NCBI RefSeq assembly: GCF_030063245.1
Contig: NZ_JASISR010000012.1
Location: forward strand, 1 to 64,000
DNA: 64,000 nucleotides
From: Paenarthrobacter sp. PH39-S1
GTDB lineage: Bacteria; Actinomycetota; Actinomycetes; Actinomycetales; Micrococcaceae
Reading direction: 5' to 3'
Numbering within the stretch: the stretch's first letter is position 1; each line of letters opens with the position of its first letter. Both the position numbers and the translations under genes were made by a program. Shown here piece after piece: positions 1 to 64,000 of the stretch. The notes below the pieces were generated by a model. The model was given only the letters and a program-made list of their open reading frames with translations, made no database searches and had not been told where the DNA came from.

Positions 1-58
1 CCAACGCTACCGCGTCACGCTTATATTCATCAGTGAAGCTCCTGCGAGTGGAACCCAT
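1..58 (-). CDS. IS3-family transposase OrfA, N-terminus (cut by window edge)
   Basis: The minus strand from ATG 58 gives 19 residues beginning MGSTRRSFTDEYKRDAV and running off the left edge. This is the typical N-terminus of the helix-turn-helix OrfA of IS3-family elements (start followed by R-R-x-F-T-x-E-Y-K-R-D-A-V). OrfA and OrfB together make the DDE transposase by programmed frameshifting in that family. The 72 bases to its right (59-130) would be the element's left end, and the same terminal sequence recurs alone at 11264-11309. Family assignment rests on this short N-terminus plus the repeated end. Confidence 0.7.
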   Translation of the reverse strand, partial: MGSTRRSFTDEYKRDAVAL

Positions 59-130
59 AAAAGTAGTCTCCTACAGTCGGGAACCCGGACCAACCCCCAC
101 CCCGTCCATCAAACCGGGTACGCTCCAGTC
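1..130. mobile_element. Left end of an IS3-family element
   Basis: This stretch holds the start of OrfA (minus strand) and the presumed terminal region. Bases 85-130 match 11264-11309 at 41 of 46 positions without gaps, and in both copies similarity stops after GCTCCAGTC, so that is the likely outer boundary. The sigma-factor gene begins only 36 bases beyond it, so insertion probably removed or replaced that gene's native promoter. Confidence 0.55.
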
Positions 131-165
131 CGGGAGAATCGTCCTGTGAAGTGGAGGAGGTTCTG

Positions 166-1062
166 GTGACGACAGATGAGGTTTTCGCCAACGACGCGGA
201 GGCGGTCGGCGAACGGCGGCACTTGATCGCTTTGGCGTTCCGGATGCTTGGCACTATTGCTGAAGCCGAGGACGTCGCGCAGGAAACTTATGCCCGGTGG
301 TATCGGATGGATCATGGAGAGCGCGAGGCGATCAGGATTCCGCGCGCGTGGCTCACCCGGGTGGCGAGCCGACTTTGTCTCGACATACTGGCATCAGCCC
401 GGGTCCGACGTGAAAGCTACATCGGCCCGTGGCTTCCGGAACCCGTCCCCAGGGGCGCGTTCGTTGACACCGCCGGCGGCGACCCGCTGGACGGTGTGAT
501 ATTGGATGACTCGATAAGCACCGCCCTCCTGGTGGTCTTGGAGTCGATGACGCCAGCCGAACGCGTTGCCTTTGTGCTTCACGACGTGTTTGCGGTGCCT
601 TTCGCGGAGATCGCGGAGATCGTGGGCAGGTCCACGGCGGCCTGCCGCCAACTGGCGACCTCCGCGAGATCCAGGGTGCAACGCTCACCGGTGCGCCAAG
701 TCACACGGCGCGAGCACGACGAAGTCGTGCTCGCATTCGCTGCGGCGAGTCGCTCAGGCGACCTGCACGGTCTCATCGCAACATTGGACCCGGAGGTAAT
801 CCTGCGTTCCGATGGTGGGGGCAGGGTCAGTTCTGCGCGTCGTCCTGTCTACGGCTCTGACCGGGTCGGGCGATTCCTTCTGGGCATCCTTCAAAAGCGA
901 CCGGAGACCGAGCTGCTTGAGCAGGAGACTAATGACGGCCTCGGGTTTGCACTCTGGGACCAAGGGCGCATCATCGGGGTGGTCACTCTCGAGGTCATCG
1001 CTTCCCTGACCACCGACGTGCGCATCGTTCTTAACCCGGAAAAGCTCTCTCTCTGGAACTGA
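166..1062 (+). CDS. ECF41-type RNA polymerase sigma factor (SigJ-like) with C-terminal SnoaL-like domain
   Basis: A sigma factor of about 298 residues that would direct RNA polymerase to a small regulon. Region 2 lies near residues 10-80 (A-F-R-M-L-G, D-V-A-Q-E-T), region 4 near 120-185 (E-R-V-A-F-V-L-H-D-V-F, then the A-E-I-V-G-R-S helix), and a SnoaL/NTF2-like extension fills the last ~110 residues. The W-L-P-E-P motif between the sigma domains is diagnostic of ECF41, where the C-terminal domain modulates activity in place of an anti-sigma factor. GTG 166 is preferred over GTG 151 because GGAGGAGG sits 5 bases before it. No partner oxidoreductase or decarboxylase, common beside ECF41 genes, follows; IS1380 lies immediately downstream. 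Confidence 0.9.
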   Translation: MTTDEVFANDAEAVGERRHLIALAFRMLGTIAEAEDVAQETYARWYRMDHGEREAIRIPRAWLTRVASRLCLDILASARVRRESYIGPWLPEPVPRGAFVDTAGGDPLDGVILDDSISTALLVVLESMTPAERVAFVLHDVFAVPFAEIAEIVGRSTAACRQLATSARSRVQRSPVRQVTRREHDEVVLAFAAASRSGDLHGLIATLDPEVILRSDGGGRVSSARRPVYGSDRVGRFLLGILQKRPETELLEQETNDGLGFALWDQGRIIGVVTLEVIASLTTDVRIVLNPEKLSLWN

Positions 1063-1108
1063 TCCTCCCTCAGTCACGTCGGCTGTTCTGGCACACGGTG
1101 ACCCTTAG

Positions 1109-2771
1109 CCTTGATCCACCGAGGTTGATTGGGGCTACGTCGGCGTTTTAAACCGAGAATGCCCGCCTTTTCAAGGAAAATGAAGCTTGTCTAGAACTCA
1201 TTTTTCACCGAAAAGAGGGCATCTCGTAGATGCAAGTTTCCCACAAGCCGTCCTCGGTGTCAGTTTCCTTTGACGAGCCGAATCTCGTGTCGACTGCCGG
1301 GCTGCTGCCGGTCATGACCCTGGCCCGGGACGCCGGACTCCACGAGTTGGCCCAGGACTGGCTGACGGTACCTACGGAAAAGGGCGCGAACGCCGGGCTG
1401 AAGGTCGCGTCGCTGGTCGCCGGGATGGTCGCCGGCGCGGACAGTATTGATGACATGGCCCTGTTACGCCACGGCGGGATGAAGCGGCTCTTCACAGCCT
1501 GCTACGCGCCCTCCACCCTGGGCTCGTTCCTGCGGGCCTTCACGTTCGGACACGTCCGGCAACTGGACGCTGTCGCGTCCCGTTTCTTGGCCAACCTTTC
1601 GGCGCGGGCCCGGCTGCTCGGGAGCCCCGGGACGGAGGACTTCGTGTTCGTCGATGTCGATGACACGATCATCGAGGTCCACGGCTACGCCAAGCAAGGC
1701 TCAGGCTACGGGTACTCCGGGGTCCGCGGGCTGAACACGCTACTGGCCGAGCGTTTCCACGAAGGACACCGCCCCGGTGGTCCTGGCCCAGCGGCTGCGC
1801 AAGGGCGCGGCGAACTCGGCCCGCGGCGCCAAACGCCTGATCACCGATGCCCTGTCCACCCTCAAACGCCTCCACGCCGGCGGGCGGGTCATCTGCCGGT
1901 TCGATTCGGCCTTCTACGGCCATGCGGCGGTTTCCGCCGCCCTGGCCGGCTGCGCGGAGGTATCGGTGACCGTGCGCATGGACCCGGCCGTCAAACGGGC
2001 TATCGCCGGGATCCCGGAAACGGCATGGGAAACGATCGAATACACCGACGCGGTCTTCGATGAGACCACCAACACCTGGGTCTCCAAGGCCGAGGTCGCC
2101 GAAACCGGGTTCACCGCGTTCACCTCCCGGAAAAAGGCCGAGCAGGTCACCGGCCGGCTGGTCGTGCGCCGGATCCCGGAACTGAACAAGAAAGCCAGCG
2201 ACGGACAGCCCACCTTGTTTGAAACGCACCGGCACCACGCGTTCTTCACCACCGTGGACGCCAAGGTCCTGGACACCGTCGCGGCGGACCAAACCCACCG
2301 CAAACACGCCATCATTGAGCAAATCAATGCTGATTTGAAGGACAGCGCCCTGGCCCACATGCCCTCAGGTGTTTTCGCGGCGAACTCGGCCTGGCTGGTT
2401 GCCGCGGTCATGGCCTACAACCTCACCCGCGCCGCCGGCCTCCTTGCTGCCGGGCCCTTCGGCAAGGCCCGGACCGGCACATCCGCCGCAAACTCATCCA
2501 CGTCCCGGCACGCATCGCCACCAGCGCCCGGAAAATCCGTCTTCACCTGCCCGAAGCCTGGCCCTGGCAAACACCATGGCAGGGCCTCTTCGACCACCTC
2601 TACCCGCCGCCACAACCAGCCTGAAACCCCATCAACCAGCCACACGGCGCAACCAGGACCACCAGTGGAACACCCCGACAGGGAGGCCGGAGATCCATCC
2701 ATGCCCAAAACACCTCACCGCAGCCAGCCCGGAACTACGTCCGGGACCGGCCGCCGATCGGTGGATCAAGG
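1109..2771 (+). mobile_element. Complete IS1380-family insertion sequence with 5-bp target duplication
   Basis: Terminal inverted repeats CCTTGATCCACCGA (1109-1122) and its exact complement TCGGTGGATCAAGG (2758-2771) bound a 1663-bp element. Directly outside both ends is the same pentamer CTTAG (1104-1108 and 2772-2776), a target-site duplication, so the boundaries are seen directly and the copy is probably not rearranged. The single transposase gene inside carries two frameshifts. The downstream CTTAG supplies the stop codon of the neighbouring arsR gene. Confidence 0.92.
1230..2624 (+). pseudogene. IS1380-family DDE transposase, two frameshifts
   Basis: The N-terminal part (ATG 1230, M-Q-V-S-H-K) contains the D-V-D-D-T segment expected around the first catalytic Asp. 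It breaks near 1747-1748, where one extra C separates G-L-N-T-L-L-A from S-V-S-T-K-D-T. The second part continues in another frame through Q-R-L-R-K-G-A and C-R-F-D-S-A-F-Y-G to T-R-A-A-G. A second break near 2480, apparently one missing base, separates it from the normal C-terminus (R-K-L-I-H-V-P-A-R ... ending at TGA 2622-2624). Restoring two bases gives a protein of usual IS1380 length, about 464 residues. If the sequence is right the element cannot move by itself. Confidence 0.9.
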
Positions 2772-2772
2772 C

Positions 2773-3111
2773 TTAGTTGGTGCCCCCCTCCGATTTGGCC
2801 GCCCGGTAACTCTGTTCCGCCAGAGCTTTGAAGCTGTCCAACGTCTGGTTCCAGTAGCTCTCCAACTCGCTCCGCAGCAGCGCCAAGCCATCAGCCCGCG
2901 GGCGGTAGACGCGCGTACGACCCTGGCTGCGGACATCCACCAGCTGCGCATCAAACAGCACCCTCAAGTGCTGGGACACCGCCGGCCGGCTAACCGGCAG
3001 ATCTCGCGCAATCTCAGTCACCGAGGCCGGACCCAGCGCTACCCGCGCGAAAATACGACGCCGCGTCGGATCAGCCAGCGCCTGCCATAAATCAGCGGTT
3101 AACGTCGCCAT
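2773..3111 (-). CDS. ArsR/SmtB-family transcriptional regulator
   Basis: A 112-residue winged-helix repressor beginning MATLTADLWQALADPTRRRI. The A-D-P-T-R-R-R-I start and the recognition helix V-S-R-P-A-V-S-Q-H-L-R-V-L are typical of the metal-independent ArsR subgroup that often sits beside SRPBCC/AHSA1 genes; no metal-binding cysteines are visible. ATG 3111 is chosen over upstream codons because family similarity starts there and an inverted repeat lies just upstream (3117-3132). The stop codon lies inside the target duplication of the IS1380 copy, which landed exactly at the end of the gene and kept the stop. Any downstream partner has been separated by the insertion. Confidence 0.88.
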   Translation of the reverse strand: MATLTADLWQALADPTRRRIFARVALGPASVTEIARDLPVSRPAVSQHLRVLFDAQLVDVRSQGRTRVYRPRADGLALLRSELESYWNQTLDSFKALAEQSYRAAKSEGGTN

Positions 3112-3116
3112 AACAT

Positions 3117-3132
3117 GTAAGTTACCACTTAC
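3117..3132. promoter_or_regulatory. Likely ArsR autoregulatory operator
   Basis: Inverted repeat GTAAG-TTACCA-CTTAC lies 5 bases upstream of the arsR start. Its position and AT-rich symmetric form fit a self-binding site of an ArsR repressor. Binding is inferred. Confidence 0.5.
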
Positions 3133-3202
3133 GTTTCCGGACGTCCAGGCTGCCCTGTCACATCCCAATGACAGATCTACCGGACCGCCCGTCCGGCAAT
3201 GG

Positions 3203-3310
3203 TTAATGGACCCGGAGGTGACGGGCGTTTTTCACCCGGACCAGATAGTGCGCGCCGGTAGCGTTGATCTGGTGCAGTAGGGCTGCCGCGGCGAAGTTCC
3301 GGTCAGCCGG
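3203..3310 (-). pseudogene. IS4-type transposase fragment
   Basis: About 34 residues (A-D-R-N-F-A-A-A-A-L-L ... T-G-A-H-Y-L-V-R-V-K-N) resemble the stretch around the second catalytic Asp of IS4-type DDE transposases. Nothing recognisable of the element continues on either side, so this is an orphan fragment. The assignment rests on one short motif. Confidence 0.4.
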
Positions 3311-3545
3311 GATCGGTGTGCTGGTTGTTTCCCCGACGTTGGACGCACGTCGCCATCTCACAAGTGGAACACTCCACCGGAACGCCTCACCATTCCATAA
3401 GGGATCGGTCACCGGCACGCTCCGCGAGCCCATCGTCAATCGGAGTGGCCTGATGGCCGGCAGCCCGGCTTGAATGGACCGTTCCCTCGTGGGCTGCCTC
3501 CTAAAATGGTCTGATGCGGGCGCGAGCGAGCGGAGAATGGCGGTC

Positions 3546-4253
3546 ATGGTGTGCGAATTGTCTGCCCTTACCTTCAGCTCACCCGGCCCGGCGCGTCTCG
3601 CTCGGTTCTGGGGCGGTCTGCTCGGCCAAGTCATCACGATCGGACGGGGCGTACCGTCACTGGAGGCACTGCCAGAAGTGGGGTTCGGTCTCCGCTTCGT
3701 TGCTGGCGCTGGTGAGAAGTGGGGCCCGAACCAGATGCACCCCGACCTGAAACCGACCTCCATCGACGAGCAGGCGTCCGCGGTGCACCGAGCGCTCGAG
3801 CTTGGCGCCCGGCACTGGGACGTTGGCCAGGGACCGGGCGCCGAGCACGTTGTCCTCGCTGATCCCGACGGCAACGAGCTTTGCATACTCGAGCCCGGGG
3901 GTACGTTCCTCGCCGGTTGCCCATTCTTCAGCTCGTTGGCCGGCGACGGTCTCGCCAACGTCGGCTACTTCTGGCGCGAAGCGCTGGCATGGGACTTGGT
4001 CTGGGACCAGGACGGCGAGACCGCGGTCCAGTCACGCACCGGGGGTCCCAATATCACCTGGGGTGGCGATCCGGTGCAGCCCAAGCTCGGAAGGAATCGG
4101 CTCCATCTCGACCTCGCGCCATCCGCCCAATCAACCATCGACGACGAAGTCGAGCGTCTGTTGGCACTTGGGGCCCGCCGCGTCGACGCCGGCTGCGCGG
4201 ACGGCGTAGGCATGGCTGACCCCGGGGGCAACGAGTTCTGCTTGGTGGAGTGA
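3546..4253 (+). CDS. VOC-superfamily protein with two glyoxalase-like domains
   Basis: About 235 residues with two tandem VOC modules. The first starts at C-E-L-S-A-L-T-F-S-S-P and ends with A-D-P-D-G-N-E-L-C; the second covers about residues 125-235 and ends with A-D-P-G-G-N-E-F-C-L. The D-P-x-G-N-E-x-C signature marks the end of each module in actinobacterial VOC proteins. Members act as dioxygenases, glyoxalases or drug-binding proteins; no substrate can be read here. ATG 3546 is preferred because CGGAG lies about 10 bases upstream; ATG 3537 is the alternative. Confidence 0.85.
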   Translation: MVCELSALTFSSPGPARLARFWGGLLGQVITIGRGVPSLEALPEVGFGLRFVAGAGEKWGPNQMHPDLKPTSIDEQASAVHRALELGARHWDVGQGPGAEHVVLADPDGNELCILEPGGTFLAGCPFFSSLAGDGLANVGYFWREALAWDLVWDQDGETAVQSRTGGPNITWGGDPVQPKLGRNRLHLDLAPSAQSTIDDEVERLLALGARRVDAGCADGVGMADPGGNEFCLVE

Positions 4254-4328
4254 CGCCCGATCTCAGGGCCAGGAAGCCGGGACTTCGACAAGCGACATTG
4301 ATTATCGCGCCGCAGGTATTGTTGATAG

Positions 4329-5792
4329 ATGAATGCCGCAGTCCAACCTACCGTCGTCCTTGCTGGTCTCTTCGCCCGGGAGTTTGCGGAGATGGCCCTC
4401 CCGTGGCAGGCCGAAGAGGTTCCGAACCCCCGACTGCTCGTGCTCAATGAGCCACTGGCCACCGAGCTAGGCCTGGACCCCGCCTCCCTCCAGAGTTCGG
4501 AGGGCCTGCGTTTGCTGATCGGCACCCTGGTCCCCAGCGGTGCCACTCCGGTGGCGCAAGCCTACGCCGGTCACCAGTTCGGTGGGTATTCCCCGCGCCT
4601 GGGTGACGGACGCGCACTTCTGCTCGGTGAGGTCACTGACGCGGACGGCCACCTTCGCGACGTCCACCTCAAAGGATCCGGACGAACGCCGTTCGCCCGC
4701 GGTGGCGACGGACTGGCTGCGGTCGGTCCGATGCTGCGTGAGTACGTCGTCAGCGAAGCGATGCATGTTCTGGGCATTCCCACCACCCGCTCCCTTGCCG
4801 TGACCGCGACTGGGCGCTCGGTGCGCCGTGAGACCGTGCTTCCGGGAGCCGTGCTGACACGGGTCGCGAGCAGTCACCTGCGCGTGGGCAGCTTCCAGTA
4901 CGCCGCGGCAACGGGTGACATCAACCTCTTGCGCCGCCTCGCCGACCATGCGATCAACCGTCACTACCCCAGCTTGGCGGAGGCCGAGCGTCCCTACGTC
5001 GCATTGTTCCAGGCTGTGGTCACCGCGCAGGCGTCGTTGGTTGCCAAGTGGATGCTCATAGGTTTCGTCCACGGAGTCATGAACACCGACAACATGACAA
5101 TTTCAGGGGAGACCATCGATTACGGCCCGTGCGCCTTTATGGAGGCCTTCGACCCGGCAACGGTCTACAGCTCCATCGATGAGGGCGGACGCTATTCCTA
5201 CCGCAACCAGCCGGTCGTGGCCGAATGGAACCTCGCCCGGCTTGCAGAGGCTCTCCTGCCCCTTTTCCAGGACGACCAGGAACAGGCGATCGCCCTGGCG
5301 GTAGAGTCACTGGGCTCGTTCCGTCACCACTACAGCGCCGCCTGGTCGGCCGGCATGAAAGCCAAGCTTGGCCTGCCCGTCGGCCTGGCTAGCGAAGTAG
5401 TCTCACCCGTGGTGGACGAGCTGCTCACCCTGCTCCAAGAAATTCACGTCGACTCCACATCGTTCTTCCGGAGTTTGAGCGGGGCGGCCCGCGGCAACGC
5501 AGGACCTGTGCGCGGTCTGTTCCTGGACCTCGCGGCGTTTGATGCCTGGTTAAAGCGCTGGGATGCCCTGCATCCGGACGCAGATGTGATGGATCGGGTC
5601 AACCCTGTCTACATCCCCCGCAACCACCTCGTCGAGGAAGCCCTTACTGCCGCGACCGAGGGTGACCTCGATCCGTTCAAGCGGCTTCTAGACGCGGTGA
5701 GGACCCCGTATGAAGAGCGCCCTGGTCTGGAGCGGTACGCCGCCCCCGCCCCGGAAAACTTCGGCGCCTACCGAACCTTCTGCGGAACCTGA
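4329..5792 (+). CDS. selO: Protein adenylyltransferase SelO
   Basis: A 487-residue pseudokinase-fold enzyme of the SelO/YdiU (UPF0061) family, which transfers AMP from ATP to Ser, Thr or Tyr of target proteins and is linked to redox homeostasis. Family motifs in order are Y-A-G-H-Q-F-G-G-Y (about 79-87), L-G-D-G-R-A (91-96), [15 protein letters not shown] (114-128), H-G-V-M-N-T-D-N-M (about 246-254), and D-Y-G-P-C-A-F-M with the metal-binding Asp. The length matches the family and the frame is intact. The start is ATG 4329, though no strong ribosome binding site is visible. It stands alone between VOC and YbdK-like genes. Confidence 0.96.
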
Positions 5793-6032
5793 GCTTCCGC
5801 TTCGCTGTTGATGGTGGGCTCCTGGATCATCAAACAAGCCTGGTCGAACAGTGAGCACCTGGCACAGCGGAACATCAACCGCACTACGCGTGTTCCTTGG
5901 ACGGCTTGCCGATGGGACCGGCGGGTCTTTGAGCTGACACGCTGCAACGGGATGCTCGAGACGTCTGAGATGGATGGAACGAAATCGTCCACGTGCTCTG
6001 GCCGTAGCGTCGTTTGCATGCGACCATTTCGC

Positions 6033-6227
6033 ATGAGCATGGAAGGCGATACTCGTGTCATTGTCGACCAGGCGCGGGAAGAGATGATTTATATCGGGCC
6101 TGATCATCCGTACTATCCATTGTTGGCTCGGCTCGTCTCCGCTGTTGGAGCTGCATGGCAGGAAGGCTATGACCACCACAGTGTTGATGGTTCCAATACC
6201 AACCCTTACCGCTGGAACATCGGCTGA
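6033..6227 (+). CDS. Small hypothetical protein
   Basis: A 64-residue reading frame beginning M-S-M-E-G-D-T-R-V and ending N-P-Y-R-W-N-I-G. The stretch G-P-D-H-P-Y-Y-P-L-L-A-R-L-V-S-A-V-G-A-A-W-Q-E-G-Y looks like real protein (amphipathic helix with balanced composition), and the N-P-Y-R ending is common in short actinobacterial and phage hypotheticals. Not recognised. The frame stays open upstream to 5808, but that part looks non-coding. ATG 6039 is an alternative start. Confidence 0.45.
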   Translation: MSMEGDTRVIVDQAREEMIYIGPDHPYYPLLARLVSAVGAAWQEGYDHHSVDGSNTNPYRWNIG

Positions 6228-6294
6228 CCGTGACGGCATCTACCCGTTGTTCTGCTGAACCGTTGGCGAAGCATAGCCGATACGCCAGACTGGG

Positions 6295-7496
6295 GTGGTG
6301 CGCAGCTTCGGTGTGGAAGAGGAGTTCTTGCTGGTCGATGCCCGAACGGTCAGTCATGCTCCGGTTGCCGAACAGCTGCTGGACAGCTACTTGTCGGGCG
6401 CCTCGGCTACACAGCTAGATCCGTCCTCCCGCCGAAACCTTCACCCCGGGACGGTGCCTCCAGGAAACAAATCGGCACGAAACAAACCGGCGGGAAACAG
6501 CCTGAAGACCGAGGTGCAGCGCGAACAAGTGGAAGCCGTTTCTGCCCCGTTCACCCAGTTGCGCGATCTCGCCACGGCTATTAGAGCGGGCAGGACCGAA
6601 GCTGACCGGCAGGCCCTCGCCCTCGGCGCCCGGGCCGTTGCTCTGGGAACCTCCCCGCTGTCTGAACTGCCCCACCCGACGGGGCAGGAACGCTACCTAG
6701 CGATGAGGGAACGCTTCGGGCTCATCCATCGAGAACAGTTGACGTGCGGTTTCCACGTCCACGTATCGGTCGCCTCCGACGAGGAGGGAGTGGCCGTGCT
6801 GGACCGTATACGCATCTGGCTGCCCATCCTGATTGCCCTCTCGGCCAACTCCCCATTCTGGCAGGGGAAGGACACCGGATATGCCAGCTTCCGCTATCAG
6901 GTCTGGAGAAGATTACCCACCGCAGGACCCACCGAAATTTTTGGTTCAGCGAAGGCATACCGGGATCTTCTGGCGATGTTGCTCTCCTGCGACGTCCTAC
7001 TCGACGCTGCCATGATTTACTTTGACGCCCGGCTTTCCTCCACCTACCCCACCGTGGAAATCCGTGTCCCGGACGTCTGCATGGACGCGAACCACGCTGT
7101 GGCCCTTGCCGCTATCATCCGAGCCCTGGTCGAGACCGCCGCCAGGCAATGGGACGCAGGAGAACCCCCTGCACCGGTTCCGGCGGAAATGCTCCGGCTA
7201 GCGTCCTGGCGGGCCAGCCGATTCGCTTTGGCCGATAGCCTCATTCACCCGCTCGAAAACCGGCCCCGACCGGCGAAGGCATGCGTATCAGCACTGATGG
7301 ACCATGTCCGACCGGTCCTGACGGAAACCGGTGATCTAGCACGGGTGGGAAAACACTCGAGCACATTCTTGCCGAGGGCACCGGCGCCCAGCATCAAAGA
7401 AACGTTCTGCGCCGCAGAGGTAACCTCCGGGACGTTGTTCTTGATGCCGTACAGCGCACTCGTTCCAGTGCTGTCCAGCATCCGATGGACGTTTGA
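6295..7496 (+). pseudogene. YbdK-type carboxylate-amine ligase (GCS2 family), frameshifted near its end
   Basis: Glutamate-cysteine-ligase-2 fold enzyme with the expected start R-S-F-G-V-E-E-E-F-L-L-V-D, core C-G-F-H-V-H-V, and P-T-V-E-I-R-V-P-D-V-C. At about 7350-7356, after L-A-R-V-G-K, one base appears to be missing: the next frame reads L-E-H-I-L-A-E-G-T-G-A-Q-H-Q-R and ends at TGA 7494-7496, which is the normal C-terminus. As written, translation instead runs on to 7617 and makes a 440-residue protein with an unrelated tail. Residues about 43-70 hold a repetitive insert (G-N-K-S-A-R-N-K-P-A-G-N-S) not expected in the family. Start GTG 6295 or 6298. Confidence 0.85.
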
Positions 7497-7584
7497 CCTC
7501 GCCGCGACCGGATGCGTTGATACCCACAGCGCGCGGGCATCGTTTTATGGGTTTTGCGGAACGGCTCGAACCGAGTGCGGTGGA

Positions 7585-8147
7585 GTCGTTGTACGGGGAA
7601 TGTACCGTCGTCCGTGACACCCGGAATAGCCCGGCCAATTCGGCCTGCGTATGCTCGCCGGCGTCCGGCAGAGTCAGAAGATGCTTCCGCTGCGTCTTGG
7701 ATAATTTGGGCTGTTTGCCTTTCAGCCGGCCCTTCGCTTTTGCGCCGCCATGCCCTCGCGAGTGTGCATCCGGATCAGATCCGCCTCAAACTCGGCCACC
7801 ATTCCCAGGACGTTGAACAACAGCCGGCCTACCGGGTCAGTCGGGTCGTGGCTGTTGCCGCCAAGACTAAGCACTACCCCTTTGGCCGTCAGCTCATCGG
7901 CAATGTCCCTGGCATCAGAGAGGGAACGCGCCAGCCGGTCGAGCTTGGTCACCACGAGCGTATCGCCGGTTCGGCACGCCGCCATCGCTTCACGGAGCCC
8001 AGGGCGTAACCGATTCGCTCCGGTCAGTCCGTGATCGACGAAGATCTGGGACTCCTCTACGCCCAGAGCAAGGAGGGCATTGCGTTGGGCGGTAGGGTCC
8101 TGGTCGTTCGTCGAGACCCGGGCATTACCGATCTTCATTCCAGTCAT
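7585..8147 (-). pseudogene. Serine recombinase (resolvase/invertase type), frameshifted
   Basis: The N-terminal catalytic domain is clear: M-K-I-G-N-A-R-V-S-T-N-D-Q-D (catalytic Ser in V-S-T), F-V-D-H-G-L-T-G, L-V-V-T-K-L-D-R-L-A-R-S, and R-L-L-F-N-V-L-G-M-V-A-E-F-E. After R-E-G-M-A the frame hits a stop at 7722. Shifting one base near 7745 restores A-K-A-K-G-R-L-K-G-K-Q-P-K-L-S-K-T-Q and the C-terminal helix-turn-helix A-E-L-A-G-L-F-R-V-S-R-T-T-V. The gene is therefore broken at the hinge between catalytic and DNA-binding domains. Two further remnants of similar recombinases lie at 51.4 and 53.9 kb. Confidence 0.85.
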
Positions 8148-8296
8148 AAGGAACATGGTTGCAATAATCCCCCCACACCGTGCATTTGATCGTGCGCGTC
8201 TTACGTACATGGCGTCGGCCAGCAACTGCGCGGAACGCGGCGGCGGTCTCCCGCGTCACGGTGATCGACCGCCTTGAAGGCGGCAGGGCGGCAGAT

Positions 8297-8855
8297 TCAG
8301 CTGGAGGAGGCAGGCTGGTCAGGGCGAGCCAAGCCGGCCTGGAGTGCACGGATGATCGAGGCGAGGATTCCGGACGCGAGAAGTCCTGACCCCAGCGGAC
8401 CGGCGGAATTTTCACCCAGCGGTGGCAAGCGGTGAAGCGCGGACCGGGCTTCGGCGGTCATGTGCTCGAGTTGCCAGTGGATCTCCTCGTCGACCGTCTG
8501 GGGTCGATCGGGCGCCGCCAGTCCGGCAGGCTTTTGCGGCATAAGCGGCTGCCCCCAGGGCGTGCGCGCCCATGTGGGCGACGGCTGCGGCTTGCGTGGC
8601 GGACCGCGCGGCAGCCACCGCAGCAGGGCTATTGCTCTCGCGTGCGGCACGGCCAGCAACAAATCGCCGGCGGATCTCTTCGGCGGCGCTGAGCTCACCG
8701 CGAGCGAAAGCTCGGGCTCGGGTGATGGCGTCGCGGGGGCGGGCATCTGCCGGCGCCTCTGTCTCAAATAGGGCCACGACTCGCTCAGCGCAGTCTGCGG
8801 CCCAAGTCGCGACGACGCGGCGCTCGGGCTCGCTTAGGGTTTGCGGAGAAGCCAT
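8297..8855 (-). pseudogene. Imm5-like putative immunity protein, frameshifted
   Basis: The N-terminal half (ATG 8855; R-R-V-V-A-T-W-A-A-D-C-A-E-R-V, then A-R-A-F-A-R-G-E-L, then A-H-A-L-G-A-A-A-Y-A-A-K-A) resembles the all-helical Imm5 putative immunity family. The other half (A-G-L-A-A-P-D-R-P ... W-Q-L-E-H-M) is in a different frame and ends at 8297. One extra base at 8528 accounts for the break. Imm5 proteins are predicted to protect against polymorphic toxins; no toxin is adjacent. The family call is from memory of the sequence pattern. Confidence 0.65.
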
Positions 8856-8956
8856 ATCAGTACCGTACACATGGCTCGCAGACCCATCCCCCTTACCTCC
8901 GGCTAACTCCTGCCAGTAAATATGGGCTGCGCAGACTATGTCAGGGTGATGCGAAG

Positions 8957-9745
8957 TCAGGGCTTGTGGGTGAACGCCGGGGTACCGGCAAGCCGTCCGC
9001 CGTCGACGGCGAGCACGGTGCCTGTGACGAATGAGGCCGCGTCAGAGCACAGCCACAACGCGGCCTCGGCGATTTCCTCGACCTGGCCGATCCGTCCGAG
9101 GGGCACGGCTGCCGCTGCACCGGCCTGAGCGGCCTCTCCTGCAGCAGCGAGCCGGCCGGTGAGGATCGGGCCTGGCGCGATTGCATTGACGCGTATGCCT
9201 GATGCCGCGTAGTCGAGCGCGGCGACGCGGGTTAAGCCTCCCACGCCGAACTTGCTGGCCACGTAGCCGATCAGACCGGCGACGCCTTGCTCGCCTGCGG
9301 TCGAGGACATATTTACGATTGCGGCACCATCCGGGGCTTCCCGCATGAGTTCCACTTCGTATTTGAGGCAGAGAAACGTTCCGCGCAGATTGACCGCGAT
9401 CGCGCTGTCGAACTGCTCGCTGGTCCACTCGGCCAGCGGAGCAGGCGGTCGCCCTCCACCCGCGGCATTATTAACGGCGGCGTCGAGCCGACCGAACCGT
9501 GACCGAATGCCAGCCAGTAGATCCCGCACCGACGGTTCGCTCGTCACGTCGACCGGCATCGCAGCAGCAAGTCCGCCGCTGTCGGTGATGGCCTTCACCT
9601 GCCGCGACAGGGCTGCCTCATCGCGCGAGTCGAGCACGACGTGTGCCCCGGCCCCGGCCAGAGCCGCGGCGATCGCCGCGCCGATCCCCTGGCTGGCGCC
9701 GGTGACCAGTGCAACCTTCCCGTCGAGGAGCCAGGAGCTGGTCAT
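8957..9745 (-). CDS. SDR-family oxidoreductase
   Basis: A 262-residue classical short-chain dehydrogenase: nucleotide-binding T-G-A-S-Q-G-I-G (about 15-22), N-N-A-A-G, active-site Ser in N-M-S-S-T-A-G, catalytic Y-V-A-S-K, and the I-A-P-G-P-I substrate-loop start. It should reduce or oxidise a hydroxyl/keto group with NAD(P)H; the substrate is unknown. Its start overlaps the stop of the DUF4386 gene by ATGA (9742-9745), so the two are a translationally coupled unit, divergent from a MarR regulator at 10529. Confidence 0.93.
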   Translation of the reverse strand: MTSSWLLDGKVALVTGASQGIGAAIAAALAGAGAHVVLDSRDEAALSRQVKAITDSGGLAAAMPVDVTSEPSVRDLLAGIRSRFGRLDAAVNNAAGGGRPPAPLAEWTSEQFDSAIAVNLRGTFLCLKYEVELMREAPDGAAIVNMSSTAGEQGVAGLIGYVASKFGVGGLTRVAALDYAASGIRVNAIAPGPILTGRLAAAGEAAQAGAAAAVPLGRIGQVEEIAEAALWLCSDAASFVTGTVLAVDGGRLAGTPAFTHKP

Positions 9746-10377
9746 CGTTCTTCTCGATTCGCGGCGGCACGGTTCTGGGGCAGGAGGAAGCCGACTGCGA
9801 TGAGCCAGATGAGCGCGCCGAACCGCCCGATCGGGAGCAGGAATTGGAGCGGCTCAACGGCCATGGAGAGGAAGCTCAGCTCGGACAACGCGGCGATGAC
9901 GAGGCCGGTCCAGGCGAGCCAACGCGGTATAAGGCGCAGGATCAGGGCCGGTACGGCGATTCCGGCGACGAGAAGCCCCATCCCGATGACGTAAGCTACC
10001 CCGCCGGCCATGAACGCGAGAAATGACAGCGCGTGGGTGAGCGTCACATCAGTGGTGATCTCCGGGCGGCTCAGTACCCAACTCAGCAGAGCCGAGAGCA
10101 TGAGGAAGACGGATGCGGTGATACCACCGAAGAATCCGATGCCCGGCCCCGGGACCCGCACCCCAAGTCGGAGCTGTCGCGCGTAGACAGTTGCCGCGAA
10201 GATACCCAGCGGTACAGCCGAACCGAACTGGAACATGCTGACAAGCCGCACGGCATCAGAGTTCCCGTGAAAGTATGCCGCGACCTGGTCAGTGGGCGAG
10301 AACGGCGAGACGAACGTCTGGCCGCCCGTGAGGATAGCACTGCTGATCAGACCGCCGACGGTGAGTCCCAGACTCAC
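9742..10377 (-). CDS. DUF4386-like multi-pass membrane protein; true start probably ATG 10447, frameshifted
   Basis: About six hydrophobic segments, with the pattern L-G-L-T-V-G-G-L-I-S-S-A-I-L, Q-F-G-S-A-V-P-L-G-I-F-A-A and M-A-G-G-V-A-Y-V-I-G-M-G-L seen in DUF4386 proteins. GTG 10377 is only the first canonical start in this frame. The frame continues upstream as L-L-A-P-Y-K-R-P-A-G-G-P-N-P-G-I-L, typical of the family N-terminus, to a stop just before 10443. ATG 10447 has a good ribosome site (GGAAGG, 8-9 bases upstream) but is one base out of frame, so a single-base insertion near 10438-10446 is likely. Function unknown; coupled to the SDR gene. Confidence 0.75.
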   Translation of the reverse strand: MSLGLTVGGLISSAILTGGQTFVSPFSPTDQVAAYFHGNSDAVRLVSMFQFGSAVPLGIFAATVYARQLRLGVRVPGPGIGFFGGITASVFLMLSALLSWVLSRPEITTDVTLTHALSFLAFMAGGVAYVIGMGLLVAGIAVPALILRLIPRWLAWTGLVIAALSELSFLSMAVEPLQFLLPIGRFGALIWLIAVGFLLPQNRAAANREER

Positions 10378-10461
10378 GGCTGCCAGGATGCCCGGGTTGG
10401 GACCGCCCGCGGGCCGTTTGTACGGTGCGAGGAGAAACGTCAGTCATGATCGCACCCTTCC

Positions 10462-10488
10462 AATAATTGCATCATGCTCGCAATGATT
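10462..10488. promoter_or_regulatory. Likely MarR operator between divergent units
   Basis: Inverted repeat AATAATTGC (10462-10470) and GCAATGATT (10480-10488), 8 of 9 positions symmetric, lies between the DUF4386-SDR unit and the marR gene at 10529. This is the usual place for a MarR site controlling both directions. Confidence 0.45.
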
Positions 10489-10528
10489 CACCTACTGAAT
10501 TATTCTGTCAAGAGGGTAATCTGGAGCC

Positions 10529-11023
10529 ATGGACTTACCGTCTCCGTCGAAGCGCACCGCCTTCCTACTCTCACAGCTCGGTGCGCTGGCGTCGTCCCGC
10601 TTCGCCGAGCGCACACGCGAGGTCGGGCTGACCCCAAGTGATGCCGGTGTGATCCGCCTGCTCGGCCGGGCGCCCGGGCTGAGCCAGCGGTCTCTTGCCG
10701 ACCGACTGGGAGCCGTGCCGAGCCGCGTTGTTCCACTCATCGACTCGCTACAGGTGCGCGGCCTGGTCGAGCGCGGTCGCAGCAGCACCGACCGGCGGAA
10801 CTACGAGCTGCGTCTGACCGTCGAGGGCGCTAAGATGCTGCGAACGCTGCGCGAGATCGCCGAAAAGCATGAAGCTGAACTCCTTGCCCCGCTCACCAGC
10901 GAACAGTCCGCCCAGCTCGGGAACCTGCTCGCCCGGCTCGCTGGCGCCCACGGCTTCGACACGGACCTCCATCGAGACCTCGGTCGCAAGGATCCCGGCA
11001 CGACGACTCAGCCCCAGCAGTAG
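10529..11023 (+). CDS. MarR-family transcriptional regulator
   Basis: A 164-residue winged-helix regulator. The DNA-binding domain is clear: G-L-S-Q-R-S-L-A-D-R-L-G-A-V-P-S-R-V-V (recognition region, about 50-70), then the wing S-S-T-D-R-R-N-Y-E-L-R-L-T. The opening F-L-L-S-Q-L-G-A-L is shared with the regulator at 23003, suggesting the same subgroup. It is divergent from the DUF4386-SDR pair and probably represses that pair and itself until a small phenolic or electrophilic ligand binds; the ligand is not predictable. Confidence 0.9.
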   Translation: MDLPSPSKRTAFLLSQLGALASSRFAERTREVGLTPSDAGVIRLLGRAPGLSQRSLADRLGAVPSRVVPLIDSLQVRGLVERGRSSTDRRNYELRLTVEGAKMLRTLREIAEKHEAELLAPLTSEQSAQLGNLLARLAGAHGFDTDLHRDLGRKDPGTTTQPQQ

Positions 11024-11263
11024 CCTCAGCCCCCCCCGGCGGATCCATCAGTGCCGGCCTTGCTATCTACGGCACGATGCGGCTGACCGCTATCAACGAC
11101 ATCGCACCCTCGCCATGTGGTTTGCAGTCAGTATGGACCAGTTCCTGTTCTGCGCCGGTGCCGGAGAACCCCATCGTCGCCCCTTACTTACCATGGTCGG
11201 CATAGACGTCACAGCACCCAGCGTCGACCAACAATGTGGCGTGATCAAAGATAGTCACGGCAA

Positions 11264-11309
11264 CCGGACCAACCACCACCCTGTCCACAAAACCGGGGAC
11301 GCTCCAGTC
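11264..11309 (+). repeat. Solo IS3-family end, in the intergenic stretch 11024-11408
   Basis: These 46 bases match 85-130 at 41 positions, with the same sharp end at GCTCCAGTC. No transposase coding is seen on the inner side, so this is an orphan terminal remnant. The rest of the 385-base stretch between the two marR genes shows no convincing gene. Confidence 0.55.
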
Positions 11310-11408
11310 TTCGATGCGCTCGTAGGCGTCACAACAGCGTCCCGGCTGGTATCGGACCTCGGGCGCGCGTCGCCGCGGGCCGTGCGGGCAGCCCGCGTGC
11401 TAATGCGC

Positions 11409-11885
11409 TCAGTCAGGAAGGTCGGCAACCCGGGTAGAGATCGACTGGAGCGTTGCAAGCTCGGCCGCGGTGAGGTGGTCGATGAACCGTGCGCGCACGG
11501 AGACGACGTGGTGGTGGGATGCCTCATCCAGCACGGTGAAACCGCGGTCTGTCAGGACGAGGATGCATCCACGTGCGTCATCCGGGTCCGGCCGCTTTTC
11601 GATGAGCCCACGCTGCTGCATCCGGCTTGTGTGGTGGGAGAGGCGACTGCGTGACCACTCCATTTTGTTCGCCAGGCCCTTGAGCTCCCATCGCCGATTT
11701 GGCTTCTCCGACAGGGTACTCAAGACCTCGTAATCGGCTGAGGATAATGCCGAATCAGCGGCCAAGTCTCGGCCAATCCGCGCTGGAAGGACGGAGAGGA
11801 GCCGCCGAAACGACCGCCACGCCTGCTCTTCGTTGTTGTCCAGCCAGTTCGTATCCACGTCGCTCATATTAATCATTATTGACAT
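11409..11885 (-). CDS. MarR-family transcriptional regulator
   Basis: About 158 residues with the MarR core: L-S-S-A-D-Y-E-V-L, L-A-N-K-M-E-W-S-R-S-R-L-S-H-H-T-S-R-M (recognition helix), and wing D-P-D-D-A-R-G-C-I-L-V-L-T. Its candidate start ATG 11885 lies in one arm of a perfect 13-bp inverted repeat whose other arm holds the start of the divergent reductase gene, so the regulator very likely controls both. The later starts ATG 11873 and 11867 are possible. It is related to the regulator at 15443 (same W-S-x-S-R-L-S-H-H motif). Confidence 0.9.
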   Translation of the reverse strand: MSIMINMSDVDTNWLDNNEEQAWRSFRRLLSVLPARIGRDLAADSALSSADYEVLSTLSEKPNRRWELKGLANKMEWSRSRLSHHTSRMQQRGLIEKRPDPDDARGCILVLTDRGFTVLDEASHHHVVSVRARFIDHLTAAELATLQSISTRVADLPD

Positions 11886-11919
11886 ATCACTGAAAGTTTT
11901 CTACTATCAGTGATATGTC
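11879..11919 (+). promoter_or_regulatory. Leaderless promoter embedded in a perfect 13-bp operator palindrome
   Basis: GACATATCACTGA (11881-11893) and TCAGTGATATGTC (11907-11919) are exact complements with 13 bases between them. On the plus strand TTGACA (11879-11884), 17 bases, then TACTAT (11902-11907) form a near-consensus promoter whose start point, 7-8 bases on, coincides with ATG 11915, so the transcript would be leaderless. A bound MarR dimer would cover -35, -10 and both start codons. Confidence 0.7.
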
Positions 11920-13045
11920 ATTGAAATCATGCTCGATCTCGTTGCGAATACTGGTCATTGTGGCCAGCACCCGCCCGGGCCGTCTTGCACCGGCCATCGC
12001 GGAGTGGTTTACAGACGCGACGCGAAGCGATGCGGACCGCGCAGACGCTCGCTTCGAACTAGCAGATCTGGACGAGATCGCGTTGCCCCTACTGGACGAG
12101 CCGGAGCATCCGTCGGGAGGTGTGTACAGGCACGAGCACACGCGTAAGTGGAGCCGACAAGTGGCGGCCGCCGATGCGTTCGTGATCGTCACCCCCGAGT
12201 ACAACTACGGAATGCCCGCTGTGTTGAAGAACGCGCTTGACTTCCTCTATGAGGAGTGGGCGTGGAAACCCGTGGCGTTCATAAGTTACGGCAATACTTC
12301 GGCCGGAACACGATCGGTGGAAATGGCCAAGCAAGTGGTCTGTGCACTGCGCATGATGCCGATCGGGGCTACCATGTCGATGCGCATCAAGGACAGCATT
12401 AACAATGGACGGGTTCGGGCCGGCGTGGAACTGGACAACGCCGCTCGCCGCGTGCTCGCCGAACTGACCCGCGTTGCTCGTGCCATGCGGCCGTTGCGCG
12501 TGATCGACAACGACAGCGAGACCAGTCGCCCGGTCACGGCGCTCAGCATCGCTGCCGCCTCGGAGGACGATCTCGGCGAATTACTAGTGCTGCAGCGCTG
12601 TTGCTGGGTGCAGGAGGCGCTGGCAAACGACACCCTGGACCTCGCACCGTTCCGGGAGACGCTCGCAGACGTCCGGGCCTGGTCCGACTCGTGGCAAGTC
12701 TGGTGCGCACGCCGAAACGGCCGCGTGATCGGCGCCGTCCGCGCCCGCACAAACGGCCCAGCGTGGGAAATCGGACGGCTGATGGTCGCACCCGATCAGG
12801 CAGGGCAAGGCCTCGGCTCCTGGCTGCTCGCATACGCCGAGCGGCACGCCCCAGCTGATGCAACCGAGTTCGCCCTGTTCACCGGCCAACGGAGTCAGAA
12901 CAACATCCGCTTGTATCAGCGTGCCGGCTACACGCTCCAACCGACTCCGGTGAACGACAGCAGCGACATCAGCGTGCATCTCACCAAGCCGATGCATCAA
13001 GACGTGGAACGGAAGTCGAGGGATGCCACCGTGATTGCGGATTGA
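11915..13045 (+). CDS. NAD(P)H-dependent FMN reductase fused to a GNAT acetyltransferase
   Basis: A 376-residue two-domain protein. Residues about 10-195 are an FMN-reductase flavodoxin fold: I-L-V-I-V-A-S-T-R-P-G-R (FMN phosphate loop), V-T-P-E-Y-N-Y-G-M-P-A-V-L-K-N-A-L-D, and Y-G-N-T-S-A-G. Residues about 205-360 are a GNAT domain with acetyl-CoA loop A-P-D-Q-A-G-Q-G-L-G-S-W-L-L and the C-terminal N-N-I-R-L-Y-Q-R-A-G-Y. The frame is continuous, so the fusion is real unless an indel joined two genes. ATG 11915 has no ribosome site and probably begins a leaderless mRNA. Divergent from its likely repressor; followed within 10 bases by a LysE exporter. Likely a redox or amine detoxification enzyme; substrates unknown. 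Confidence 0.88.
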   Translation: MSLKSCSISLRILVIVASTRPGRLAPAIAEWFTDATRSDADRADARFELADLDEIALPLLDEPEHPSGGVYRHEHTRKWSRQVAAADAFVIVTPEYNYGMPAVLKNALDFLYEEWAWKPVAFISYGNTSAGTRSVEMAKQVVCALRMMPIGATMSMRIKDSINNGRVRAGVELDNAARRVLAELTRVARAMRPLRVIDNDSETSRPVTALSIAAASEDDLGELLVLQRCCWVQEALANDTLDLAPFRETLADVRAWSDSWQVWCARRNGRVIGAVRARTNGPAWEIGRLMVAPDQAGQGLGSWLLAYAERHAPADATEFALFTGQRSQNNIRLYQRAGYTLQPTPVNDSSDISVHLTKPMHQDVERKSRDATVIAD

Positions 13046-13054
13046 TCGGTCCAG

Positions 13055-13708
13055 ATGACAATCGCAAACTCAGTATTGGCGTATGCATTAGCTGCGGGAC
13101 TATTAACAATTCTGCCTGGGCCGGACACGGCGGTCGTCCTCACAACGGCACTTCGGGCAGGAAGGAGACCCGCGCGCCGCGCCGCCCTCGGGATAGGAAC
13201 CGGACTGTTGATCTGGGGACTCGCCGCCGCGCTCGGCCTGTCGGCGGTGCTGAGAACGACCGGACTGGTATATTCGGTCTTCAAATACGCGTGCGCCGCG
13301 TACCTCGCCTTCCTGGCCTTCCAATGCTTCCGCGCTGCAGTGCGGCGCGAGCACGGCCCCACCGGGCAGGAACCAGTTATCAACGATCGGTCCACAGCAT
13401 TTCCGGCTCAGGGCTGGGGTTTTCGCCGCGCGTTTCTCACCGCGATCACAAACCCGAAACTCGGAATCTTCTTCGTGGCGTTTCTGCCGCAATTCATTCC
13501 TCCAGACACGTCCCCGATTGCGATGACGCTTCTGCTGAGCGCAGTGCAGGCGGTGGAGGCAGTCATCTGGTATCTGATCATCGGCGCGGTAGCGGCCAGC
13601 GCCGGGCACCAGATGTCGCGTGCAGGTTTCGTGCGCGCAGTAAACGCGGTTACCGGTGTCGTCTTTCTCATTTTCGGCATCGCCGTCCTCGCTGAGCAGA
13701 CATCGTGA
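13055..13708 (+). CDS. LysE/RhtB-family exporter
   Basis: A 217-residue inner-membrane exporter with about six transmembrane segments and the family opening L-A-A-G-L-L-T-I-L-P-G-P-D-T-A-V-V and the later A-F-L-T-A-I-T-N-P-K-L-G-I-F-F. The family exports amino acids and related compounds using the proton gradient. It begins 10 bases after the FMN reductase-GNAT gene and is almost certainly co-transcribed, which suggests that the acetylated or reduced product may be its cargo (inference). Confidence 0.92.
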   Translation: MTIANSVLAYALAAGLLTILPGPDTAVVLTTALRAGRRPARRAALGIGTGLLIWGLAAALGLSAVLRTTGLVYSVFKYACAAYLAFLAFQCFRAAVRREHGPTGQEPVINDRSTAFPAQGWGFRRAFLTAITNPKLGIFFVAFLPQFIPPDTSPIAMTLLLSAVQAVEAVIWYLIIGAVAASAGHQMSRAGFVRAVNAVTGVVFLIFGIAVLAEQTS

Positions 13709-14109
13709 CCGCGCCGATCGCTCGTTGTGAAGGGGGAGCGAGCTTTGGCGTCCTCCACATATTGAGGTATCTTCTCGACTGGCCGAATTGAATCAGAGTT
13801 CACCGTCCGCTGAGGTTCCAACTGCGGGCCTACCCGGGCAGTCCTCTCTCACTAACGACGTGTTCATGCTGAGTGTGGAATTCAATCGTCGAACCCCTGG
13901 CAAACATGGTAGGAACACATCGATGCATTCTCGATTCGAGCTGATCAAAGCCGACCTGGACGACATCACGAACACGATGCGGCGGCTGGTGGAGAGCGAG
14001 CGGAGGCCATCCAGGCCCTGACCCGTCCACCTCGTTCGCCACACGACGGAGCGAGCGTCACCGCGGCGGCGTCTCGGGCGCGTGCTGAGCCGATCCTCAG
14101 AAGCACTAT
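13709..14109. other. Intergenic stretch without a convincing gene
   Basis: No frame here has recognisable protein character. A short frame from ATG 13921 (M-H-S-R-F-E-L-I-K-A-D-L-D-D, 32 residues) could be a helix, but there is no support for translation. A small inverted repeat GCTCG ... CGAGC follows the LysE gene and might aid termination. Confidence 0.4.
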
Positions 14110-14375
14110 GGCGGTTGCCTCAGGCGGGGCGCCTCGGCGAACATGTCGATCGAGCTCCGTCAAGGCCGTGGCAAGGCTGGTGCGAGCCGTGATCGTCGGC
14201 ACGCGGCTCTGACGACGTGGGTGGCGACGTAAGCGAGAACGTCCTCGAGCGAAGCGTGGGCGGTGCCTCCCGTGCGCGCCGCGACGGAGGACACGTTGAT
14301 CCAGGCCACCGGCTTGCCTTGGATCTCGCTGCCGCCGACCGTCCGGTCAAGCAGGTTCTTGAAGAACCGCGTCCG
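14110..14375 (-). pseudogene. NAD(P)H-dependent FMN reductase, degraded C-terminal fragment
   Basis: The minus strand reads K-N-L-L-D-R-T-V-G-G-S-E-I-Q-G-K-P-V-A-W-I-N-V-S-S, then A-H-A-S-L-E-D-V-L-A-Y-V. This matches the region after the flavin site of NADPH-dependent FMN reductases. The N-terminal half is missing, and a frame change near 14180 separates the last part (S-L-A-T-A-L-T-E-L-D-R-H-V). It lies downstream of the oxidoreductase at 14475 on the same strand. Confidence 0.7.
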
Positions 14376-14474
14376 CTTCCGCGATCTGACGGAGAAAGTC
14401 TCCCACGGCCTGTGGCAAAGGCTCGTGGTTGCGGCCTGCTTCGTTCGAGGATTCACGGCAGGGCGGTCAGGGGG

Positions 14475-15224
14475 TTAGGGTCGGTTGTCGAGCCAGTCCG
14501 CAAGCGTCGGACCTACCGTCTCGACGCCGTCGGCAGGGAGAAGCGCTCCTCCCCTGAACGCGGCGCCGAGGCGGCCGGGAAGTGGTAGCGGGATCGGCTG
14601 GGGGGTGTGCTGGTGGGCGTGCTGGCGAACCTGTTGCGTCAAGGCCCACAGCGTAGTGATGTCCGGTCCGGTGACCTCCACTGTTGAGGAAGGAGGGGCG
14701 CCTAGTGCTGAGTCCGCGAGCACCTCTGCAACGGCAGCGAGCGCCACCGGGCGGATCTTCATTGAGGGCACGAGTGCGATCGGGCCGAGCCGGAACCGTT
14801 CGAGGTTCTGCTCCGCGAACTCGTACCACTGCGTCGATCGGACAATGATCAGGTGTTCGCTCACGCATCGCGCGATCCGTTCCTGCTCTGCTTTGGCTGC
14901 GAAGTACCCGTACCCCTGCACGTCGGGTCGCTCGCAGTTGATGATCGAAAGCAGCACGTGACGGTCGATCTGGCACTCGCGCACGGCGTGTGCAATTGCG
15001 CGCGTCGAGCTGCTGAAGAAGCGGGTGGCGACGCGGCGGCTCGTGGTGAACAGGCCAGTCGCCTCGATCACCGCCTCAACACCGTCGAGAGCAGCCGCAG
15101 CGTCGTCATGCAAGACGTCAAAGCCCGTGGACCTCGAGAGCATGCGCACTGCGGTTCCGCGAGCTCGCAGAGCGTCTTGTATGGCACGGCCGGACCGGCC
15201 TCCACCAACTACTGCAACTTCCAC
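14475..15224 (-). CDS. NAD(P)-binding atypical SDR / NmrA-like oxidoreductase
   Basis: A 249-residue Rossmann protein: M-E-V-A-V-V-G-G-G-R-S-G-R-A-I at the N-terminus (cofactor-binding glycines), A-V-I-E-A-T-G-L-F, and Y-F-A-A-K-A-E-Q-E in place of the classical Y-x-x-x-K. The C-terminal part (V-E-V-T-G-P-D-I-T-T-L-W) is typical of NmrA/YbjT-like proteins. GTG 15224 is supported by GAGGAGGG about 6 bases upstream. A large palindrome (15270-15303) sits in its promoter and shares its core with one at the start of the marR gene 15443-15904. Confidence 0.88.
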   Translation of the reverse strand: MEVAVVGGGRSGRAIQDALRARGTAVRMLSRSTGFDVLHDDAAAALDGVEAVIEATGLFTTSRRVATRFFSSSTRAIAHAVRECQIDRHVLLSIINCERPDVQGYGYFAAKAEQERIARCVSEHLIIVRSTQWYEFAEQNLERFRLGPIALVPSMKIRPVALAAVAEVLADSALGAPPSSTVEVTGPDITTLWALTQQVRQHAHQHTPQPIPLPLPGRLGAAFRGGALLPADGVETVGPTLADWLDNRP

Positions 15225-15269
15225 CCTGACCCTCCTCTACGAACGTGCAGCCATATGTCAAGACGGTAT

Positions 15270-15303
15270 CCGTTGACCACTTGATATGTCAAGTGGTCAA
15301 CGG
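15270..15303. promoter_or_regulatory. Perfect 15-bp inverted repeat, MarR operator
   Basis: CCGTTGACCACTTGA (15270-15284), spacer TATG, then its exact complement (15289-15303). The inner ACTTGATATGTCAAGT matches the core of the second site at 15927-15944. A TTGACA on the minus strand lies inside the site, so repressor binding would block the promoter of the oxidoreductase gene. A half-site ATATGTCAAG occurs at 15253-15262. Confidence 0.72.
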
Positions 15304-15442
15304 AACCGTGTTGTGCGCTGCTGCTTGGCACTTTCGCTGTCCACTGCTCGATGTGTCAGCGCGTGGGGTGAGCAGGCGCGAGGAGCTCCACACCTGCGTC
15401 AGCTATCACGATCCGTCGCGCTGAAGGCTCCCTGCTCGTGTC

Positions 15443-15904
15443 TCAGAGCGCCGAACCCGGTAGATTTCCGGAAACCTCAATGCTAATTCGCTCCAGCGTC
15501 GCTAGGTCTTCCGACCGCAACCGATCGAAGAACGACTGCCTCACGGCGGTGAGATGGGCTCCCGTGGCTGCACTGATCGCTGCCATCCCTTCCTCGGTGA
15601 CCACAACATCAGTGCTCACACCGTCCGCCGCCGGTTCTCTTCGTACGAGAGAACGCCGCGCCATTCGGTCCAAGTGATGAGATAGGCGTGAGAAGGACCA
15701 GCTCAAGTGCTCGGCGAGCGCCTTGATGGCCCCCCGATGCTCGGGAAGTGGGGCTACCGACGACAGCACGTCGTAGTCCTGCATCGATAGCTCGCTGACG
15801 CGAGCCAGTTCCCGCGCCAGGTGTGCCTCGAGCTGACGAAACATCAAGCGAAGCCCTTTCCAAGTCCGCAACTCGTCCTCGGACAAACGCCGTTCACTGA
15901 TCAC
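15443..15904 (-). CDS. MarR-family transcriptional regulator
   Basis: About 153 residues; MarR core L-S-M-Q-D-Y-D-V-L, then L-A-E-H-L-S-W-S-F-S-R-L-S-H-H-L-D-R-M, a wing with V-S-T-D-V-V-V-T, and a helical C-terminal dimer region. GTG 15904 is chosen because the longer frame begins at TTG 15928 inside the operator; neither has a strong ribosome site. Sites with the same core lie at its own 5' end (15927-15944) and before the oxidoreductase gene downstream (15270-15303), so it most likely represses both. Confidence 0.88.
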   Translation of the reverse strand: MISERRLSEDELRTWKGLRLMFRQLEAHLARELARVSELSMQDYDVLSSVAPLPEHRGAIKALAEHLSWSFSRLSHHLDRMARRSLVRREPAADGVSTDVVVTEEGMAAISAATGAHLTAVRQSFFDRLRSEDLATLERISIEVSGNLPGSAL

Positions 15905-15926
15905 GACCAGGACACTACGGGCCGCC

Positions 15927-15944
15927 AACTTGGCATGTCAAGTT
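15927..15944. promoter_or_regulatory. 18-bp palindrome, autoregulatory MarR site
   Basis: AACTTGGCATGTCAAGTT lies just upstream of the marR gene. It shares ACTTG-N-N-ATGTCAAGT with the centre of the palindrome at 15270-15303. Two matching sites, one at the regulator and one at the adjacent target, support specific binding. Confidence 0.68.
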
Positions 15945-15993
15945 ACATCTCGGACGCTCATCCCGTGCACGTCCTCGTGCACAAGGGAGACGA

Positions 15994-16608
15994 TCACTCT
16001 TCCGGGAAAAGCCGGCGTTGGTCGACAGTGGCCCCTTCCCTCCGAGACCCACGGTGACCCGTAGTGAGTACGGACTGCTCAACCACAATGTTGGACAACC
16101 GGTCATACGGTGTGCGCCCGCGGGATATGAATAGCGAGGCAACGTAAAATACTGGCAGCGCGTATGCAAGGATCAGCAGTATCAAGACCCAAGTAGCGGG
16201 CGGGTCCTTGGCGGCCGAGTCAAAGAGCCCGAATACCGCGGCGTGAGCAATGGTCCATGGAACACCGAGCTTCAAGGCATTCCGGCCCAACAGCGAGGCA
16301 AATGTGGGGGTTCCGCCGTCAACCTCTCGCATACGAATACCAACAACTCGCTTGCCCAGGCTCGCGCCCTCACGCGACTCAGTCAGTGTGATTCCGACCG
16401 TCACTGGAGCGATGGTAACGACTAAGGCGAGCAAGTTTTCCTGCACCTCGTTAAATCGCCCATTGGCTCCCGAGAGCAGGTAAATTGTGACCCCAGCCGC
16501 AGCCACAATAGCGACCCACGCACCGATGCATAGGCCGTCGATGAGACCTGCAGCCAAGCGCCGCCAGGGAAGATGCCGGCTAGCGTAGATAGCAGGGGGG
16601 TGGCTCAT
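15994..16608 (-). CDS. RDD-family membrane protein
   Basis: About 204 residues with three or four transmembrane segments. The family signature is seen as R-R-L-A-A-G-L-I-D-G-L (R..D), G-A-S-L-G-K-R-V-V-G-I-R in the loop, and Y-D-R-L-S-N-I-V-V near the end. RDD proteins are of uncertain function, some acting in ion transport. ATG 16608 overlaps the stop of the preceding hydrolase fragment by ATGA, so translation is coupled. Last gene of a minus-strand run that starts with the FAD monooxygenase at 18909. Confidence 0.88.
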   Translation of the reverse strand: MSHPPAIYASRHLPWRRLAAGLIDGLCIGAWVAIVAAAGVTIYLLSGANGRFNEVQENLLALVVTIAPVTVGITLTESREGASLGKRVVGIRMREVDGGTPTFASLLGRNALKLGVPWTIAHAAVFGLFDSAAKDPPATWVLILLILAYALPVFYVASLFISRGRTPYDRLSNIVVEQSVLTTGHRGSRREGATVDQRRLFPEE

Positions 16609-16802
16609 GCCAGTTCCGCGCGAGAAATGGGCGTTGCACCGGAGGTTCCGCTGAGGAAGGCCCGAATGGATTCGACATGAGCGCCTGGCTGTAACCTGCT
16701 GTCCATCAATAGCCCATGGCACAGCACAACGACTGGGCCGCCATCTCCCGTGTCCGGGTATTCAACTTCGCCAGTAGACAGTGCGACGCTACCCTTGATC
16801 AT
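16605..16802 (-). pseudogene. Alpha/beta hydrolase with internal in-frame deletion
   Basis: Only 65 residues remain: the N-terminal strand and oxyanion region of an alpha/beta hydrolase (V-A-L-S-T-G-E-V-E-Y-P-D-T-G-D-G-G-P-V-V-V-L-C-H-G in pieces), joined directly to what looks like a C-terminal helix (S-I-R-A-F-L-S-G-T). The nucleophile elbow, acid and His are gone. It resembles the start of the complete hydrolase at 19526 (D-T-G-G-A-G-P-V-L-V-L-A-H-G). Reading remains open and overlaps the RDD gene by ATGA, so it may now serve only as a coupling leader. Confidence 0.65.
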
Positions 16803-17035
16803 CGACTTTCGCCCTTCATTCTTATCGTATATTGCCCTCGGATGTCGCCAGGTGAGGCAACCCCCAGCCGTTAGACAGTAGGGGTTCTCGTGAGCGCAGC
16901 AAGCACCAGCGCTGGCACGGCGGCTGGCGTCCTGGCCCAGGTCCGTCCTGGGAAGCCGCACCGGAGCAGCCATGCAGCGAGTTAGGCGCCGCTCCGGTAG
17001 CGCGCCTGTCCTGGCAGTGCCAGCGGCTACGGTGG

Positions 17036-17671
17036 TCATGCCGATGGATCCGCAAATTCGTCGGCTCGTGCTGCTGGCAAGATTAGTCGATCGATAATCG
17101 CTTCAACCTGCTCCCTCTTGGGGCTCGCGCCAGTGGTCAACACGATTTGGAAGAGAAGCGCCGGGCCAGCGGATGCGAGAAGAGCGGCATCCGCGCCTCG
17201 GGGGATCTCACCTCGCGTCTCGGCGGCCACAAACAGGCTTTCCAACATTCCCAGTCTCGGTTTTATTACCTCGTTACGGAGGCGTTGCACGAATCGTTCG
17301 TCTGCCTCAGACGCCGTCCCCGCCGCGAGCGAGCGTAGGAGCGACAACGGCGCCGCACCGGAGGAATACATCTGGAGGAGTAGTTCTAACAACCCCTCAC
17401 GAAGTGGGACCCCTTCCTGCGCAGGGTGAAGAACCGGGAGCCAAGGACTGAACGTTGATGAAACCAAGTCCGCCTTCGACTTCCAACGCCGATAGATCGA
17501 CATTCGACTTACTCCCGCACGTTTCGCGATGCCCTCGACCGTCGCGGCGTCGTAGCCGACGTCTTCCAACTCGTCGGAGACGGCCTTTCCGATCGCCGAC
17601 TCCAACGCCGCGCCCCGGCGCCGGGTCCCTCTGGCTGAATCCGGGACGTCACGTGAGTGGCTTATTGACAT
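17036..17671 (-). CDS. TetR-family transcriptional regulator
   Basis: A 211-residue regulator. The N-terminal helix-turn-helix reads V-E-G-I-A-K-R-A-G-V-S-R-M-S-I-Y-R-R-W-K-S-K (about 48-69), typical of TetR/AcrR; the C-terminal ligand domain is helical. A ribosome site GAGGGG precedes ATG 17671. It starts 14 bases after the stop of the FAD monooxygenase on the same strand, so the two form an operon and the enzyme's promoter is the likely target. Confidence 0.92.
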   Translation of the reverse strand: MSISHSRDVPDSARGTRRRGAALESAIGKAVSDELEDVGYDAATVEGIAKRAGVSRMSIYRRWKSKADLVSSTFSPWLPVLHPAQEGVPLREGLLELLLQMYSSGAAPLSLLRSLAAGTASEADERFVQRLRNEVIKPRLGMLESLFVAAETRGEIPRGADAALLASAGPALLFQIVLTTGASPKREQVEAIIDRLILPAARADEFADPSA

Positions 17672-17685
17672 TTAGCTGACCCCTC

Positions 17686-18909
17686 TCAGAGAGTGCCCCG
17701 CCGCGAAGCCCTACTCCGCGGCGCAGGCCCGAGAGGTGAGGCCAGCGGGCTCCTTTTCAGGCCCGACACCCACATCACCATCGAGCTTTGAACAACCGGT
17801 AGCCGGCTCAAAACCCGGATGGCGGTATTGCGCGCGAGCCGGCCGAGGGGGTTTCGGAGTAACGCCATTCGCGTGATGCGATCCGTGTAAGCAAGCACTT
17901 CAAGCGCTGCGGATCGTCGGCTTGGCTCGTAACCGTCGAGAGTAGAGTCGCTGCCTTCGAGCTGGACCACCTCCCCCAACCTGTCAGCGATGTCATACGC
18001 GTCGGCAATCCCGGTGTTCATTCCTTGCCCTGCCGCGGGGCTGTGGACATGAGCCGCGTCTCCGCAGAGGAAAACACCACCTCGCCGAAAGTGGTCGGCG
18101 ACCCGGTGGCTGATTCGGAACCTCGAAGACCACTCAGGGTCCGCCGCTGTCGCTGTGCTCAAATGGCGCTGATTCAATAGCGCCTGGATGTAGCCTCTGT
18201 CCGGAGCAGCCGGCGTCGCGACGTCCTGGGTGGCAGTGGCGATCAGGCGGTAACGGCCTGAAGGGAGCTTGCCGAGCACCGTGACGCCATATGGAGATAA
18301 CGTGATACGTGCTTCGTTTGCCGGGAACAGGTCTGGGGACAAGGAGATGTCGGCCAAGACAAAGTCGTCCAAGTAGGTCTCTCCCCGGAATTCCTCGCCG
18401 ATAGCTGCCCGTACGACGCTGTGGGACCCGTCGGCGCCGACCACATACTCGGCATTAACGGTGAAGGTCATCCCAAATGGTTGCGCAGACCCGGAGACTA
18501 CGCTGCGGTCGCCATCCGACGTCACGGACTCAACCCTCAGATTTCGGTGTACAGAGTGCCCCAACTCCGCCAGTCGGGAGATCAGTAGCCCCTCGGTTAC
18601 GTTTTGCGGCACCCCAAGCGCGAATGGGAAGCGACCCGGGAGGCGCTTCAGCTCAACGCGCGCCAGCTTCTTCCCGCCATCAGCCAGGGTGATGACGTCG
18701 ACCCGCTGGCCCGCGGCGATGAGAGCTTCGCCCAGACCGATCCGATCGATTATCTCAATCGTCGAAGCGTGCACCAGCGCGGCCCGAGATTCCCGCGTGG
18801 GATGGGGCGCGGCGTCGACGATCATCATAGGCACCCCGCGTTCAGCTAGGCGGATTGCCGCAACCAGTCCCGTAGGACCTGCGCCGACGATAACCACCGT
18901 CGTCGTCAT
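17686..18909 (-). CDS. FAD-dependent aromatic-ring-type monooxygenase
   Basis: About 407 residues of the p-hydroxybenzoate hydroxylase fold: FAD-binding V-V-I-V-G-A-G-P-T-G-L-V-A (N-terminus), Y-V-V-G-A-D-G-S-H-S-V-V-R (DG motif), and the second FAD motif F-L-C-G-D-A-A-H-V-H-S-P-A-A-G-Q-G-M-N. It should use NAD(P)H and oxygen to hydroxylate an aromatic or related substrate. ATG 18909 is preferred over 18936 because the Rossmann motif begins right after it. Co-transcribed with a TetR gene and divergent from the marR gene at 19050. Confidence 0.92.
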   Translation of the reverse strand: MTTTVVIVGAGPTGLVAAIRLAERGVPMMIVDAAPHPTRESRAALVHASTIEIIDRIGLGEALIAAGQRVDVITLADGGKKLARVELKRLPGRFPFALGVPQNVTEGLLISRLAELGHSVHRNLRVESVTSDGDRSVVSGSAQPFGMTFTVNAEYVVGADGSHSVVRAAIGEEFRGETYLDDFVLADISLSPDLFPANEARITLSPYGVTVLGKLPSGRYRLIATATQDVATPAAPDRGYIQALLNQRHLSTATAADPEWSSRFRISHRVADHFRRGGVFLCGDAAHVHSPAAGQGMNTGIADAYDIADRLGEVVQLEGSDSTLDGYEPSRRSAALEVLAYTDRITRMALLRNPLGRLARNTAIRVLSRLPVVQSSMVMWVSGLKRSPLASPLGPAPRSRASRRGTL

Positions 18910-19049
18910 CGGAAGGCCCGCATTCGCCACTACCACCGGGTACCACCTTTTCGCATAAGATACATGAGTGTAACATTAGCGCATTGTAAGAATAGTTAGA
19001 CAACTCGGATGTCTATGGTCGACCTCGGTGTCTGCCAGGGGAACTAAAG

Positions 19050-19529
19050 ATGATGAGCAAGACCGACCCACAATCCGGCCGTCCGGGTTTCGCGTTCCCG
19101 CTGATGCTTCTCGGCGCATTCCGGGCCGTAATCGATGAACTGCAGGAGGACCTCGCACACCGCGGCTACAGCAACATGCGTCCCTCGTACGGCTTCGCAC
19201 TCCAGGCCATCGGCACTCAGGGTGCGACTGCAGTGGACGTCGGCCGCCGTCTTGACATGTCGAAACAAGCGGCGGGTAAAACGATCGACAAGCTGGTCGA
19301 AGACGGATACGTCGCCCGAGCATCCGATCCGGGCGACAGACGACGCAAGACAGTGACGCTCACCGCCCGCGGCGTGGACGTGTTGACGGAGTCGGCTTGC
19401 AGTTTCGGTCGGGTCCGCAGACGGTGGATCGCCGTGCTGGGAGACGCGGAGTTCCAAGCGCTCGAGTCCGGCCTCCAGGCCATATCTGGTGAGAGCGCGG
19501 GCGCACTCGACCTCACGGGATGGCTATGA
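19050..19529 (+). CDS. MarR-family transcriptional regulator
   Basis: A 159-residue regulator: A-V-D-V-G-R-R-L-D-M-S-K-Q-A-A-G-K-T-I-D-K-L (recognition region) and wing D-P-G-D-R-R-R-K-T-V-T-L-T. Its stop overlaps the start of the alpha/beta hydrolase gene by ATGA, so the two are one coupled unit, divergent from the FAD monooxygenase. A GGGGAAC ribosome site lies before ATG 19050. Confidence 0.92.
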   Translation: MMSKTDPQSGRPGFAFPLMLLGAFRAVIDELQEDLAHRGYSNMRPSYGFALQAIGTQGATAVDVGRRLDMSKQAAGKTIDKLVEDGYVARASDPGDRRRKTVTLTARGVDVLTESACSFGRVRRRWIAVLGDAEFQALESGLQAISGESAGALDLTGWL

Positions 19530-20386
19530 TGCCTCAGGTTCAACTGTCCGCAGGACCGATCGACTATCAGGACACCGGTGGCGCGGGTCCGGTACTGGTA
19601 CTCGCCCACGGACTGCCGATGAATGAGAGGCAATGGCGCAAGGTGACTCCGTTGCTGAACGGCTATCGATGCATCCTTCCGACGCTGCCGCTCGGGGGTC
19701 ACCGGCACCCGATGAACCCGGGCGCCGACCTATCCCAACGCGGCGTCGCGCTGCTGCTGGGCGAACTACTGGACCGACTCGATCTGAACGCGGTGACCCT
19801 CATCCTGAACGACTGGGGTGGTGGGCAGTTCCTGATTTCGGAGGGAAAATCAGACCGAATCGCCCGGCTGGTTCTCGTGGCGTGCGAGGCGTTCGACAAC
19901 TTCCCGCCGGGCCCGGCCAAGCAACTGGCGGTGCTGGCGAGGATGCCCGGTGGCATCTGGCTGTTGATGCAGCTGTTGCGGATCAAACGCGTCCGGCGAA
20001 ACCGGACGTTGTACGGGGGAATGAGCCTGCGCGGCATCCCGGACGACATTCTGGACGACTGGTTCGCGCCAGCAACCCGGGACCGAGCCATCCGTCGAGA
20101 CTTTGCCAAGTTCGCGACGTCGGCGCCGAACCGCGACACCCTCCTCGCCTGGAGTGAGCGGATGCGGCACTTCGACCGTCCCGTGCTCGTCGTTTGGGCG
20201 CGCCAAGACACATTCATGCCGCAGGAACACGGTCGGCGCCTGGCCGAGCTGTTTCCTCAGGGGCGCCTGGTTGAGATCGACGACTCGGCGACCCTGGTCC
20301 CTGAGGACCAGCCCGAGCAACTGGCACAGGTGTTGGTCCGCTTCCTTATGGAAACGGGAGCCAAGCCGGCAGCCCGTACCGACTGA
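19526..20386 (+). CDS. Alpha/beta-fold hydrolase (haloalkane-dehalogenase-like)
   Basis: A 286-residue hydrolase. The oxyanion motif is V-L-A-H-G-L-P; the nucleophile elbow is N-D-W-G-G-G, with Asp rather than Ser as in haloalkane dehalogenases and epoxide hydrolases. The usual catalytic His position near the C-terminus reads D-D-S-A-T-L-V-P-E-D-Q-P, with no His, so the last step of a classical Asp-ester mechanism may be absent and the activity is uncertain. ATG 19526 overlaps the marR stop; ATG 19520 is the alternative. Confidence 0.88.
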   Translation: MMPQVQLSAGPIDYQDTGGAGPVLVLAHGLPMNERQWRKVTPLLNGYRCILPTLPLGGHRHPMNPGADLSQRGVALLLGELLDRLDLNAVTLILNDWGGGQFLISEGKSDRIARLVLVACEAFDNFPPGPAKQLAVLARMPGGIWLLMQLLRIKRVRRNRTLYGGMSLRGIPDDILDDWFAPATRDRAIRRDFAKFATSAPNRDTLLAWSERMRHFDRPVLVVWARQDTFMPQEHGRRLAELFPQGRLVEIDDSATLVPEDQPEQLAQVLVRFLMETGAKPAARTD

Positions 20387-20402
20387 GGCCGCACCTCGCC
20401 GT

Positions 20403-21350
20403 TCAGCGGAAATCGGCAGCAGGAGTCGACCTCGAGAAGTTCAGGATGATCTTGCCGTGAACGTGTCCTGCGTCGATGACGCTGTGCGCCTCGGGCGCCT
20501 GCACCGGCTCATACACTCCCGTGATCGGCAAGATGACCTTCCCATCGGCGACCAGGGTCACCAACTCCTGGAGGAGCCGTGTCGAGCGCACACCGCGAAG
20601 CCGATGGACGCCGAAGCGTGCAGCGGCCTCGTCATTGACCGTCGTGCCGATGCGCTGACGGTCAGCGACGAGCTCATTAGACACCTCGGTCGCTGGGCCC
20701 CCGATCAGGTCGAGAGCGGCGTCCACACCGGTGGTTGCCGCATCGCGGACCCGTTCGATCAAACCCGGGCCGTAGACCACGGGGATCGCGCCAAGCCGTC
20801 GCAGATAGTCGTGGTTCGCCTCGCTGGCGGTTCCGATGACGCTCACCCCGCGCATCCGGGCGAGTTGGATGGCGAGAGTCCCAACGCCTCCGGCAGCGGC
20901 GTGAATCAACAGAGTATCGCCAGGCCCGACGTTAAGGGTCTCGACCGCGTTGGCCGCCGTCTGCCCCGCCCCGGAGAGAGCGCCGGCAACCTCGAAGCTC
21001 ACACCATCGGGTTTGGTGATCACCTGATCGGCCGGTACGATCACGCTCTCGCTGTACGCGATCGCCGACCCGAATCCTAAGACCGCCTGGCCGGGGACCA
21101 GCGTGCTGACGCCAGCTCCGACCTCATCAATGACCCCGGAGAACTCATTGCCGAGCGTCATCGAGACAGTCGCAGGTTTGCCGGCGGCGAACTGCCCGCG
21201 GCGCAGCTTCGCATCGACCTGCTGTATTCCCGCCACGGACACGCGCACCCGCACCTGCCCCTCGCCTGGCGAGGATGTTTCGCGTTCACGAAGGTGGAGG
21301 ACCTCGGGCCCGCCGTACTCGTCGAACTCGACCCTGGTGTGCGCGTTCAT
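20403..21350 (-). CDS. NADP-dependent oxidoreductase, MDR quinone-reductase type
   Basis: A 315-residue medium-chain dehydrogenase/reductase lacking structural zinc cysteines: opening E-Y-G-G-P-E-V-L, G-N-E-F-S-G-V-I-D-E-V-G-A-G-V, and NADPH loop A-A-A-G-G-V-G-T-L-A-I-Q-L-A. It probably reduces quinones or enones. Its ATG overlaps the stop of the NmrA-like gene by four bases. Third gene of the minus-strand set starting at 22916. Confidence 0.93.
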   Translation of the reverse strand: MNAHTRVEFDEYGGPEVLHLRERETSSPGEGQVRVRVSVAGIQQVDAKLRRGQFAAGKPATVSMTLGNEFSGVIDEVGAGVSTLVPGQAVLGFGSAIAYSESVIVPADQVITKPDGVSFEVAGALSGAGQTAANAVETLNVGPGDTLLIHAAAGGVGTLAIQLARMRGVSVIGTASEANHDYLRRLGAIPVVYGPGLIERVRDAATTGVDAALDLIGGPATEVSNELVADRQRIGTTVNDEAAARFGVHRLRGVRSTRLLQELVTLVADGKVILPITGVYEPVQAPEAHSVIDAGHVHGKIILNFSRSTPAADFR

Positions 21351-22249
21351 TGCCCCACGCTAACGCGGCCATCCAGATGCTCCGGCCCAGTCCGGCTCGA
21401 GCGGAACGCGTCGGCATGTTCTGCGGCCCAGTCAGCTAAGCTGGTCGCGTCCCTCCCGAGAACGTCACTGACGGAGTCCGTGACCGGGGTGGGTGCGCTG
21501 ACGGCGAAAGCGAGCATCCGCAAATAGGCATCGGCAAAGCCTGCCGGAAAGCCCTGCCTCATCATCGCCTCACGCGCAGCATCCGGGGAAATCTCGTGAT
21601 AGGCCAGTTCCCGGCCCAGGGCCTCGCCGATGCTCGTCAGCATGGCGCGCTGGCTGAGCGAATCGGGTCCGGTTAGTTCCACCCGTTGTCCGAGCAGCTG
21701 GTCGGTACGCAGGGCGGCCGCGGCAACCGCTGCGACATCGAGCTCGACGATGGGAGCCGCCATCGCCTCGGCGTACGGCCCGTACACGACATCGGTGGAC
21801 CGGATTTGGGACGCCCAGAGCCCGATCATGTTGGAGGCATAAATCGCGCTGCGCAAGCTGGTCCACTCCAGTCCGCTGGCAATGACCGCGGCCTCGACTT
21901 CGGCGTTGAGATCTCCGCGGAAGCGCGACGGCTGGCGCTCCCGGTCGTCCTCGACGTTGATCGCCGACAGTACGACAGCACGGGTGACGCCCGCTTCGAC
22001 TGCCCGAGCCAATATCGGACCGGCGTTATCGCCGACAGCGCGCGGATTAATGAGGATGGCCTGGGCATCCGCAAGGCAGTCCACGACAGCCGCACCGGAA
22101 GTCAGATCAGCGACAACGACATCGACCTCGGCAGGCAGACCCGCCGGCGCGGGCTGACGGGTGATCGCCCGCACCCGCTCCCCCGCGTCGACGAGAAGCC
22201 TCAGCAGTGGGCGACCGACGCCTCCGGTCGCCCCAGTCACGATGATCAC
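21347..22249 (-). CDS. NmrA-like NAD(P)-binding protein
   Basis: A 300-residue atypical SDR: M-I-I-V-T-G-A-T-G-G-V-G-R-P-L-L (cofactor loop T-G-x-x-G-x-x-G), W-T-S-L-R-S-A-I-Y, and the C-terminal V-E-L-T-G-P-D-S-L-S-Q. Proteins of this type reduce quinones or sense the NADP pool. Overlaps the next gene by four bases and lies 31 bases after the gene at 22281. Confidence 0.92.
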   Translation of the reverse strand: MIIVTGATGGVGRPLLRLLVDAGERVRAITRQPAPAGLPAEVDVVVADLTSGAAVVDCLADAQAILINPRAVGDNAGPILARAVEAGVTRAVVLSAINVEDDRERQPSRFRGDLNAEVEAAVIASGLEWTSLRSAIYASNMIGLWASQIRSTDVVYGPYAEAMAAPIVELDVAAVAAAALRTDQLLGQRVELTGPDSLSQRAMLTSIGEALGRELAYHEISPDAAREAMMRQGFPAGFADAYLRMLAFAVSAPTPVTDSVSDVLGRDATSLADWAAEHADAFRSSRTGPEHLDGRVSVGQ

Positions 22250-22280
22250 AGCATGTTCTCCTTCGAGTTAGGGACGCGGC

Positions 22281-22916
22281 CTAGTTCGCCACGTAGCTGG
22301 CGTGCCCGCGCAGATCGGCGCGGTCGAGCGCATCAAGCAGCGCGGTTGCGAGATCGGGGATGGTGATGGTCTGGCCGCGTGCTGGTGGCCGGCGCCGGTC
22401 CAGGCGGTACTCGCCGGTGCCGATCCTGTCCTGAAGATATGGCGGCCGCAACGCCACCCAGTCGACACCGCTCGCCTCCAAGATGGCCTCCATCGCGCGC
22501 ATGTCGCGGTACGTGGCTCCGAAGAACCGCTCCAGTACGGGGAGCAGCAGACGGCGCTGGAATGCAGGATGCTCGCTCGGCGCCCCGACCGGTGCGGCCG
22601 AGATTACGACGATTCGGTCGATCCGGTGGATCGCCATCGCAGACAGGAGGTTCCGGATTCCGTCCGAGTACACATGCGTCGGTTGACGGGAGGTGCCTGC
22701 GCCCAGGGCGGACACAACAGCGTCAGAGCCCTCTAATGCAGAATTGACCGATTCCGGCCGCAAGACGTCGGCGGCCACCCACCGGACTCCAGGGTGGAAC
22801 GTGGGTGAAGGTGCGGGAGTGCGAGCTATCGCTGTCACCTCGAGCCCGCGCTGTACTGCCTGCTCAACGACCTGTCGCCCAGTGCGCCCGGACGCACCCA
22901 CCACACTGATCTTCAT
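22281..22916 (-). CDS. NAD(P)H-binding protein (NmrA/biliverdin-reductase-B-like)
   Basis: A 211-residue Rossmann protein beginning M-K-I-S-V-V-G-A-S-G-R-T-G-R-Q-V-V, with V-S-A-L-G-A-G and W-V-A-L-R-P-P-Y-L, as in the flavin/biliverdin reductase-like group. ATG 22916 has a strong ribosome site (GGAGGTG, 5-6 bases away); longer frames are not needed. First gene of a three-gene oxidoreductase operon, divergent from the MarR gene at 23003, with an operator between. Confidence 0.92.
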   Translation of the reverse strand: MKISVVGASGRTGRQVVEQAVQRGLEVTAIARTPAPSPTFHPGVRWVAADVLRPESVNSALEGSDAVVSALGAGTSRQPTHVYSDGIRNLLSAMAIHRIDRIVVISAAPVGAPSEHPAFQRRLLLPVLERFFGATYRDMRAMEAILEASGVDWVALRPPYLQDRIGTGEYRLDRRRPPARGQTITIPDLATALLDALDRADLRGHASYVAN

Positions 22917-22960
22917 CGGTGCACCTCCTTTTCCAATCTCTCCAGAATACACATCTGTAG

Positions 22961-22988
22961 TGACTGTCACTCTAGGTGACAATCACCT
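22961..22988. promoter_or_regulatory. Overlapping palindromes, MarR operator
   Basis: TGACTGTCAC (22961-22970) and GTGACAATCA (22976-22985) are symmetric at 9 of 10 positions; within them AGGTGA-CAA-TCACCT (22974-22988) is a perfect palindrome. The site is midway between the divergent oxidoreductase operon and marR. Confidence 0.6.
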
Positions 22989-23002
22989 GAAATGCTAGAA
23001 TC

Positions 23003-23488
23003 ATGCCCGTGACCCCGAAACTCATACAGTACGCAGAGTCGGCATCTTTCCTGTTCTCTCAGATCGGGGCCCAGATCGCAGAGCTCTTCGGCACCGAGCT
23101 GTCGAAGATCGGAGTGACGCCGCGCGGCTTCGGAGTTATGACCAACCTTCAGGTTTCGGGAAGTCTGACCCAGCAGCACCTGGCCGACAACCTTGGCATT
23201 CATCGCAACAACATGGTTGGCCTGATCGACGAGCTCGAGGCCTTGGGATGGGTGCGACGCAACCGCAGTTCGGCCGACCGGCGGGCATTCGATATTCAGC
23301 TCACTCGCCAGGGCAGCGAGACGGTAGACCGTGCGCTCCGCCTAGTGGCAGAACTCGAGCGACACGTGACAGAAGGCCTAACCCGAACAGAGGCCGACCT
23401 TCTCATCCAGTTACTCCGCACCGTCGCACATTCGTTGGATTTGGCTCCCGGGATTCACCCGCACCTCAAAGCGGCGCGACGCACCTAA
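23003..23488 (+). CDS. MarR-family transcriptional regulator
   Basis: A 161-residue regulator: S-A-S-F-L-F-S-Q-I-G start, H-L-A-D-N-L-G-I-H-R-N-N-M-V-G-L-I-D-E-L (recognition region), and wing S-S-A-D-R-R-A-F-D-I-Q-L-T. Close in pattern to the regulator at 10529. Divergent from the three-gene oxidoreductase operon, which it most likely represses. Confidence 0.92.
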   Translation: MPVTPKLIQYAESASFLFSQIGAQIAELFGTELSKIGVTPRGFGVMTNLQVSGSLTQQHLADNLGIHRNNMVGLIDELEALGWVRRNRSSADRRAFDIQLTRQGSETVDRALRLVAELERHVTEGLTRTEADLLIQLLRTVAHSLDLAPGIHPHLKAARRT

Positions 23489-23636
23489 TAGTCAAAAGTT
23501 CTATGCAACTGCGGGTCATGGCAGCACTACCAGTGTGGGCCATTCCGTGCTCCACCTTCTAGTCTTCTTCTCGTACACAACTTGACGAGGCGCCGGGTCT
23601 GTCGATGTGGAGATGATCCCCGAGGGACGGATGAAT

Positions 23637-23669
23637 GCCCTTGCCCGCTACGGGTTGGCGGGTAAGGGC
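23637..23669. repeat. 12-bp hairpin in the intergenic stretch 23489-23917
   Basis: GCCCTTGCCCGC (23637-23648), 9-base loop, GCGGGTAAGGGC (23658-23669); eleven Watson-Crick pairs and one G-U. No T tract follows on either strand, so it is not a standard terminator; it may be a REP-like element or a scar of the adjacent Tn3 remnant. I see no gene in the rest of this 429-base stretch. Confidence 0.5.
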
Positions 23670-23917
23670 TCGGCGGTTCACGGATTATCGGGGCAGTGCA
23701 GGGGTGCGACACTGCTTTGTGCCGTGCGCATTGACGTGAGAGGTTACCGATGATTTGTGTGTGATGCCATGGATGCCATCGTCACCGAACGCGTTCTTCG
23801 CAAGGCAGCCAGGGAATCCAGTGCGGCCCGGTTGAAGTCCCTTCCCCGCTTGTCCAAGGCCTCACTGCAATTGGCAAAGGTCGCGAAAAGGGGTACCGCC
23901 GGCAGATTCACACCTAG

Positions 23918-24253
23918 TTGACTGTGCAGGAATCCAGACACGCGCTGGCCCGACTCGTCTTTCATGGCAGGAGAGGCCAGATACGCCAGTCCTACGGGGA
24001 AGGCCAGGAAGACCAACTCGGAGCCCTTAGCCTGGTCCTGAACGCCGTCATCCTGTGGAACACCCGCTACCTGGACGCCGCACTCACCGGGCTCCGCGAC
24101 AGCGGCCACAACGTTGCCGATGAGGACGTACAACGACTATCGCCGCTGATCTCGGAACACATCAATATGCTGGGCCGCTACTCCTTCACAGCTGGTGCCA
24201 CAGGAACGCAACTTCGGCCATTCCGGAAACCCGACGAGGACCGAGAGACCTAA
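23918..24253 (+). pseudogene. Tn3-family transposase, C-terminal remnant
   Basis: The frame reads Y-G-E-G-Q-E-D-Q-L-G-A-L-S-L-V-L-N-A-V-I-L-W-N-T-R-Y-L-D-A-A-L (in pieces) and then L-S-P-L-I-S-E-H-I-N-M-L-G-R-Y-S-F, the highly conserved C-terminal end of Tn3 transposases including the last acidic catalytic residue. The other 850 or so residues are missing. No 38-bp Tn3 terminal repeats were recognised nearby. Confidence 0.88.
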
Positions 24254-24276
24254 ACGAGGCAACATTGCTCTGAATG

Positions 24277-24303
24277 TATCCCGTCCCGTAGCGGGACGGG
24301 ATA
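24277..24303. repeat. 12-bp perfect hairpin
   Basis: TATCCCGTCCCG-TAG-CGGGACGGGATA, a 3-base loop, lies between the Tn3 remnant and the VOC gene. It could act as a strong structure in RNA or as a cruciform; there is no T tract for a classical terminator. Confidence 0.55.
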
Positions 24304-24342
24304 GCGGTAAGAATAGCAATGTGCTGTCTATGATTGTTGCTT

Positions 24343-24735
24343 ATGAAACCGGAACCGCAACACCATATTCGTTTCGCACGTCCGGCCCTCGACATTGAAG
24401 CGGCCATTCGATTTTGGGTCGACGGAGTTGGTCTGCCACTCCAAGGGCGTCAGGAAGACGAGGGTTCGGGGCACAAGCTTGCTTTCATTGGCTGGCCAGA
24501 TGCGGCCTGGCACTTGGAAATCGTCGAAGACGATACCTTGCAACCTTCGCCCAGCGCTGAAGACCTCCTTGTGATTTACCTTGGCGGCCCTATAGATGAA
24601 GACGTCATATCGCGGATCGAGCATGCCGGAGGCGTCCGAGTTGCCGCACGGAATCCTTACTGGGACAAGCATGGCATGACATTCACCGACGTTGACGGGT
24701 ATCTTCTGGTACTAGCCACGCGCGACTGGTCGTAA
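24343..24735 (+). CDS. VOC-family protein (YycE-like single module)
   Basis: A 130-residue protein: I-R-F-A-R-P-A-L-D-I-E-A-A-I-R-F-W start, H-K-L-A-F-I-G-W-P-D-A-A-W-H-L-E-I, and P-Y-W-D-K-H-G-M-T-F-T-D-V-D-G-Y at the end, as in the YycE-like glyoxalase/dioxygenase group. The role is unknown. ATG 24343 is taken over TTG 24334. Confidence 0.86.
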   Translation: MKPEPQHHIRFARPALDIEAAIRFWVDGVGLPLQGRQEDEGSGHKLAFIGWPDAAWHLEIVEDDTLQPSPSAEDLLVIYLGGPIDEDVISRIEHAGGVRVAARNPYWDKHGMTFTDVDGYLLVLATRDWS

Positions 24736-24870
24736 TTACCAGAACTGCTCGGCGCCGATTTTCAGGAGTAGTCAGCGCAGTCCTGCCGTGACCGCAGGGG
24801 AACCTCCTACGGAACCTGCCAGAAGACGCGCCCTGACCTTCATTTTGTGCCCGTACAATTGCCCAGCTTT

Positions 24871-25486
24871 TTACCAATCCACGCCCGCCGCCCGCAGAAT
24901 CGAATTGATTTTCTCATCATGTTCGGTGTCCCAAGCATCAAGTGTTTGGGCTTTCTCACGTTGGGCTTTCTCCGAGACCGCTTTCAGTACCGTTTCTAGT
25001 CGTTCAGCTGGAACTGCGACGATTCCTTCCTCATCTGCGACGATGAAATCGTTTGGGTGTACGAGTACGCCACCGCAGTTCACAGGTTCTTGCAGGGGAA
25101 GAACAACAGCTTTCAGTGCGGGCTTAGGAACTACAGCGCGAGCAAAGACGGGAAATCCAAGTTCACGGATTTCTTTGACATCCCGGATGGCGCCGTCGAC
25201 TATATAGTCCGGCAATTCCTCGTCGTTGTGCGACAGCACAAGCGTTTCCGCCTGCGATCGCATGGGAAGCGTCACCGCCATCAACTACGAGTACTGACCC
25301 GAGGGGTGCACGGTGAATCGCGGCATGGAGCATCAAATTATCTCCAGGGGCGCAACGCACTGTATAAGCCGGCCCGTTCAGTTGCGCACCATCCCACAAA
25401 GGCCGAATTTCAAGTGTAAGGATTTGTGATCGATTCACCTGCTCGGCGACTGCTGTGGGTGAAACAAACTGGGGCAAGGCTGACAT
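24871..25486 (-). pseudogene. RraA-family protein (aldolase/RNase E regulator fold), frameshifted
   Basis: The first part (ATG 25486) reads G-P-A-Y-T-V-R-C-A-P-G-D-N-L-M and V-L-V-V-D-G-G, then G-G-N-A-C-A-V-A-Q-R-R-G-I-A-G-L, the RraA core with its active-site glycine-rich loop. The family's next element I-V-D-G-A-I-R-D-V appears one base out of frame, starting near 25208; an extra base within 25201-25208 explains this. The C-terminal part continues to 24871. Intact members are 4-hydroxy-4-methyl-2-oxoglutarate aldolases or RNase E inhibitors; length and actinobacterial context favour the aldolase type. Confidence 0.88.
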
Positions 25487-25694
25487 GATGACTCCCTTGG
25501 GTGGTTGGATGCTCTCAGAGCCTACGGGCGAAAGGTTCTTTGGCTTGCCTTATGACCATGCTTCGTCGAGCACCGTTGAAGACCTGAACGGCTAACCGGT
25601 AATTTATACCGTAAGTCGGTCCATCAGCCGGACATCACCCGACGGGACTCGTCGATGTCATGACAGTAGGCGACGGCGTTCAGCTGCATGCATC

Positions 25695-26165
25695 TTATTC
25701 TTCGTCATATTCCATGCTCCTTCGAATCCAACGTGAACCAGGACCTTCAGATGCGGCCTCGTCTTGAGGATTGAAGAGGTGACATTTCTTGAGGGAGAGG
25801 CAACCGCAGCCGATGCAATCATCGAGTGATCCTTGAAGTTTTTCCAGCTGGCGGACCCTCCGTGCCACCAGGACTGCCCAGTGCGTGCTGAGCTGGTGCC
25901 ATTGGGCCTGGGTAGGGGCCCTGTCTGAAGGCAGTTCGGACAGGGCTTCCGCAATCTCGGCCAAGGTGAGGCCTACTCGTTGCCCTGCGGCAATCACGGC
26001 CAATCGCCGCAGGGTATATCGGCGGTAAAGACGCTTGTTGCCGGGGGTTCGTTCAGAGGTGATCAGGTTTCGCGACTCGTAATACCTCACGGTGGGCACC
26101 GACAAGCCTGACCGGCGCGCAATCTCACCGATGGGCAGCAGGCTCTTGGGCATGACGGGTGTCAT
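25695..26165 (-). CDS. soxR: SoxR redox-sensing MerR-family activator
   Basis: A 156-residue MerR regulator: I-G-E-I-A-R-R-S-G-L-S-V-P-T-V-R-Y-Y-E-S-R-N-L-I (helix-turn-helix and wing, about 12-35). Four cysteines at 117, 120, 122 and 128 in C-x2-C-x-C-x5-C bind the [2Fe-2S] cluster that senses superoxide or redox-cycling compounds. In actinobacteria SoxR usually controls a handful of oxidoreductase or efflux genes. A symmetric site lies just upstream (26188-26203), between it and the small ORF and VOC gene on the other strand. Confidence 0.95.
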   Translation of the reverse strand: MTPVMPKSLLPIGEIARRSGLSVPTVRYYESRNLITSERTPGNKRLYRRYTLRRLAVIAAGQRVGLTLAEIAEALSELPSDRAPTQAQWHQLSTHWAVLVARRVRQLEKLQGSLDDCIGCGCLSLKKCHLFNPQDEAASEGPGSRWIRRSMEYDEE

Positions 26166-26187
26166 ACGCCCATGATTTCATGCCACA

Positions 26188-26203
26188 AGCTTGACCTCAA
26201 GCT
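26188..26203. promoter_or_regulatory. Candidate SoxR box
   Basis: AGCTTGA-CC-TCAAGCT is a perfect 7-bp inverted repeat containing CCTCAAG, the half-site of known SoxR operators. It lies between the divergent soxR and 26253 genes. Confidence 0.5.
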
Positions 26204-26252
26204 ACCTTCACCTAGTTCGATGGTGCATACGCCCTCGAACAGAAGGAAAACC

Positions 26253-26480
26253 ATGACCCCCATATTGATCAACGGTGAACGCGAAGCCACCGCTGCAGCA
26301 GATCGGGAACAAGCTTCGGTGCAGCCTGCAAACCGTGCCCGTGAACAGCGCCAAGGACTGAGACTCCTGAGGAAACAGCTCCGCGAGAGAAGAGGCTCCA
26401 TCCGAACAGCGAGCATCCCACGACCCTACGAATCACCCCAGAGCATTATGGGCGGAAGTTTTGGTTCGAGAATCATCTGA
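26253..26480 (+). CDS. Small basic hypothetical protein
   Basis: A 75-residue frame starting at ATG 26253 after AAGGA (good spacing). Composition is helical and basic in the middle (R-Q-G-L-R-L-L-R-K-Q-L-R-E-R-R-G). Not recognised. Placed directly downstream of the candidate SoxR box, so it may be the first SoxR target or only a leader. Confidence 0.4.
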   Translation: MTPILINGEREATAAADREQASVQPANRAREQRQGLRLLRKQLRERRGSIRTASIPRPYESPQSIMGGSFGSRII

Positions 26481-26530
26481 CCGACGAATACATCCGGTAG
26501 AACCAACCTCTAAGAGAAGGAATGCCAATA

Positions 26531-27202
26531 ATGAAAATCCGCAGCGTCGCCATCACCGTCCGTGACCTCGCCAAAGCAGTGCAGTTCTACCGCGACATTC
26601 TGCTGCTACCGGTCGAGGTGGCCCACGCCAGCGCAGAAGTCACCATTGGCTCAAGCCGACTAACACTGACCACCGGGGATGGTTTTGACGGCGTCCATCA
26701 CCTCGCCTTCGGGATCCTGCCGTCGGAGTTTGAACTGGCCCACGACTGGCTGGCCCGTCGTGTCTCTCTACTCCAGGCGGACGGCTCGGAAGTCTTCTTC
26801 GGTGGGGATGACTGGAAATCCCGGTCCCTGTATTTTTTGGGCCCCGAAGGCATCATCCTGGAGTTCATCGCCCGCGACGCCGATGCATCCACGGTTTCCA
26901 GCAAGGGTGAGAACCCGCAAATCTTGTCCATCAGTGAAGTTGGAATTGGCGTAGAAGACGTGCTGGCCGCCGTAGCAACGCTGTCCGAAGGGCTGGCCAT
27001 CCCCAACTTTTACGATTGCTCAAGCACCTTCGCATCAATGGGCAGCCATGACGGTCTCCTGATCGTTGTACAACAGGAACGGCTCTGGTTCCCCAGCAAG
27101 GTATCTAAACCGGCTCGCGGGCCCCTGACTATTCAGATCGAACCACTGGCGGGGAAATCTCGGGTGGATCTCAGCTCGAGAATCTCGATAGCCCGCGGAT
27201 AG
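26531..27202 (+). CDS. VOC-family protein
   Basis: A 223-residue protein: I-R-S-V-A-I-T-V-R-D-L-A-K-A-V-Q-F-Y-R-D-I-L start, G-V-H-H-L-A-F-G, and G-P-E-G-I-I-L-E-F-I-A-R metal-site end of the first module. A partial second module follows (I-S-E-V-G-I-G-V-E-D-V). Substrate unknown. ATG 26531 has AGAAGGA 10 bases upstream and is preferred to ATG 26522. Downstream of soxR's divergent region, so possibly redox controlled. Confidence 0.88.
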   Translation: MKIRSVAITVRDLAKAVQFYRDILLLPVEVAHASAEVTIGSSRLTLTTGDGFDGVHHLAFGILPSEFELAHDWLARRVSLLQADGSEVFFGGDDWKSRSLYFLGPEGIILEFIARDADASTVSSKGENPQILSISEVGIGVEDVLAAVATLSEGLAIPNFYDCSSTFASMGSHDGLLIVVQQERLWFPSKVSKPARGPLTIQIEPLAGKSRVDLSSRISIARG

Positions 27203-27381
27203 CTAAGGCCACGGCCGGCCTGCGTCTACTTCAGAAAACGTCCTGGTAGAAGGTTCCTTACAGAGGCCAGCAACTCGTCCCGCAAACCGAAGGGCTACCG
27301 GGCTTTCAAGGAGCCCAGTAAGGATCGCTCTGCCCAACCCATTCACTTGAATTGGTGACGTGCGCGGCCATGCGCACTAGG

Positions 27382-27402
27382 TTTTCACGACAACTGTGAA
27401 AA
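27382..27402. repeat. Perfect 7-bp inverted repeat in the 309-base gap 27203-27511
   Basis: TTTTCAC-GACAACT-GTGAAAA. It stands upstream of a second repeat at 27462-27485. No gene is seen in this gap. Confidence 0.4.
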
Positions 27403-27461
27403 GTGCTCGAACATAGCCTCCGCTGAACTCGGCCACCGGCTGTGGTCCGGTTTCTAAATTA

Positions 27462-27485
27462 ATCTGTCAGGGTACCTTGACAGAT
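27462..27485. promoter_or_regulatory. Likely operator of the HTH gene at 27512
   Basis: ATCTGTCA-GGGTACCT-TGACAGAT is a perfect 8-bp inverted repeat ending 26 bases before the start of a helix-turn-helix gene, the expected place for autoregulation. Confidence 0.5.
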
Positions 27486-27511
27486 GGCTTGCAGCAGAGG
27501 ACGCTGAAGGC

Positions 27512-27898
27512 ATGAATGATCTGGGGAAGTTGGAGTGGTCGTTGTCGTTGCATGCTGCGGTTGAGTGGTTTGATGAGCTGCGAACCCAGGAAGCGATTGG
27601 TGAGGGGCCGGGGCCGTCACTGCGAACGGCTGAAGCGTTGGAGTTGTTGGCGCTCAGTGAGGTCATCACCCGCAAGGTGAGGTATGGCCAGCAGCTGAGT
27701 GTGCGGACCGCGCGGACAGCTGGAGCGTCATGGGCTGACATCGGCAGGTCGCTGGGCATCAGTCGTCAGGCGGCTTGGGAGACGCACATGCGCTGGATTG
27801 ACGGGCAGGAAGCTCAGCGCCGCGCAGTCGACACCGAAGGGCTTGACGTTGAACAGATCGCACAGGCGCGTACTTGGGCCGGCACCCTGGCAGACTGA
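27512..27898 (+). CDS. Helix-turn-helix protein, function unknown
   Basis: A 128-residue protein with a sigma-70-region-4-like helix-turn-helix: A-G-A-S-W-A-D-I-G-R-S-L-G-I-S-R-Q-A-A-W-E (about 77-97). The N-terminal half is an acidic helical region (E-A-L-E-L-L-A-L-S-E-V-I). Small proteins of this type are common in actinobacteria and may be DNA-binding regulators. ATG 27512 follows GAGG and GAAGG sequences. It stands alone. Confidence 0.8.
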   Translation: MNDLGKLEWSLSLHAAVEWFDELRTQEAIGEGPGPSLRTAEALELLALSEVITRKVRYGQQLSVRTARTAGASWADIGRSLGISRQAAWETHMRWIDGQEAQRRAVDTEGLDVEQIAQARTWAGTLAD

Positions 27899-28081
27899 CA
27901 GGACGCCGGTGAATAACGCCTCACGTTCCCCAGAATGCGATTTCCCATAGGGGAACGCTGAGCGGACGGAGGTACCGAAATGGCCAGATCTTTGGTCGGT
28001 CGGAATCTTTTGGAATGTCTTCCCCTCCGATGGTGCGAGAGTCAAAAGGTTGTCATCCATATCAAGCGTCGAGCCTAATTG

Positions 28082-28699
28082 TTAAGCGCTGACCGCTCCC
28101 CGGATCATGCTGATGAGGTCGCTGACTAATCCCGGCAGGGTGTCCTCTCCGGGTTGTTGTGACATGAGCCAGATGTCCATCGCCTGGCCCATTCCCATCA
28201 CGACGGCGATCAGCAGGCTGGATGGCAGGTCGTCGCGGACGGCGCCCACGCGTTGTCCCGCGGTGAGCGCCTGCTCGATCCAATGGAGTGATGCCTGCTC
28301 AATGTCGCCTTGTGCTGCCTGGAACGCGGGGTTTTTCGACGCTGCAGCCCAACCCCGAAGCAGCGCTGCAAGCTGCGGCGAGGCGGTGAGGGCTCTCATC
28401 AATTGCAGGTAGTAGTCCTCCAGAACTGCCCAGAACGCATCGGCATCACCGATGTCCAGCTCCGGCAGTGTCCCGACGCGGGCGAACAGCCCGGCCAGCT
28501 CGGTGCGGACGAGGTAGGCGTAGAGGTCTTCCTTGCCGTCGAAGTAGTAGTACATCGATCCCTTGGAAATACCGGCAGTGTCGATCACTCGGTTGAGCGA
28601 GGCGTCGTGGAATCCGTGTGCGGCGAACTCGTCCAGGGCCGCCTGGAGGATGGCCTGTTGCTGCTCTAGCGGTAGTTTTGTGAATCGTGGTCGAACCAT
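28082..28699 (-). CDS. TetR-family transcriptional regulator
   Basis: About 205 residues: M-V-R-P-R-F-T-K-L-P, then V-I-D-T-A-G-I-S-K-G-S-M-Y-Y-Y-F-D-G-K-E-D-L (helix-turn-helix). The rest is a helical ligand domain. The start, ATG 28699, is 4 bases after the stop of the FAD monooxygenase, so they are one operon. The probable operator is the repeat at 29913-29942 before the monooxygenase. Confidence 0.92.
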   Translation of the reverse strand: MVRPRFTKLPLEQQQAILQAALDEFAAHGFHDASLNRVIDTAGISKGSMYYYFDGKEDLYAYLVRTELAGLFARVGTLPELDIGDADAFWAVLEDYYLQLMRALTASPQLAALLRGWAAASKNPAFQAAQGDIEQASLHWIEQALTAGQRVGAVRDDLPSSLLIAVVMGMGQAMDIWLMSQQPGEDTLPGLVSDLISMIRGAVSA

Positions 28700-28703
28700 T
28701 GGC

Positions 28704-29888
28704 TCAGCGGGCCGTCTCGGTTGTGGGGAACGGTGGGAGCTCAACGGCATCGTGAAAGCTTCTTCCCATCACGATGTCGGCAACCTTGGGAAGTCCCATC
28801 AAGCGCATCACCGTGTTCCTTTCAAATAGTTGCAGCCTGTTCTTCGGGGCGAACGCCAGCCCCAAACCCACTGCGGCGTCCTGCTTGGACTGCAGCAACG
28901 GGGCCAGCCGCGCCTGGTATCGGGCGAACGCCTCGCGGTGGTCGCCCGCTGTCGCCAGTTCCGTCGCTAGCGTGTAGGCCTCGACCATCGCCAAAGCGGA
29001 GCCCTGCCCGGCCAGAAACGATGGGCACGCTCCGGCATCGCCCACCAACGCAACCCGCCCCGTCGTCCACGACGGCATCCGGATCTGGCTCACCGCGTCG
29101 AAATAGAAATCCCTGGCCTGGGACATGAGCTCGAGCATGGCCGGCACCTCCCACCCCTTCTGGCCCAGCTTGGCCCGCAGCAGGCTCTCCTGTGCCGCGC
29201 GCCCGGTAGGTACGTCACCGTCATGTCGGAGGGAGACCAGGAACAGTGTGACGTCGTCGCGAAGGGAAAGCCGGACCGCCTGGAAGCCCACGTCGGCGTA
29301 CATCATCGCGACGAGCTCATCGCGTTCCGGGTACCGGTCCGCTTCGAACGCGGCCACGACCATCCCCAGGTACCTCTCGAAGCCCTCGTCCGGGCCGAAT
29401 GCGAGCCTTCTTACCCGGGAGTGAAGGCCATCAGCTCCGATCACCAAGTCGAAGTCCCGGGTGCTGCCGCTCTCGAACGTTACCCGGACCCGGTCGCCGT
29501 CATCCGTCAGGTCCTGCACCGTGTCGCCCAGAATCAGCTCGGCGGCGCCGCCGAGAGCTTCGTAAATCACGGCAGAGAGGTCGGAGCGGGCGAGACTCAA
29601 GTATCGCTCCACTGATTCCATGATGACCTCGGGTTTGAAAGAAGCCACCCGGCGACCTTCACGGTTGACCGCCCAGGCTTCCGTCATCACGTACCCACGC
29701 CGCCGCAGCTCGGGCAGGATGCCCATCTTCTCCGCCACGTCGAACCCGGCACCCCAAAAGTCGATGAGGTATCCACCGCTGCGGAGCTCTGGTGCCTGTT
29801 CGACGAGCGTGACCTCGTGCCCCGCCCTGGTCAGCCAGAACGCCGCCGTCGGGCCCGCAATACCGGCACCCACAACCAAGACCTTCAT
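28704..29888 (-). CDS. FAD-dependent monooxygenase (TetX-like group)
   Basis: A 394-residue flavoprotein: M-K-V-L-V-V-G-A-G-I-A-G-P-T-A-A-F-W-L (FAD loop), L-V-I-G-A-D-G-L-H-S-R-V-R (DG motif), and V-A-L-V-G-D-A-G-A-C-P-S-F-L-A-G-Q-G-S. The pattern fits the oxidoreductase group related to TetX and kynurenine monooxygenase-like enzymes; whether it acts on an antibiotic cannot be told. Directly followed by its TetR regulator; the same order (monooxygenase then TetR) occurs at 17036-18909. Confidence 0.92.
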   Translation of the reverse strand: MKVLVVGAGIAGPTAAFWLTRAGHEVTLVEQAPELRSGGYLIDFWGAGFDVAEKMGILPELRRRGYVMTEAWAVNREGRRVASFKPEVIMESVERYLSLARSDLSAVIYEALGGAAELILGDTVQDLTDDGDRVRVTFESGSTRDFDLVIGADGLHSRVRRLAFGPDEGFERYLGMVVAAFEADRYPERDELVAMMYADVGFQAVRLSLRDDVTLFLVSLRHDGDVPTGRAAQESLLRAKLGQKGWEVPAMLELMSQARDFYFDAVSQIRMPSWTTGRVALVGDAGACPSFLAGQGSALAMVEAYTLATELATAGDHREAFARYQARLAPLLQSKQDAAVGLGLAFAPKNRLQLFERNTVMRLMGLPKVADIVMGRSFHDAVELPPFPTTETAR

Positions 29889-29912
29889 GATGAACCCTCG
29901 ATTCCGCTCGCC

Positions 29913-29942
29913 TTAGACCATTAGTCTAAACCGGCGGTCTAA
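29913..29942. promoter_or_regulatory. TetR operator of the monooxygenase-TetR operon
   Basis: TTAGAC-CATTA-GTCTAA (29913-29929) is a perfect inverted repeat, and a third half-site GGTCTAA follows at 29936-29942. The arrangement suggests two TetR dimers could bind. It lies 25 bases upstream of ATG 29888. Confidence 0.68.
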
Positions 29943-29962
29943 AGAAGTCACTGGTGGCAATA

Positions 29963-30231
29963 TTGGCCAGTGAGTGGATCGCGCGGGTGGTCGGGGTCAG
30001 CCCGGCGACCGTGCGGTCATGGCGGGCCCGTTTCAGCGAAGAGGGCCTCGCTCATTTGGGCGACGTCCGTCCAGGGCGTGGCCGCAAGCCGGTTATCCCG
30101 CAGTCAATTGTTGACCGGTCGTTGAGTTGACAAGGAATTCCAAACCGGAGGGGCAGACGCACTGGTCGGTGCGGACCATGGCCGCGAAAGTTGGGGTGTC
30201 GTCGGCCTAGGTACAACGGATCTGGGCTGCC
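29963..30231 (+). pseudogene. IS630-family transposase remnant
   Basis: The plus strand reads V-V-G-V-S-P-A-T-V-R-S-W-R-A-R-F-S-E-E-G-L, then R-P-G-R-G-R-K-P, then after a frame change G-Q-T-H-W-S-V-R-T-M-A-A-K-V-G-V-S-S and, past a stop, V-Q-R-I-W. This is the N-terminal helix-turn-helix half of an IS630 transposase with several disruptions. The DDE half is absent. Confidence 0.82.
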
Positions 30232-30341
30232 CCACCAAGCCAGGAACCATCGAAGACGACCTCCGCACCGCCGCTGCGAGGGCCCCCGCCCGGCGACGGT
30301 GCGGCTGATCCCGCAGGGGATAAGAGGAAGCTGCTGCTAAA

Positions 30342-30663
30342 TCAGTCGTTCAGGCGATGCGACCAGTAGCCGGGCCGGCGCGCCTCGTGGGCGTAGGCGA
30401 GGACATAGACATCTCTCTCGCGGATGGTGTAGACGAGCCGGTACGGGAACTTGCCGAGGTGCCACCTGCGGATCATCGGCTCGCGCCGCCGGCCGCGGTA
30501 CGGCGGCGGCGCGTCCGGCCACCCGGAGGATCAGCTCCGCTGCGGATTCGGCCGCGTCGGCGAACTCGTCGCCGAGCTGGCCGTCCTCGATCCCTACGTA
30601 CCGCTCATGGGCATCCAAGAACTCCTCACGAGCCTCGGGGTGCTCGTTCCAGTCAGGGGTCAC
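30342..30663 (-). pseudogene. ParE/RelE-superfamily toxin, frameshifted
   Basis: The first 47 residues (W-N-E-H-P-E-A-R-E-E-F-L-D-A-H-E-R-Y, then F-A-D-A-A-E-S-A-A-E-L-I-L-R) match ParE-type toxins. At 30521-30524 an extra G in the minus-strand run shifts the frame. Removing it gives W-P-D-A-P-P-P-Y-R-G, then R-R-W-H-L-G-K-F-P-Y-R-L-V-Y-T-I-R-E and Y-W-S-H-R, ending at 30342, the normal toxin fold and length (about 106). The toxin is therefore probably inactive while its antitoxin stays open. Confidence 0.85.
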
Positions 30664-30920
30664 CTACGCCGCGCGGCCGACCGTGCCCGCGCGATGGCGA
30701 TGGTCTCTCGACCGCTGACCGGCGCGACCTCGCCGCTCATCAGCTCATCGAGCCGGCGGTCGATCGTCTCGTCCCAGCCGGCGTCGACCTCGGCCTGCTC
30801 CGCCTCGTCGACCTGCTGGAGCGCGAGCGCGGCGATCTCGCGCGCGTCGGCGTCAATGGCCCTGCCCGCCGCGATGTAGTCCTGCAGCTCCGCGATGTAG
30901 TCCTGCAGCTCCGAAGCCAT
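30660..30920 (-). CDS. Addiction-module antitoxin component
   Basis: An 86-residue acidic-helical protein (E-I-A-A-L-A-L-Q-Q-V-D-E-A-E, then W-D-E-T-I-D-R-R-L-D-E-L-M-S-G-E-V), the pattern of the putative addiction module component family that pairs with ParE/RelE toxins. It overlaps the toxin gene by ATGA. Near the start a perfect 21-bp tandem duplication (30871-30891 and 30892-30912) repeats E-L-Q-D-Y-I-A. Confidence 0.82.
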   Translation of the reverse strand: MASELQDYIAELQDYIAAGRAIDADAREIAALALQQVDEAEQAEVDAGWDETIDRRLDELMSGEVAPVSGRETIAIARARSAARRR

Positions 30921-30969
30921 GTCCCCAGTCTACGCCGGGGAGCAAGAGGGAGGGACGCGACATGGGAGC

Positions 30970-32133
30970 CTATTCCCTCGGGGCGACCCACGAGAAGACT
31001 GCCTGGTCCCATCGTTCAATGTCGATGTTCCACTCTTGGGTGTGTTCGACGTTTTGGAACGGAATCAGGGTCATGAGGTCAGGACGGATACGCGCTATCT
31101 GTCGGGATACATCGAAGGGAGTAGACCGGTCGTTTTCACTATGTAGCACCAACATGCGCGTTTGGAGCTCTTGGGCACGCGGCAACCAATCGAGTGCGGA
31201 CAGTTCCAGGGGTTCATGCAGGCCTGTTATCTTCCGCAAAGGTTTCGATTCGAGCAGTCGCAGTCCGAGGGCGGCAGCGGGCTTGGGAAGCTTGGCTGCG
31301 CGTGCATTGGCCATCAGCGTGCTGGTCCAGTCGAAGACGGGAGCGTCGAGAATGAGTCCGACAATCTGGCGCCGGTATTCTGATCGAGCGGCGGCTTGAA
31401 GTGCCATAGAGCCACCGAGTGACCAACCGAAGAGAAAGATTCGCTTGGCACCTTGATCAACTGCGTAGGCAAGTGCTGCTTCGACGTCCCGCCACTCGCT
31501 CTGCCCCAAGTTGTGACGGCCGTCGGTGGAGGCCGGCGCCTGCCCGTCGTTCCGATAGGACACCACAAGGGACGTCAATCCGAGTCGATCGGCGACGGGT
31601 ACCCCGCGGAGGGCCCCGGCTTTAGTGCCGCCCATTCCGTGGATGTGTATGGCCCAAACTCCGGGTGCGATTGAAGCATCCACTGGAGCGAATTTCCATG
31701 CTGGCGCCGAACCGTTTTCCACGGGAATCTCAACGTCTTCATACGGCAAGCCAAGTGGTCCCGGGCTCGGGTAAACGTAGCCACTCCAGATGCCTGCTCG
31801 TGCGGTGGAAAGTTGGCCTGAGTCAACTCTTTCAACCATCCGCGTGACGGTCGATGCCCTGTCGTCAATCGCGACGACTGATCCAATGCAGGCGTGTCCG
31901 CTGCCACCTGCGTACCAGAGGCTATAGAGGCCTGGAGACAGTGTTCGTGTAGAAGATGGCAACTCAATGAGCAGCCCCCATTTTGCATCGACGAAGACGC
32001 GTCGGATCTCGAGATCCTCTATGCGTTTGGTCCGCGGGACGACGATTTGGCGTGCAAAGTAGACAGCGGCGAGTAACGTGGCCGCACCGCCGACGAGCGC
32101 CGCAACTGACGCGCCAAAAACGATCCTACGCAT
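30970..32133 (-). CDS. Membrane-anchored alpha/beta hydrolase
   Basis: A 387-residue protein with an N-terminal hydrophobic segment (about 5-27) likely to anchor it at the outer face of the membrane. The catalytic triad is visible: nucleophile in G-W-S-L-G-G-S, acid in L-H-S-E-N-D-R-S-T-P, His in N-V-E-H-T-Q-E-W; the oxyanion strand is H-I-H-G-M-G-G. The natural ester or amide substrate is unknown. Its start overlaps the stop of the XRE gene (TAATG), and GGAGGAGG in that gene's tail serves as ribosome site. Last gene of the 33969-30970 operon. Confidence 0.9.
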   Translation of the reverse strand: MRRIVFGASVAALVGGAATLLAAVYFARQIVVPRTKRIEDLEIRRVFVDAKWGLLIELPSSTRTLSPGLYSLWYAGGSGHACIGSVVAIDDRASTVTRMVERVDSGQLSTARAGIWSGYVYPSPGPLGLPYEDVEIPVENGSAPAWKFAPVDASIAPGVWAIHIHGMGGTKAGALRGVPVADRLGLTSLVVSYRNDGQAPASTDGRHNLGQSEWRDVEAALAYAVDQGAKRIFLFGWSLGGSMALQAAARSEYRRQIVGLILDAPVFDWTSTLMANARAAKLPKPAAALGLRLLESKPLRKITGLHEPLELSALDWLPRAQELQTRMLVLHSENDRSTPFDVSRQIARIRPDLMTLIPFQNVEHTQEWNIDIERWDQAVFSWVAPRE

Positions 32134-32456
32134 TATCCTCCTCCTGGGCGCTCAAGCGGACGTTCCTGACGGTAGACGCGATAGCCCTCGTCAAGAAGAT
32201 CGCTCGAATCAATCCTAAAGAACCTAGCGAAATTCTGCAGGAGTCCCTTGTCTGTGGCCAAGGATCCCTCGCCACCGCTCATGGAGGCCCAAGGAGATCG
32301 GGAAACACGTGTTCCTTGACCCGGCAGGTACAGACTTGTTTGCGGATAGCTGAGGACACTTGCACCCTGGACCTCAAAAAGGTCCGGCAGGACACTGGGC
32401 TTCCGGCCGAATTTAGCCCCGCGCACATCCTCAAGCGTGCCTCCACTTCTGGTCAC
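32133..32456 (-). CDS. XRE-like helix-turn-helix regulator
   Basis: A 107-residue protein. The middle part (S-Y-P-Q-T-S-L-Y-L, then V-S-R-S-P-W-A-S-M-S-G-G-E-G-S, then L-L-Q-N-F-A-R-F-F-R-I-D-S-S-D-L-L-D-E) matches actinobacterial XRE proteins in which a five-helix DNA-binding domain ends with a F-F-x-I/V-D-x-x-x-L-L-D element. It overlaps both neighbours (4 bases upstream, 1 base downstream). Likely the regulator or antitoxin partner of the ImmA/IrrE gene in this operon. Confidence 0.7.
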   Translation of the reverse strand: MTRSGGTLEDVRGAKFGRKPSVLPDLFEVQGASVLSYPQTSLYLPGQGTRVSRSPWASMSGGEGSLATDKGLLQNFARFFRIDSSDLLDEGYRVYRQERPLERPGGG

Positions 32457-33481
32457 CCGGTGTTCCCCTCCTGTCGCTGGGTCTTCGCTAGCGCACGATC
32501 ATGAGGAATAACAGGAGCGCTTAGATGCTCCTCCACCCTATCCATGACTTCAACGTCCTGATCAGTCAATAACTTATCAAGATCCGGATCCCTGAGCATG
32601 GCGTCCTGTACTTCAACCATCATCCGATGCAATCGTCGATTATCCGCATCCTGGGGATCTGCCGGGACCTGGCCAATCTCGAGCCGGTATTCGGGTGTCC
32701 CCGCCGTAGCTCTGTCCCAGATCGCCGTCATCTGCTTGAGAAGCAGTTCAATTGAGCCACTGGCTGCCCGCCGTTCCCAACGGCGAGCGACAGGTGGTAT
32801 AGCAAGACCCGCACAAAGGAGCGTAATGGCGGCTACCTGGGCAACATCATAGACACGAGAAAGCAACTGCATCGATTGAAGCCTGCCCTGCAGATGCAGG
32901 ACGTCCATTCCAAGCACCGTCACCACGTCGAGTAACCCCACGAAGCAGCCGACTCCAATGACGGCAAGAGCGATCCGGAAATACTTTTTGGACATGTCTC
33001 GGCGGAACCGGAAACAAATCACGCCTGTGACTGTCACTACCACTCCGATGTACAGAAACTGTATGGCGCTGTAAATCGCGGCGGCCAACTGGCCTCCATA
33101 ATCCACCATGAATGCCGTGGAGGTATTCGGAGCATCTATGAAACTGAAACTAACGATTAGTGCCACGATGACACTGCCGAGGGCAATGAGATCACCGGTG
33201 TGGCGTTTGCGCAGGCTTTCGCCGGGATCCGCAGCTCGGATAATGGCTCTGGACAAAAATCGTATTCCAATGACCATGAGAATCGTTGTGCCCAGGTCCA
33301 GCAGGTTGCGGCCGCCGAAGAACCCGTCTCCGGTGGCATAGACACTTTTCACGTTGAGAGTCTGGACCGCTGCCATCATCACTGCGGCGACCAGGATGCT
33401 ATGGTCCGTGCGATACCGTGAACCCGGCAGCAAACATACTACGAGGCACCAGATAACGCCGGCGGCTATAGCCTGGATCAC
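32453..33481 (-). CDS. MAB_1171c-like seven-transmembrane protein
   Basis: A 342-residue protein with about seven hydrophobic helices in residues 1-235 (W-C-L-V-V-C-L-L, T-I-L-M-V-I-G-I, L-I-A-L-G-S-V-I-V-A-L-I-V, Y-I-G-V-V-V-T-V-T-G-V-I-C, and others) and a cytosolic tail of about 105 residues with W-D-R-A and H-R-M-M-V-E-V-Q-D-A-M-L-R. This is the layout of the MAB_1171c putative transporter family, often found beside XRE and ImmA/IrrE genes in actinobacteria. Function unknown. It overlaps both neighbours by ATGA. Confidence 0.82.
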   Translation of the reverse strand: MIQAIAAGVIWCLVVCLLPGSRYRTDHSILVAAVMMAAVQTLNVKSVYATGDGFFGGRNLLDLGTTILMVIGIRFLSRAIIRAADPGESLRKRHTGDLIALGSVIVALIVSFSFIDAPNTSTAFMVDYGGQLAAAIYSAIQFLYIGVVVTVTGVICFRFRRDMSKKYFRIALAVIGVGCFVGLLDVVTVLGMDVLHLQGRLQSMQLLSRVYDVAQVAAITLLCAGLAIPPVARRWERRAASGSIELLLKQMTAIWDRATAGTPEYRLEIGQVPADPQDADNRRLHRMMVEVQDAMLRDPDLDKLLTDQDVEVMDRVEEHLSAPVIPHDRALAKTQRQEGNTG

Positions 33482-33969
33482 CCGAGAATCTTTTCGAAGG
33501 ATCTCGGCTCCGTAGTGCTGGCACGTATCGCTGCTGCAAAAAGATCGGCCATCGATTCCGCGGCTGCCTCGATGTGGTCAAAGAAATCGCTTCGTTGCAA
33601 TATCCGGGAAACCCTCTCGCCATCGACGTTTGGAAAAAGCAGTGCTGCATAATCCGAAGGCCGGGCGGTCTCATCGTGCCGCAGGACCATATGCCCGAGC
33701 TCATGCAGAATGAACTGCTGACGGTGAAGCTCTGACGGCGTGGCGGCGTGCAAAATAATTTCCCGGCTATCCGTCGACAGCCACAGTCCGCAGAGGTTGC
33801 CGCCGTTCAGCCATTCGGCGACATCAATCACGATCGGTTTGTTTCTTGTTCCCTCAACAATCGCAATAATCCGACCCAAAGTAAGATGGCTTGGCAGATT
33901 GAGCTCGGCAAATGCTGTCAGCGCACCTTGAGACGGTGAACTTCCTTCGGATGAGACCTGGGTTTCCAT
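33478..33969 (-). CDS. ImmA/IrrE-type metallopeptidase-like protein
   Basis: About 163 residues with a zinc-peptidase signature H-E-L-G-H-M-V-L-R-H-D (His-Glu-x-x-His, about residues 97-101). The family cleaves repressors in mobile elements or phages in response to stress. ATG 33969 has AGGAGG about 9 bases before it, better than 34002. First gene of a four-gene operon: metallopeptidase, 7TM protein, XRE regulator, lipase; all junctions overlap. Confidence 0.85.
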   Translation of the reverse strand: METQVSSEGSSPSQGALTAFAELNLPSHLTLGRIIAIVEGTRNKPIVIDVAEWLNGGNLCGLWLSTDSREIILHAATPSELHRQQFILHELGHMVLRHDETARPSDYAALLFPNVDGERVSRILQRSDFFDHIEAAAESMADLFAAAIRASTTEPRSFEKILG

Positions 33970-34359
33970 GCGCCAACTCCTCCTGCCACCAGCCTTCAAC
34001 ACCCTCGGCGTCGATCAAATTTACCTCGGCCCCACGCCGTGGATATCGGATACCTGCTATTGAACGCTTGCGCTCTGGACATGTCCAGCACCTCAGCGTT
34101 CAATTACGGTCAGGTCCTACATCGGCACGCTACCTGTGCAAACAAAGGACGACGACGGCGCCATCAGCTCGTGCGCGGACCGTTGGCCGCCGCCGTAGGA
34201 GCCACAGCCGACGACCGCCATGCTTTGCATACGAGCCGCGTTACAGCCGGCAGCAACCGGCTTCTGATGGACCGGTGCCAGTCACGTCGTTTCCCGTTTT
34301 CGTCCCCATGAACAGTCAAGAGGAGCTTGGCTCACGGACCGTGCGTGGTCGGAGGAATT
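33970..34359. other. Intergenic stretch between divergent units
   Basis: Holds the start regions of the ImmA operon and of the DUF4192 gene. No gene is supported; short frames here have no recognisable protein character, and no clear palindrome was found. Confidence 0.4.
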
Positions 34360-35418
34360 GTGGAACGGCTTAGCATCAAGACCCCTGACGACTTCATCAG
34401 TCTGATGGGGCACACACTCGGCTACTGGCCCAAGGAAAGCCTAGTCTGTGTCACCCTGGACGATCGGCGCATTGGTGCGACCCTTCGGGTGGACCTTCCT
34501 TCCCCAAAGTCCAACCCGGCCGGCTTCGTTGACGACGTGGTCAAATATGTTTCCAGCGACCGCGAGGCCACAGGCATCGTGTTCGGTATTTTCACGCATG
34601 CCGACTGGGCTCCCGGTGAAGATCGGCCGTACGAAGCCATGATGGAGCGGCTCGCCGGTGAGCTCTCCGCACGCAATATTAGATTGCGCGACGGTTGGAT
34701 CATTGGCGAGAAGTCCTTCGCCAACTACATCCGAATGGGGTCCGATTCCTTCTTGACTCATCCAATCGACCGCATCACCTCCAGCGAGCTCAACGCAGAG
34801 CTTGTGTTCCGCGGTTCCAGCATCGAGGCGAGCCCGGACTTCAGGATGCCGGTTATCGCCCAACGTGACGTGAGCGAAGACGTGATCAAGCACTGCCGCC
34901 GGATCGAGGCCATGAGTCCGCCGGTTGCCGTCGCCAACGCCAGGAAATTGTGGAGCAACCTTCTACAAAACACTGACCTCCCGACTGACGGCCAGGCCGC
35001 CGAGCTGCTGGCAAACTTCAAGTTCATCTCGGTACGGGACCGGCTGCTGGCGGACATCCCCGGACTCGACGACACCATGGGTGATCTGCTCTTGGCCCAA
35101 ACCAAACGAGCACCGCATTGGCGCCGCGTCGACCGCGCAACAGAGCTCCTCCTGCACCTATATACCCGCGCCGATGGAGCCGATGCCGCCCCCGTCCTCA
35201 CCAGCTTGGGCATTATTCAATGGTGGGAAGGCAAGGGATCGCGCGCCCACCAGTGCTTCCAACACGCACTCGAAGCCGACCCAAACTACCGGCTGGCCCA
35301 ACTCAGCGACCAAATGGTCGGCGCCGGTATCCTCGCCCCCTGGGCCATGGACCGAAACGCCGCCTATCAACCACGCATGAGCCACGGGCCCCGGATCGAA
35401 GGCATGGGAATGGCATAG
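34360..35418 (+). CDS. DUF4192 protein
   Basis: About 352 residues: V-E-R-L-S-I-K-T-P-D-D-F-I-S-L-M-G-H-T-L-G-Y-W-P-K-E-S-L-V (in pieces), then G-A-T-L-R-V-D-L-P, typical of DUF4192, a family frequent in actinobacterial genomes and plasmids with no known function. The C-terminal third (W-W-E-G-K-G-S-R-A-H-Q-C-F-Q-H-A-L-E-A-D-P-N-Y) looks like a TPR-like helical pair. GTG 34360 follows GGAGG at 5 bases; the longer frame from 34327 is unlikely. A related copy follows at 35484. Confidence 0.9.
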   Translation: MERLSIKTPDDFISLMGHTLGYWPKESLVCVTLDDRRIGATLRVDLPSPKSNPAGFVDDVVKYVSSDREATGIVFGIFTHADWAPGEDRPYEAMMERLAGELSARNIRLRDGWIIGEKSFANYIRMGSDSFLTHPIDRITSSELNAELVFRGSSIEASPDFRMPVIAQRDVSEDVIKHCRRIEAMSPPVAVANARKLWSNLLQNTDLPTDGQAAELLANFKFISVRDRLLADIPGLDDTMGDLLLAQTKRAPHWRRVDRATELLLHLYTRADGADAAPVLTSLGIIQWWEGKGSRAHQCFQHALEADPNYRLAQLSDQMVGAGILAPWAMDRNAAYQPRMSHGPRIEGMGMA

Positions 35419-35483
35419 CCCGAGTCAATTCCCACCGTTGACGGTCACCTTAACAAACCGCTGCTCCGTCAAGGAGAGCCATC

Positions 35484-36508
35484 ATGGAAACGCTCAGCAT
35501 TACAACACCGGCCGACGTCATCAGCTACATCATCCTCGGGCTCGGCAGTCGGACCACGGAAAGTCTCGTCCTCATCACCAGCGACAACAAACAGACCGGC
35601 GCAACACTCAGGATCGGTCCACCCGCGTCCGACGGCGACATGATCGGGTATGCGTGGAAGGTCACCGGATACTTCGCTGCCGATCTTAACGCCCCGGGCG
35701 TAGCGTTCGCCATCTTCACCGACGTTCCCGGACAACAGGTCTGCCACGACCGTACGCGGGATTGGTCGAAGCGCTGACCCGTTTTCTAACGAACCGCCTG
35801 ATCCTCGTTTACGACGGCTTCCTGGTCAGTGCAACCGGTTACGCGGACTATTTCTGCGACGAACCCCGCGCCGACAAGCAGAGCAGCCCGATCCAGGAAG
35901 GTGAAACCAGCGTCCTCAACACCGAGCTGGTCTATCGCTGCAGCAACATTCAGCCGTCAAACATCGTCGCCCTGCCGCCGGCCGCTCCGCACCCCAACTC
36001 GGGTGCCGCCGTCGAACATTTCAAGGGCTTCATCGAAGCCATGGACGGCCCAGTCGCCATGTCGCGGGCCAGAACCCTGTGGGACGCGATCCTGGAAACT
36101 GGCTCAATTCCCACGGACCAACAGACCTGTGAACTGATCGCCGACTTCCAAATCCCCGCCATCCGAGACCGGTTGATCGCCGATATCCCCGGCATCGACG
36201 AACCCATCACCCAAATCCTCATGGCTCAAACCCGTCAAGCACCGCGATGGAGCCGAGTGGAATGGGCTGAGCTGGTGCTCATGCACCTGTACACCCACTG
36301 CGACCCGAGTTACGTAGCCGCAGTCCTGACCGCCATCGGCTACATCAGCTGGTGGCAGGGCCGGGGAAGCAAAGCCATCCAGTTCATCGATATGGCCCTG
36401 GACGCCAGCCCGCAATACCGGCTTGCCGTCCTCATCCGTCAGATGCTGCGCGCGGGCTACCTTGCCAGTTGGGCGACCGACCGGCGCAAGGCCTACCGTA
36501 GCCTGTGA
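35484..36508 (+). pseudogene. DUF4192 protein, second copy, frameshifted
   Basis: Starts at ATG 35484 (AAGGAGAG ribosome site) with L-S-I-T-T-P-A-D-V-I-S-Y-I-I-L-G-L and runs to about 35750. There a missing C moves P-Y-A-G-L-V-E-A-L-T-R-F-L into another frame that continues to 36508 and ends like its neighbour (W-W-Q-G-R-G-S-K-A-I-Q-F-I-D-M-A-L-D-A-S-P-Q-Y-R-L). Restoring one base gives about 341 residues, the same length as the first copy. The two are tandem paralogues. Confidence 0.87.
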
Positions 36509-36773
36509 CAGATCCTGTGAAAGGATCGGCGAGGGTTAAGGTCGCTGTAGACGATCTCTGAGAGACACAGTCTTCCGCGAAATTCGGTCCTCGGTCGTCT
36601 GGTACTCGTGCCGAATATATCGCAGGATAGCCCTAAGTCGTGCAAGAACTAAGCAGCGACGGAAGCACTGTCGGAACGTCCTCAATGACCGGTCTTTTCG
36701 TGCCCGCCACACCCGACTGACACACATGAAGTCGCCAGCAGTAGTCAGAATTTCACGATTAAACGAGTTGCCC

Positions 36774-37232
36774 TTAACCAACTGAATCCACAAGGCGCGT
36801 ATACGGCTCTTTTTGGAGATATCGCCAACTTTGCGGCGGCTCAATTCCATGATCACTACGAAGCTCATGCAGTGGCAATGGACGCTGGCTAGCTGTCACG
36901 CTTCCGAGGTGAAGGGCAAACGCGACCGACGCTCCGTCGAAATATTCCATAAATGTTGCTTCAGTGATACCTAAGGCATCGGCATATTTCTCCCAAATTC
37001 GCTGGGGCGTGTCGGAGGCTATGCCAACAATTACTGCTTGAGCCGTTACGGCGCGATCTTCACCCGAAGAGTATACGATCAAAGGCATTCCTAGGGCGTT
37101 TCGGGGAACTTTCCTCCGCAATTCAATGGTTTTTGAGCCATCGAGGATAGCTCGAACGTAGCGCGATTGAATCGATATCAAGACCGCTACCGCCCTGTCG
37201 CCCTTTGGGTTTGGTGCAAGCGGAAAATTCAT
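36774..37232 (-). CDS. ASCH-domain (PUA-superfamily) protein
   Basis: A 152-residue protein. I-S-I-Q-S-R-Y-V-R-A-I-L-D-G-S-K-T-I-E-L-R-R-K-V-P (in pieces, about 19-43) is the ASCH opening with the G-x-K-x-x-E-x-R motif, followed by L-I-V-Y-S-S-G-E-D-R-A-V and later F-A-L-H-L-G. ASCH domains bind RNA or modified nucleotides. It overlaps the GNAT-PIN gene by ATGA. Last gene of the Type ISP operon. Base composition of this and the previous gene looks lower in GC than the methylase gene upstream (by eye). Confidence 0.86.
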   Translation of the reverse strand: MNFPLAPNPKGDRAVAVLISIQSRYVRAILDGSKTIELRRKVPRNALGMPLIVYSSGEDRAVTAQAVIVGIASDTPQRIWEKYADALGITEATFMEYFDGASVAFALHLGSVTASQRPLPLHELRSDHGIEPPQSWRYLQKEPYTRLVDSVG

Positions 37233-39226
37233 TTCTTCATCCCAGTCCAGTAAATCTCCTCGTAGGCCTCTCGAGGTATTTCCCTCAGCGTCGGGACACT
37301 AGACAGCGTTTTCCCGTGTCTAGCTACGATGCTTTGGGCCTCCGATAGTTTGACGCGTTGCCGAAAGACCTCTGTATCCCCGAACTGAATGGCACCCGCA
37401 CGATCGCTCTTCCCCGCGCTTGCCGCAATATCCGCCAATGACCATACACCGTAGCGTTGGAATTTCGAGTGCAAAGTCTCCGGTTTTGCCTTCATCGTTG
37501 AAATTAATCTGGATGACGCCACGATATAACCACCATTCTTACCGCTGGCATACCAGAGTATGCGAGCCGGGTTTTTGGGCATATTACCCGGTGACTTATA
37601 GTAGACATGCCGCCTACTCACTCCCAAATCATATTTTCGGTTCAGGAGCGGGCTATCGTATCCAAGAAGTTCACTGGCATACAACTGCTTAGTTGGAACG
37701 ACATAACAGAAAATAGGAGCATCAGTAATTTTGAGTGGCCAGAGCTCGCGTTCTAGAAGATCATATTCATCTGGATCTACGGCGTTTTGGGCCCCCCAAG
37801 GTCGGAGATCCAACGCGCCGACGACACCGGACGTCAGCTCAGACTCCGATACCTGCAGGTTGACTACAGCGATGGTCCAATATCCGTCGAGTTGGCGAGC
37901 CCCCTCAGATGCTAAAATTTCGTCTGCCTCCTCCCCGCCACCCGGGTGAGGATCCCGAAATACGATTCGGGCAGTTCCTTTCGCCATGGCTTCTTGCCGG
38001 AGCTGAAATAGGATCTGCTTCAATAGAGTCGGACCTAGCGTCGACCGACGAACCCGAATGATGTCAACCACGAGAGCTTCGTCCGTGACCCGTGTAGATA
38101 GGATCGCCTCAGCCAATTTTCCATTGGAGACATGAATGACTCGAATTCCGCATGCAGACTGTTGCCGTAAAAGCCGTCGAAAGGCGGATTTCGTTTCGCC
38201 AGAACGCGTTGCAATAAGGTGATCTAACCCCCGATCGCTTCCAGCAGGAGCGTCGCTGATTTCGATCACGGTGTTTTGTATTCTGTCTCCAGAATTTCGA
38301 CGCCGTCCCTTTAGCTCATCGATCTTGGCAGTTAACTGCGAGGGGTGAAGGATGTCGACGCTGTTTGCCAGCGCTAATGGTCCCATCAGTCGGCTTGCAT
38401 TTTCGTCGTTGGTCAGAAGGACATCCGCACCGGTGACAATAGCTTCCGCCAGTACTCGGGCGTCCGCCTCCAGACTCGGATCTCTTTTACGCTCTGATTC
38501 GGCTATCGAGTCAAAGAGTTCCCCGCTCAAATGGTCAACTGTCGCGAGGTCGACGGCGATAGCGTCGAACTTCCCGAAGCTCTTCATCACTTGAGTGCGT
38601 TCCGCCGCGTCGGGAGTCTTGGCAAGTTCATTCTTAACCGAAGGAGCCAAGCAGTACGACACTTCCCCCACGACAGCCGGCGAATCGAAATATTGGTTCG
38701 TCAGCCCCCGTTCCAGAATCATGTCCAGGACAACGTTGGTGTCTAATACAGCTTTGATCCGGTCGTCATCCTCCAGGGCAGACGCAAACAGATCCGTTTG
38801 ACCGAAGTCTCGCCACCAGACTGTCATCTCGGCTCGATCCTTGCCACGGCCCACACCTTGGCTCTGCGCGCAAAACCCTAGGCGCGGCCATGCCTCATTC
38901 GCCTCATAGTCGTGCCGGCACTTGAGCCTGATACCTTGGCGGTCCGAATGGCGGATCGCGATCTCGTCAATCAGTCTCCGCGCGACACCCCTCCGTCGGC
39001 CCTCGGGAGCAATGCATAGGTGGACAAGGCGTATATCCGCATACGGCAGATCAAAAAGCGTGTAGCCGATCAAGGAGGTAGCTTCGAAAGCGCCAATGAC
39101 ATGTCCCGCAGCTATTGCATTCGAAATCGCCTCCGGCGGTAAGAGACCCAAGTACCTTTTATATCGATTCCCCAAGATAACTATGGCGTCTAGATCTGAC
39201 TCCTTACATGTCCTTATGTCGATCAT
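37229..39226 (-). CDS. GNAT - PIN - GNAT-like - EVE/PUA-like multidomain protein
   Basis: A 665-residue protein. Residues 1-150: GNAT acetyltransferase (V-H-L-C-I-A-P-E-G-R-R-R-G-V-A-R-R-L at 68-85 is the acetyl-CoA loop). Residues about 158-310: PIN ribonuclease domain with acidic residues in A-V-L-D-T-N-V-V-L-D, E-A-D-A-R-V-L-A-E-A and V-L-L-T-N-D. Residues about 335-480: a second GNAT-like unit (V-V-D-I-I-R-V-R-R-S-T-L-G). Residues about 490-660: a region (V-S-R-R-H-V-Y-Y-K-S-P-G, I-L-W-Y-A-S-G, F-G-D-T-E-V-F) resembling EVE/PUA-like readers. ATG 39226 overlaps the stop of the restriction enzyme gene by ATGA, replacing a longer meaningless frame. The function is unknown; RNA cleavage and reading of modified bases are suggested. 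Confidence 0.85.
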   Translation of the reverse strand: MIDIRTCKESDLDAIVILGNRYKRYLGLLPPEAISNAIAAGHVIGAFEATSLIGYTLFDLPYADIRLVHLCIAPEGRRRGVARRLIDEIAIRHSDRQGIRLKCRHDYEANEAWPRLGFCAQSQGVGRGKDRAEMTVWWRDFGQTDLFASALEDDDRIKAVLDTNVVLDMILERGLTNQYFDSPAVVGEVSYCLAPSVKNELAKTPDAAERTQVMKSFGKFDAIAVDLATVDHLSGELFDSIAESERKRDPSLEADARVLAEAIVTGADVLLTNDENASRLMGPLALANSVDILHPSQLTAKIDELKGRRRNSGDRIQNTVIEISDAPAGSDRGLDHLIATRSGETKSAFRRLLRQQSACGIRVIHVSNGKLAEAILSTRVTDEALVVDIIRVRRSTLGPTLLKQILFQLRQEAMAKGTARIVFRDPHPGGGEEADEILASEGARQLDGYWTIAVVNLQVSESELTSGVVGALDLRPWGAQNAVDPDEYDLLERELWPLKITDAPIFCYVVPTKQLYASELLGYDSPLLNRKYDLGVSRRHVYYKSPGNMPKNPARILWYASGKNGGYIVASSRLISTMKAKPETLHSKFQRYGVWSLADIAASAGKSDRAGAIQFGDTEVFRQRVKLSEAQSIVARHGKTLSSVPTLREIPREAYEEIYWTGMKK

Positions 39227-42200
39227 TTGACTACAACTAACGCCGGGAGGTTGGTGACGAGCTTGATGGTCTCCAAGCTGACAGTAACGATCCGTTTGAC
39301 CAGATCGAGAATATAGCGCGGATCGTCGGTTTCGTCGCACCAGTCGTTCGGGTCGTTGACGATGCCGGAAGCCTTGTCTGTCTTCACCTGGTAGCGCTCC
39401 ATGATCCATTCGACGGCGGACCGCGAGCCGAGCATGTACTCGTATGCCTCCTCGGGGATGCCAGCCAGGGTGAGGTGCTGGTTGTAGATGATCCGGGTCC
39501 GGTCCTTGTTCTTGCCGAACGCCATCTTCTTTACCCGAAGGTCTTCGCCGGTGGGGCTCATCAAAGCTCCGGTCGACCAGATTTCCTCCAGCGGATACGG
39601 TTCCACGCTCTCGTAGCCGATGTGAAGGCCGGCGAGTTCGCGGCCGGCGGCGGCGAAGGCGGCGAAGTCGGCCGGGTCCGCGAGTTTGGGGATGCGTGGC
39701 AGCATCTTCTTCAGGTCCGCGGCAAACTCAGTGCGGTAGTCCGGCGAGTGCAGGAGCCCGTAGATGAAGTAGAAGATGTCATCCTTGGTCACCTGCGATC
39801 CGTAGGCAGCGCGATAGTCTGTGAGTGCCCAGTCGGTGATGTTGTCCACGCGTTCGTAGGCCGGGCCGGTTTCGGTGCCGGTGGTGGAGTCCGACGACGG
39901 CGCCAGCTGGCTGAGCAGGTCATCGCCAGCTTCCGCGCGGGGCGCGTAGGTGTATCGGGGGAAGAACTGGCCCCCGCTGCCTGCCCCTGTCACGTGGAGG
40001 TCAGGCAGGCAGTCTGTCGCCAACACTGAGAACGGAACGGCAGAGCCCATTCCGACGTAATAGAAGCCTATGTTCGTCGTTGCCTGTTCCGGATAGACCA
40101 ATTGCAGTTGGTAGATCATGTCATTGAATTGGCGGCTAAAGTAGACGACTTCTTTGGTAAACGGGCGGTACGTTCCTGTCCGAATTCCCTGCGTTTCAAA
40201 GTCGTATTCGGTTCCTCGGGCAAGCTGTGTCTTGTCGGCCCGGTTCCAGCTGAATCGTGTCGAATCCATGTCGATGAACTCGTCCGCCAATAGCGCAGAG
40301 GTTGCGGTCCGCGCGGCCTGATAGCCCTCGACCTGACTGTTGTAGAAGTCGATGGAACGCCTGACGTTCGTTTCAACTTTTGCACGTGATGAGTTGTAAA
40401 CCCATGCATCGCGGTTGGTCTTGAGTCCTCCGGAATATGTGTTGAAGATTGCGCTCGATCCGCCTGCCTTGTCCCCGACGGGAATGAACTCATCGAACGA
40501 AGCATTACGCTGGTTGATCCAGTCACCGTCGGAATTCGGCTGAAGCTGCTGCCAGTTTACGGACGCGAGACTGTCGCCGGAGACGATCTCGAGCTTTTGC
40601 TCGCGGGTGAGGTAGTCGCCGATGTCCCGGTAATGCAGCTGAGCCGCCGCGTCGCCGGCCTTGGTACGTCGGGCGGGGTTTTTGACCAGGAACATGATGG
40701 CCACGGTGTTGCGGCTGCCGCTGCCGAAGACCTTGCCGCCTTCCTTGCGGGACAGTTCCCCTGCCGTGCGCTGGTTGCCACGCAGGTTGTAGATGTAGAG
40801 GGAGTCGAATTCGTCCTGCAGCGATTTGCGTAGTCCGTCGGCGGTGTTCCCGTCGATGTAGCCGCCGTTGCTGACGAAGCCGACGATGCCGCCGTCGGCC
40901 GAGCCTTCGATACGGTCCGAGGCCCAGCGGATGGCGCGGATGTAGGAGTCGTAGAGCGAGTTCTTGTTTGTAGCTGTCGATCGGGCGGCGTAGGTCCGGG
41001 CGATGGAGCCGTCCAGGGTGGGGTATTTGAAGTTGGCGTTGTTGTCGTTGCCGCTGCTCTGGCCAACGGAGTATGGCGGGTTTCCGACGATAACACGGAT
41101 GTCCGTGGCGAGCTGTTTGCTGGCGCGTTCGTTGTTCTGCGGGAAAATCACGTCGTCGAGGGTGTCGCCGTCTTCGGTCATCTGGAAGGTGTCCGCCAGC
41201 ACGATGCCCTCGAAGGGGACATACTCATCCACGTCCGTGACGTTGATGTCGTTCAGCCCGTCACGATCCTCTGCGGTGAGGCCGTGGAAGGTGGCTTCGA
41301 TGTTGATGGCGGCAATGTAGTACGCCAGCAGCAGGATCTCGTTGGCGTGCAACTCGTTCGTGTATTTGTACAGCAGGTCCTCGGGCCTGATCAGGCCGGA
41401 CTGCAGGATGCGCACGATGAAGGTCCCCGTTCCGGTGAAAGGGTCAAGTACATGCACGCCGGGGTCGGACAGGGAGGCGACGAATTCGGCGCGGAGCAGG
41501 TCGTTCACGCCGCGGATAATGAAGTCCACCACCTCGGTGGGCGTGTACACGATGCCCAGGGATTCGGCGGCCCGCGGGAAGGCGTATTTGAAGAACTTCT
41601 CATAGAGTTGGTGGATGATCTGCTGCTTGCCCTCGGCACTGTCGATGCCCTCGGCCCGCATCCGGACGGAGGCGTAGAACTTTTCCAGCGACTCCGTTTC
41701 CGTTTGAAGTGATTTGCTTTCCAGCTGGGCCAGCATGTCCTCCATGACCAGGGAGACCGGGTTGTGCTTGGCGAAGGAATACCCCTCGAAGAGCGCGTCG
41801 AAGACCGGTTTGGTGATCAGGTGCTGAGAGAGCATGTCCACAGCGTCGGCGCGGCTGATGCTGTCGTTCAGGTTCCCGCGCAGGCCGGCAAGGAACCCGT
41901 CGAAGGCCTCCTGCACGCCGGAATCCGGGTCGTCGAGGATACCGTCGATCCTCAGGGTGTGTCGCTCGGCGATCTGCCGGACATCCTTGGCCCAGTCCTC
42001 CCAATACCGCCGGTCCCCCACTTTCTGCACGATCTTGGCGTAGATCGCTTCCCGCCATTCCTCCAGGTTCGGGAAGCTCAGTGCCGTCTGCACTCCGCCG
42101 GCGAGCCCGCTGCCCGCGTCAGTGCCGCCGTCGTCGGTCTCGTTTTCGCTGTCCGTGCCCGCGCCGACGCCGATGATCTGCAGCTTGTCGTCCTTGGCCT

Positions 42201-44136
42201 GGTTCAGCTCGATCTTGTTGACCATCGCGTTGAAGCGGTCATCGTGCGCGCGCAGGGCCTGCAGGACGTCCCAGACGACCTTGTACTTGCGGTTGTCCTT
42301 CAGCGCCTCCTCCGGCGGCACATCCGCCGGGACCGCGATGGGCAAGATGATGTAGCCGTACTCCTTGCCCGGGGCCTTGCGCATCACCCGGCCCACCGAC
42401 TGGACGACGTCCACCTGGGAATTGCGCGGGTTCAAGAACAGCACCGCATCCAGCGACGGGACGTCCACACCCTCGGACAGGCAGCGGGCGTTGGAGAGGA
42501 TCCGGCACACCGGGCCATCTATTGCAGAGCCGGTGGCGGTGTCCGCCTTGAGCCAATCCAGTTTCGCGCTCCGGTCCAACACATTGAAGGTGCCGTCCAC
42601 ATGCTCGCCCTCGCAGCGCAGCGAGCCCTCGTGTTCGCGGGCGAGCTGGCCGGTGACGTCGGCGAACATGCCCGCGATCTTCTTGGACTCCTTGATGTTC
42701 TGTGCGAAAGCGACGGCCCGGCGCATCGGGGCGCCGGTAACCTCGGTGCCGACGCCATCCCAGCGGGGTTGCGCCACGCCGCGCTTGGCCAACCCGTTCC
42801 AGCAGCCCACGATCTTGGCCACGTCATCCAGGCTCAGCTCGTTGTCCTCATCGGTGAGCAGCTGCTGGAAGGTCTTGTTGACGGAATCCTCGTTCACGGC
42901 CAGGACCAGGACCTTGTAGTCCGCGAGGAGATCCTTCTCCACGGCCTCCCCGAACCCGAGGTGATGGAACTCCGGACCATACGCGCCGCCGTCGTCCATG
43001 GAAAAGACCTTGACGTCGTTCTCCGCCGCCTTCGTCTTGGACTCCTGCACATAAATCCGCGGCGTCGCCGTCATATACAGGCGCTTCTCCGCCTTCAGGA
43101 AACCCTGGTCATGGACGCGCACGAACGCGGAATCATCCTCATCCCCCTGCGTCAAACCCGTGGTCCGGTGCGCCTCATCGCAAATGATCAGGTCAAATTC
43201 CGGCAGGCCCAGCGCCTGCGCCTGCGCGACGACGTCGATCGACTGGTAGGTGGAAAAGACAACGGTGAGGTGGTCCTGACCGGTGCTGATCTGCGAGCGC
43301 GCGTAGAGCTTTTGCGGATCTGTCGATGCGGGGAACGCGAGGTCGTGGACGCTCATGTCCTCCTGCTTTTTGCCGACCTTGGTGTCTGAGCAGACCGCCA
43401 GCGGGCGCAATGGGACCTCGGCTTCGGCGGTCCATTCGACGAGCGTTTGCTGTAGTAGCGAGATGGAGGGGACCAGGAACAGCACGTTCCCGCCCACCGG
43501 GACCAGCTCCTGCGCGATTTGCAGCGATGTATACGTTTTGCCGGTGCCGCAGGCCATGATCAGCTTGCCGCGGTCATGGGTCTCGAAGCCCGCCCGGACC
43601 TGCTCGATGGCCTTGCGCTGGTGCGGGCGCGGACGCTTCCTGTCCTTGCGCTCCATTTCCGCCGGCTGGTCCAAATCGAAGGTGGACCAGTCCACCACGG
43701 AGTCCGCCAGGTCCTGGAACCGCAGCCTGGTGACCGGCTTGGACTGGCCCCGGAGGGCGTCCTCGGCGTGCTTGCTCCAGTTGTCCGTGGTGGAGACGAT
43801 CATCCCATACTGGAAGTCCGATTTACCGGCTGCGGTGAAAAAGGAGTCGATCTGTTCCTTGCGCAACTGCCGCGCCGGATCATAGAACTTGCATTGGATC
43901 GCCACCAGCGCGCCAGTGCCCCGCTCCTTGGCCACCAGATCGATGCCGGTGTCCACCTGACCGTTCCGGCCCGGCCACTCGTTCCAGAGCCAGACGTCGG
44001 AGAACTGATCCGTGTACTGCGGATCCAGCTTCAGGTAGGACTGGATCAGGTTCTCAAACTTGCTGCCCTTGTCATGCTCGTCCGATGCGGTGAAGTACAG
44101 CTTGTCGAGCAGGGTGGCGAAGGCGGATGAAGGCAT
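39223..44136 (-). CDS. Type ISP restriction-modification enzyme (single polypeptide)
   Basis: A 1637-residue enzyme like LlaGI/LlaBIII in length and order. Mrr-type nuclease: D66 in D-T-G-I-D and Q81-C-K83 in A-I-Q-C-K-F. Superfamily 2 helicase: Walker A A-C-G-T-G-K-T (195-201), D-E-A-H (320-323), M-T-A-T-P-R, and motif VI Q-S-V-G-R-V-M-R (579-586). Coupler region about 690-850. N6-adenine methyltransferase: motif I D-P-F-T-G-T-G-T-F (898-906), motif IV N-P-P-Y (1019-1022). The C-terminal target-recognition part fills about 1200-1637. It would methylate one strand of an asymmetric site and cut after translocation. The frame is intact over 4.9 kb. First gene of a three-gene operon. Confidence 0.95.
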   Translation of the reverse strand: MPSSAFATLLDKLYFTASDEHDKGSKFENLIQSYLKLDPQYTDQFSDVWLWNEWPGRNGQVDTGIDLVAKERGTGALVAIQCKFYDPARQLRKEQIDSFFTAAGKSDFQYGMIVSTTDNWSKHAEDALRGQSKPVTRLRFQDLADSVVDWSTFDLDQPAEMERKDRKRPRPHQRKAIEQVRAGFETHDRGKLIMACGTGKTYTSLQIAQELVPVGGNVLFLVPSISLLQQTLVEWTAEAEVPLRPLAVCSDTKVGKKQEDMSVHDLAFPASTDPQKLYARSQISTGQDHLTVVFSTYQSIDVVAQAQALGLPEFDLIICDEAHRTTGLTQGDEDDSAFVRVHDQGFLKAEKRLYMTATPRIYVQESKTKAAENDVKVFSMDDGGAYGPEFHHLGFGEAVEKDLLADYKVLVLAVNEDSVNKTFQQLLTDEDNELSLDDVAKIVGCWNGLAKRGVAQPRWDGVGTEVTGAPMRRAVAFAQNIKESKKIAGMFADVTGQLAREHEGSLRCEGEHVDGTFNVLDRSAKLDWLKADTATGSAIDGPVCRILSNARCLSEGVDVPSLDAVLFLNPRNSQVDVVQSVGRVMRKAPGKEYGYIILPIAVPADVPPEEALKDNRKYKVVWDVLQALRAHDDRFNAMVNKIELNQAKDDKLQIIGVGAGTDSENETDDGGTDAGSGLAGGVQTALSFPNLEEWREAIYAKIVQKVGDRRYWEDWAKDVRQIAERHTLRIDGILDDPDSGVQEAFDGFLAGLRGNLNDSISRADAVDMLSQHLITKPVFDALFEGYSFAKHNPVSLVMEDMLAQLESKSLQTETESLEKFYASVRMRAEGIDSAEGKQQIIHQLYEKFFKYAFPRAAESLGIVYTPTEVVDFIIRGVNDLLRAEFVASLSDPGVHVLDPFTGTGTFIVRILQSGLIRPEDLLYKYTNELHANEILLLAYYIAAINIEATFHGLTAEDRDGLNDINVTDVDEYVPFEGIVLADTFQMTEDGDTLDDVIFPQNNERASKQLATDIRVIVGNPPYSVGQSSGNDNNANFKYPTLDGSIARTYAARSTATNKNSLYDSYIRAIRWASDRIEGSADGGIVGFVSNGGYIDGNTADGLRKSLQDEFDSLYIYNLRGNQRTAGELSRKEGGKVFGSGSRNTVAIMFLVKNPARRTKAGDAAAQLHYRDIGDYLTREQKLEIVSGDSLASVNWQQLQPNSDGDWINQRNASFDEFIPVGDKAGGSSAIFNTYSGGLKTNRDAWVYNSSRAKVETNVRRSIDFYNSQVEGYQAARTATSALLADEFIDMDSTRFSWNRADKTQLARGTEYDFETQGIRTGTYRPFTKEVVYFSRQFNDMIYQLQLVYPEQATTNIGFYYVGMGSAVPFSVLATDCLPDLHVTGAGSGGQFFPRYTYAPRAEAGDDLLSQLAPSSDSTTGTETGPAYERVDNITDWALTDYRAAYGSQVTKDDIFYFIYGLLHSPDYRTEFAADLKKMLPRIPKLADPADFAAFAAAGRELAGLHIGYESVEPYPLEEIWSTGALMSPTGEDLRVKKMAFGKNKDRTRIIYNQHLTLAGIPEEAYEYMLGSRSAVEWIMERYQVKTDKASGIVNDPNDWCDETDDPRYILDLVKRIVTVSLETIKLVTNLPALVVVK

Positions 44137-44189
44137 GGGTCTATCTTCGCCTATGGCGATGGTGGGCGCCGCATCCAGAGTGGGTCCTA

Positions 44190-44692
44190 TCTTTTTTTCA
44201 AGCCGCTTGAGGGGTTTTTCCCGGTACGGGATTGCGTTTCTGGGTATGGCGAAGAGGACGCTGCTGCGGTGCCGGGCGAGACAGATGATAGCCGCGTTTG
44301 TGTTCCTTGTGCCAACAGCACGTTAAAACTGACCGGTGGCAGCAGGTATTTTTGGACAGGGTCAGGTGCCGGAGCGGCAGTGATCGACGCTATGCCTACG
44401 TAGGAGCCGAGATGGCCGGCGGTCTGGAAGCTGCTGTCACTGCCGACGGTCAGGAGTATCGTCGGAGCGGTCTTGATGCAGACTCCCGGCACGGACATCA
44501 AGAACCGGGAACAAGGGAAGCCATCAAGAAGTTTTTCGATTTCTTCGGCCACGGTCGCCCGATGGTGCATCCGTCCTCGATGATCTGTCCGGCAATTCGC
44601 GGAATCACGAGTTCGACGGCTTCGGCTCCGGCGACGGTCACGCTCTGTTCCCCGAGAGCAGTGAAGATCGCGTCAATGAGCTTCACCGGGTC
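44190..44692 (-). pseudogene. IS110-family transposase remnant
   Basis: Pieces in three frames: L-I-D-A-I-F-T-A-L-G-E-Q-S-V-T-V and V-I-P-R-I-A-G-Q-I (44498-44692), then V-A-E-E-I-E-K-L-L-D-G-F-P, M-S-V-P-G-V and A-G-H-L-G-S-Y-V-G-I-A (around 44390-44560), then A-A-I-I-C-L-A-R-H-R-S-S-V-L-F-A-I near 44220-44300. This order is the C-terminal half of IS110 transposases with the conserved P-G-V region. The N-terminal DEDD catalytic half is gone. It sits directly upstream of the restriction operon. Bases 44693-44954 show no gene. Confidence 0.8.
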
Positions 44693-44954
44693 CTTGCGGC
44701 TATGGTTACGGGCCCAGCCAGCATGTTCGGCCGGCCGACAGCATGCAGACCCGTGGGGACCCGCATGCCGGATGAACGGCTCAAGCACCAGCACCTGAAT
44801 CAGCACTCCCGGAAGGGCCCGTTCCAGGGAGGGGAAGATCTGCAGCAATAGGTAACGCAGACAGTGTGACTCGATTCCATCTGGCTGCCCTGGAAGATTC
44901 CCTTCCATCTTCAGGCCATGCAAGGCAAGCGGCGTCGCGCGCGGACGCGCAGGG

Positions 44955-45182
44955 CTAAAGTGCTTCTTTCGCCAAAGCCGCAACTTCTGGCGGCGTGGGG
45001 CGGTCCAGCCGCTCGTCCAAGGTGACGCGGAGGCGGGCAGCAGCGACTTGGACCCGGCGATCCTGAGGAGAGAGATCCTCCAGTTTGAAGGTCTTCGGGA
45101 CAACAGCTTGCCTTGAGCTTCGCATAGGGAGGGCACCGAACTGATTCCTGACAGTCTGGTGGGCCGAAACCTTCCTGACCAT
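44955..45182 (-). CDS. Small hypothetical protein
   Basis: A 75-residue protein: M-V-R-K-V-S-A-H-Q-T-V-R-N-Q-F, then L-E-D-L-S-P-Q-D-R-R-V-Q-V-A-A-A-R-L-R-V, ending P-E-V-A-A-L-A-K-E-A-L. Balanced composition and an amphipathic second half suggest a real gene. Not recognised. It starts 2 bases after the stop of the membrane protein gene upstream and is probably co-transcribed with it. Confidence 0.6.
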   Translation of the reverse strand: MVRKVSAHQTVRNQFGALPMRSSRQAVVPKTFKLEDLSPQDRRVQVAAARLRVTLDERLDRPTPPEVAALAKEAL

Positions 45183-45184
45183 GC

Positions 45185-45865
45185 CTAATCCTCCTCCGTC
45201 TCAGTAGTCATTCTATTGTCCTGTGTACCGCCCCACGTGTCCACAGGGGCGGGAGGTCTCCGGCCCATCCAACGTCGAAAGCGCGACTTCAGGCTCGACC
45301 TACCCGTGTATGGATCTCCGGGGTACAGCCCTCCAGCGTTCGGCCATCTGGGGTACTGCTCTCCGGAGCCTGACGAATATGAGTAGCCGTTAACAGGCTC
45401 CGTAAAAACGAACTCGAATGGTCTACCCTTTTCGTCAGTCTCCGGAGCTGCGACCGATGTTATGGCGCTCACAGCCTCCCAGGTGATGTCGAAAAGCTCA
45501 AGCTCCTCTTCATGCGCCAGCTTACTGTGTGCCAGAACTTCGAGAGTGGCCATACCCAGGGCTTTGGTGTCCGGGTCGCCGTCCAAGGCGCGGTCAAGTG
45601 CCCATTGGGCACGCCTCCACCACTCGGACCGATCATCGGCATGTTGCTTCTGTTCCAGAGCCTTGCTATCCGATTCATCCTTATGGCTGAGAGTGAGGGC
45701 GTCTGCATTTGTCCGCTGCCTCAGCGTGTTCCAGCCGAGGACAGCGGCCAGTACAGCTCCAAGGAGAACAGCGAGAGGTCCCAAAGCTGCGAGAGGTTCC
45801 CACCAGTTGGAAGGGCCAGCTCGCAGGATGACATCGATGGGGACCGGCGTCGGCGAAGGTGTCAT
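45185..45865 (-). CDS. Single-pass membrane protein, function unknown
   Basis: About 226 residues from ATG 45865. One clear transmembrane helix (L-A-A-L-G-P-L-A-V-L-L-G-A-V-L-A-A-V-L-G-W) at about 23-43, then a charged coiled-coil-like stretch (L-S-H-K-D-E-S-D-S-K-A-L-E-Q-K-Q), then a soluble domain with W-W-R-R-A-Q-W-A-L-D-R-A-L-D and L-E-V-L-A-H-S-K-L. Layout resembles other small actinobacterial membrane proteins such as the one at 51496. Not recognised further. Confidence 0.7.
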   Translation of the reverse strand: MTPSPTPVPIDVILRAGPSNWWEPLAALGPLAVLLGAVLAAVLGWNTLRQRTNADALTLSHKDESDSKALEQKQHADDRSEWWRRAQWALDRALDGDPDTKALGMATLEVLAHSKLAHEEELELFDITWEAVSAITSVAAPETDEKGRPFEFVFTEPVNGYSYSSGSGEQYPRWPNAGGLYPGDPYTGRSSLKSRFRRWMGRRPPAPVDTWGGTQDNRMTTETEED

Positions 45866-46179
45866 GGAATCAGAATAGGGCACCGCTGCCGACAGGTTGG
45901 TACGGGTCTCTCCTACGTTGGCAGCCAGGACCGAACTTTCCACGCATGGTTCCGGCCATGAAGACAATCGCGGGTCGGCGACCCCAGCGTGTCAGCGACC
46001 AGCGCAAGTCCCTCGACCTGCCGGACGCCGGATACCGCGTCATCAGGTTGCGCGAGAAAGGGCTGCCCACCAGATAATAGTCAAGCGCGCCGCCAAATCA
46101 ATCCGACCGGCATCTGCCAGCAGTCCCCCGCTCCAATCATCAACAGCGTCATAGTTTCACACGTCTGGCACCCAAGGCC

Positions 46180-46209
46180 CTGCCAGTCGGATTCGATCCC
46201 GACGGGCAG
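46180..46209. repeat. 11-bp hairpin upstream of the mobilisation operon; oriT candidate
   Basis: CTGCCAGTCGG (46180-46190), 8-base loop, CCGACGGGCAG (46199-46209), one mismatch. It lies 37 bases upstream of the zinc-ribbon gene and about 0.6 kb from the relaxase start. MobF relaxases usually act on an inverted repeat close to their own operon, so this is the best visible oriT candidate in the window. The region 45866-46245 has no convincing gene. Confidence 0.35.
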
Positions 46210-46245
46210 TCATGCCGTAGAGCTTCGCCAGCCCTATGAGCGGGT

Positions 46246-46803
46246 ATGAATACGAAGTTATGCAACCAGTGCGGCGAATCGTTTGAACCGAGACGTACCA
46301 CCCAGCGGTATTGTTCCACGAAGTGCTCGCATAGGCACCGGGATCGGGAGTGGCGCAACCGTCACCAATCAAAGGCGGCACAGTCACTGCGCGCGCAGCT
46401 TACCGTTGCCGCGACAGAGAATCGAATAAATCGAGAAGCCGCCGCCACAAAGTTCCAGCGTCAATTGGCCGAAGCACGCCAAACCGCCCGTGACCAACTC
46501 GAGCGGGAGGTCAACCGGCACGATCAGGAGTTAGGGAAACTCCATGCGAGACTCCGTGACCTAGCAACAGTCAACGTCGATCTTTGTAGTGAGATCCCTG
46601 AGTTGAAGGCACAGGTCACCGAGCTGCAGCTGGACAACGCACGGCTGCTCCACGGCCAGCATGCAGATTCCGAAGAACTCATGCAGATCGCCGGCAGGTT
46701 GTTTCAGCTATCGTCGCGGCTGGGCATCCCGTTGGACAAGGCCACAAAGGAGATATTCCAGCGTCGTGGTTGGCGGACAAACACTCTGGTCACCGAACCT
46801 TGA
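46246..46803 (+). CDS. Zinc-ribbon coiled-coil protein, mobilisation accessory candidate
   Basis: A 185-residue protein. The N-terminus has C-N-Q-C-G-E-S-F-E and Y-C-S-T-K-C-S-H-R-H-R-D-R-E-W-R, a C-x2-C ... C-x3-C zinc ribbon. Residues about 45-145 are a long heptad-rich coiled coil (A-T-K-F-Q-R-Q-L-A-E-A-R-Q, then L-D-N-A-R-L). Its stop overlaps the TTG start of the relaxase gene (TTGA), so the two are translated together. Small DNA-binding accessory proteins often accompany relaxases; that role is inferred from position. Confidence 0.75.
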   Translation: MNTKLCNQCGESFEPRRTTQRYCSTKCSHRHRDREWRNRHQSKAAQSLRAQLTVAATENRINREAAATKFQRQLAEARQTARDQLEREVNRHDQELGKLHARLRDLATVNVDLCSEIPELKAQVTELQLDNARLLHGQHADSEELMQIAGRLFQLSSRLGIPLDKATKEIFQRRGWRTNTLVTEP

Positions 46804-49800
46804 CCGTCTCGATTGCCAAGCTGGCGGCCGGCGTCGGTCTCAAGTACCTGCTGAAAACCACGATGCAGGATGACCTGATCAAACCCGTCGCTGACGTCAC
46901 CAGTTACTACATCAAAGCCGGGACCCCGCAAGGACGGTGGCTCGGTCTTGGGCTGGCCGGCATTGACCGAAAACTGCAAGATCCAGTGACGTCCACCGAT
47001 GCCAACGCCTTATTCACGCACGCCGCGCACCCAGACACCAAAGTAATCCTGGGCCGACCATATGGGCGGACCACTGTCGCCTACCGGAACGGCGAGGAGC
47101 AGCAACGCCACGCGGTCGCAGGTTTTGATCTGACGTTTAGCGTACCCAAGTCTGTGTCCGTGCTCTGGGCACTCGCAAACAAAGAGGTCCAACGGCAAAT
47201 ACTCGAAGCACACCACTTTGCCGTCACCACCACGCTCACGTGGCTCGAGCAGGAAGCAATCCACACCAGAACGGGACGCAACGGCGTCGCCCACGTCGGC
47301 ACAAAAGGAGCCATTGCCGCGGCCTTCGACCATTGGGAATCCCGCGCCGGCGACCCCCAGCTCCACACACATCTGGTCATTGTAAACCGGGTGCAACGGC
47401 TCAGCGACGGGGCGTGGACCACTCTTGATTCCCGAACGTTGTACAAGGCCGTCGTCGCCGCCAGCGAACATTACAACGGCCTACTCTTCGACGAGCTGCA
47501 ACGCGACCTGGGTACTGAAGGCGAGTTCCGTCCACAAACCACTGCGCGGCGAAATTTCGGCCATGAGCTCGTCGGTATTGACTCGGAGCTCATCAAAGAG
47601 TTCTCCAACCGTTCGCGACTCATCGACGCCGAAGCCGACAAACTCAGCCAGAACTGGACCCGCGAGCACGGCCGACAGCCCAGCGCCACGACCATCATCA
47701 AGCTCCGCCAGACAGCCACACTGTCCACCCGCAGGCCCAAGGACGAGTCCCCGACGCCTCTGCCTGCGCTAAGAGCCGGATGGCGGCAGCGGGCTGAAGC
47801 CAAGGGGCAGAACCCGAATGCCGTCGTCGAAGGCGCCATCCACCGTTCCATACAGCGGCCTGTCAGGGCAACGGACCTCTCGCCTGAATGGACCAACGCC
47901 GCCGCAGTACTCACCCGCGAAGGAGTCGCGCAGAGGAGGGCTACCTGGAACCGTTGGAACCTTCTGGCAGAGGCCGAGCGCGTTTGTGCCGACATCCGCT
48001 GCTATTCCCCCGCCGATCGCCGCTTCTTGATCAACGCCGTCACCACCGCGGCAGAATCCCAGTCCGTTCCTCTCAACCACGACCGCTACCGCCTCCCGCT
48101 GAATGCCCGCGGAGACCTCGCCTACGCCGGCCACAGCCTCTTCGATTTCCCAGGCGCTCGACTCTACACTGACGCCAGTGCGCTCGCCAACGAAGCGTTC
48201 GTCATGAATGCCAGGAACGACGACAACGGGCCAGCCGTCTGTTCGGCCGAAGCCGGCGATTTGCTCTCCGCATACCGGCACACCGCTGGCTATCGGCTTG
48301 CCCCAGACCAACGCGGCGCCGCGGAGGCCGTCCTGACCAGCGGCAACTGCTTGGATGCCATCGTCGGACCGGCCGGGTCCGGGAAGACGACCACGATGGC
48401 GGCCATCAAGGGCGCTTGGGAACGCACCCACGGTGACGGAACCGTCGTCGGACTTGCACCCGCTGCTGCGAGCGCCGACGTTCTTGCAAGGGAACTGGGT
48501 ATCACGGCCGAGAATGTCGCCAAGTGGCTCTACGAGAGTGTCGGGCAAGGTGCGGGCAACAGGGCAGATCGTTTCCACGCATTGGAGGCGGCGCGGAACG
48601 GTTCACGCAGCTTTGCCTCGAAGTATCTGGCCAGCCTGTCCCTGCAGCAGGCGCAGTGGCAGTTCAAGACGAATCAGCTCGTCATCGTTGACGAAGCCTC
48701 CATGCTTTCAACCATCCAGCTCGCAGGGCTAGTGCACCAGTCGCGGGATGCGGGAGCGAAACTGCTCCTGGTTGGCGACCCAGCCCAGCTCGATTCGATT
48801 GACGCTGGCGGCATCCTCGGGTGGCTGCATCGTGAAGGGAAAGCGATTGAGCTGACGAGCATCCACCGCTTCACCCATGAGTGGGAAGGCTCCGCTTCGC
48901 TGATGCTCCGCGATGGCAACATCGAGGCTATCGACCAATACGCCGCCCACGGCCGTATCTCACACGGCGATTTCACGGGCATGGTCGAAGACGCCTACCG
49001 AGGCTGGACCCGTGACCTCCACGACGGCAAATCGTCCATCCTCATCGCCCCGGACAACGACACCGTAACCACGCTCAACGAACGCGCGCATGCTGACCTG
49101 GTCGAGTCAGGCCGCGTCGATGCCGAACATACAGTCGTTCTCAGCGACGGGCTGACCGCAGGGCGCGGGGACACGATCATTGCCCGCAAAAACAACCGCA
49201 CGCTGACCGACAGCAACGGCGACTATCTGCGCAACGGCACCCTTCTCCAGATCACGGAGCAACCGCGCAAAGCCAAGCATGTCGCTGCTCGGCGACTGGA
49301 CACCGGTGCCATGATCACGCTGGATCCGGTCTACCTGCTCACATCGGCCGAACTGGGTTACGCGACGACTGCCCACCGCTCACAGGGCATCACCGTGGAC
49401 ACCAGCCACACAGTCCTCACGCAAGGCCGCCTCACCCGCGAACTCTTCTACGTCGGCATGACCCGCGGCCGCACCAGCAACACCGCATACGTGTGCGAAT
49501 CCAGCCCCGCCGTTGACGAACCCCAAATGACACAGCCCGCGGAGGATTGGCTCCAAATCCTCGGCGAGGTCCTAGCCTCCGAAGGTTCCGAACGCACCGC
49601 CCATGAAGTCCGCCAGGCCCAACTCGCCAAGAGCGACACACTCCAGCGACTTGCTGCCGAATACGACTACCTTGCCCAGCTCGCCGCTGCCGAGCACCTC
49701 ACCGTTGTCATTGACAAAGCGATGCCCGACGGCGTCACTCACCTTCAAGAATCACCAGCCTGGGGTGCCGGAGTAGCAGCGTGGCGACGAGCCATGGTCG

Positions 49801-50348
49801 TCAACCCGCTGGCTGCCGAGCGGGTGCTGGAGAACGCGCTGCGCCATTCCGGGGATGCCGAGGACCACATGGCTGTTATCCATGCGAGGCTTCGCCAATT
49901 CGCTCGCAGCACATCCCTGGAATCTCTGAGCATCCTTCAAGAGTCACTGCACACCGACCGGGCCGCCTTGAGGGACATGATCAATCAGGTTCGCTCCCGC
50001 ACCGTTCAACGCCGTGATCGTGTTGGTCGAGAAGCTCTTACTGCCCGTCCTTCTTGGGTTCATGCGCTACAAAAGAAAATCGGATCTACAGTCACAGCAG
50101 ACCAATGGGCAGCCGTCGTCGAAGAAGTCGCCGCCTATCGTGACCGCTGGGGCATAGGTGTACCCACAGAGCCGCTCGGTCCAGTACCTGCAAACTACGA
50201 ATGGGAGCAATCGGAACATCGAAGGGACCTCGAATGCCGAATCCAATCGATGACGGAGGATGCGGCGCATCATTCACCGGCTGACCAAACGGCGCTTCCT
50301 GAACCTATTGCGCGACAACCCCTTATTTCTGTCGGCCCCGCGATCTAA
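46800..50348 (+). CDS. MobF relaxase-helicase (TrwC/TraA type)
   Basis: A 1182-residue conjugative relaxase. The N-terminus has a candidate nicking Tyr (Y16 or Y36/Y37) and the metal-binding histidine triad H178, H189, H191 in F-D-H-W-E-S and Q-L-H-T-H-L. The C-terminal superfamily 1 helicase has Walker A G-P-A-G-S-G-K-T (about 523-530) and V-D-E-A-S-M-L (about 630). It nicks oriT, stays bound to the strand and unwinds the plasmid. The start is TTG 46800, where similarity begins (T-V-S-I-A-K-L), overlapping the upstream stop by TTGA; the longer frame from 46770 is unlikely. Confidence 0.95.
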   Translation: MTVSIAKLAAGVGLKYLLKTTMQDDLIKPVADVTSYYIKAGTPQGRWLGLGLAGIDRKLQDPVTSTDANALFTHAAHPDTKVILGRPYGRTTVAYRNGEEQQRHAVAGFDLTFSVPKSVSVLWALANKEVQRQILEAHHFAVTTTLTWLEQEAIHTRTGRNGVAHVGTKGAIAAAFDHWESRAGDPQLHTHLVIVNRVQRLSDGAWTTLDSRTLYKAVVAASEHYNGLLFDELQRDLGTEGEFRPQTTARRNFGHELVGIDSELIKEFSNRSRLIDAEADKLSQNWTREHGRQPSATTIIKLRQTATLSTRRPKDESPTPLPALRAGWRQRAEAKGQNPNAVVEGAIHRSIQRPVRATDLSPEWTNAAAVLTREGVAQRRATWNRWNLLAEAERVCADIRCYSPADRRFLINAVTTAAESQSVPLNHDRYRLPLNARGDLAYAGHSLFDFPGARLYTDASALANEAFVMNARNDDNGPAVCSAEAGDLLSAYRHTAGYRLAPDQRGAAEAVLTSGNCLDAIVGPAGSGKTTTMAAIKGAWERTHGDGTVVGLAPAAASADVLARELGITAENVAKWLYESVGQGAGNRADRFHALEAARNGSRSFASKYLASLSLQQAQWQFKTNQLVIVDEASMLSTIQLAGLVHQSRDAGAKLLLVGDPAQLDSIDAGGILGWLHREGKAIELTSIHRFTHEWEGSASLMLRDGNIEAIDQYAAHGRISHGDFTGMVEDAYRGWTRDLHDGKSSILIAPDNDTVTTLNERAHADLVESGRVDAEHTVVLSDGLTAGRGDTIIARKNNRTLTDSNGDYLRNGTLLQITEQPRKAKHVAARRLDTGAMITLDPVYLLTSAELGYATTAHRSQGITVDTSHTVLTQGRLTRELFYVGMTRGRTSNTAYVCESSPAVDEPQMTQPAEDWLQILGEVLASEGSERTAHEVRQAQLAKSDTLQRLAAEYDYLAQLAAAEHLTVVIDKAMPDGVTHLQESPAWGAGVAAWRRAMVVNPLAAERVLENALRHSGDAEDHMAVIHARLRQFARSTSLESLSILQESLHTDRAALRDMINQVRSRTVQRRDRVGREALTARPSWVHALQKKIGSTVTADQWAAVVEEVAAYRDRWGIGVPTEPLGPVPANYEWEQSEHRRDLECRIQSMTEDAAHHSPADQTALPEPIARQPLISVGPAI

Positions 50349-50377
50349 GCTAGGTCTCGAAAGGAAGAGCTCCGGTC

Positions 50378-50908
50378 ATGAACCCAATGATTAAGCCAAC
50401 GGTTATCTCGATGCCCCTCCTCGTGGCGAGTGTCTTAGTGGGCTTGGGTGCGGCGTATTTAGTTCCCGCGACCATGGCAAACTGGCCAGCCCCTGCATGG
50501 CTAACGACCATCGCTTCGGTATTTCTCGTACTACTGGCGTTGCTGGCACTGCGCTGGATCATCAAGGTCCGCCAAGCTCGACAATGGAACAAGAACGCAC
50601 AGCTTCAGTGGCAACAACTTGAAGTCGCGAGACGAACCGGCGGTACAACAGCGGAAGTCACCGTCCTCAGCGTTCAGGAAGTCCAGCCCACCGGCGCCTG
50701 GGTAACAATCAACTGGGACCAATTCGGCTACCAGCAGCCAGCCTGGATCGAAGGCAGAGGTGGAACCTACTGGCCGGGCTCCGTCCTACTCATCACTCCC
50801 GACCCTGCACAGGTACACATCGGTCAGCCGTGGCCACCAACGTACCGGATTGCCGAAACGGATTGCCGCGCTGTTGCCCCTGCTGTTGGTCAGTTGGCTC
50901 TCCGATAG
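50378..50908 (+). CDS. Two-TM membrane protein, function unknown
   Basis: A 176-residue protein with two transmembrane helices in residues 10-62 (S-M-P-L-L-V-A-S-V-L-V-G-L-G and S-V-F-L-V-L-L-A-L-L-A-L) and a soluble C-terminal domain (V-T-V-L-S-V-Q-E-V, then W-V-T-I-N-W-D). AAGGAG lies before ATG 50378. Located 29 bases after the relaxase stop, so probably co-transcribed. Not recognised. Confidence 0.72.
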   Translation: MNPMIKPTVISMPLLVASVLVGLGAAYLVPATMANWPAPAWLTTIASVFLVLLALLALRWIIKVRQARQWNKNAQLQWQQLEVARRTGGTTAEVTVLSVQEVQPTGAWVTINWDQFGYQQPAWIEGRGGTYWPGSVLLITPDPAQVHIGQPWPPTYRIAETDCRAVAPAVGQLALR

Positions 50909-51291
50909 ATGCAGGTTCCAAGATGCTCGTCACTTTTCCGGCCCTCGCCCTGCAGTCTTCGTCAAGCGAAATCCAGCGACCTTCGACAGCTGGACCAAAT
51001 GTGCGTGGCACGCCGAAATGGTCAGAACACCGTTGACGAGGGCTCCGAACCGGACAAATACCCCACAAACTACGAGTGCGTTGGAAAAGCTGAAGACCAA
51101 AGGCAGCGCCGAAGTGGCCCTGTGACGTAAACGTAGGATCTCAACGTCACGGGAACCTCTCTTTTGGGTAAACTCCATGTCCGGATTGGGCAACTGCTCG
51201 AGCAACTTCACAACGCAGTCCGGGGAGCCAACGATGCTGCTGATGGTGTGATCATGGTAACTGGATTGCTTTATTTGATGGATTCCATATA

Positions 51292-51314
51292 AGTGGTCGG
51301 CAAGGTCGACCACT
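51292..51314. repeat. Perfect 8-bp hairpin
   Basis: AGTGGTCG-GCAAGGT-CGACCACT in the otherwise gene-poor stretch 50909-51364. It might end transcription from either side, but no T run follows. The rest of that stretch shows no convincing gene. Confidence 0.4.
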
Positions 51315-51364
51315 ATGAGTCGGCGTTAGTTCTCTGTCCGAGGGCTTGCACAGGACCGGCTGGA

Positions 51365-51487
51365 GGGTGACCCGAGGGCCTTCGATGCACGCCAGCATCT
51401 CCATGGTTTATGAGAAACAAAACGGGCAGAAAAAAATAGCCCAGCTCGTTAAGCTTCTGTATTTCATCCGCGACGGCGACACGTAGT
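51365..51487 (+). pseudogene. Serine recombinase C-terminal remnant
   Basis: The plus strand reads P-R-A-F-D-A-R-Q-H-L-H-G, then one frame over Y-E-K-Q-N-G-Q-K-K-I-A-Q-L-V-K-L-L and R-D-G-D-T before a stop. This is the spacing of the DNA-binding end of Tn3-type resolvases (G-R-P-R-A-F-D-A-R-Q ... Y-E-K-Q-N-G ... I-A-Q). It is short and degraded. Confidence 0.45.
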
Positions 51488-51495
51488 TGTGCCGC

Positions 51496-52194
51496 TTATC
51501 GTCTGATCTCCCCCACGTTGACCGCGATTGCTGTGAGAACACTATGAAGGTCCTCTTCAGCCTTTGACTTCCCCCTTTTCGGTTCCGGGCCCTTGTAAGG
51601 GACTGGTGTCAGCCCGATAACCGCGTCGTCAATCCTGAACCGATCCTCGTATGGGGGGTTGGATGGGTCGTCGCTGGTGTACCGGAGCGTGAGGGTCGCG
51701 CCCGTAGCTATGCCGACCGGGTCACTGGTGCCGTCTCCCCACATTGCCCCCTCTTCCAGCCCAAGTTTCCAATACGTACGCAGCGTCACACTCGGGGGCA
51801 ACGATTGCTCAGTAGCGAACATTTTTCCCAATGCGATGGTGATCTCATCCTCCGAATCAGGCCATCTGTCGCAGCTGATAGTAAGCTTCCGCGCCGTGGA
51901 CTTACCAGTGTTACTGATGACGAGGTCCCAGGTTGCCATCCCTGCAAGCCCGGGGACAATGTGCGCGTAAACGTAGGGCCGCGTCTGTTCGATGCTGTCC
52001 CTCTCCATTTGCTTCTGGGTGAACTTGGCCTGGTCCAACGCATGTTTTGCAGTCCGCCAAGCCAGCATTGCACCGACCAGCAATCCAAGAGTCAGAAGTG
52101 CTGTAAGTAGAGTCCCGGCGGCAGACCACCATGTGGCAGTGGCTGCGGACTGAGCAATATCGTTAGCGCGCTGGGCGAGTTCATTTGCAGTCAC
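51496..52194 (-). CDS. Single-pass membrane protein, function unknown
   Basis: A 232-residue protein with one transmembrane helix (L-L-T-A-L-L-T-L-G-L-L-V-G-A-M-L-A-W) at about 28-46, a short coiled segment (A-K-H-A-L-D-Q-A-K-F-T-Q-K-Q-M-E-R), and a beta-rich soluble domain (E-Q-T-R-P-Y-V-Y-A-H-I, W-D-L-V-I-S-N-T-G-K-S-T-A). The Q-T-R-P-Y-V ... N-x-G-x-S/T-A pattern is common in unassigned bacterial membrane proteins. Divergent from the HEPN-like gene at 52437. Confidence 0.75.
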   Translation of the reverse strand: MTANELAQRANDIAQSAATATWWSAAGTLLTALLTLGLLVGAMLAWRTAKHALDQAKFTQKQMERDSIEQTRPYVYAHIVPGLAGMATWDLVISNTGKSTARKLTISCDRWPDSEDEITIALGKMFATEQSLPPSVTLRTYWKLGLEEGAMWGDGTSDPVGIATGATLTLRYTSDDPSNPPYEDRFRIDDAVIGLTPVPYKGPEPKRGKSKAEEDLHSVLTAIAVNVGEIRR

Positions 52195-52436
52195 GGACTC
52201 ATCCTAGGGTTGGGGAGCGACAGGTCCGATGCTTCCGCTCCGTGTCCCCTCGTTCGTCTTCCTCGGCGATGACTTTAGCCGTCACTTGGGACCAGGGCTG
52301 TGAGGGGCCCAAGAGCGCCACAAGGCGCTGAAAGCTCTTTGCACTGGGAAAAATTCGACTCCCAACGCTGAGTGTCCCGTCGGAGCTGAAAAACCTTGCG
52401 GCATACATTGCGTGCTGTAAGGGGAATAGCGCTTTT

Positions 52437-53816
52437 GTGACGGACCATGGAGGCATGTCCACGTTCGTTATGCCACTCCAGCCGGTGCTCCCTTGGTCCG
52501 CCCCGTCAGATACCTTCAATCTTTTCAACGGACCCATTCAATATGTGGCTGGATTGCACATTACTCCCCGAACCAAGGGGCTGATTCAGCTCATCGTACG
52601 CGCCGGGTCCCACCTCCACTGGTCCGTCGAGGCCGAAGGTCTCCAAGACAATGGTGACGATCCGTGGAGTTTTCGTGTGACAGAGGAACCGGAGTCGATT
52701 AGAATCAACTTTCTTGGTCGCCCTTTATCCTTGCGTGTGGCCCAGACGTCAGCCGGTAGGGGCTTCGTCATGAAACAACCCGACCCCGCTGATACGGAAG
52801 AAATCCTAGACCGCGTAATAGTTCATTGGATCAATCTTCCGCACATCCCTTTCGGAGACAAGCTGCGCCAAATCATGCCTGATGGCGGGTGGCAGGAATG
52901 GGGAGGACGGCACGAACTGGATTTCGGTATCTGGCGGTGTCGAATAGACGCTCGGCCCGATCTCGATGAGGTGTTCAAGATGGCCAAAGCAGGTTATCTC
53001 AACGTCGCCACCCATGTGATGCAAGTCAGGAGAGCGGACGAAACGTTGTTCTCAGCATCCGATGTTGCTGAGTTTCTCATATGTATGCAGCTGGTCATGA
53101 GCTTTGCTCTCAGCCGATGGGTCGCACCAATTTTACCTGTTGGATTCTCCAACATTGGCGAAGCGATCTGGTCCGAGTGGACTCCCTTGCATATTGATCC
53201 GCCGATGCACGGGTCAGGCAGATGGTGGGTGAATCACCGCCCCGAGGATCTATGGTCGTTTCTTCATAACTGGGTTGATCGTTGGGAAGATGCCGGCGCG
53301 AGGCGTCACCTCTCGTTTCTTGTCACTTCGGCGATTGCCTCGGGGGAAGGCGCCTTTGTCGAGCAGCGACTGATGACGAGTTTGGCAGCGATTGAGAACT
53401 TATCGTGGGCCACCGAGGTTCTGACCGAGAGACTCACAGAGGCAAACTGGCGTGGCCGTAGATCTGATTGGCGGATCAGGAGGCTTCTCAGCAATGCATC
53501 AATTCCCATCCACCTCAATCCCCTGCGCTCTCCTTGCCTCGCTGAGTATTCGCGAGAACACGGGTTGGGCGACGGGCCACTGGTAATTGTAGATATCAGA
53601 GATCGTCTAACACACCCAAAAAATACCGAAGACCTGTACAGCAGGCCCGCTCTCATTGCTGAGACGTCTCGTCTGGCACGGCGATACCTAGACCTGCTGG
53701 TTCTGCATTACTTGGGATACGAGGGAAGAGTGGCGGACCGCACGCGCGTGCGCGGATGGGTTGGAGAATCCGATCCGTCTCCGTGGAACAAAGGAAGTGA
53801 GGATATCGGTCCCTGA
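52437..53816 (+). CDS. Unknown protein with HEPN-like C-terminal motif
   Basis: A 459-residue protein, not closely recognised. The C-terminal helical region contains V-D-I-R-D-R-L-T-H-P-K-N, that is R388-x4-H393, the catalytic signature of HEPN ribonucleases, placed before a last helix as in Apea-like HEPN domains. The N-terminal half is beta-rich (G-L-I-Q-L-I-V-R-A-G-S-H-L-H-W-S-V). This layout resembles the long N-terminal domain plus HEPN of ApeA-type abortive-infection proteins, but the similarity is by architecture only. Start is GTG 52437; ATG 52455 is the alternative. Lone gene in a lower-GC stretch between transfer operons. Confidence 0.65.
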   Translation: MTDHGGMSTFVMPLQPVLPWSAPSDTFNLFNGPIQYVAGLHITPRTKGLIQLIVRAGSHLHWSVEAEGLQDNGDDPWSFRVTEEPESIRINFLGRPLSLRVAQTSAGRGFVMKQPDPADTEEILDRVIVHWINLPHIPFGDKLRQIMPDGGWQEWGGRHELDFGIWRCRIDARPDLDEVFKMAKAGYLNVATHVMQVRRADETLFSASDVAEFLICMQLVMSFALSRWVAPILPVGFSNIGEAIWSEWTPLHIDPPMHGSGRWWVNHRPEDLWSFLHNWVDRWEDAGARRHLSFLVTSAIASGEGAFVEQRLMTSLAAIENLSWATEVLTERLTEANWRGRRSDWRIRRLLSNASIPIHLNPLRSPCLAEYSREHGLGDGPLVIVDIRDRLTHPKNTEDLYSRPALIAETSRLARRYLDLLVLHYLGYEGRVADRTRVRGWVGESDPSPWNKGSEDIGP

Positions 53817-53849
53817 GCGACCCTCCTGCTGTCACGCTGTCCGTTGAAC

Positions 53850-54110
53850 AGTTCGGTGCACGGTGCAGTATGCGACTCGAATAGTTCCGCAAACTCGACG
53901 GTCGAGTTTTCGTCCTCCCCTATGGATGGACAGGAGGTAGGTTTCCTGACTTTTGTGAGTTTGGGTTGTTTGCTGCCGGACCGGCCATTGGCTTTGCTCG
54001 TCCGCATGCTGTCGCGGGTGCGTTGCGCGAGCTAAGTCGGATTCGAATTCGGCGCGCTTGACCAGGAGAAGGATATTGAAGAGCAGGCAGCCCCAGCGCA
54101 TGTCCCAGGC
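53850..54110 (-). pseudogene. Serine recombinase remnant, multiple frameshifts
   Basis: Minus-strand pieces: L-F-N-I-L-L-L-V and A-E-F-E-S-D-L-A-R-A near 54070, then G-S-K-Q-P-K-L-T-K-V in another frame, T-V-E-F-A-E-L-F-E near 53900, and Y-C-T-V-H-R-T-V-Q-R-T-A in a third. In order these match the end of the catalytic domain, linker and helix-turn-helix of resolvases like that at 7585-8147. Not functional. Confidence 0.65.
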
Positions 54111-54167
54111 TATTTTTCGTGATATTTGAAAGTAGACCTTACAATACAAACTCGAACACTGCTCGTT

Positions 54168-55325
54168 CTAGCCCAAGGACACCCCCTGGTTTGGATGCAA
54201 CCTTGGTTCAGTCGCACGGGGCGGGAAATTCAAATCAATCCGGGTGTCCGCGCTGAGAGTAGCAAGGCGTCCGCCGGCGGCGATGGGCGCCGTAACGTCC
54301 AAGATGCATTTGGATGCCGACGTTACCCGGCCCAGCACTGACTTGGCGATGTCGGTTCGGGATAGCAGCTTGCAGCCGTTTGCTGATTGCAGGATGGAAT
54401 CCGCTTCGGCGACGAGGACGGCGTCGGCCCAGCCCGCCAGGTAACTGGACGACTGCCCGCTTCGATCGATGTCGTGCGCCTTGAGCACTGTGTAGGCAAC
54501 GGATTCGGCCTCGATTTCGGCGAGTCCGCGGTGCTCGACGCTGCTGCCGTAGAGCTGCCCGAGGAGATCGTCGGGGCCGTGGAGCAAAACGTGTGCAAGT
54601 TCGTGGGCGAGTACGGCAGTGCGTTCCTCATTGTCGAGCCATGCCCCAATGCTGATGAGGTGATCACCAAAGTTGGTATAGCCGCTGGCCAGCGAGCGTT
54701 GGCCGTCGGAAACCTCGACGGAGAACCCGCGGTTGCCGGCGGCGGCTACCAGTGACTCCCACAATTCCTCGTGCGTCGTTCCGACGGGCTGCGGGAGTCC
54801 TGTGTCTTTGCGTGGAACCAAAAGTGGCTCCCCATCGGTTTGCGAGACGTCGAAGACTGCCTGTCCACGCCAGCCGACGATGCGGGCACGTTGCGGCTCA
54901 ACGGTTCCTCCCATAACGTCAGGCCCGGGCGCCGGTCGATGGTCCACTTCTTCGTCCGCTATTGCTCGGGCTGTTCGCGGTGCGATGACCCAGAGTGCAC
55001 CTTCGCCCTTGAGTACATAGCGGCCGTGGCGTTCCCATTCCTTGTATCCGGCGACGAGTGTTGGTGGTTCCTTGCCGCGTTGCGCCATCTGGACCATCAA
55101 CATGGCGGCGTTGCCGCCGGAGTAACGCCAAAGGGTGGCGGAGTTGTCGAGGAGTTTTTGCCAGCGCCATGGTTCGTTGACTGCCTGGTCCAGGAGGTCC
55201 ACGAGGCCTTGCGTCAAAGTAGCAACTCGTTCTTCAGGGCCCGGATGGGTTGGCGGCGGGGCGGCGTGATGGTCCACTGGTCCGTAGCCTTCCGGAACCT
55301 CGGATTCCAACGAGTTGGTACCCAT
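54168..55325 (-). CDS. ardC: ArdC-like antirestriction protein
   Basis: A 385-residue protein. The N-terminal half has the ArdC single-strand-DNA-binding pattern (Y-S-G-G-N-A-A-M-L, then G-Y-K-E-W-E-R-H-G-R-Y-V-L-K-G-E-G-A-L-W-V in pieces). The C-terminal half carries a zinc-peptidase-like motif H-E-L-A-H-V-L-L-H (241-249) and E-I-E-A-E-S-V-A-Y. ArdC proteins protect incoming plasmid DNA from restriction during transfer. ATG 55325 has GGAGGT 7 bases away, better than 55340. Last gene of the transfer operon. Confidence 0.88.
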   Translation of the reverse strand: MGTNSLESEVPEGYGPVDHHAAPPPTHPGPEERVATLTQGLVDLLDQAVNEPWRWQKLLDNSATLWRYSGGNAAMLMVQMAQRGKEPPTLVAGYKEWERHGRYVLKGEGALWVIAPRTARAIADEEVDHRPAPGPDVMGGTVEPQRARIVGWRGQAVFDVSQTDGEPLLVPRKDTGLPQPVGTTHEELWESLVAAAGNRGFSVEVSDGQRSLASGYTNFGDHLISIGAWLDNEERTAVLAHELAHVLLHGPDDLLGQLYGSSVEHRGLAEIEAESVAYTVLKAHDIDRSGQSSSYLAGWADAVLVAEADSILQSANGCKLLSRTDIAKSVLGRVTSASKCILDVTAPIAAGGRLATLSADTRIDLNFPPRATEPRLHPNQGVSLG

Positions 55326-55413
55326 TGCCGCGACCTCCACAACTCCACGTGCCGGGCTTTCCGCCCGGCTACCTGTTCATGGTGTTGTGAAACGGGAACG
55401 GCATGGTGCAGGT

Positions 55414-55899
55414 TTAGCCTCGTGGCTCGGGGCCCCAGCTCGATGAGCCAGGCCCGTCCGGCGGCAGGTTTCGACGCGACGGTTCCCGGTGTGCCTGCAG
55501 GCCCACGCAGCCTGCCGTGCGGGTGTGTTCACGCATGCGCTCAATGCTCGATGTCAGCCGTTCGTGGAACGTGATGGGGCCGAACCCGCCGTCGTCCTCG
55601 GTGTACGAGGCCTGCTCCGCTCGCTGGAGACCGTAGAGTTCGGCGACCATGTCGCTGTGCTTCCACCAGCAGTCAGGCACCACGGAAGTTGACAGGTGGT
55701 ACGTGTCGACGAGCCACTGGACCCACAGTCCGAGGTGTTTCCAAACTGCCTCTGCGGTGCGGGCGTCCATGTCGCGCCAGCGGTACGTTATCGGGACCCG
55801 GTTGGAGCGTTTGCCCTCGGTCGATCCGAACAGCATCGCGGCGAATTCGTCTTCGGCGCCCCCGCCAACGGTGTATTCGAAGGACTCTTCCTCATCCAT
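55414..55899 (-). CDS. DUF4913 protein
   Basis: A 161-residue protein. Residues about 35-120 (Y-R-W-R-D-M-D-A-R-T-A-E-A-V-W-K-H-L-G-L-W-V-Q-W-L) and W-W-K-H-S-D-M-V-A-E-L-Y-G-L match DUF4913, a small family found in actinobacterial conjugative elements next to TraG/VirD4 genes. Function unknown. It starts 9 bases after the coupling protein stop. The last 30 residues are proline/glycine-rich. Confidence 0.85.
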   Translation of the reverse strand: MDEEESFEYTVGGGAEDEFAAMLFGSTEGKRSNRVPITYRWRDMDARTAEAVWKHLGLWVQWLVDTYHLSTSVVPDCWWKHSDMVAELYGLQRAEQASYTEDDGGFGPITFHERLTSSIERMREHTRTAGCVGLQAHREPSRRNLPPDGPGSSSWGPEPRG

Positions 55900-55908
55900 G
55901 CTGTTTTC

Positions 55909-57720
55909 CTATTCCTCCGCTGGGGCGGAATTCCCGTTGGCCTGTTGGCGCTGCCGGTGCCCCGCGGCAAGCTCGAGTTCGGTTTCGTTCTTGGACACAC
56001 CGAGTTGCGCGGCGTCCTTGCGTTTGTGCCACTCACGCAGGTCCAGCAGGATGGGGCGGGTTCGCCTGCCCAGCATGATCGCCGTGCCGACGGGGAGCCT
56101 GCGGATCTCGTGCAGTGGGATAACGGGGGTTTCACGGATCTGTTCACCGTCTTGGCGCCCCTGAGCGGACCATGATCGGGTATTGACGGTGGTGCTGCGT
56201 TCACCGATGAGTCCGGCCAAGGCCCGCAGGTCGCGTTCATCCGACCCGCCGCCAAAGATGATCTTGATGATGGCGGCGTCCCAGATGGTGGCCGCTTCAT
56301 CGATGGACCAGCCGGAGCGTGCCTGGGACAGGGATTGGAGCACGACCATTGTGGAGATGCCGATGCCGCCGCCGTCGGAGAGCGCAACCGGAAGCCCGGG
56401 CCAGGGTGAGAGGTTCGCAATCTCGTCCAGAATGAGCGAGAGTGGCGGGTCCAGCCGTCCTCCCTGGGCGACGAACGCCATCTCCCTGGCCGCGTAGTCG
56501 ATGTCATCGACCAGTGCCGAGAGGTACGGTCCCGCTGCGGCGGCCCCGGATTTTGTGCCGATCAGGTAGAGCGTGCCGCGTTGACGGATAAACGCTTTCG
56601 GATCGAATTGTTCGGCTTCACCGTGCGGGTCAAGTGCTGCCAAGACTTTCGGAGATGAAAGAGGCGCGACGGCGGCGGTAACGCCGATCCACGAGTTTGA
56701 GGTGTTGCGCGGGTCATCTTCAATGATTCCCATCAAGTCCGCCTGCCAGCCAAGTGCCGCTTCCGGCCGGCCCAGAATCTCCAGTGCTTCTTTCGCCAGG
56801 ACCGGGCTGGAGGACCAGCGCCGAAATGACCTCACCCCGTCGCCGGAGAGTGCTGCCGCATGGAGCAGGCATTGCAGCACAATGACCGATCGTTTCTGCC
56901 ATGCAGCGTTCTCGCCCTTGAATTCGGTGTCCGCGGTGATAACCAAGGCCCGACGCGTGGCCATGTCCGGGTCCTCGCAGCCCCTGACCGGCGACCATCG
57001 TAGAGTCGTTGGCAACCCCGACATGCCTTGTGGATCGAACACGGTGACTGGCCGACTGCCGGAGGCTCGGGCGCGCATCGTCACCACCAAGTTGTCGGCC
57101 CTGGTCGACGTTGTTACGACGGCGCCCGGTGCATCGAGGATGGCGTTGATGATGACGTACAACCCCTTGCCCGACCTGGGCGCGCCTTGAATGACCATCG
57201 ACTCCTCCGTGGAGACGTGCACGGTGACACCGCGGGACCGGCCAACCGTCCAGGAGACTTCCTCCACCCGTGGCTTTTCAAGTCCAGGGCGGGTGAACCG
57301 GCCGTGTTTGACGACGGCGCGGGCGCCGAAGTCACGGACGATCTCCGCACGCCGGGCAACGCCCTCACGGCTGAGGATGTCCCGCCGCAGCCAGGACCCG
57401 GATTGACGCCAGCTCCGCCACAGGAAATACCCACCCAGCGCCAGCAGTGCCAACATTGCGAGCGCGGGGGCGATGACGAACCACACGTTTGGAGTACCGA
57501 CGGTACATCCGGCAGGGGTCTCTACGATCCAGCTCATGCGGCCGATGAATAGTCCGACGCCCGCGGCGGGGCTAAAGGTCCAAGCAACCGAGGACTGGCA
57601 TCCCCACCCCACCACGGTTGCAGCGGCCAGTTGAACGATGAACGAGAATCCCAGGTAAACGGCTGCTGCGATCAAGGCGGCGTTCAGCAGCGGGTTGCCG
57701 TCATCGAGTCGGCGGTGCAT
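55909..57720 (-). CDS. VirD4/TraG-family coupling ATPase
   Basis: A 603-residue type IV coupling protein that brings the relaxase-DNA complex to the channel. Two N-terminal transmembrane segments (about 12-35 and 80-100), Walker A G-A-P-R-S-G-K-G (179-186), Walker B L-S-L-I-L-D-E-I-A-N-L (about 430), and the C-terminal recognition part S-Q-A-R-S-G-W. ATG 57720 overlaps the stop of the VirB4-like gene (TAATG); the longer frame from 57849 lies inside that gene. Confidence 0.94.
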   Translation of the reverse strand: MHRRLDDGNPLLNAALIAAAVYLGFSFIVQLAAATVVGWGCQSSVAWTFSPAAGVGLFIGRMSWIVETPAGCTVGTPNVWFVIAPALAMLALLALGGYFLWRSWRQSGSWLRRDILSREGVARRAEIVRDFGARAVVKHGRFTRPGLEKPRVEEVSWTVGRSRGVTVHVSTEESMVIQGAPRSGKGLYVIINAILDAPGAVVTTSTRADNLVVTMRARASGSRPVTVFDPQGMSGLPTTLRWSPVRGCEDPDMATRRALVITADTEFKGENAAWQKRSVIVLQCLLHAAALSGDGVRSFRRWSSSPVLAKEALEILGRPEAALGWQADLMGIIEDDPRNTSNSWIGVTAAVAPLSSPKVLAALDPHGEAEQFDPKAFIRQRGTLYLIGTKSGAAAAGPYLSALVDDIDYAAREMAFVAQGGRLDPPLSLILDEIANLSPWPGLPVALSDGGGIGISTMVVLQSLSQARSGWSIDEAATIWDAAIIKIIFGGGSDERDLRALAGLIGERSTTVNTRSWSAQGRQDGEQIRETPVIPLHEIRRLPVGTAIMLGRRTRPILLDLREWHKRKDAAQLGVSKNETELELAAGHRQRQQANGNSAPAEE

Positions 57721-59177
57721 TAGAGCATCCCTTGGTCTGTGCCGAAGACGGCCAGCTCGTCCGTGGTGATTCGGTTGGCCACGATGAATGATCTGTTGCC
57801 GACCTTCCAGAGCCCCATGCCTTTGGGCAGGTTCTCGACGTGCTCGCACTCAGCCTCTGTCAGACCGAGTGCTTCCTTGGTCAGGCGCATCGCGTCGTGT
57901 TTTTGCCGGTAGATGATGCGGGTGTCGGCCTCGGTGAGCAGTCCGAGCGCTTTCTGCCTCAGCCCGCTGGTGCCGTCGCCGATTTCATTGAGGTCGGCGA
58001 CTTTGTGCATGATGAGCAGGTTCGCGATTCCGTAGGTGCGTGCCAGGCGCCATTGTTCGCTCATTTTCGCCAGCATGTAGGGGTCCGCAAGCATTCGCCA
58101 GCCCTCGTCGTAGACCACGATCCTTTTGGCGCCGTCGGGGTTCGTCACCGCCGCTTCCAGCCAGGTCGCGCCGCACGCCGCGGCTAGGGAGAGCGCCTGC
58201 TCGGAGGCCCCGATCAGGGCGGAGGTATCCATGACCATGATGGGTGCATCCGCATCGAACGCCACTGTGGATGGGGCGTCAAACATGCCCTCCAGATCAC
58301 CGGCAACGGTCCGCCGCAGTGAATGGCCGACGCCGGTTCCTCCCTCGCGCCCAACCAGCGCCACTGTCGCCGGGGTGGGGTTGAGCAGGTACTCCAGCAC
58401 CATGGGCAACGTGGGCGTGCCGTTCGCCGCTACGGCATCGGTCAGGGCCATGTCGAGGGCTGTGTGTTCCACCGGGCTCATGGGTTGGCCCTGGCGCATC
58501 AACGACACCAGTGCAACCAGAAGGTGCCGACGGCGTTGCCGCACCACGGCCTGCCATTGGTCATCGGACAACAAGTTGGACCTGGGCCCGGCATCGAGGG
58601 GGTTTACTCTGGCGGGTTTGCCGGGTCCGACGGAGATGACTTTCCCGCCCAGCGCCTCAGCGACCGGCACCCACTCCCCTTTCGGGTCCGATGCCACGGC
58701 CGCCTTCCGTCCAAGCGTTACCGACCGAGCGACGAGCGATTTGCCGCACATGGACTTTCCGGTCCCGACGGTGCCGATGACCACGATGGAGGGCCCGCTG
58801 ATCACGCCCTTGTCGTACAGGATCCACGGATCGTAGGAGAACGCGCCGGAGCCGAACACGTCCGTGCCAATGTACGTTCCCTCATGTCCCAATCCCGATT
58901 CGGTCAGGAATGGATATGCCGCGGCAAACGTCATAGTCGAGGCCCGGTGCGGAGCCGGTCGCAGGCGATGCGGGCCCCGCAGTGATGCCGCTTCTCTGCT
59001 CCCCCAATCTCCCTTCGAGCGTGAAGTTGATCCGCCCTCATCGGTATGTACCAGTCGGTCCCACATCGACTCGCCCGGTGAGTCGGACGGCGGGCTCTCG
59101 CGCCGTCGTCGTGCCTTCCGATCAAAGCGTGACTCTCCCGATGGAATGAAACTGACATGCTGTGCATGCTTGCTCAT
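57720..59177 (-). CDS. VirB4-like conjugation ATPase
   Basis: A 485-residue ATPase: Walker A G-T-V-G-T-G-K-S (135-142), D-P-K-G-E-W, Walker B I-V-V-Y-D-E-G-W (about 342), and A-R-T-Y-G-I-A-N-L-L-I-M-H-K and L-L-T-E-A-D-T-R-I-I-Y-R-Q, as in the actinobacterial VirB4-like ATPases that follow SCO6880. It powers assembly or substrate movement in the type IV secretion channel. ATG 59177 overlaps the upstream stop by ATGA and has GGGAGGGG nearby. Confidence 0.92.
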   Translation of the reverse strand: MSKHAQHVSFIPSGESRFDRKARRRRESPPSDSPGESMWDRLVHTDEGGSTSRSKGDWGSREAASLRGPHRLRPAPHRASTMTFAAAYPFLTESGLGHEGTYIGTDVFGSGAFSYDPWILYDKGVISGPSIVVIGTVGTGKSMCGKSLVARSVTLGRKAAVASDPKGEWVPVAEALGGKVISVGPGKPARVNPLDAGPRSNLLSDDQWQAVVRQRRRHLLVALVSLMRQGQPMSPVEHTALDMALTDAVAANGTPTLPMVLEYLLNPTPATVALVGREGGTGVGHSLRRTVAGDLEGMFDAPSTVAFDADAPIMVMDTSALIGASEQALSLAAACGATWLEAAVTNPDGAKRIVVYDEGWRMLADPYMLAKMSEQWRLARTYGIANLLIMHKVADLNEIGDGTSGLRQKALGLLTEADTRIIYRQKHDAMRLTKEALGLTEAECEHVENLPKGMGLWKVGNRSFIVANRITTDELAVFGTDQGML

Positions 59178-60643
59178 TTCAATCCCCTCCCCAGCGGCAG
59201 CGCGCCCGCAACGAACGCGGGCCACTGCTGCCCGGCCAGTACCCGCAGCTCGACGAACGCGCCGGCCGCCGCCGATTCCAGTTCCTGCCGATACCGAGCC
59301 AAGTCATCGAGCGTCTCGGCGGTGATAGTGACATAGGCAGCTGGGCGAACGTCGCCATGGCCGGCGACAATCTCCTCCTCACGCTGAGCGACTTCCTCTT
59401 CCTCGGCGCGCTGCTCACGGGTCAGTGGTCTATCGAAGCGTGCGTTGACGCGCCGCCGCGTGTCGTGGGCCTCGTGGGCGGAGCGGATGTCCCTCAACGC
59501 CTGCTCGGTCGGGATGGCACGGATGACTTCGGTGACCGTGTGCCGGAAGTCACCCACGTACACCAGCGGGTGCATGAAACCGGGGAACACTTGTTGCCGC
59601 GGCCATTCAGCGATCCAAAATGTCTGATGGAAGCCCGAGTCCGTGCGCAGATAGGACCAATGCTCCTCCACAGCCATCGGCCCGGCACCAACCCTCATGG
59701 TCTCGGATTGGTTCCCCTGCACTGCTGCGGCCAGCCGGGTCACGGCCTGCGGATCAAAGGCTCCGCGCATCATGGCTGTCACCTTGTTCTCAGGCAACCA
59801 CTCCTGCACCGTGACACCGTGGGACTTCAAGCCGGTGGTAAGCGCCTCGACCTCCGAACGAACCACATGCTCGGTCCCGATCAGGTCACCGCCGGCGTCC
59901 CGGATTCGCCGCCGCGCCTTCGACGTATCGATGACCAGGCAGACAAGCAGCTCATGACTCATTGCCGAGCCGGCCGCGGCAATCAAATCCAGGTACGACT
60001 TGTCGCCCCACCGCACCTCGTCAATCCGCGTCGGCGCCTTCGCGCGGTCATAGAACTCACGAAGAGCCGTGGACGGGTACGGGACCGTGTAGTCCTGCAC
60101 CGCAATTCGGGCCACGGCAGGCCGTTGCGCCATCGCAGTCTGCACCCGCGACCAGGCCTGCACGGCGTAGGCCTTGTCATCATCGTCCAGCAGAGCGAAC
60201 GACGTTGTGCTGCAACGCAGGATCGCCACCGCTTCATGCCCCTGACGGTCGACGACGAAAGCCGCACCATCAGCGGTCTGCCGCAACTCAAGCGTCCCCA
60301 ACCCTCCCGGGAGCGCGAGCTGACCCGCTGATCTGGTTTGCTCGGGTTTGGCCAGGAATTTGGTCTGTCCGATCTGTTGACGCCAGAGGAAAACCGTAGC
60401 GGCGAATGCCCACACCGGATAAGGAATCCTCTGGTATTGCACGACGCCGAAAAGGACCAGTACCAGCCACACGGGTGTCGTAATGATCAGGGCCGGCGGT
60501 CCTCCTGTTGCTGAGGCCACGCTGGCTACCAGCACCCCAGCGGCAATCAGCATCAGCTGGTACCACTGCAAGCCCATGAACAGTCCGTGCCGCTCATAGC
60601 GGGGAAACTTCACCGACTGCAACGTGCGCGTATTGTCAGACAT
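59174..60643 (-). CDS. SCO6880-family conjugal transfer protein
   Basis: A 489-residue protein with two N-terminal transmembrane helices (Q-W-Y-Q-L-M-L-I-A-A-G-V-L-V-A-S-V and A-L-I-I-T-T-P-V-W-L-V-L-V-L) and a large soluble part (S-Y-L-D-L-I-A-A-A-G, W-I-A-E-W-P-R). SCO6880-like proteins correspond to the PrgI/VirB3-plus-VirB4 N-terminal portion in actinobacterial type IV systems, with the ATPase on the next gene, as here. ATG 60643 follows GGAAAGGG; the frame upstream to 60868 is not coding. Overlaps the TrbL gene by 8 bases. Confidence 0.9.
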   Translation of the reverse strand: MSDNTRTLQSVKFPRYERHGLFMGLQWYQLMLIAAGVLVASVASATGGPPALIITTPVWLVLVLFGVVQYQRIPYPVWAFAATVFLWRQQIGQTKFLAKPEQTRSAGQLALPGGLGTLELRQTADGAAFVVDRQGHEAVAILRCSTTSFALLDDDDKAYAVQAWSRVQTAMAQRPAVARIAVQDYTVPYPSTALREFYDRAKAPTRIDEVRWGDKSYLDLIAAAGSAMSHELLVCLVIDTSKARRRIRDAGGDLIGTEHVVRSEVEALTTGLKSHGVTVQEWLPENKVTAMMRGAFDPQAVTRLAAAVQGNQSETMRVGAGPMAVEEHWSYLRTDSGFHQTFWIAEWPRQQVFPGFMHPLVYVGDFRHTVTEVIRAIPTEQALRDIRSAHEAHDTRRRVNARFDRPLTREQRAEEEEVAQREEEIVAGHGDVRPAAYVTITAETLDDLARYRQELESAAAGAFVELRVLAGQQWPAFVAGALPLGRGLK

Positions 60644-62117
60644 CTTTGTCCCTTTCCGGATCGATGGTGTTCGGGCGCGGCAACGCCGGCGGTGGCGGTG
60701 GCGGTGGCGGAGCTGGGGCACGCCGGGGTGCGAGAACCGGTTGCTGCGCCTGTGGCGGGGCTTGCTGTCCTCGCGTTGCGCCGCCACTGATTTGGTGCCC
60801 CAGCGGCCGAGGAACTGATGAATCCGCCGGCGTGGAGATATCCAGTCCCCCGTTGCTGCTTCGCGCACTCGTTGGAGGTGCGCTCGTGGAAGATGCGCCG
60901 TGGTTCCGATGGGCTGGCCCGGTGTGCTTGCTGCTTGGCTGTCCGTACGTCTTGTTTTCCGACCCCGGCATCGGGTGCGGGCCGCTGGAAGCCAGCTGGC
61001 CGCCGTCGTACTTCACGTTTTGCTGAGGATTTTGCGTCCGGGCAAAGACAGGGGCCGCTAACTTTGGTTGCGGGCTCGACTGGACCAAAGCCGGCTTCCG
61101 CGAACCAAGGTTCGCCAGGGTCAACTTGCCGCCCAGCTGCCGACCGACCTGCCTCGCCGCGATTCCACTGCTCCGCGTCAGGATGTGGCCGCCGCCAGCC
61201 ACTTGGGCGGCCGCGGCCAGCTCACCGCCGGCAAAGCTCACCAGACGCAGCGCCATCAACGGCGCGGCACAGGCCAGCAACATGCCCACCGCACCCGATG
61301 CCAACCCGGCGAACGAGGTGGAGTTGGCGAAGAGCTTGACGGCAACAGCAAGGACGGTGGCAGCCAACGGCTTCGCAATCAGAAGGGCAACAACAGTCTC
61401 GCACCAGCGACGCGTCCACGACTTCGTGCGTTCCCACGGCATCAGCATGATCGCAACGGGCGCCGTGGCCGCCAGCACCAGGAGTGCAAATGACCGGAAT
61501 ATCATCGAGCACATCAGGACGAACGAAAGTATCCAAACGATCGCAACGGCAACCACCGTGGTGATGACTGAACCGATGGGACCATCATTGGTGCCCGGAG
61601 TGGACAGCGAGATCAGATTCCACTGTTGCGCTGACCCGGCAGAAGCACGTTCAAATCCGAAGAGCCGCATGAAAACGACGTAAGGGTCCGAGCCTAGCGT
61701 GGCCAGCACAGCGGTCGAGGCCGAGTCTGTGAACGCAGTGAGCTGCTGCATCAGACTTACCGCCCCGATCACGACCGGGACGGCAATGCCTCCGGCGATC
61801 AAGGCGCGCCCGATCCGTCGCGGCTGTTGGCTGACCAGCCCGCCGAGGACCTGGAGGATCATCGCGACGACCAGCGGTGTCATCATGACGACGATCCACC
61901 AATTCGTCAGGCCACTGACGATGGTCCAGTCCGAAGATCCGATGGCCGAAACGCCAAACGCACCTGAGATGAACGACCACATCCACGAGGCCATGCTCGC
62001 CAAAACGCCAGCGAACATTTGCGTGATGGTGTTGGTCGCAGCGTCCTGAGTCTGCGAGAGCAGGCCGCAGCCAGGCGGCCACCACCCGCCCGCCTGGCAC
62101 TCCACCATCGGCAGCAT
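60636..62117 (-). CDS. TrbL/VirB6-like channel protein
   Basis: A 493-residue inner-membrane protein with about six hydrophobic segments in residues 35-300 (W-W-I-V-V-M-M-T-P-L-V-V-A-M-I-L, V-V-A-V-A-I-V-W-I-L-S-F-V-L-M, A-G-L-A-S-G-A-V-G-M-L-L) and P-V-A-I-M-L-M-P-W-E-R-T, as in TrbL/VirB6 proteins that form the transfer channel. The last ~190 residues are a proline-, serine- and glutamine-rich tail ending in eight consecutive prolines followed by A-L-P-R-P. ATG 62117 used. Confidence 0.88.
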   Translation of the reverse strand: MLPMVECQAGGWWPPGCGLLSQTQDAATNTITQMFAGVLASMASWMWSFISGAFGVSAIGSSDWTIVSGLTNWWIVVMMTPLVVAMILQVLGGLVSQQPRRIGRALIAGGIAVPVVIGAVSLMQQLTAFTDSASTAVLATLGSDPYVVFMRLFGFERASAGSAQQWNLISLSTPGTNDGPIGSVITTVVAVAIVWILSFVLMCSMIFRSFALLVLAATAPVAIMLMPWERTKSWTRRWCETVVALLIAKPLAATVLAVAVKLFANSTSFAGLASGAVGMLLACAAPLMALRLVSFAGGELAAAAQVAGGGHILTRSSGIAARQVGRQLGGKLTLANLGSRKPALVQSSPQPKLAAPVFARTQNPQQNVKYDGGQLASSGPHPMPGSENKTYGQPSSKHTGPAHRNHGASSTSAPPTSARSSNGGLDISTPADSSVPRPLGHQISGGATRGQQAPPQAQQPVLAPRRAPAPPPPPPPPALPRPNTIDPERDKDV

Positions 62118-62127
62118 TTTTGATTGC

Positions 62128-62418
62128 CTAGAACCCGAGATGAAATGCGGTTTGCGACCATAAAATGTAGCCGTTGATGCCGCCGAGGATGGCCGCCACA
62201 GGCCCTGTCCACAGCAGGATCATCCCGCCCCCGGAGGCCAACCGCGACGATTGACTCAACTTGCCGGCCAGAAGCATCGCGGCACCCAGAATGGCCACGA
62301 TCGCGATGATGATGAAGGCACCGACCAGGATGCCGCCGCCGATCTCCTTCAGCGACTCAAGAAAAGGAAAACTTGTGTTCGGTGTGATTCCGGGATCCAC
62401 CGGCGCGGCGAGGAACAT
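62128..62418 (-). CDS. VirB2-like small membrane protein
   Basis: A 96-residue protein with two transmembrane helices (G-I-L-V-G-A-F-I-I-I-A-I-V-A-I-L-G-A-A and M-I-L-L-W-T-G-P-V-A-A-I-L-G-G-I) and a short polar loop. Size, topology and place at the head of the transfer operon fit a VirB2/TrbC-type pilin or channel subunit. GGAG lies 6 bases before ATG 62418. It is 10 bases from the TrbL gene. Confidence 0.75.
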   Translation of the reverse strand: MFLAAPVDPGITPNTSFPFLESLKEIGGGILVGAFIIIAIVAILGAAMLLAGKLSQSSRLASGGGMILLWTGPVAAILGGINGYILWSQTAFHLGF

Positions 62419-62436
62419 CGTGAACTCCTATCATTG

Positions 62437-62458
62437 CCTTCCCACATTTGTGGGGAGG
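62437..62458. promoter_or_regulatory. Inverted repeat before the transfer operon
   Basis: CCTTCCCAC-ATTT-GTGGGGAGG, one mismatch in nine, lies 18 bases upstream of the first transfer gene. It could be an operator for the operon or part of a promoter hairpin. Confidence 0.35.
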
Positions 62459-63196
62459 ATTCACGAGTTCATGGTTGGCATAGAGCTAAACGACATGAGG
62501 AAATGACTTGAGGTGGAACCCGATACGATCGACATCCGTTTCCGCCTCGAAGCCATGGTTGTTCCAACGATCGACCGGCCACTTTTGAAACATCTGACCG
62601 ACGTCTCGGACTACCACTGCGAGCTAATCAGTTTCTGTGTCCGGAGGCTACTCAGTCGGCCTTGGGGTACAGGGGACCTTGACGCGGCCAAGTGGAATAC
62701 GTCAGTTTTTTGTGCAGTAGATGTGGGCCGAAGACCGTCGATGATGCTGTTTTCGAAGTCAGCTGCACAAAATCTCCGAAGTCGTCACAGCGCATCATTG
62801 TCCGTAAAGGGAACCGTGTATGAGACTACGGGAGATTAGGTGTGGATGTCGTCCCCAATCGAAATGGATTGCAGTGCCGTTTTCCCCAATCCAGAGAACC
62901 GCGGGATCAGATTTCGAGTCAGGTCCCGTGCGTGTGGCCGCCCTGTTCCGCTGACGCGTAGCCACCCAACAACCTTGACTTCCGCCTTCGAGGCCCAGCC
63001 GAACGCAATCCGTTGCTGGCAGCCATAAGGCTTAGATTACGAGGCTCGGCCTCCTCGACCCAGGTACTAACACCGAGGGCTTATGCCTTGACTCCCGGAA
63101 ACGCACCGCCGGTTTGATGTCAGTGGCGGGCGCTAGGATTCAGTCAGCGTCTTGAGCATGAATGTCCGTCGCAGTGAAGAATCAAGAGAGGTCCAG
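62459..63196. other. Mostly non-coding stretch
   Basis: One frame (62513-62839) begins M-E-P-D-T-I-D-I-R-F-R-L-E-A-M and has some protein character for about 50 residues, then becomes repetitive and serine-rich; it may be a broken gene. Nothing else is supported between the transfer operon and the zinc-binding ORF at 63197. Confidence 0.35.
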
Positions 63197-63448
63197 ATGA
63201 ACGGAGCTGAGCATCGAGTGAGTGTCGTCTTTCAATGTAGAAAGGGGCATGAACACAGATTGTGCGTGCCGGTCCATCGACAGGTGCCGCCTGAGCTTCG
63301 CTGCTCCCCGGAAGAGGGACAGGGGTACGGCCCGAGTGGGGGCAGTGGCTGCGCGACGCCCCCTAATCTACAGGAGCTGGTAGAACGAGAACTTCGGGAT
63401 TCTCTTCAGGAGAGCAAACGTAATGACGTCGTGTTGATTCATGATTGA
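63197..63448 (+). CDS. Small zinc-binding-type protein
   Basis: An 83-residue protein from ATG 63197 (GAGAGG ribosome site). Residues 8-45 hold V-V-F-Q-C-R-K-G-H-E-H-R-L-C-V-P-V and L-R-C-S-P-E-E-G, a Cys/His cluster that could bind one metal, followed by an acidic helix (L-Q-E-L-V-E-R-E-L-R-D-S-L). The layout recalls small RNA-polymerase-associated or regulatory zinc-ribbon proteins of actinobacteria. Not identified. Confidence 0.55.
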   Translation: MNGAEHRVSVVFQCRKGHEHRLCVPVHRQVPPELRCSPEEGQGYGPSGGSGCATPPNLQELVERELRDSLQESKRNDVVLIHD

Positions 63449-63538
63449 CCCACTGGTTTCAAGGGCAAGCCGGTTTGCGGGTCGAGGGTGAACTCGTACT
63501 CGCGGCGCCCGACACTCTGGCGACACACGGCCCCGGTT

Positions 63539-63688
63539 ATGAATACTGACATCGGTAGGTTTCTCACTCTTCAGGAAGATCAGCGGCTCGAGGAACTGTT
63601 TCAGGTGCGCATGTCATCAGCCCATCTGGAGGGTGGAAGTTTCGGGGCTCTCACCGGCGCCTATCTGAATGCCGTCTTTGGTGCGTAA
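63539..63688 (+). CDS. Short hypothetical protein
   Basis: A 49-residue frame (M-N-T-D-I-G-R-F-L-T-L-Q-E-D-Q-R-L-E-E-L-F) with helical character and a possible start at ATG 63539. No good ribosome site. It could be a leader or a remnant; weakly supported. Confidence 0.3.
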   Translation: MNTDIGRFLTLQEDQRLEELFQVRMSSAHLEGGSFGALTGAYLNAVFGA

Positions 63689-63881
63689 GCCTTCCGTGGC
63701 TCTACCTGTCGGTCGCCATCGCGGTTCCAGCAGCGTCGATGGCCATGGGTGCCTCCTCTTAGTGGGAGCCCGCCTGATATTACGTTGGTTTGCAAAGCAC
63801 CAGCAACGACTCGCACGGGCTGTCGTCCGCCTGAAGTTCTACGAGGAGATGGCGCGCGAGTACAGGAGAATGATCAAATGA
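63669..63881 (+). CDS. Small hypothetical protein coupled to a DUF4062 gene
   Basis: A 70-residue frame ending L-A-R-A-V-V-R-L-K-F-Y-E-E-M-A-R-E-Y-R-R-M-I-K. The basic, helical C-terminal third looks real; the start is uncertain. Its stop overlaps the ATG of the DUF4062 gene (ATGA at 63878-63881), which supports translation. Confidence 0.45.
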   Translation: MPSLVRKPSVALPVGRHRGSSSVDGHGCLLLVGARLILRWFAKHQQRLARAVVRLKFYEEMAREYRRMIK

Positions 63882-64000
63882 GGATTTTTATAAGCAGCGT
63901 CAGGCGCGGGCTAGAGCAGGAACGCGACGCGCTCCCCGGACTGATCAGAGCACTGGGGCACGAGCCTGTGCGGTTCGAGGACTTCACGGCACAATCGGCC
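63878..64000 (+). CDS. DUF4062 protein, N-terminus (cut by window edge)
   Basis: The first 41 residues: M-R-I-F-I-S-S-V-R-R-G-L-E-Q-E-R-D-A-L, then L-G-H-E-P-V-R-F-E-D-F. The opening I-F-I-S-S-x-x-x-G-L-x-x-E-R and the E-D-F motif are diagnostic of DUF4062, a flavodoxin/TIR-like fold at the head of many predicted NTPase or effector proteins in prokaryotic defence and signalling. The effector part lies beyond the window. Confidence 0.85.
   Translation, partial: MRIFISSVRRGLEQERDALPGLIRALGHEPVRFEDFTAQSA

Follow-up and report, generated by a model that had tools for sequence, protein, structure and literature searches.

The window, by which we mean the whole 64,000-nucleotide stretch of DNA that was analysed, carries three genes on its minus strand at positions 36774..44136. 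As the first-pass annotation had described, both joins between these genes are ATGA stop/start overlaps, one between the Type ISP gene and gene 2 (39223..39226, minus strand) and the other between gene 2 and the ASCH gene (37229..37232, minus strand). Gene 1 (39223..44136, minus strand) encodes a complete Type ISP restriction-modification enzyme of 1637 amino acids, gene 2 (37229..39226, minus strand) a GNAT-PIN-GNAT-EVE protein of 665 amino acids that is a divergent PDC-M11A, and gene 3 (36774..37232, minus strand) an ASCH protein of 152 amino acids that corresponds to PDC-M11B.

The Type ISP protein contains the Pfam domains Mrr_cat_2, ResIII, ISP_coupler, N6_Mtase and Type_ISP_C, such that an Mrr-type nuclease, an SF2 ATPase, a coupler, an N6 methyltransferase and a specificity domain are found in a single chain. 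LlaBIII aligns with the protein over residues 4-1633. Based on these five domains and this alignment, we regard gene 1 as encoding a full enzyme, as had been claimed of it as a LlaGI/LlaBIII-type protein, and ATP-dependent cleavage and DNA methylation are its predicted activities.

The GC content is 61.8% in the Type ISP gene, 53.6% in gene 2, and 51.2% in gene 3, whilst GC3 (0.836, 0.560, and 0.471, respectively) is much lower in the second and third genes than in the first. The operon was therefore likely assembled from two sources, as had been suggested earlier from the lower GC of the two downstream genes. Directly upstream of the Type ISP gene lies the remnant of an IS110-type transposase (44187..45136, minus strand), in which the part at 44187-44567 matches Transposase_20 (E 7e-6) and the ORF at 44501-45136 has no Pfam match. 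Further along are a TrwC relaxase (46770..50348, plus strand; TrwC, E 7e-79) and, at 54168-62117, ArdC, TraG/D and TrbL; the Type ISP gene and the downstream pair are thus carried by a conjugative element of this soil bacterium. A scan of the window for promoters and terminators gave matches at chance level.

The gene 2 protein and its ASCH partner

The gene 2 protein begins with a GNAT acetyltransferase domain (residues ~4-146; 38789..39217, minus strand), which matches Pfam Acetyltransf_10 with 30 bits and, in our alignment of the loop, has the canonical CoA loop RRRGVA. This is followed by a PIN ribonuclease-like domain (residues ~156-300; 38327..38761, minus strand), for which the PIN_3 score of 17.7 bits is under the cut-off and the acidic positions are D162, E200, D255, and D274. 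A second GNAT-fold unit (residues 317-459; 37850..38278, minus strand) has a degenerate CoA loop, and an EVE/PUA-like domain (residues ~490-665; 37232..37759, minus strand), assigned by homology only, forms the C-terminus. When the protein was compared with a PIN-GNAT-EVE profile using hhalign, the two were colinear over residues 152-662 (E 7e-15), which confirms the order PIN, GNAT, EVE, and the four domains named by the first-pass annotation are all accounted for.

The AlphaFold model of the protein, built from a three-row alignment, is poor, with a mean pLDDT of 42. It has a GNAT fold at residues 317-459, which is the one region of the model that we interpreted; confidence in the EVE region is low. 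PIN and EVE folds are absent from the structure matches of this low-confidence model, which excludes nothing. Searched against the sequences of the PDB, our family profile A2 matched nothing but GNATs, at the N-terminus. The match of the window protein to PDC-M11A is limited to residues 182-288 (E 4e-4).

The identification of gene 3 as an ASCH gene likewise held, with a match to PDC-M11B at E 3e-26. The protein is 32% identical over 125 amino acids to GevA, which the depositor of the lambdoid Escherichia phage PhiR47_2 (PV340567.1) labelled an antitoxin, the neighbouring GNAT-EVE gene being labelled the GevT toxin; we thus count it as a homologue of that labelled antitoxin. Both labels stem from a single GenBank record, and a literature search, which had bioRxiv preprints outside its scope, returned no paper that uses either name. 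The window protein is also homologous to ZmASCH (E 4e-15). ZmASCH cleaves single-stranded RNA weakly and its cleft residues are Tyr47, Lys53, and Ser128 (PMC5615036). Read from the alignment, their counterparts in the window are Tyr54, Arg60, and Ser135, so that the tyrosine and serine are kept and the lysine is replaced by arginine.

The pairing of such proteins is already covered by PDC-M11 of PADLOC, and a (PIN)-GNAT-EVE plus ASCH module was described as a putative toxin-antitoxin system with links to type I restriction-modification (Bell, Wolf, Koonin 2020; PMC7641849). In that article, EVE/ASCH toxin-like pairs are listed as experimentally uncharacterised, EVE and ASCH are placed in a superfamily that reads modified bases, GNAT toxins are said to acetylate charged tRNA, and a proposal by Iyer et al. 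that a DNA base is acetylated is cited (PMC7641849).

Relatives of the pair and their neighbours

We found 11 full-length GNAT-PIN-GNAT-EVE proteins, namely those of the window, two Arthrobacter, three plasmid-collection records (Calothrix, Prevotella and Nostoc), and five genomes of the same order as the window. The latter came from a search that gave matches at E up to 1e-12 in 7 of 396 genomes, including the window's own genome and one holding a fragment. In a tree of the PIN-to-EVE part, the 11 proteins are split from ten PIN-GNAT-EVE proteins and GevT with support of 100/100. This tree has 22 rows, of which 12 deviate in letter make-up; its midpoint root is for drawing only, and GevT and G782 are long branches. 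The N-terminal GNAT hence marks a separate clade.

An ASCH gene neighbours all 11 members, directly downstream on the same strand in ten and convergent in one (L151). The four PIN acidic positions are all intact in 9 of the 11 and are lost in Calothrix and Nostoc. The loop of the N-terminal GNAT reads R/Q-x-x-G in eight members, with G or A at the last place, and thus strictly canonical, in seven; one further member has serine there, and the loop glycine is gone in the other three. In the second GNAT, the G-x-K-x-G-E loop is found in none of the 11 clade members versus all ten of the shorter relatives aligned. GevT, which was outside the loop alignment, reads differently at this motif, and the loop is therefore not universal. 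The alignment of loops and acidic positions left out a fragmentary sequence (vL126), two near-copies (vL122 and vL124), and a split gene (L088). A clean reciprocal loss of the GNAT motifs, as seen in the first six of six members, was weakened after five members were added, with the part concerning the second GNAT holding.

The Prevotella protein (L023) and L152 match PDC-M11A from PIN to EVE (E 3e-19 and 2e-13, respectively), whilst the large protein of L007 gave no match at E 0.01. Phylum-wide, profile A1 found 6 of 396 genomes, five of which matched over only 55-118 residues of the GNAT region and were not counted. Profile A3 matched in 70 of 396 genomes, with full-length proteins in G278 and G372 only, a remnant in G307, and short GNAT or PIN stretches in the rest; the PDC-M11B profile matched in 8 of 296. 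Full-length gene 2 proteins were found neither in 50,697 phage records nor in viral contigs, the latter by a pattern-based search that reaches close relatives only.

In 4 of the 11 clade members, the pair follows restriction-type genes that share its strand. These are the window, with its Type ISP gene; Calothrix, in which a C5 methyltransferase and Eco29kI (Type II) precede the pair and McrB and McrC come after it; Prevotella, in which the genes of an Eco57I-type methylase and then an ATPase, plus another ORF, lead up to the pair; and L152, where the pair follows the DISARM genes DrmA-DrmB-DrmC. Three more members have a defence gene within ~2.5 kb, namely GajA/GajB (L151), a PD-T4-6-like kinase (L153), and nSTAND3 and TIR proteins (L007). 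Recognised restriction or defence genes are consequently found near 7 of the 11 pairs, window included. No recognised defence gene is beside the pair in L006, L024 (which has an annotated AAA ATPase after the pair), L150 (an 8.3-kb contig), or L154. In the flanking DNA that we fetched, no Type ISP gene was seen around ten of the 11 pairs. The defence link proposed in the first-pass annotation thus stood, and it is not specific to Type ISP enzymes; a pair whose homologues show no association with defence, the outcome that would have undone the proposal, is not what we found.

That the operon came together by chance, and that defence is not a conserved theme of the pair, is very improbable and is largely refuted by these contexts and by the independent origin of the same gene order in Rhodococcus ruber (below), even if the pair accompanies one of 17 Type ISP genes and L006 has no recognised defence neighbour.

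The lower GC of the pair recurs among its relatives. It is 0.548 in L006 versus 0.635 around it and 0.511 and 0.531 for the two genes in L007, slightly under the 0.546 of the surroundings; in five of five further loci the pair is below its surroundings.

The shorter PIN-GNAT-EVE protein of R. ruber matches PDC-M11A at E 2.7e-152, and the similarity of GevT to the shorter relatives covers their GNAT-EVE part. The (PIN)-GNAT-EVE plus ASCH module was found in eight viral contigs, and the shorter protein was matched by 14 of the 50,697 phage records, 12 of which lack PIN, the other two being one archaeal virus listed twice. Of 13 plasmid loci viewed that encode the shorter protein, two have recognised restriction-modification genes and one more has CRISPR-Cas. 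None of eight alphaproteobacterial plasmid loci has an annotated methyltransferase or restriction-modification subunit within 8 kb of the gene; one has a DUF262-HNH gene, and others have AbiEii, NACHT or ABC-three-component genes. At these loci the shorter gene is usually accompanied by an AAA ATPase and preceded by a partner gene of the HTH or ASCH type; the HTH-annotated partner, seen in several of them, is as compatible with a repressor as with an antitoxin. From these plasmid loci, viral contigs, and phage records, we take the module to be self-sufficient, and what connects it to the Type ISP gene may be transcription only.

Genes downstream of Type ISP enzymes

Some match to the Type ISP protein was obtained in 57 of 197 genomes of the family. 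With full scoring limited to two candidates per genome, at least 17 loci, including the window, are full-length, and three of these have one in-frame stop. The pair stands beside one of the 17, that of the window. It is absent by the other 16, where the downstream DNA covered was 838 bases in L037, ~3.4 kb in L071, and 4-6 kb at the remaining loci, and also by four Type ISP loci in viral contigs. Plasmid records with a Type ISP gene number 186; among the 60 of them listed, one, R. ruber Y14, recurs in a set of 30 records that encode the shorter protein or PIN-less relatives. On this plasmid, the Type ISP, PIN-GNAT-EVE and ASCH genes are in the same order as in the window. Given that the R. ruber protein is on the other side of the tree, the link with Type ISP genes arose at least twice, but is rare. 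The co-occurrence that the first-pass annotation had thought worth searching for therefore exists, in the window and independently in R. ruber, at a low frequency.

Counting Type ISP genes alone, the stop codon overlaps the start of a downstream gene through ATGA at 5 of the 17 loci. The coupled genes encode the GNAT-PIN-GNAT-EVE protein of the window, an 814-amino acid protein without a Pfam match (L062), a 191-amino acid protein of the UDG (uracil-DNA-glycosylase-like) superfamily (L037), a 642-amino acid AriA/GajA-like ATPase (L071), and a 333-amino acid protein without a Pfam match (L075). The five proteins are not significantly similar to each other, and when each frame was shuffled 500 times, none remained open over 190 codons. 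At four other loci, a same-strand ORF begins 115-245 bases past the Type ISP gene and encodes an Abi_2 (L070), a RAMA (L069), or a GTPase protein (L063), or one without a Pfam match (L067). No ORF of at least 100 amino acids lies within 250 bases past the gene in L065, L066, L068, or L074. An AbiJ_NTD3 protein is encoded 100 bases past the Type ISP gene on a plasmid of R. qingshengii, and three other Type ISP plasmid records (L083-L085) have no such downstream ORF. Downstream ORFs are also present past the Type ISP genes of L064, L072, L073, and L076.

These observations led us to a tentative idea, which we hold to be possible though doubtful. The stop codon of the Type ISP gene would serve as a docking slot at which unrelated effectors are attached through ATGA, giving an immunity of two dose-locked layers, the second of which is interchangeable. 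The pair, found also behind DISARM and Type II genes, would be a portable example, and its N-terminal GNAT a replacement catalytic head for the degenerate second one. If the ATGA coupling is functional, studies of the protection conferred by Type ISP enzymes, which are treated as complete with one gene, have dealt with an incomplete system. The coupling to Type ISP genes and this docking pattern are the parts that a specialist may not expect.

Function of the pair and comparison with known systems

We conclude that the pair is a divergent PDC-M11, or (PIN)-GNAT-EVE plus ASCH, unit of a clade with an extra N-terminal acetyltransferase. It is thus known in kind, a candidate defence module whose architecture, as judged from its domains, is new. 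A toxin-like reading is supported by the PIN-GNAT-EVE profile, the matches to PDC-M11A and PDC-M11B, the constant ASCH neighbour, and the homology to GevA. We lean, by a little, towards a toxin-antitoxin-like second layer docked onto restriction, in which the pair would shut down translation when restriction is evaded. Support for such a layer comes from the same-strand placement behind restriction genes in four clade members, the gene order in R. ruber, the kept PIN acids and N-terminal GNAT loop, and the ASCH cleft; it is weakened by the single pair at 17 Type ISP loci, the ten pairs without a Type ISP gene, the motif losses, and the stand-alone relatives.

The scheme that we propose is that of a self-contained defence pair docked onto the stop codon of a Type ISP gene in a conjugative element. 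The pair would work as a toxin-antitoxin or abortive-infection unit with the gene 2 protein as a conditional toxin. RNA or charged tRNA is the likeliest target, given the combination of PIN, two GNAT folds, and EVE. The EVE domain would bind a modified base, RNA being its most likely carrier. Effector functions would fall to the N-terminal GNAT, by acetylation, for example of charged tRNA as with GNAT toxins, and to PIN, by RNA cleavage, whilst the second GNAT would be structural. The ASCH protein would restrain the gene 2 protein and may itself bind single-stranded RNA. The ATGA coupling would tie the dose of the pair to that of the restriction enzyme, and, were restriction evaded or blocked, the pair would stop translation in the infected cell. 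Support is weakest for the trigger, for which a failure of restriction or a modified base, as in modified phage DNA, would be plausible.

Alternatively, the pair could be an autonomous toxin-antitoxin (addiction) system that shares no more than a transcript with the Type ISP gene and is functionally independent of restriction, either stabilising the element or working by itself. This would account for the composition break after the Type ISP gene, the conjugative setting, and the many stand-alone shorter relatives on plasmids, in phage records and in viral contigs, as well as for the close relatives L006 and L007, which lack a Type ISP gene and have upstream gaps of several hundred bases. We nevertheless consider it unlikely, as the pair repeatedly follows restriction-type genes on the same strand (4 of 11, and again with Type ISP in R. 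ruber) and a link of PIN-GNAT-EVE with type I restriction-modification has been published (PMC7641849). Improbable, in our opinion, is a reader and editor of modified bases, with EVE and ASCH locating such bases in phage DNA or RNA and the GNAT adding an acetyl group to the base or to a bound protein, by which the modified phage nucleic acid would become open to restriction. RNA cleavage is instead what the PIN acidic residues, intact in nine of the 11 members, point to, and the ASCH relative with known biochemistry is a nuclease of single-stranded RNA (PMC5615036). In favour of a reader and editor are the superfamily of EVE and ASCH, whose members read modified bases, the proposal that a DNA base is acetylated (Iyer et al., cited in PMC7641849), and the place of the Calothrix pair between a methyltransferase system and McrBC.

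The window offers a compact system in which to study what EVE/ASCH toxin-like pairs sense, in that restriction and the second layer can be switched off one without the other, and the extra-GNAT clade shows which parts of the module are exchangeable.

Among known systems, the Type ISP enzyme of the window is homologous to LlaBIII and LlaGI and alike in domain order, over its whole length in the case of LlaBIII; in contrast to these, its gene overlaps a downstream gene, as do four others of the 17 family loci. TacT and AtaT are small type II toxins. The GNATs of the window differ from them in belonging to a protein of four domains that is partnered by an ASCH protein, and a toxin role is what we infer; many other GNAT enzymes reach equal or higher scores. 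GevT lacks both PIN and the N-terminal GNAT, is phage-borne, and adjoins cI. The names of the PDC systems of PADLOC reportedly come from a preprint on embedded defences, and our literature search found no paper that names PDC-M11. Within PDC-M11, the ASCH protein of the window corresponds to M11B, and L023 and L152 match M11A from PIN to EVE; the PDC-M11A model has 486 positions, and the window protein is ~180 residues longer.

The closest likeness is with the published (PIN)-GNAT-EVE plus ASCH module, whose colinear PIN, GNAT and EVE, separate ASCH protein, and defence or restriction-modification contexts recur in the window (PMC7641849). The term 'Type ISP' does not occur in that article, whose passages on the module, as far as covered here, place PIN at the N-terminus and make no mention of a GNAT before it. 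To the module so described, the window adds an N-terminal GNAT with a canonical CoA loop and has a degenerate loop in the second GNAT, whilst the clade has Type ISP and DISARM partners and, in the window, the pair is joined to the Type ISP gene by an ATGA overlap.

Genes around the operon in the window

Because genes for a TrwC relaxase, a TraG/TraD coupling protein and TrbL are found together with an ArdC-like anti-restriction gene at 46770-62117, we conclude that the window is carried by a conjugative element, which has both restriction and anti-restriction functions aboard. The window also contains two adjoining DUF4192 ORFs (34327-35418 and 35762-36508), the second of which matches the C-terminal part of the family only.

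Decay and 3′ coupling of Type ISP genes

Frequent decay of Type ISP genes is a possibility, given that 3 of the 17 full-length loci in the family sample (L063, L067 and L076) each carry one in-frame stop. The window's own genome (G000) has a second, partial Type ISP sequence (C50:3534-4952), which covers query residues 4-469 at 50% identity. The same ATGA stop/start overlap that joins the window's Type ISP gene to its downstream neighbor was observed at the 3′ ends of four other Type ISP genes, where it leads into four unrelated partners: an 814 aa protein without a Pfam match (L062), a UDG-like protein (L037), an AriA/GajA-like ATPase (L071), and a 333 aa protein without a Pfam match (L075).

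Other settings of the EVE and ASCH genes

In the archaeal prophage psiM100 (L132, 2548-5840), most of the PIN-GNAT-EVE gene lies within an annotated inserted fragment, and the ASCH gene is ORF5, whose annotation points to similarity with ORF5 of phage psiM2. At L152 (8389-17530), the GNAT-PIN-GNAT-EVE gene and its ASCH partner come after DrmA, DrmB and DrmC of DISARM, in the same orientation. Similarly, PglX-, PglZ- and BrxL-like genes (labels assigned by eye) precede PIN-GNAT-EVE and ASCH at L025 (1-8793) in genome G278, which is a further embedded case, adjoining a BREX-like operon.
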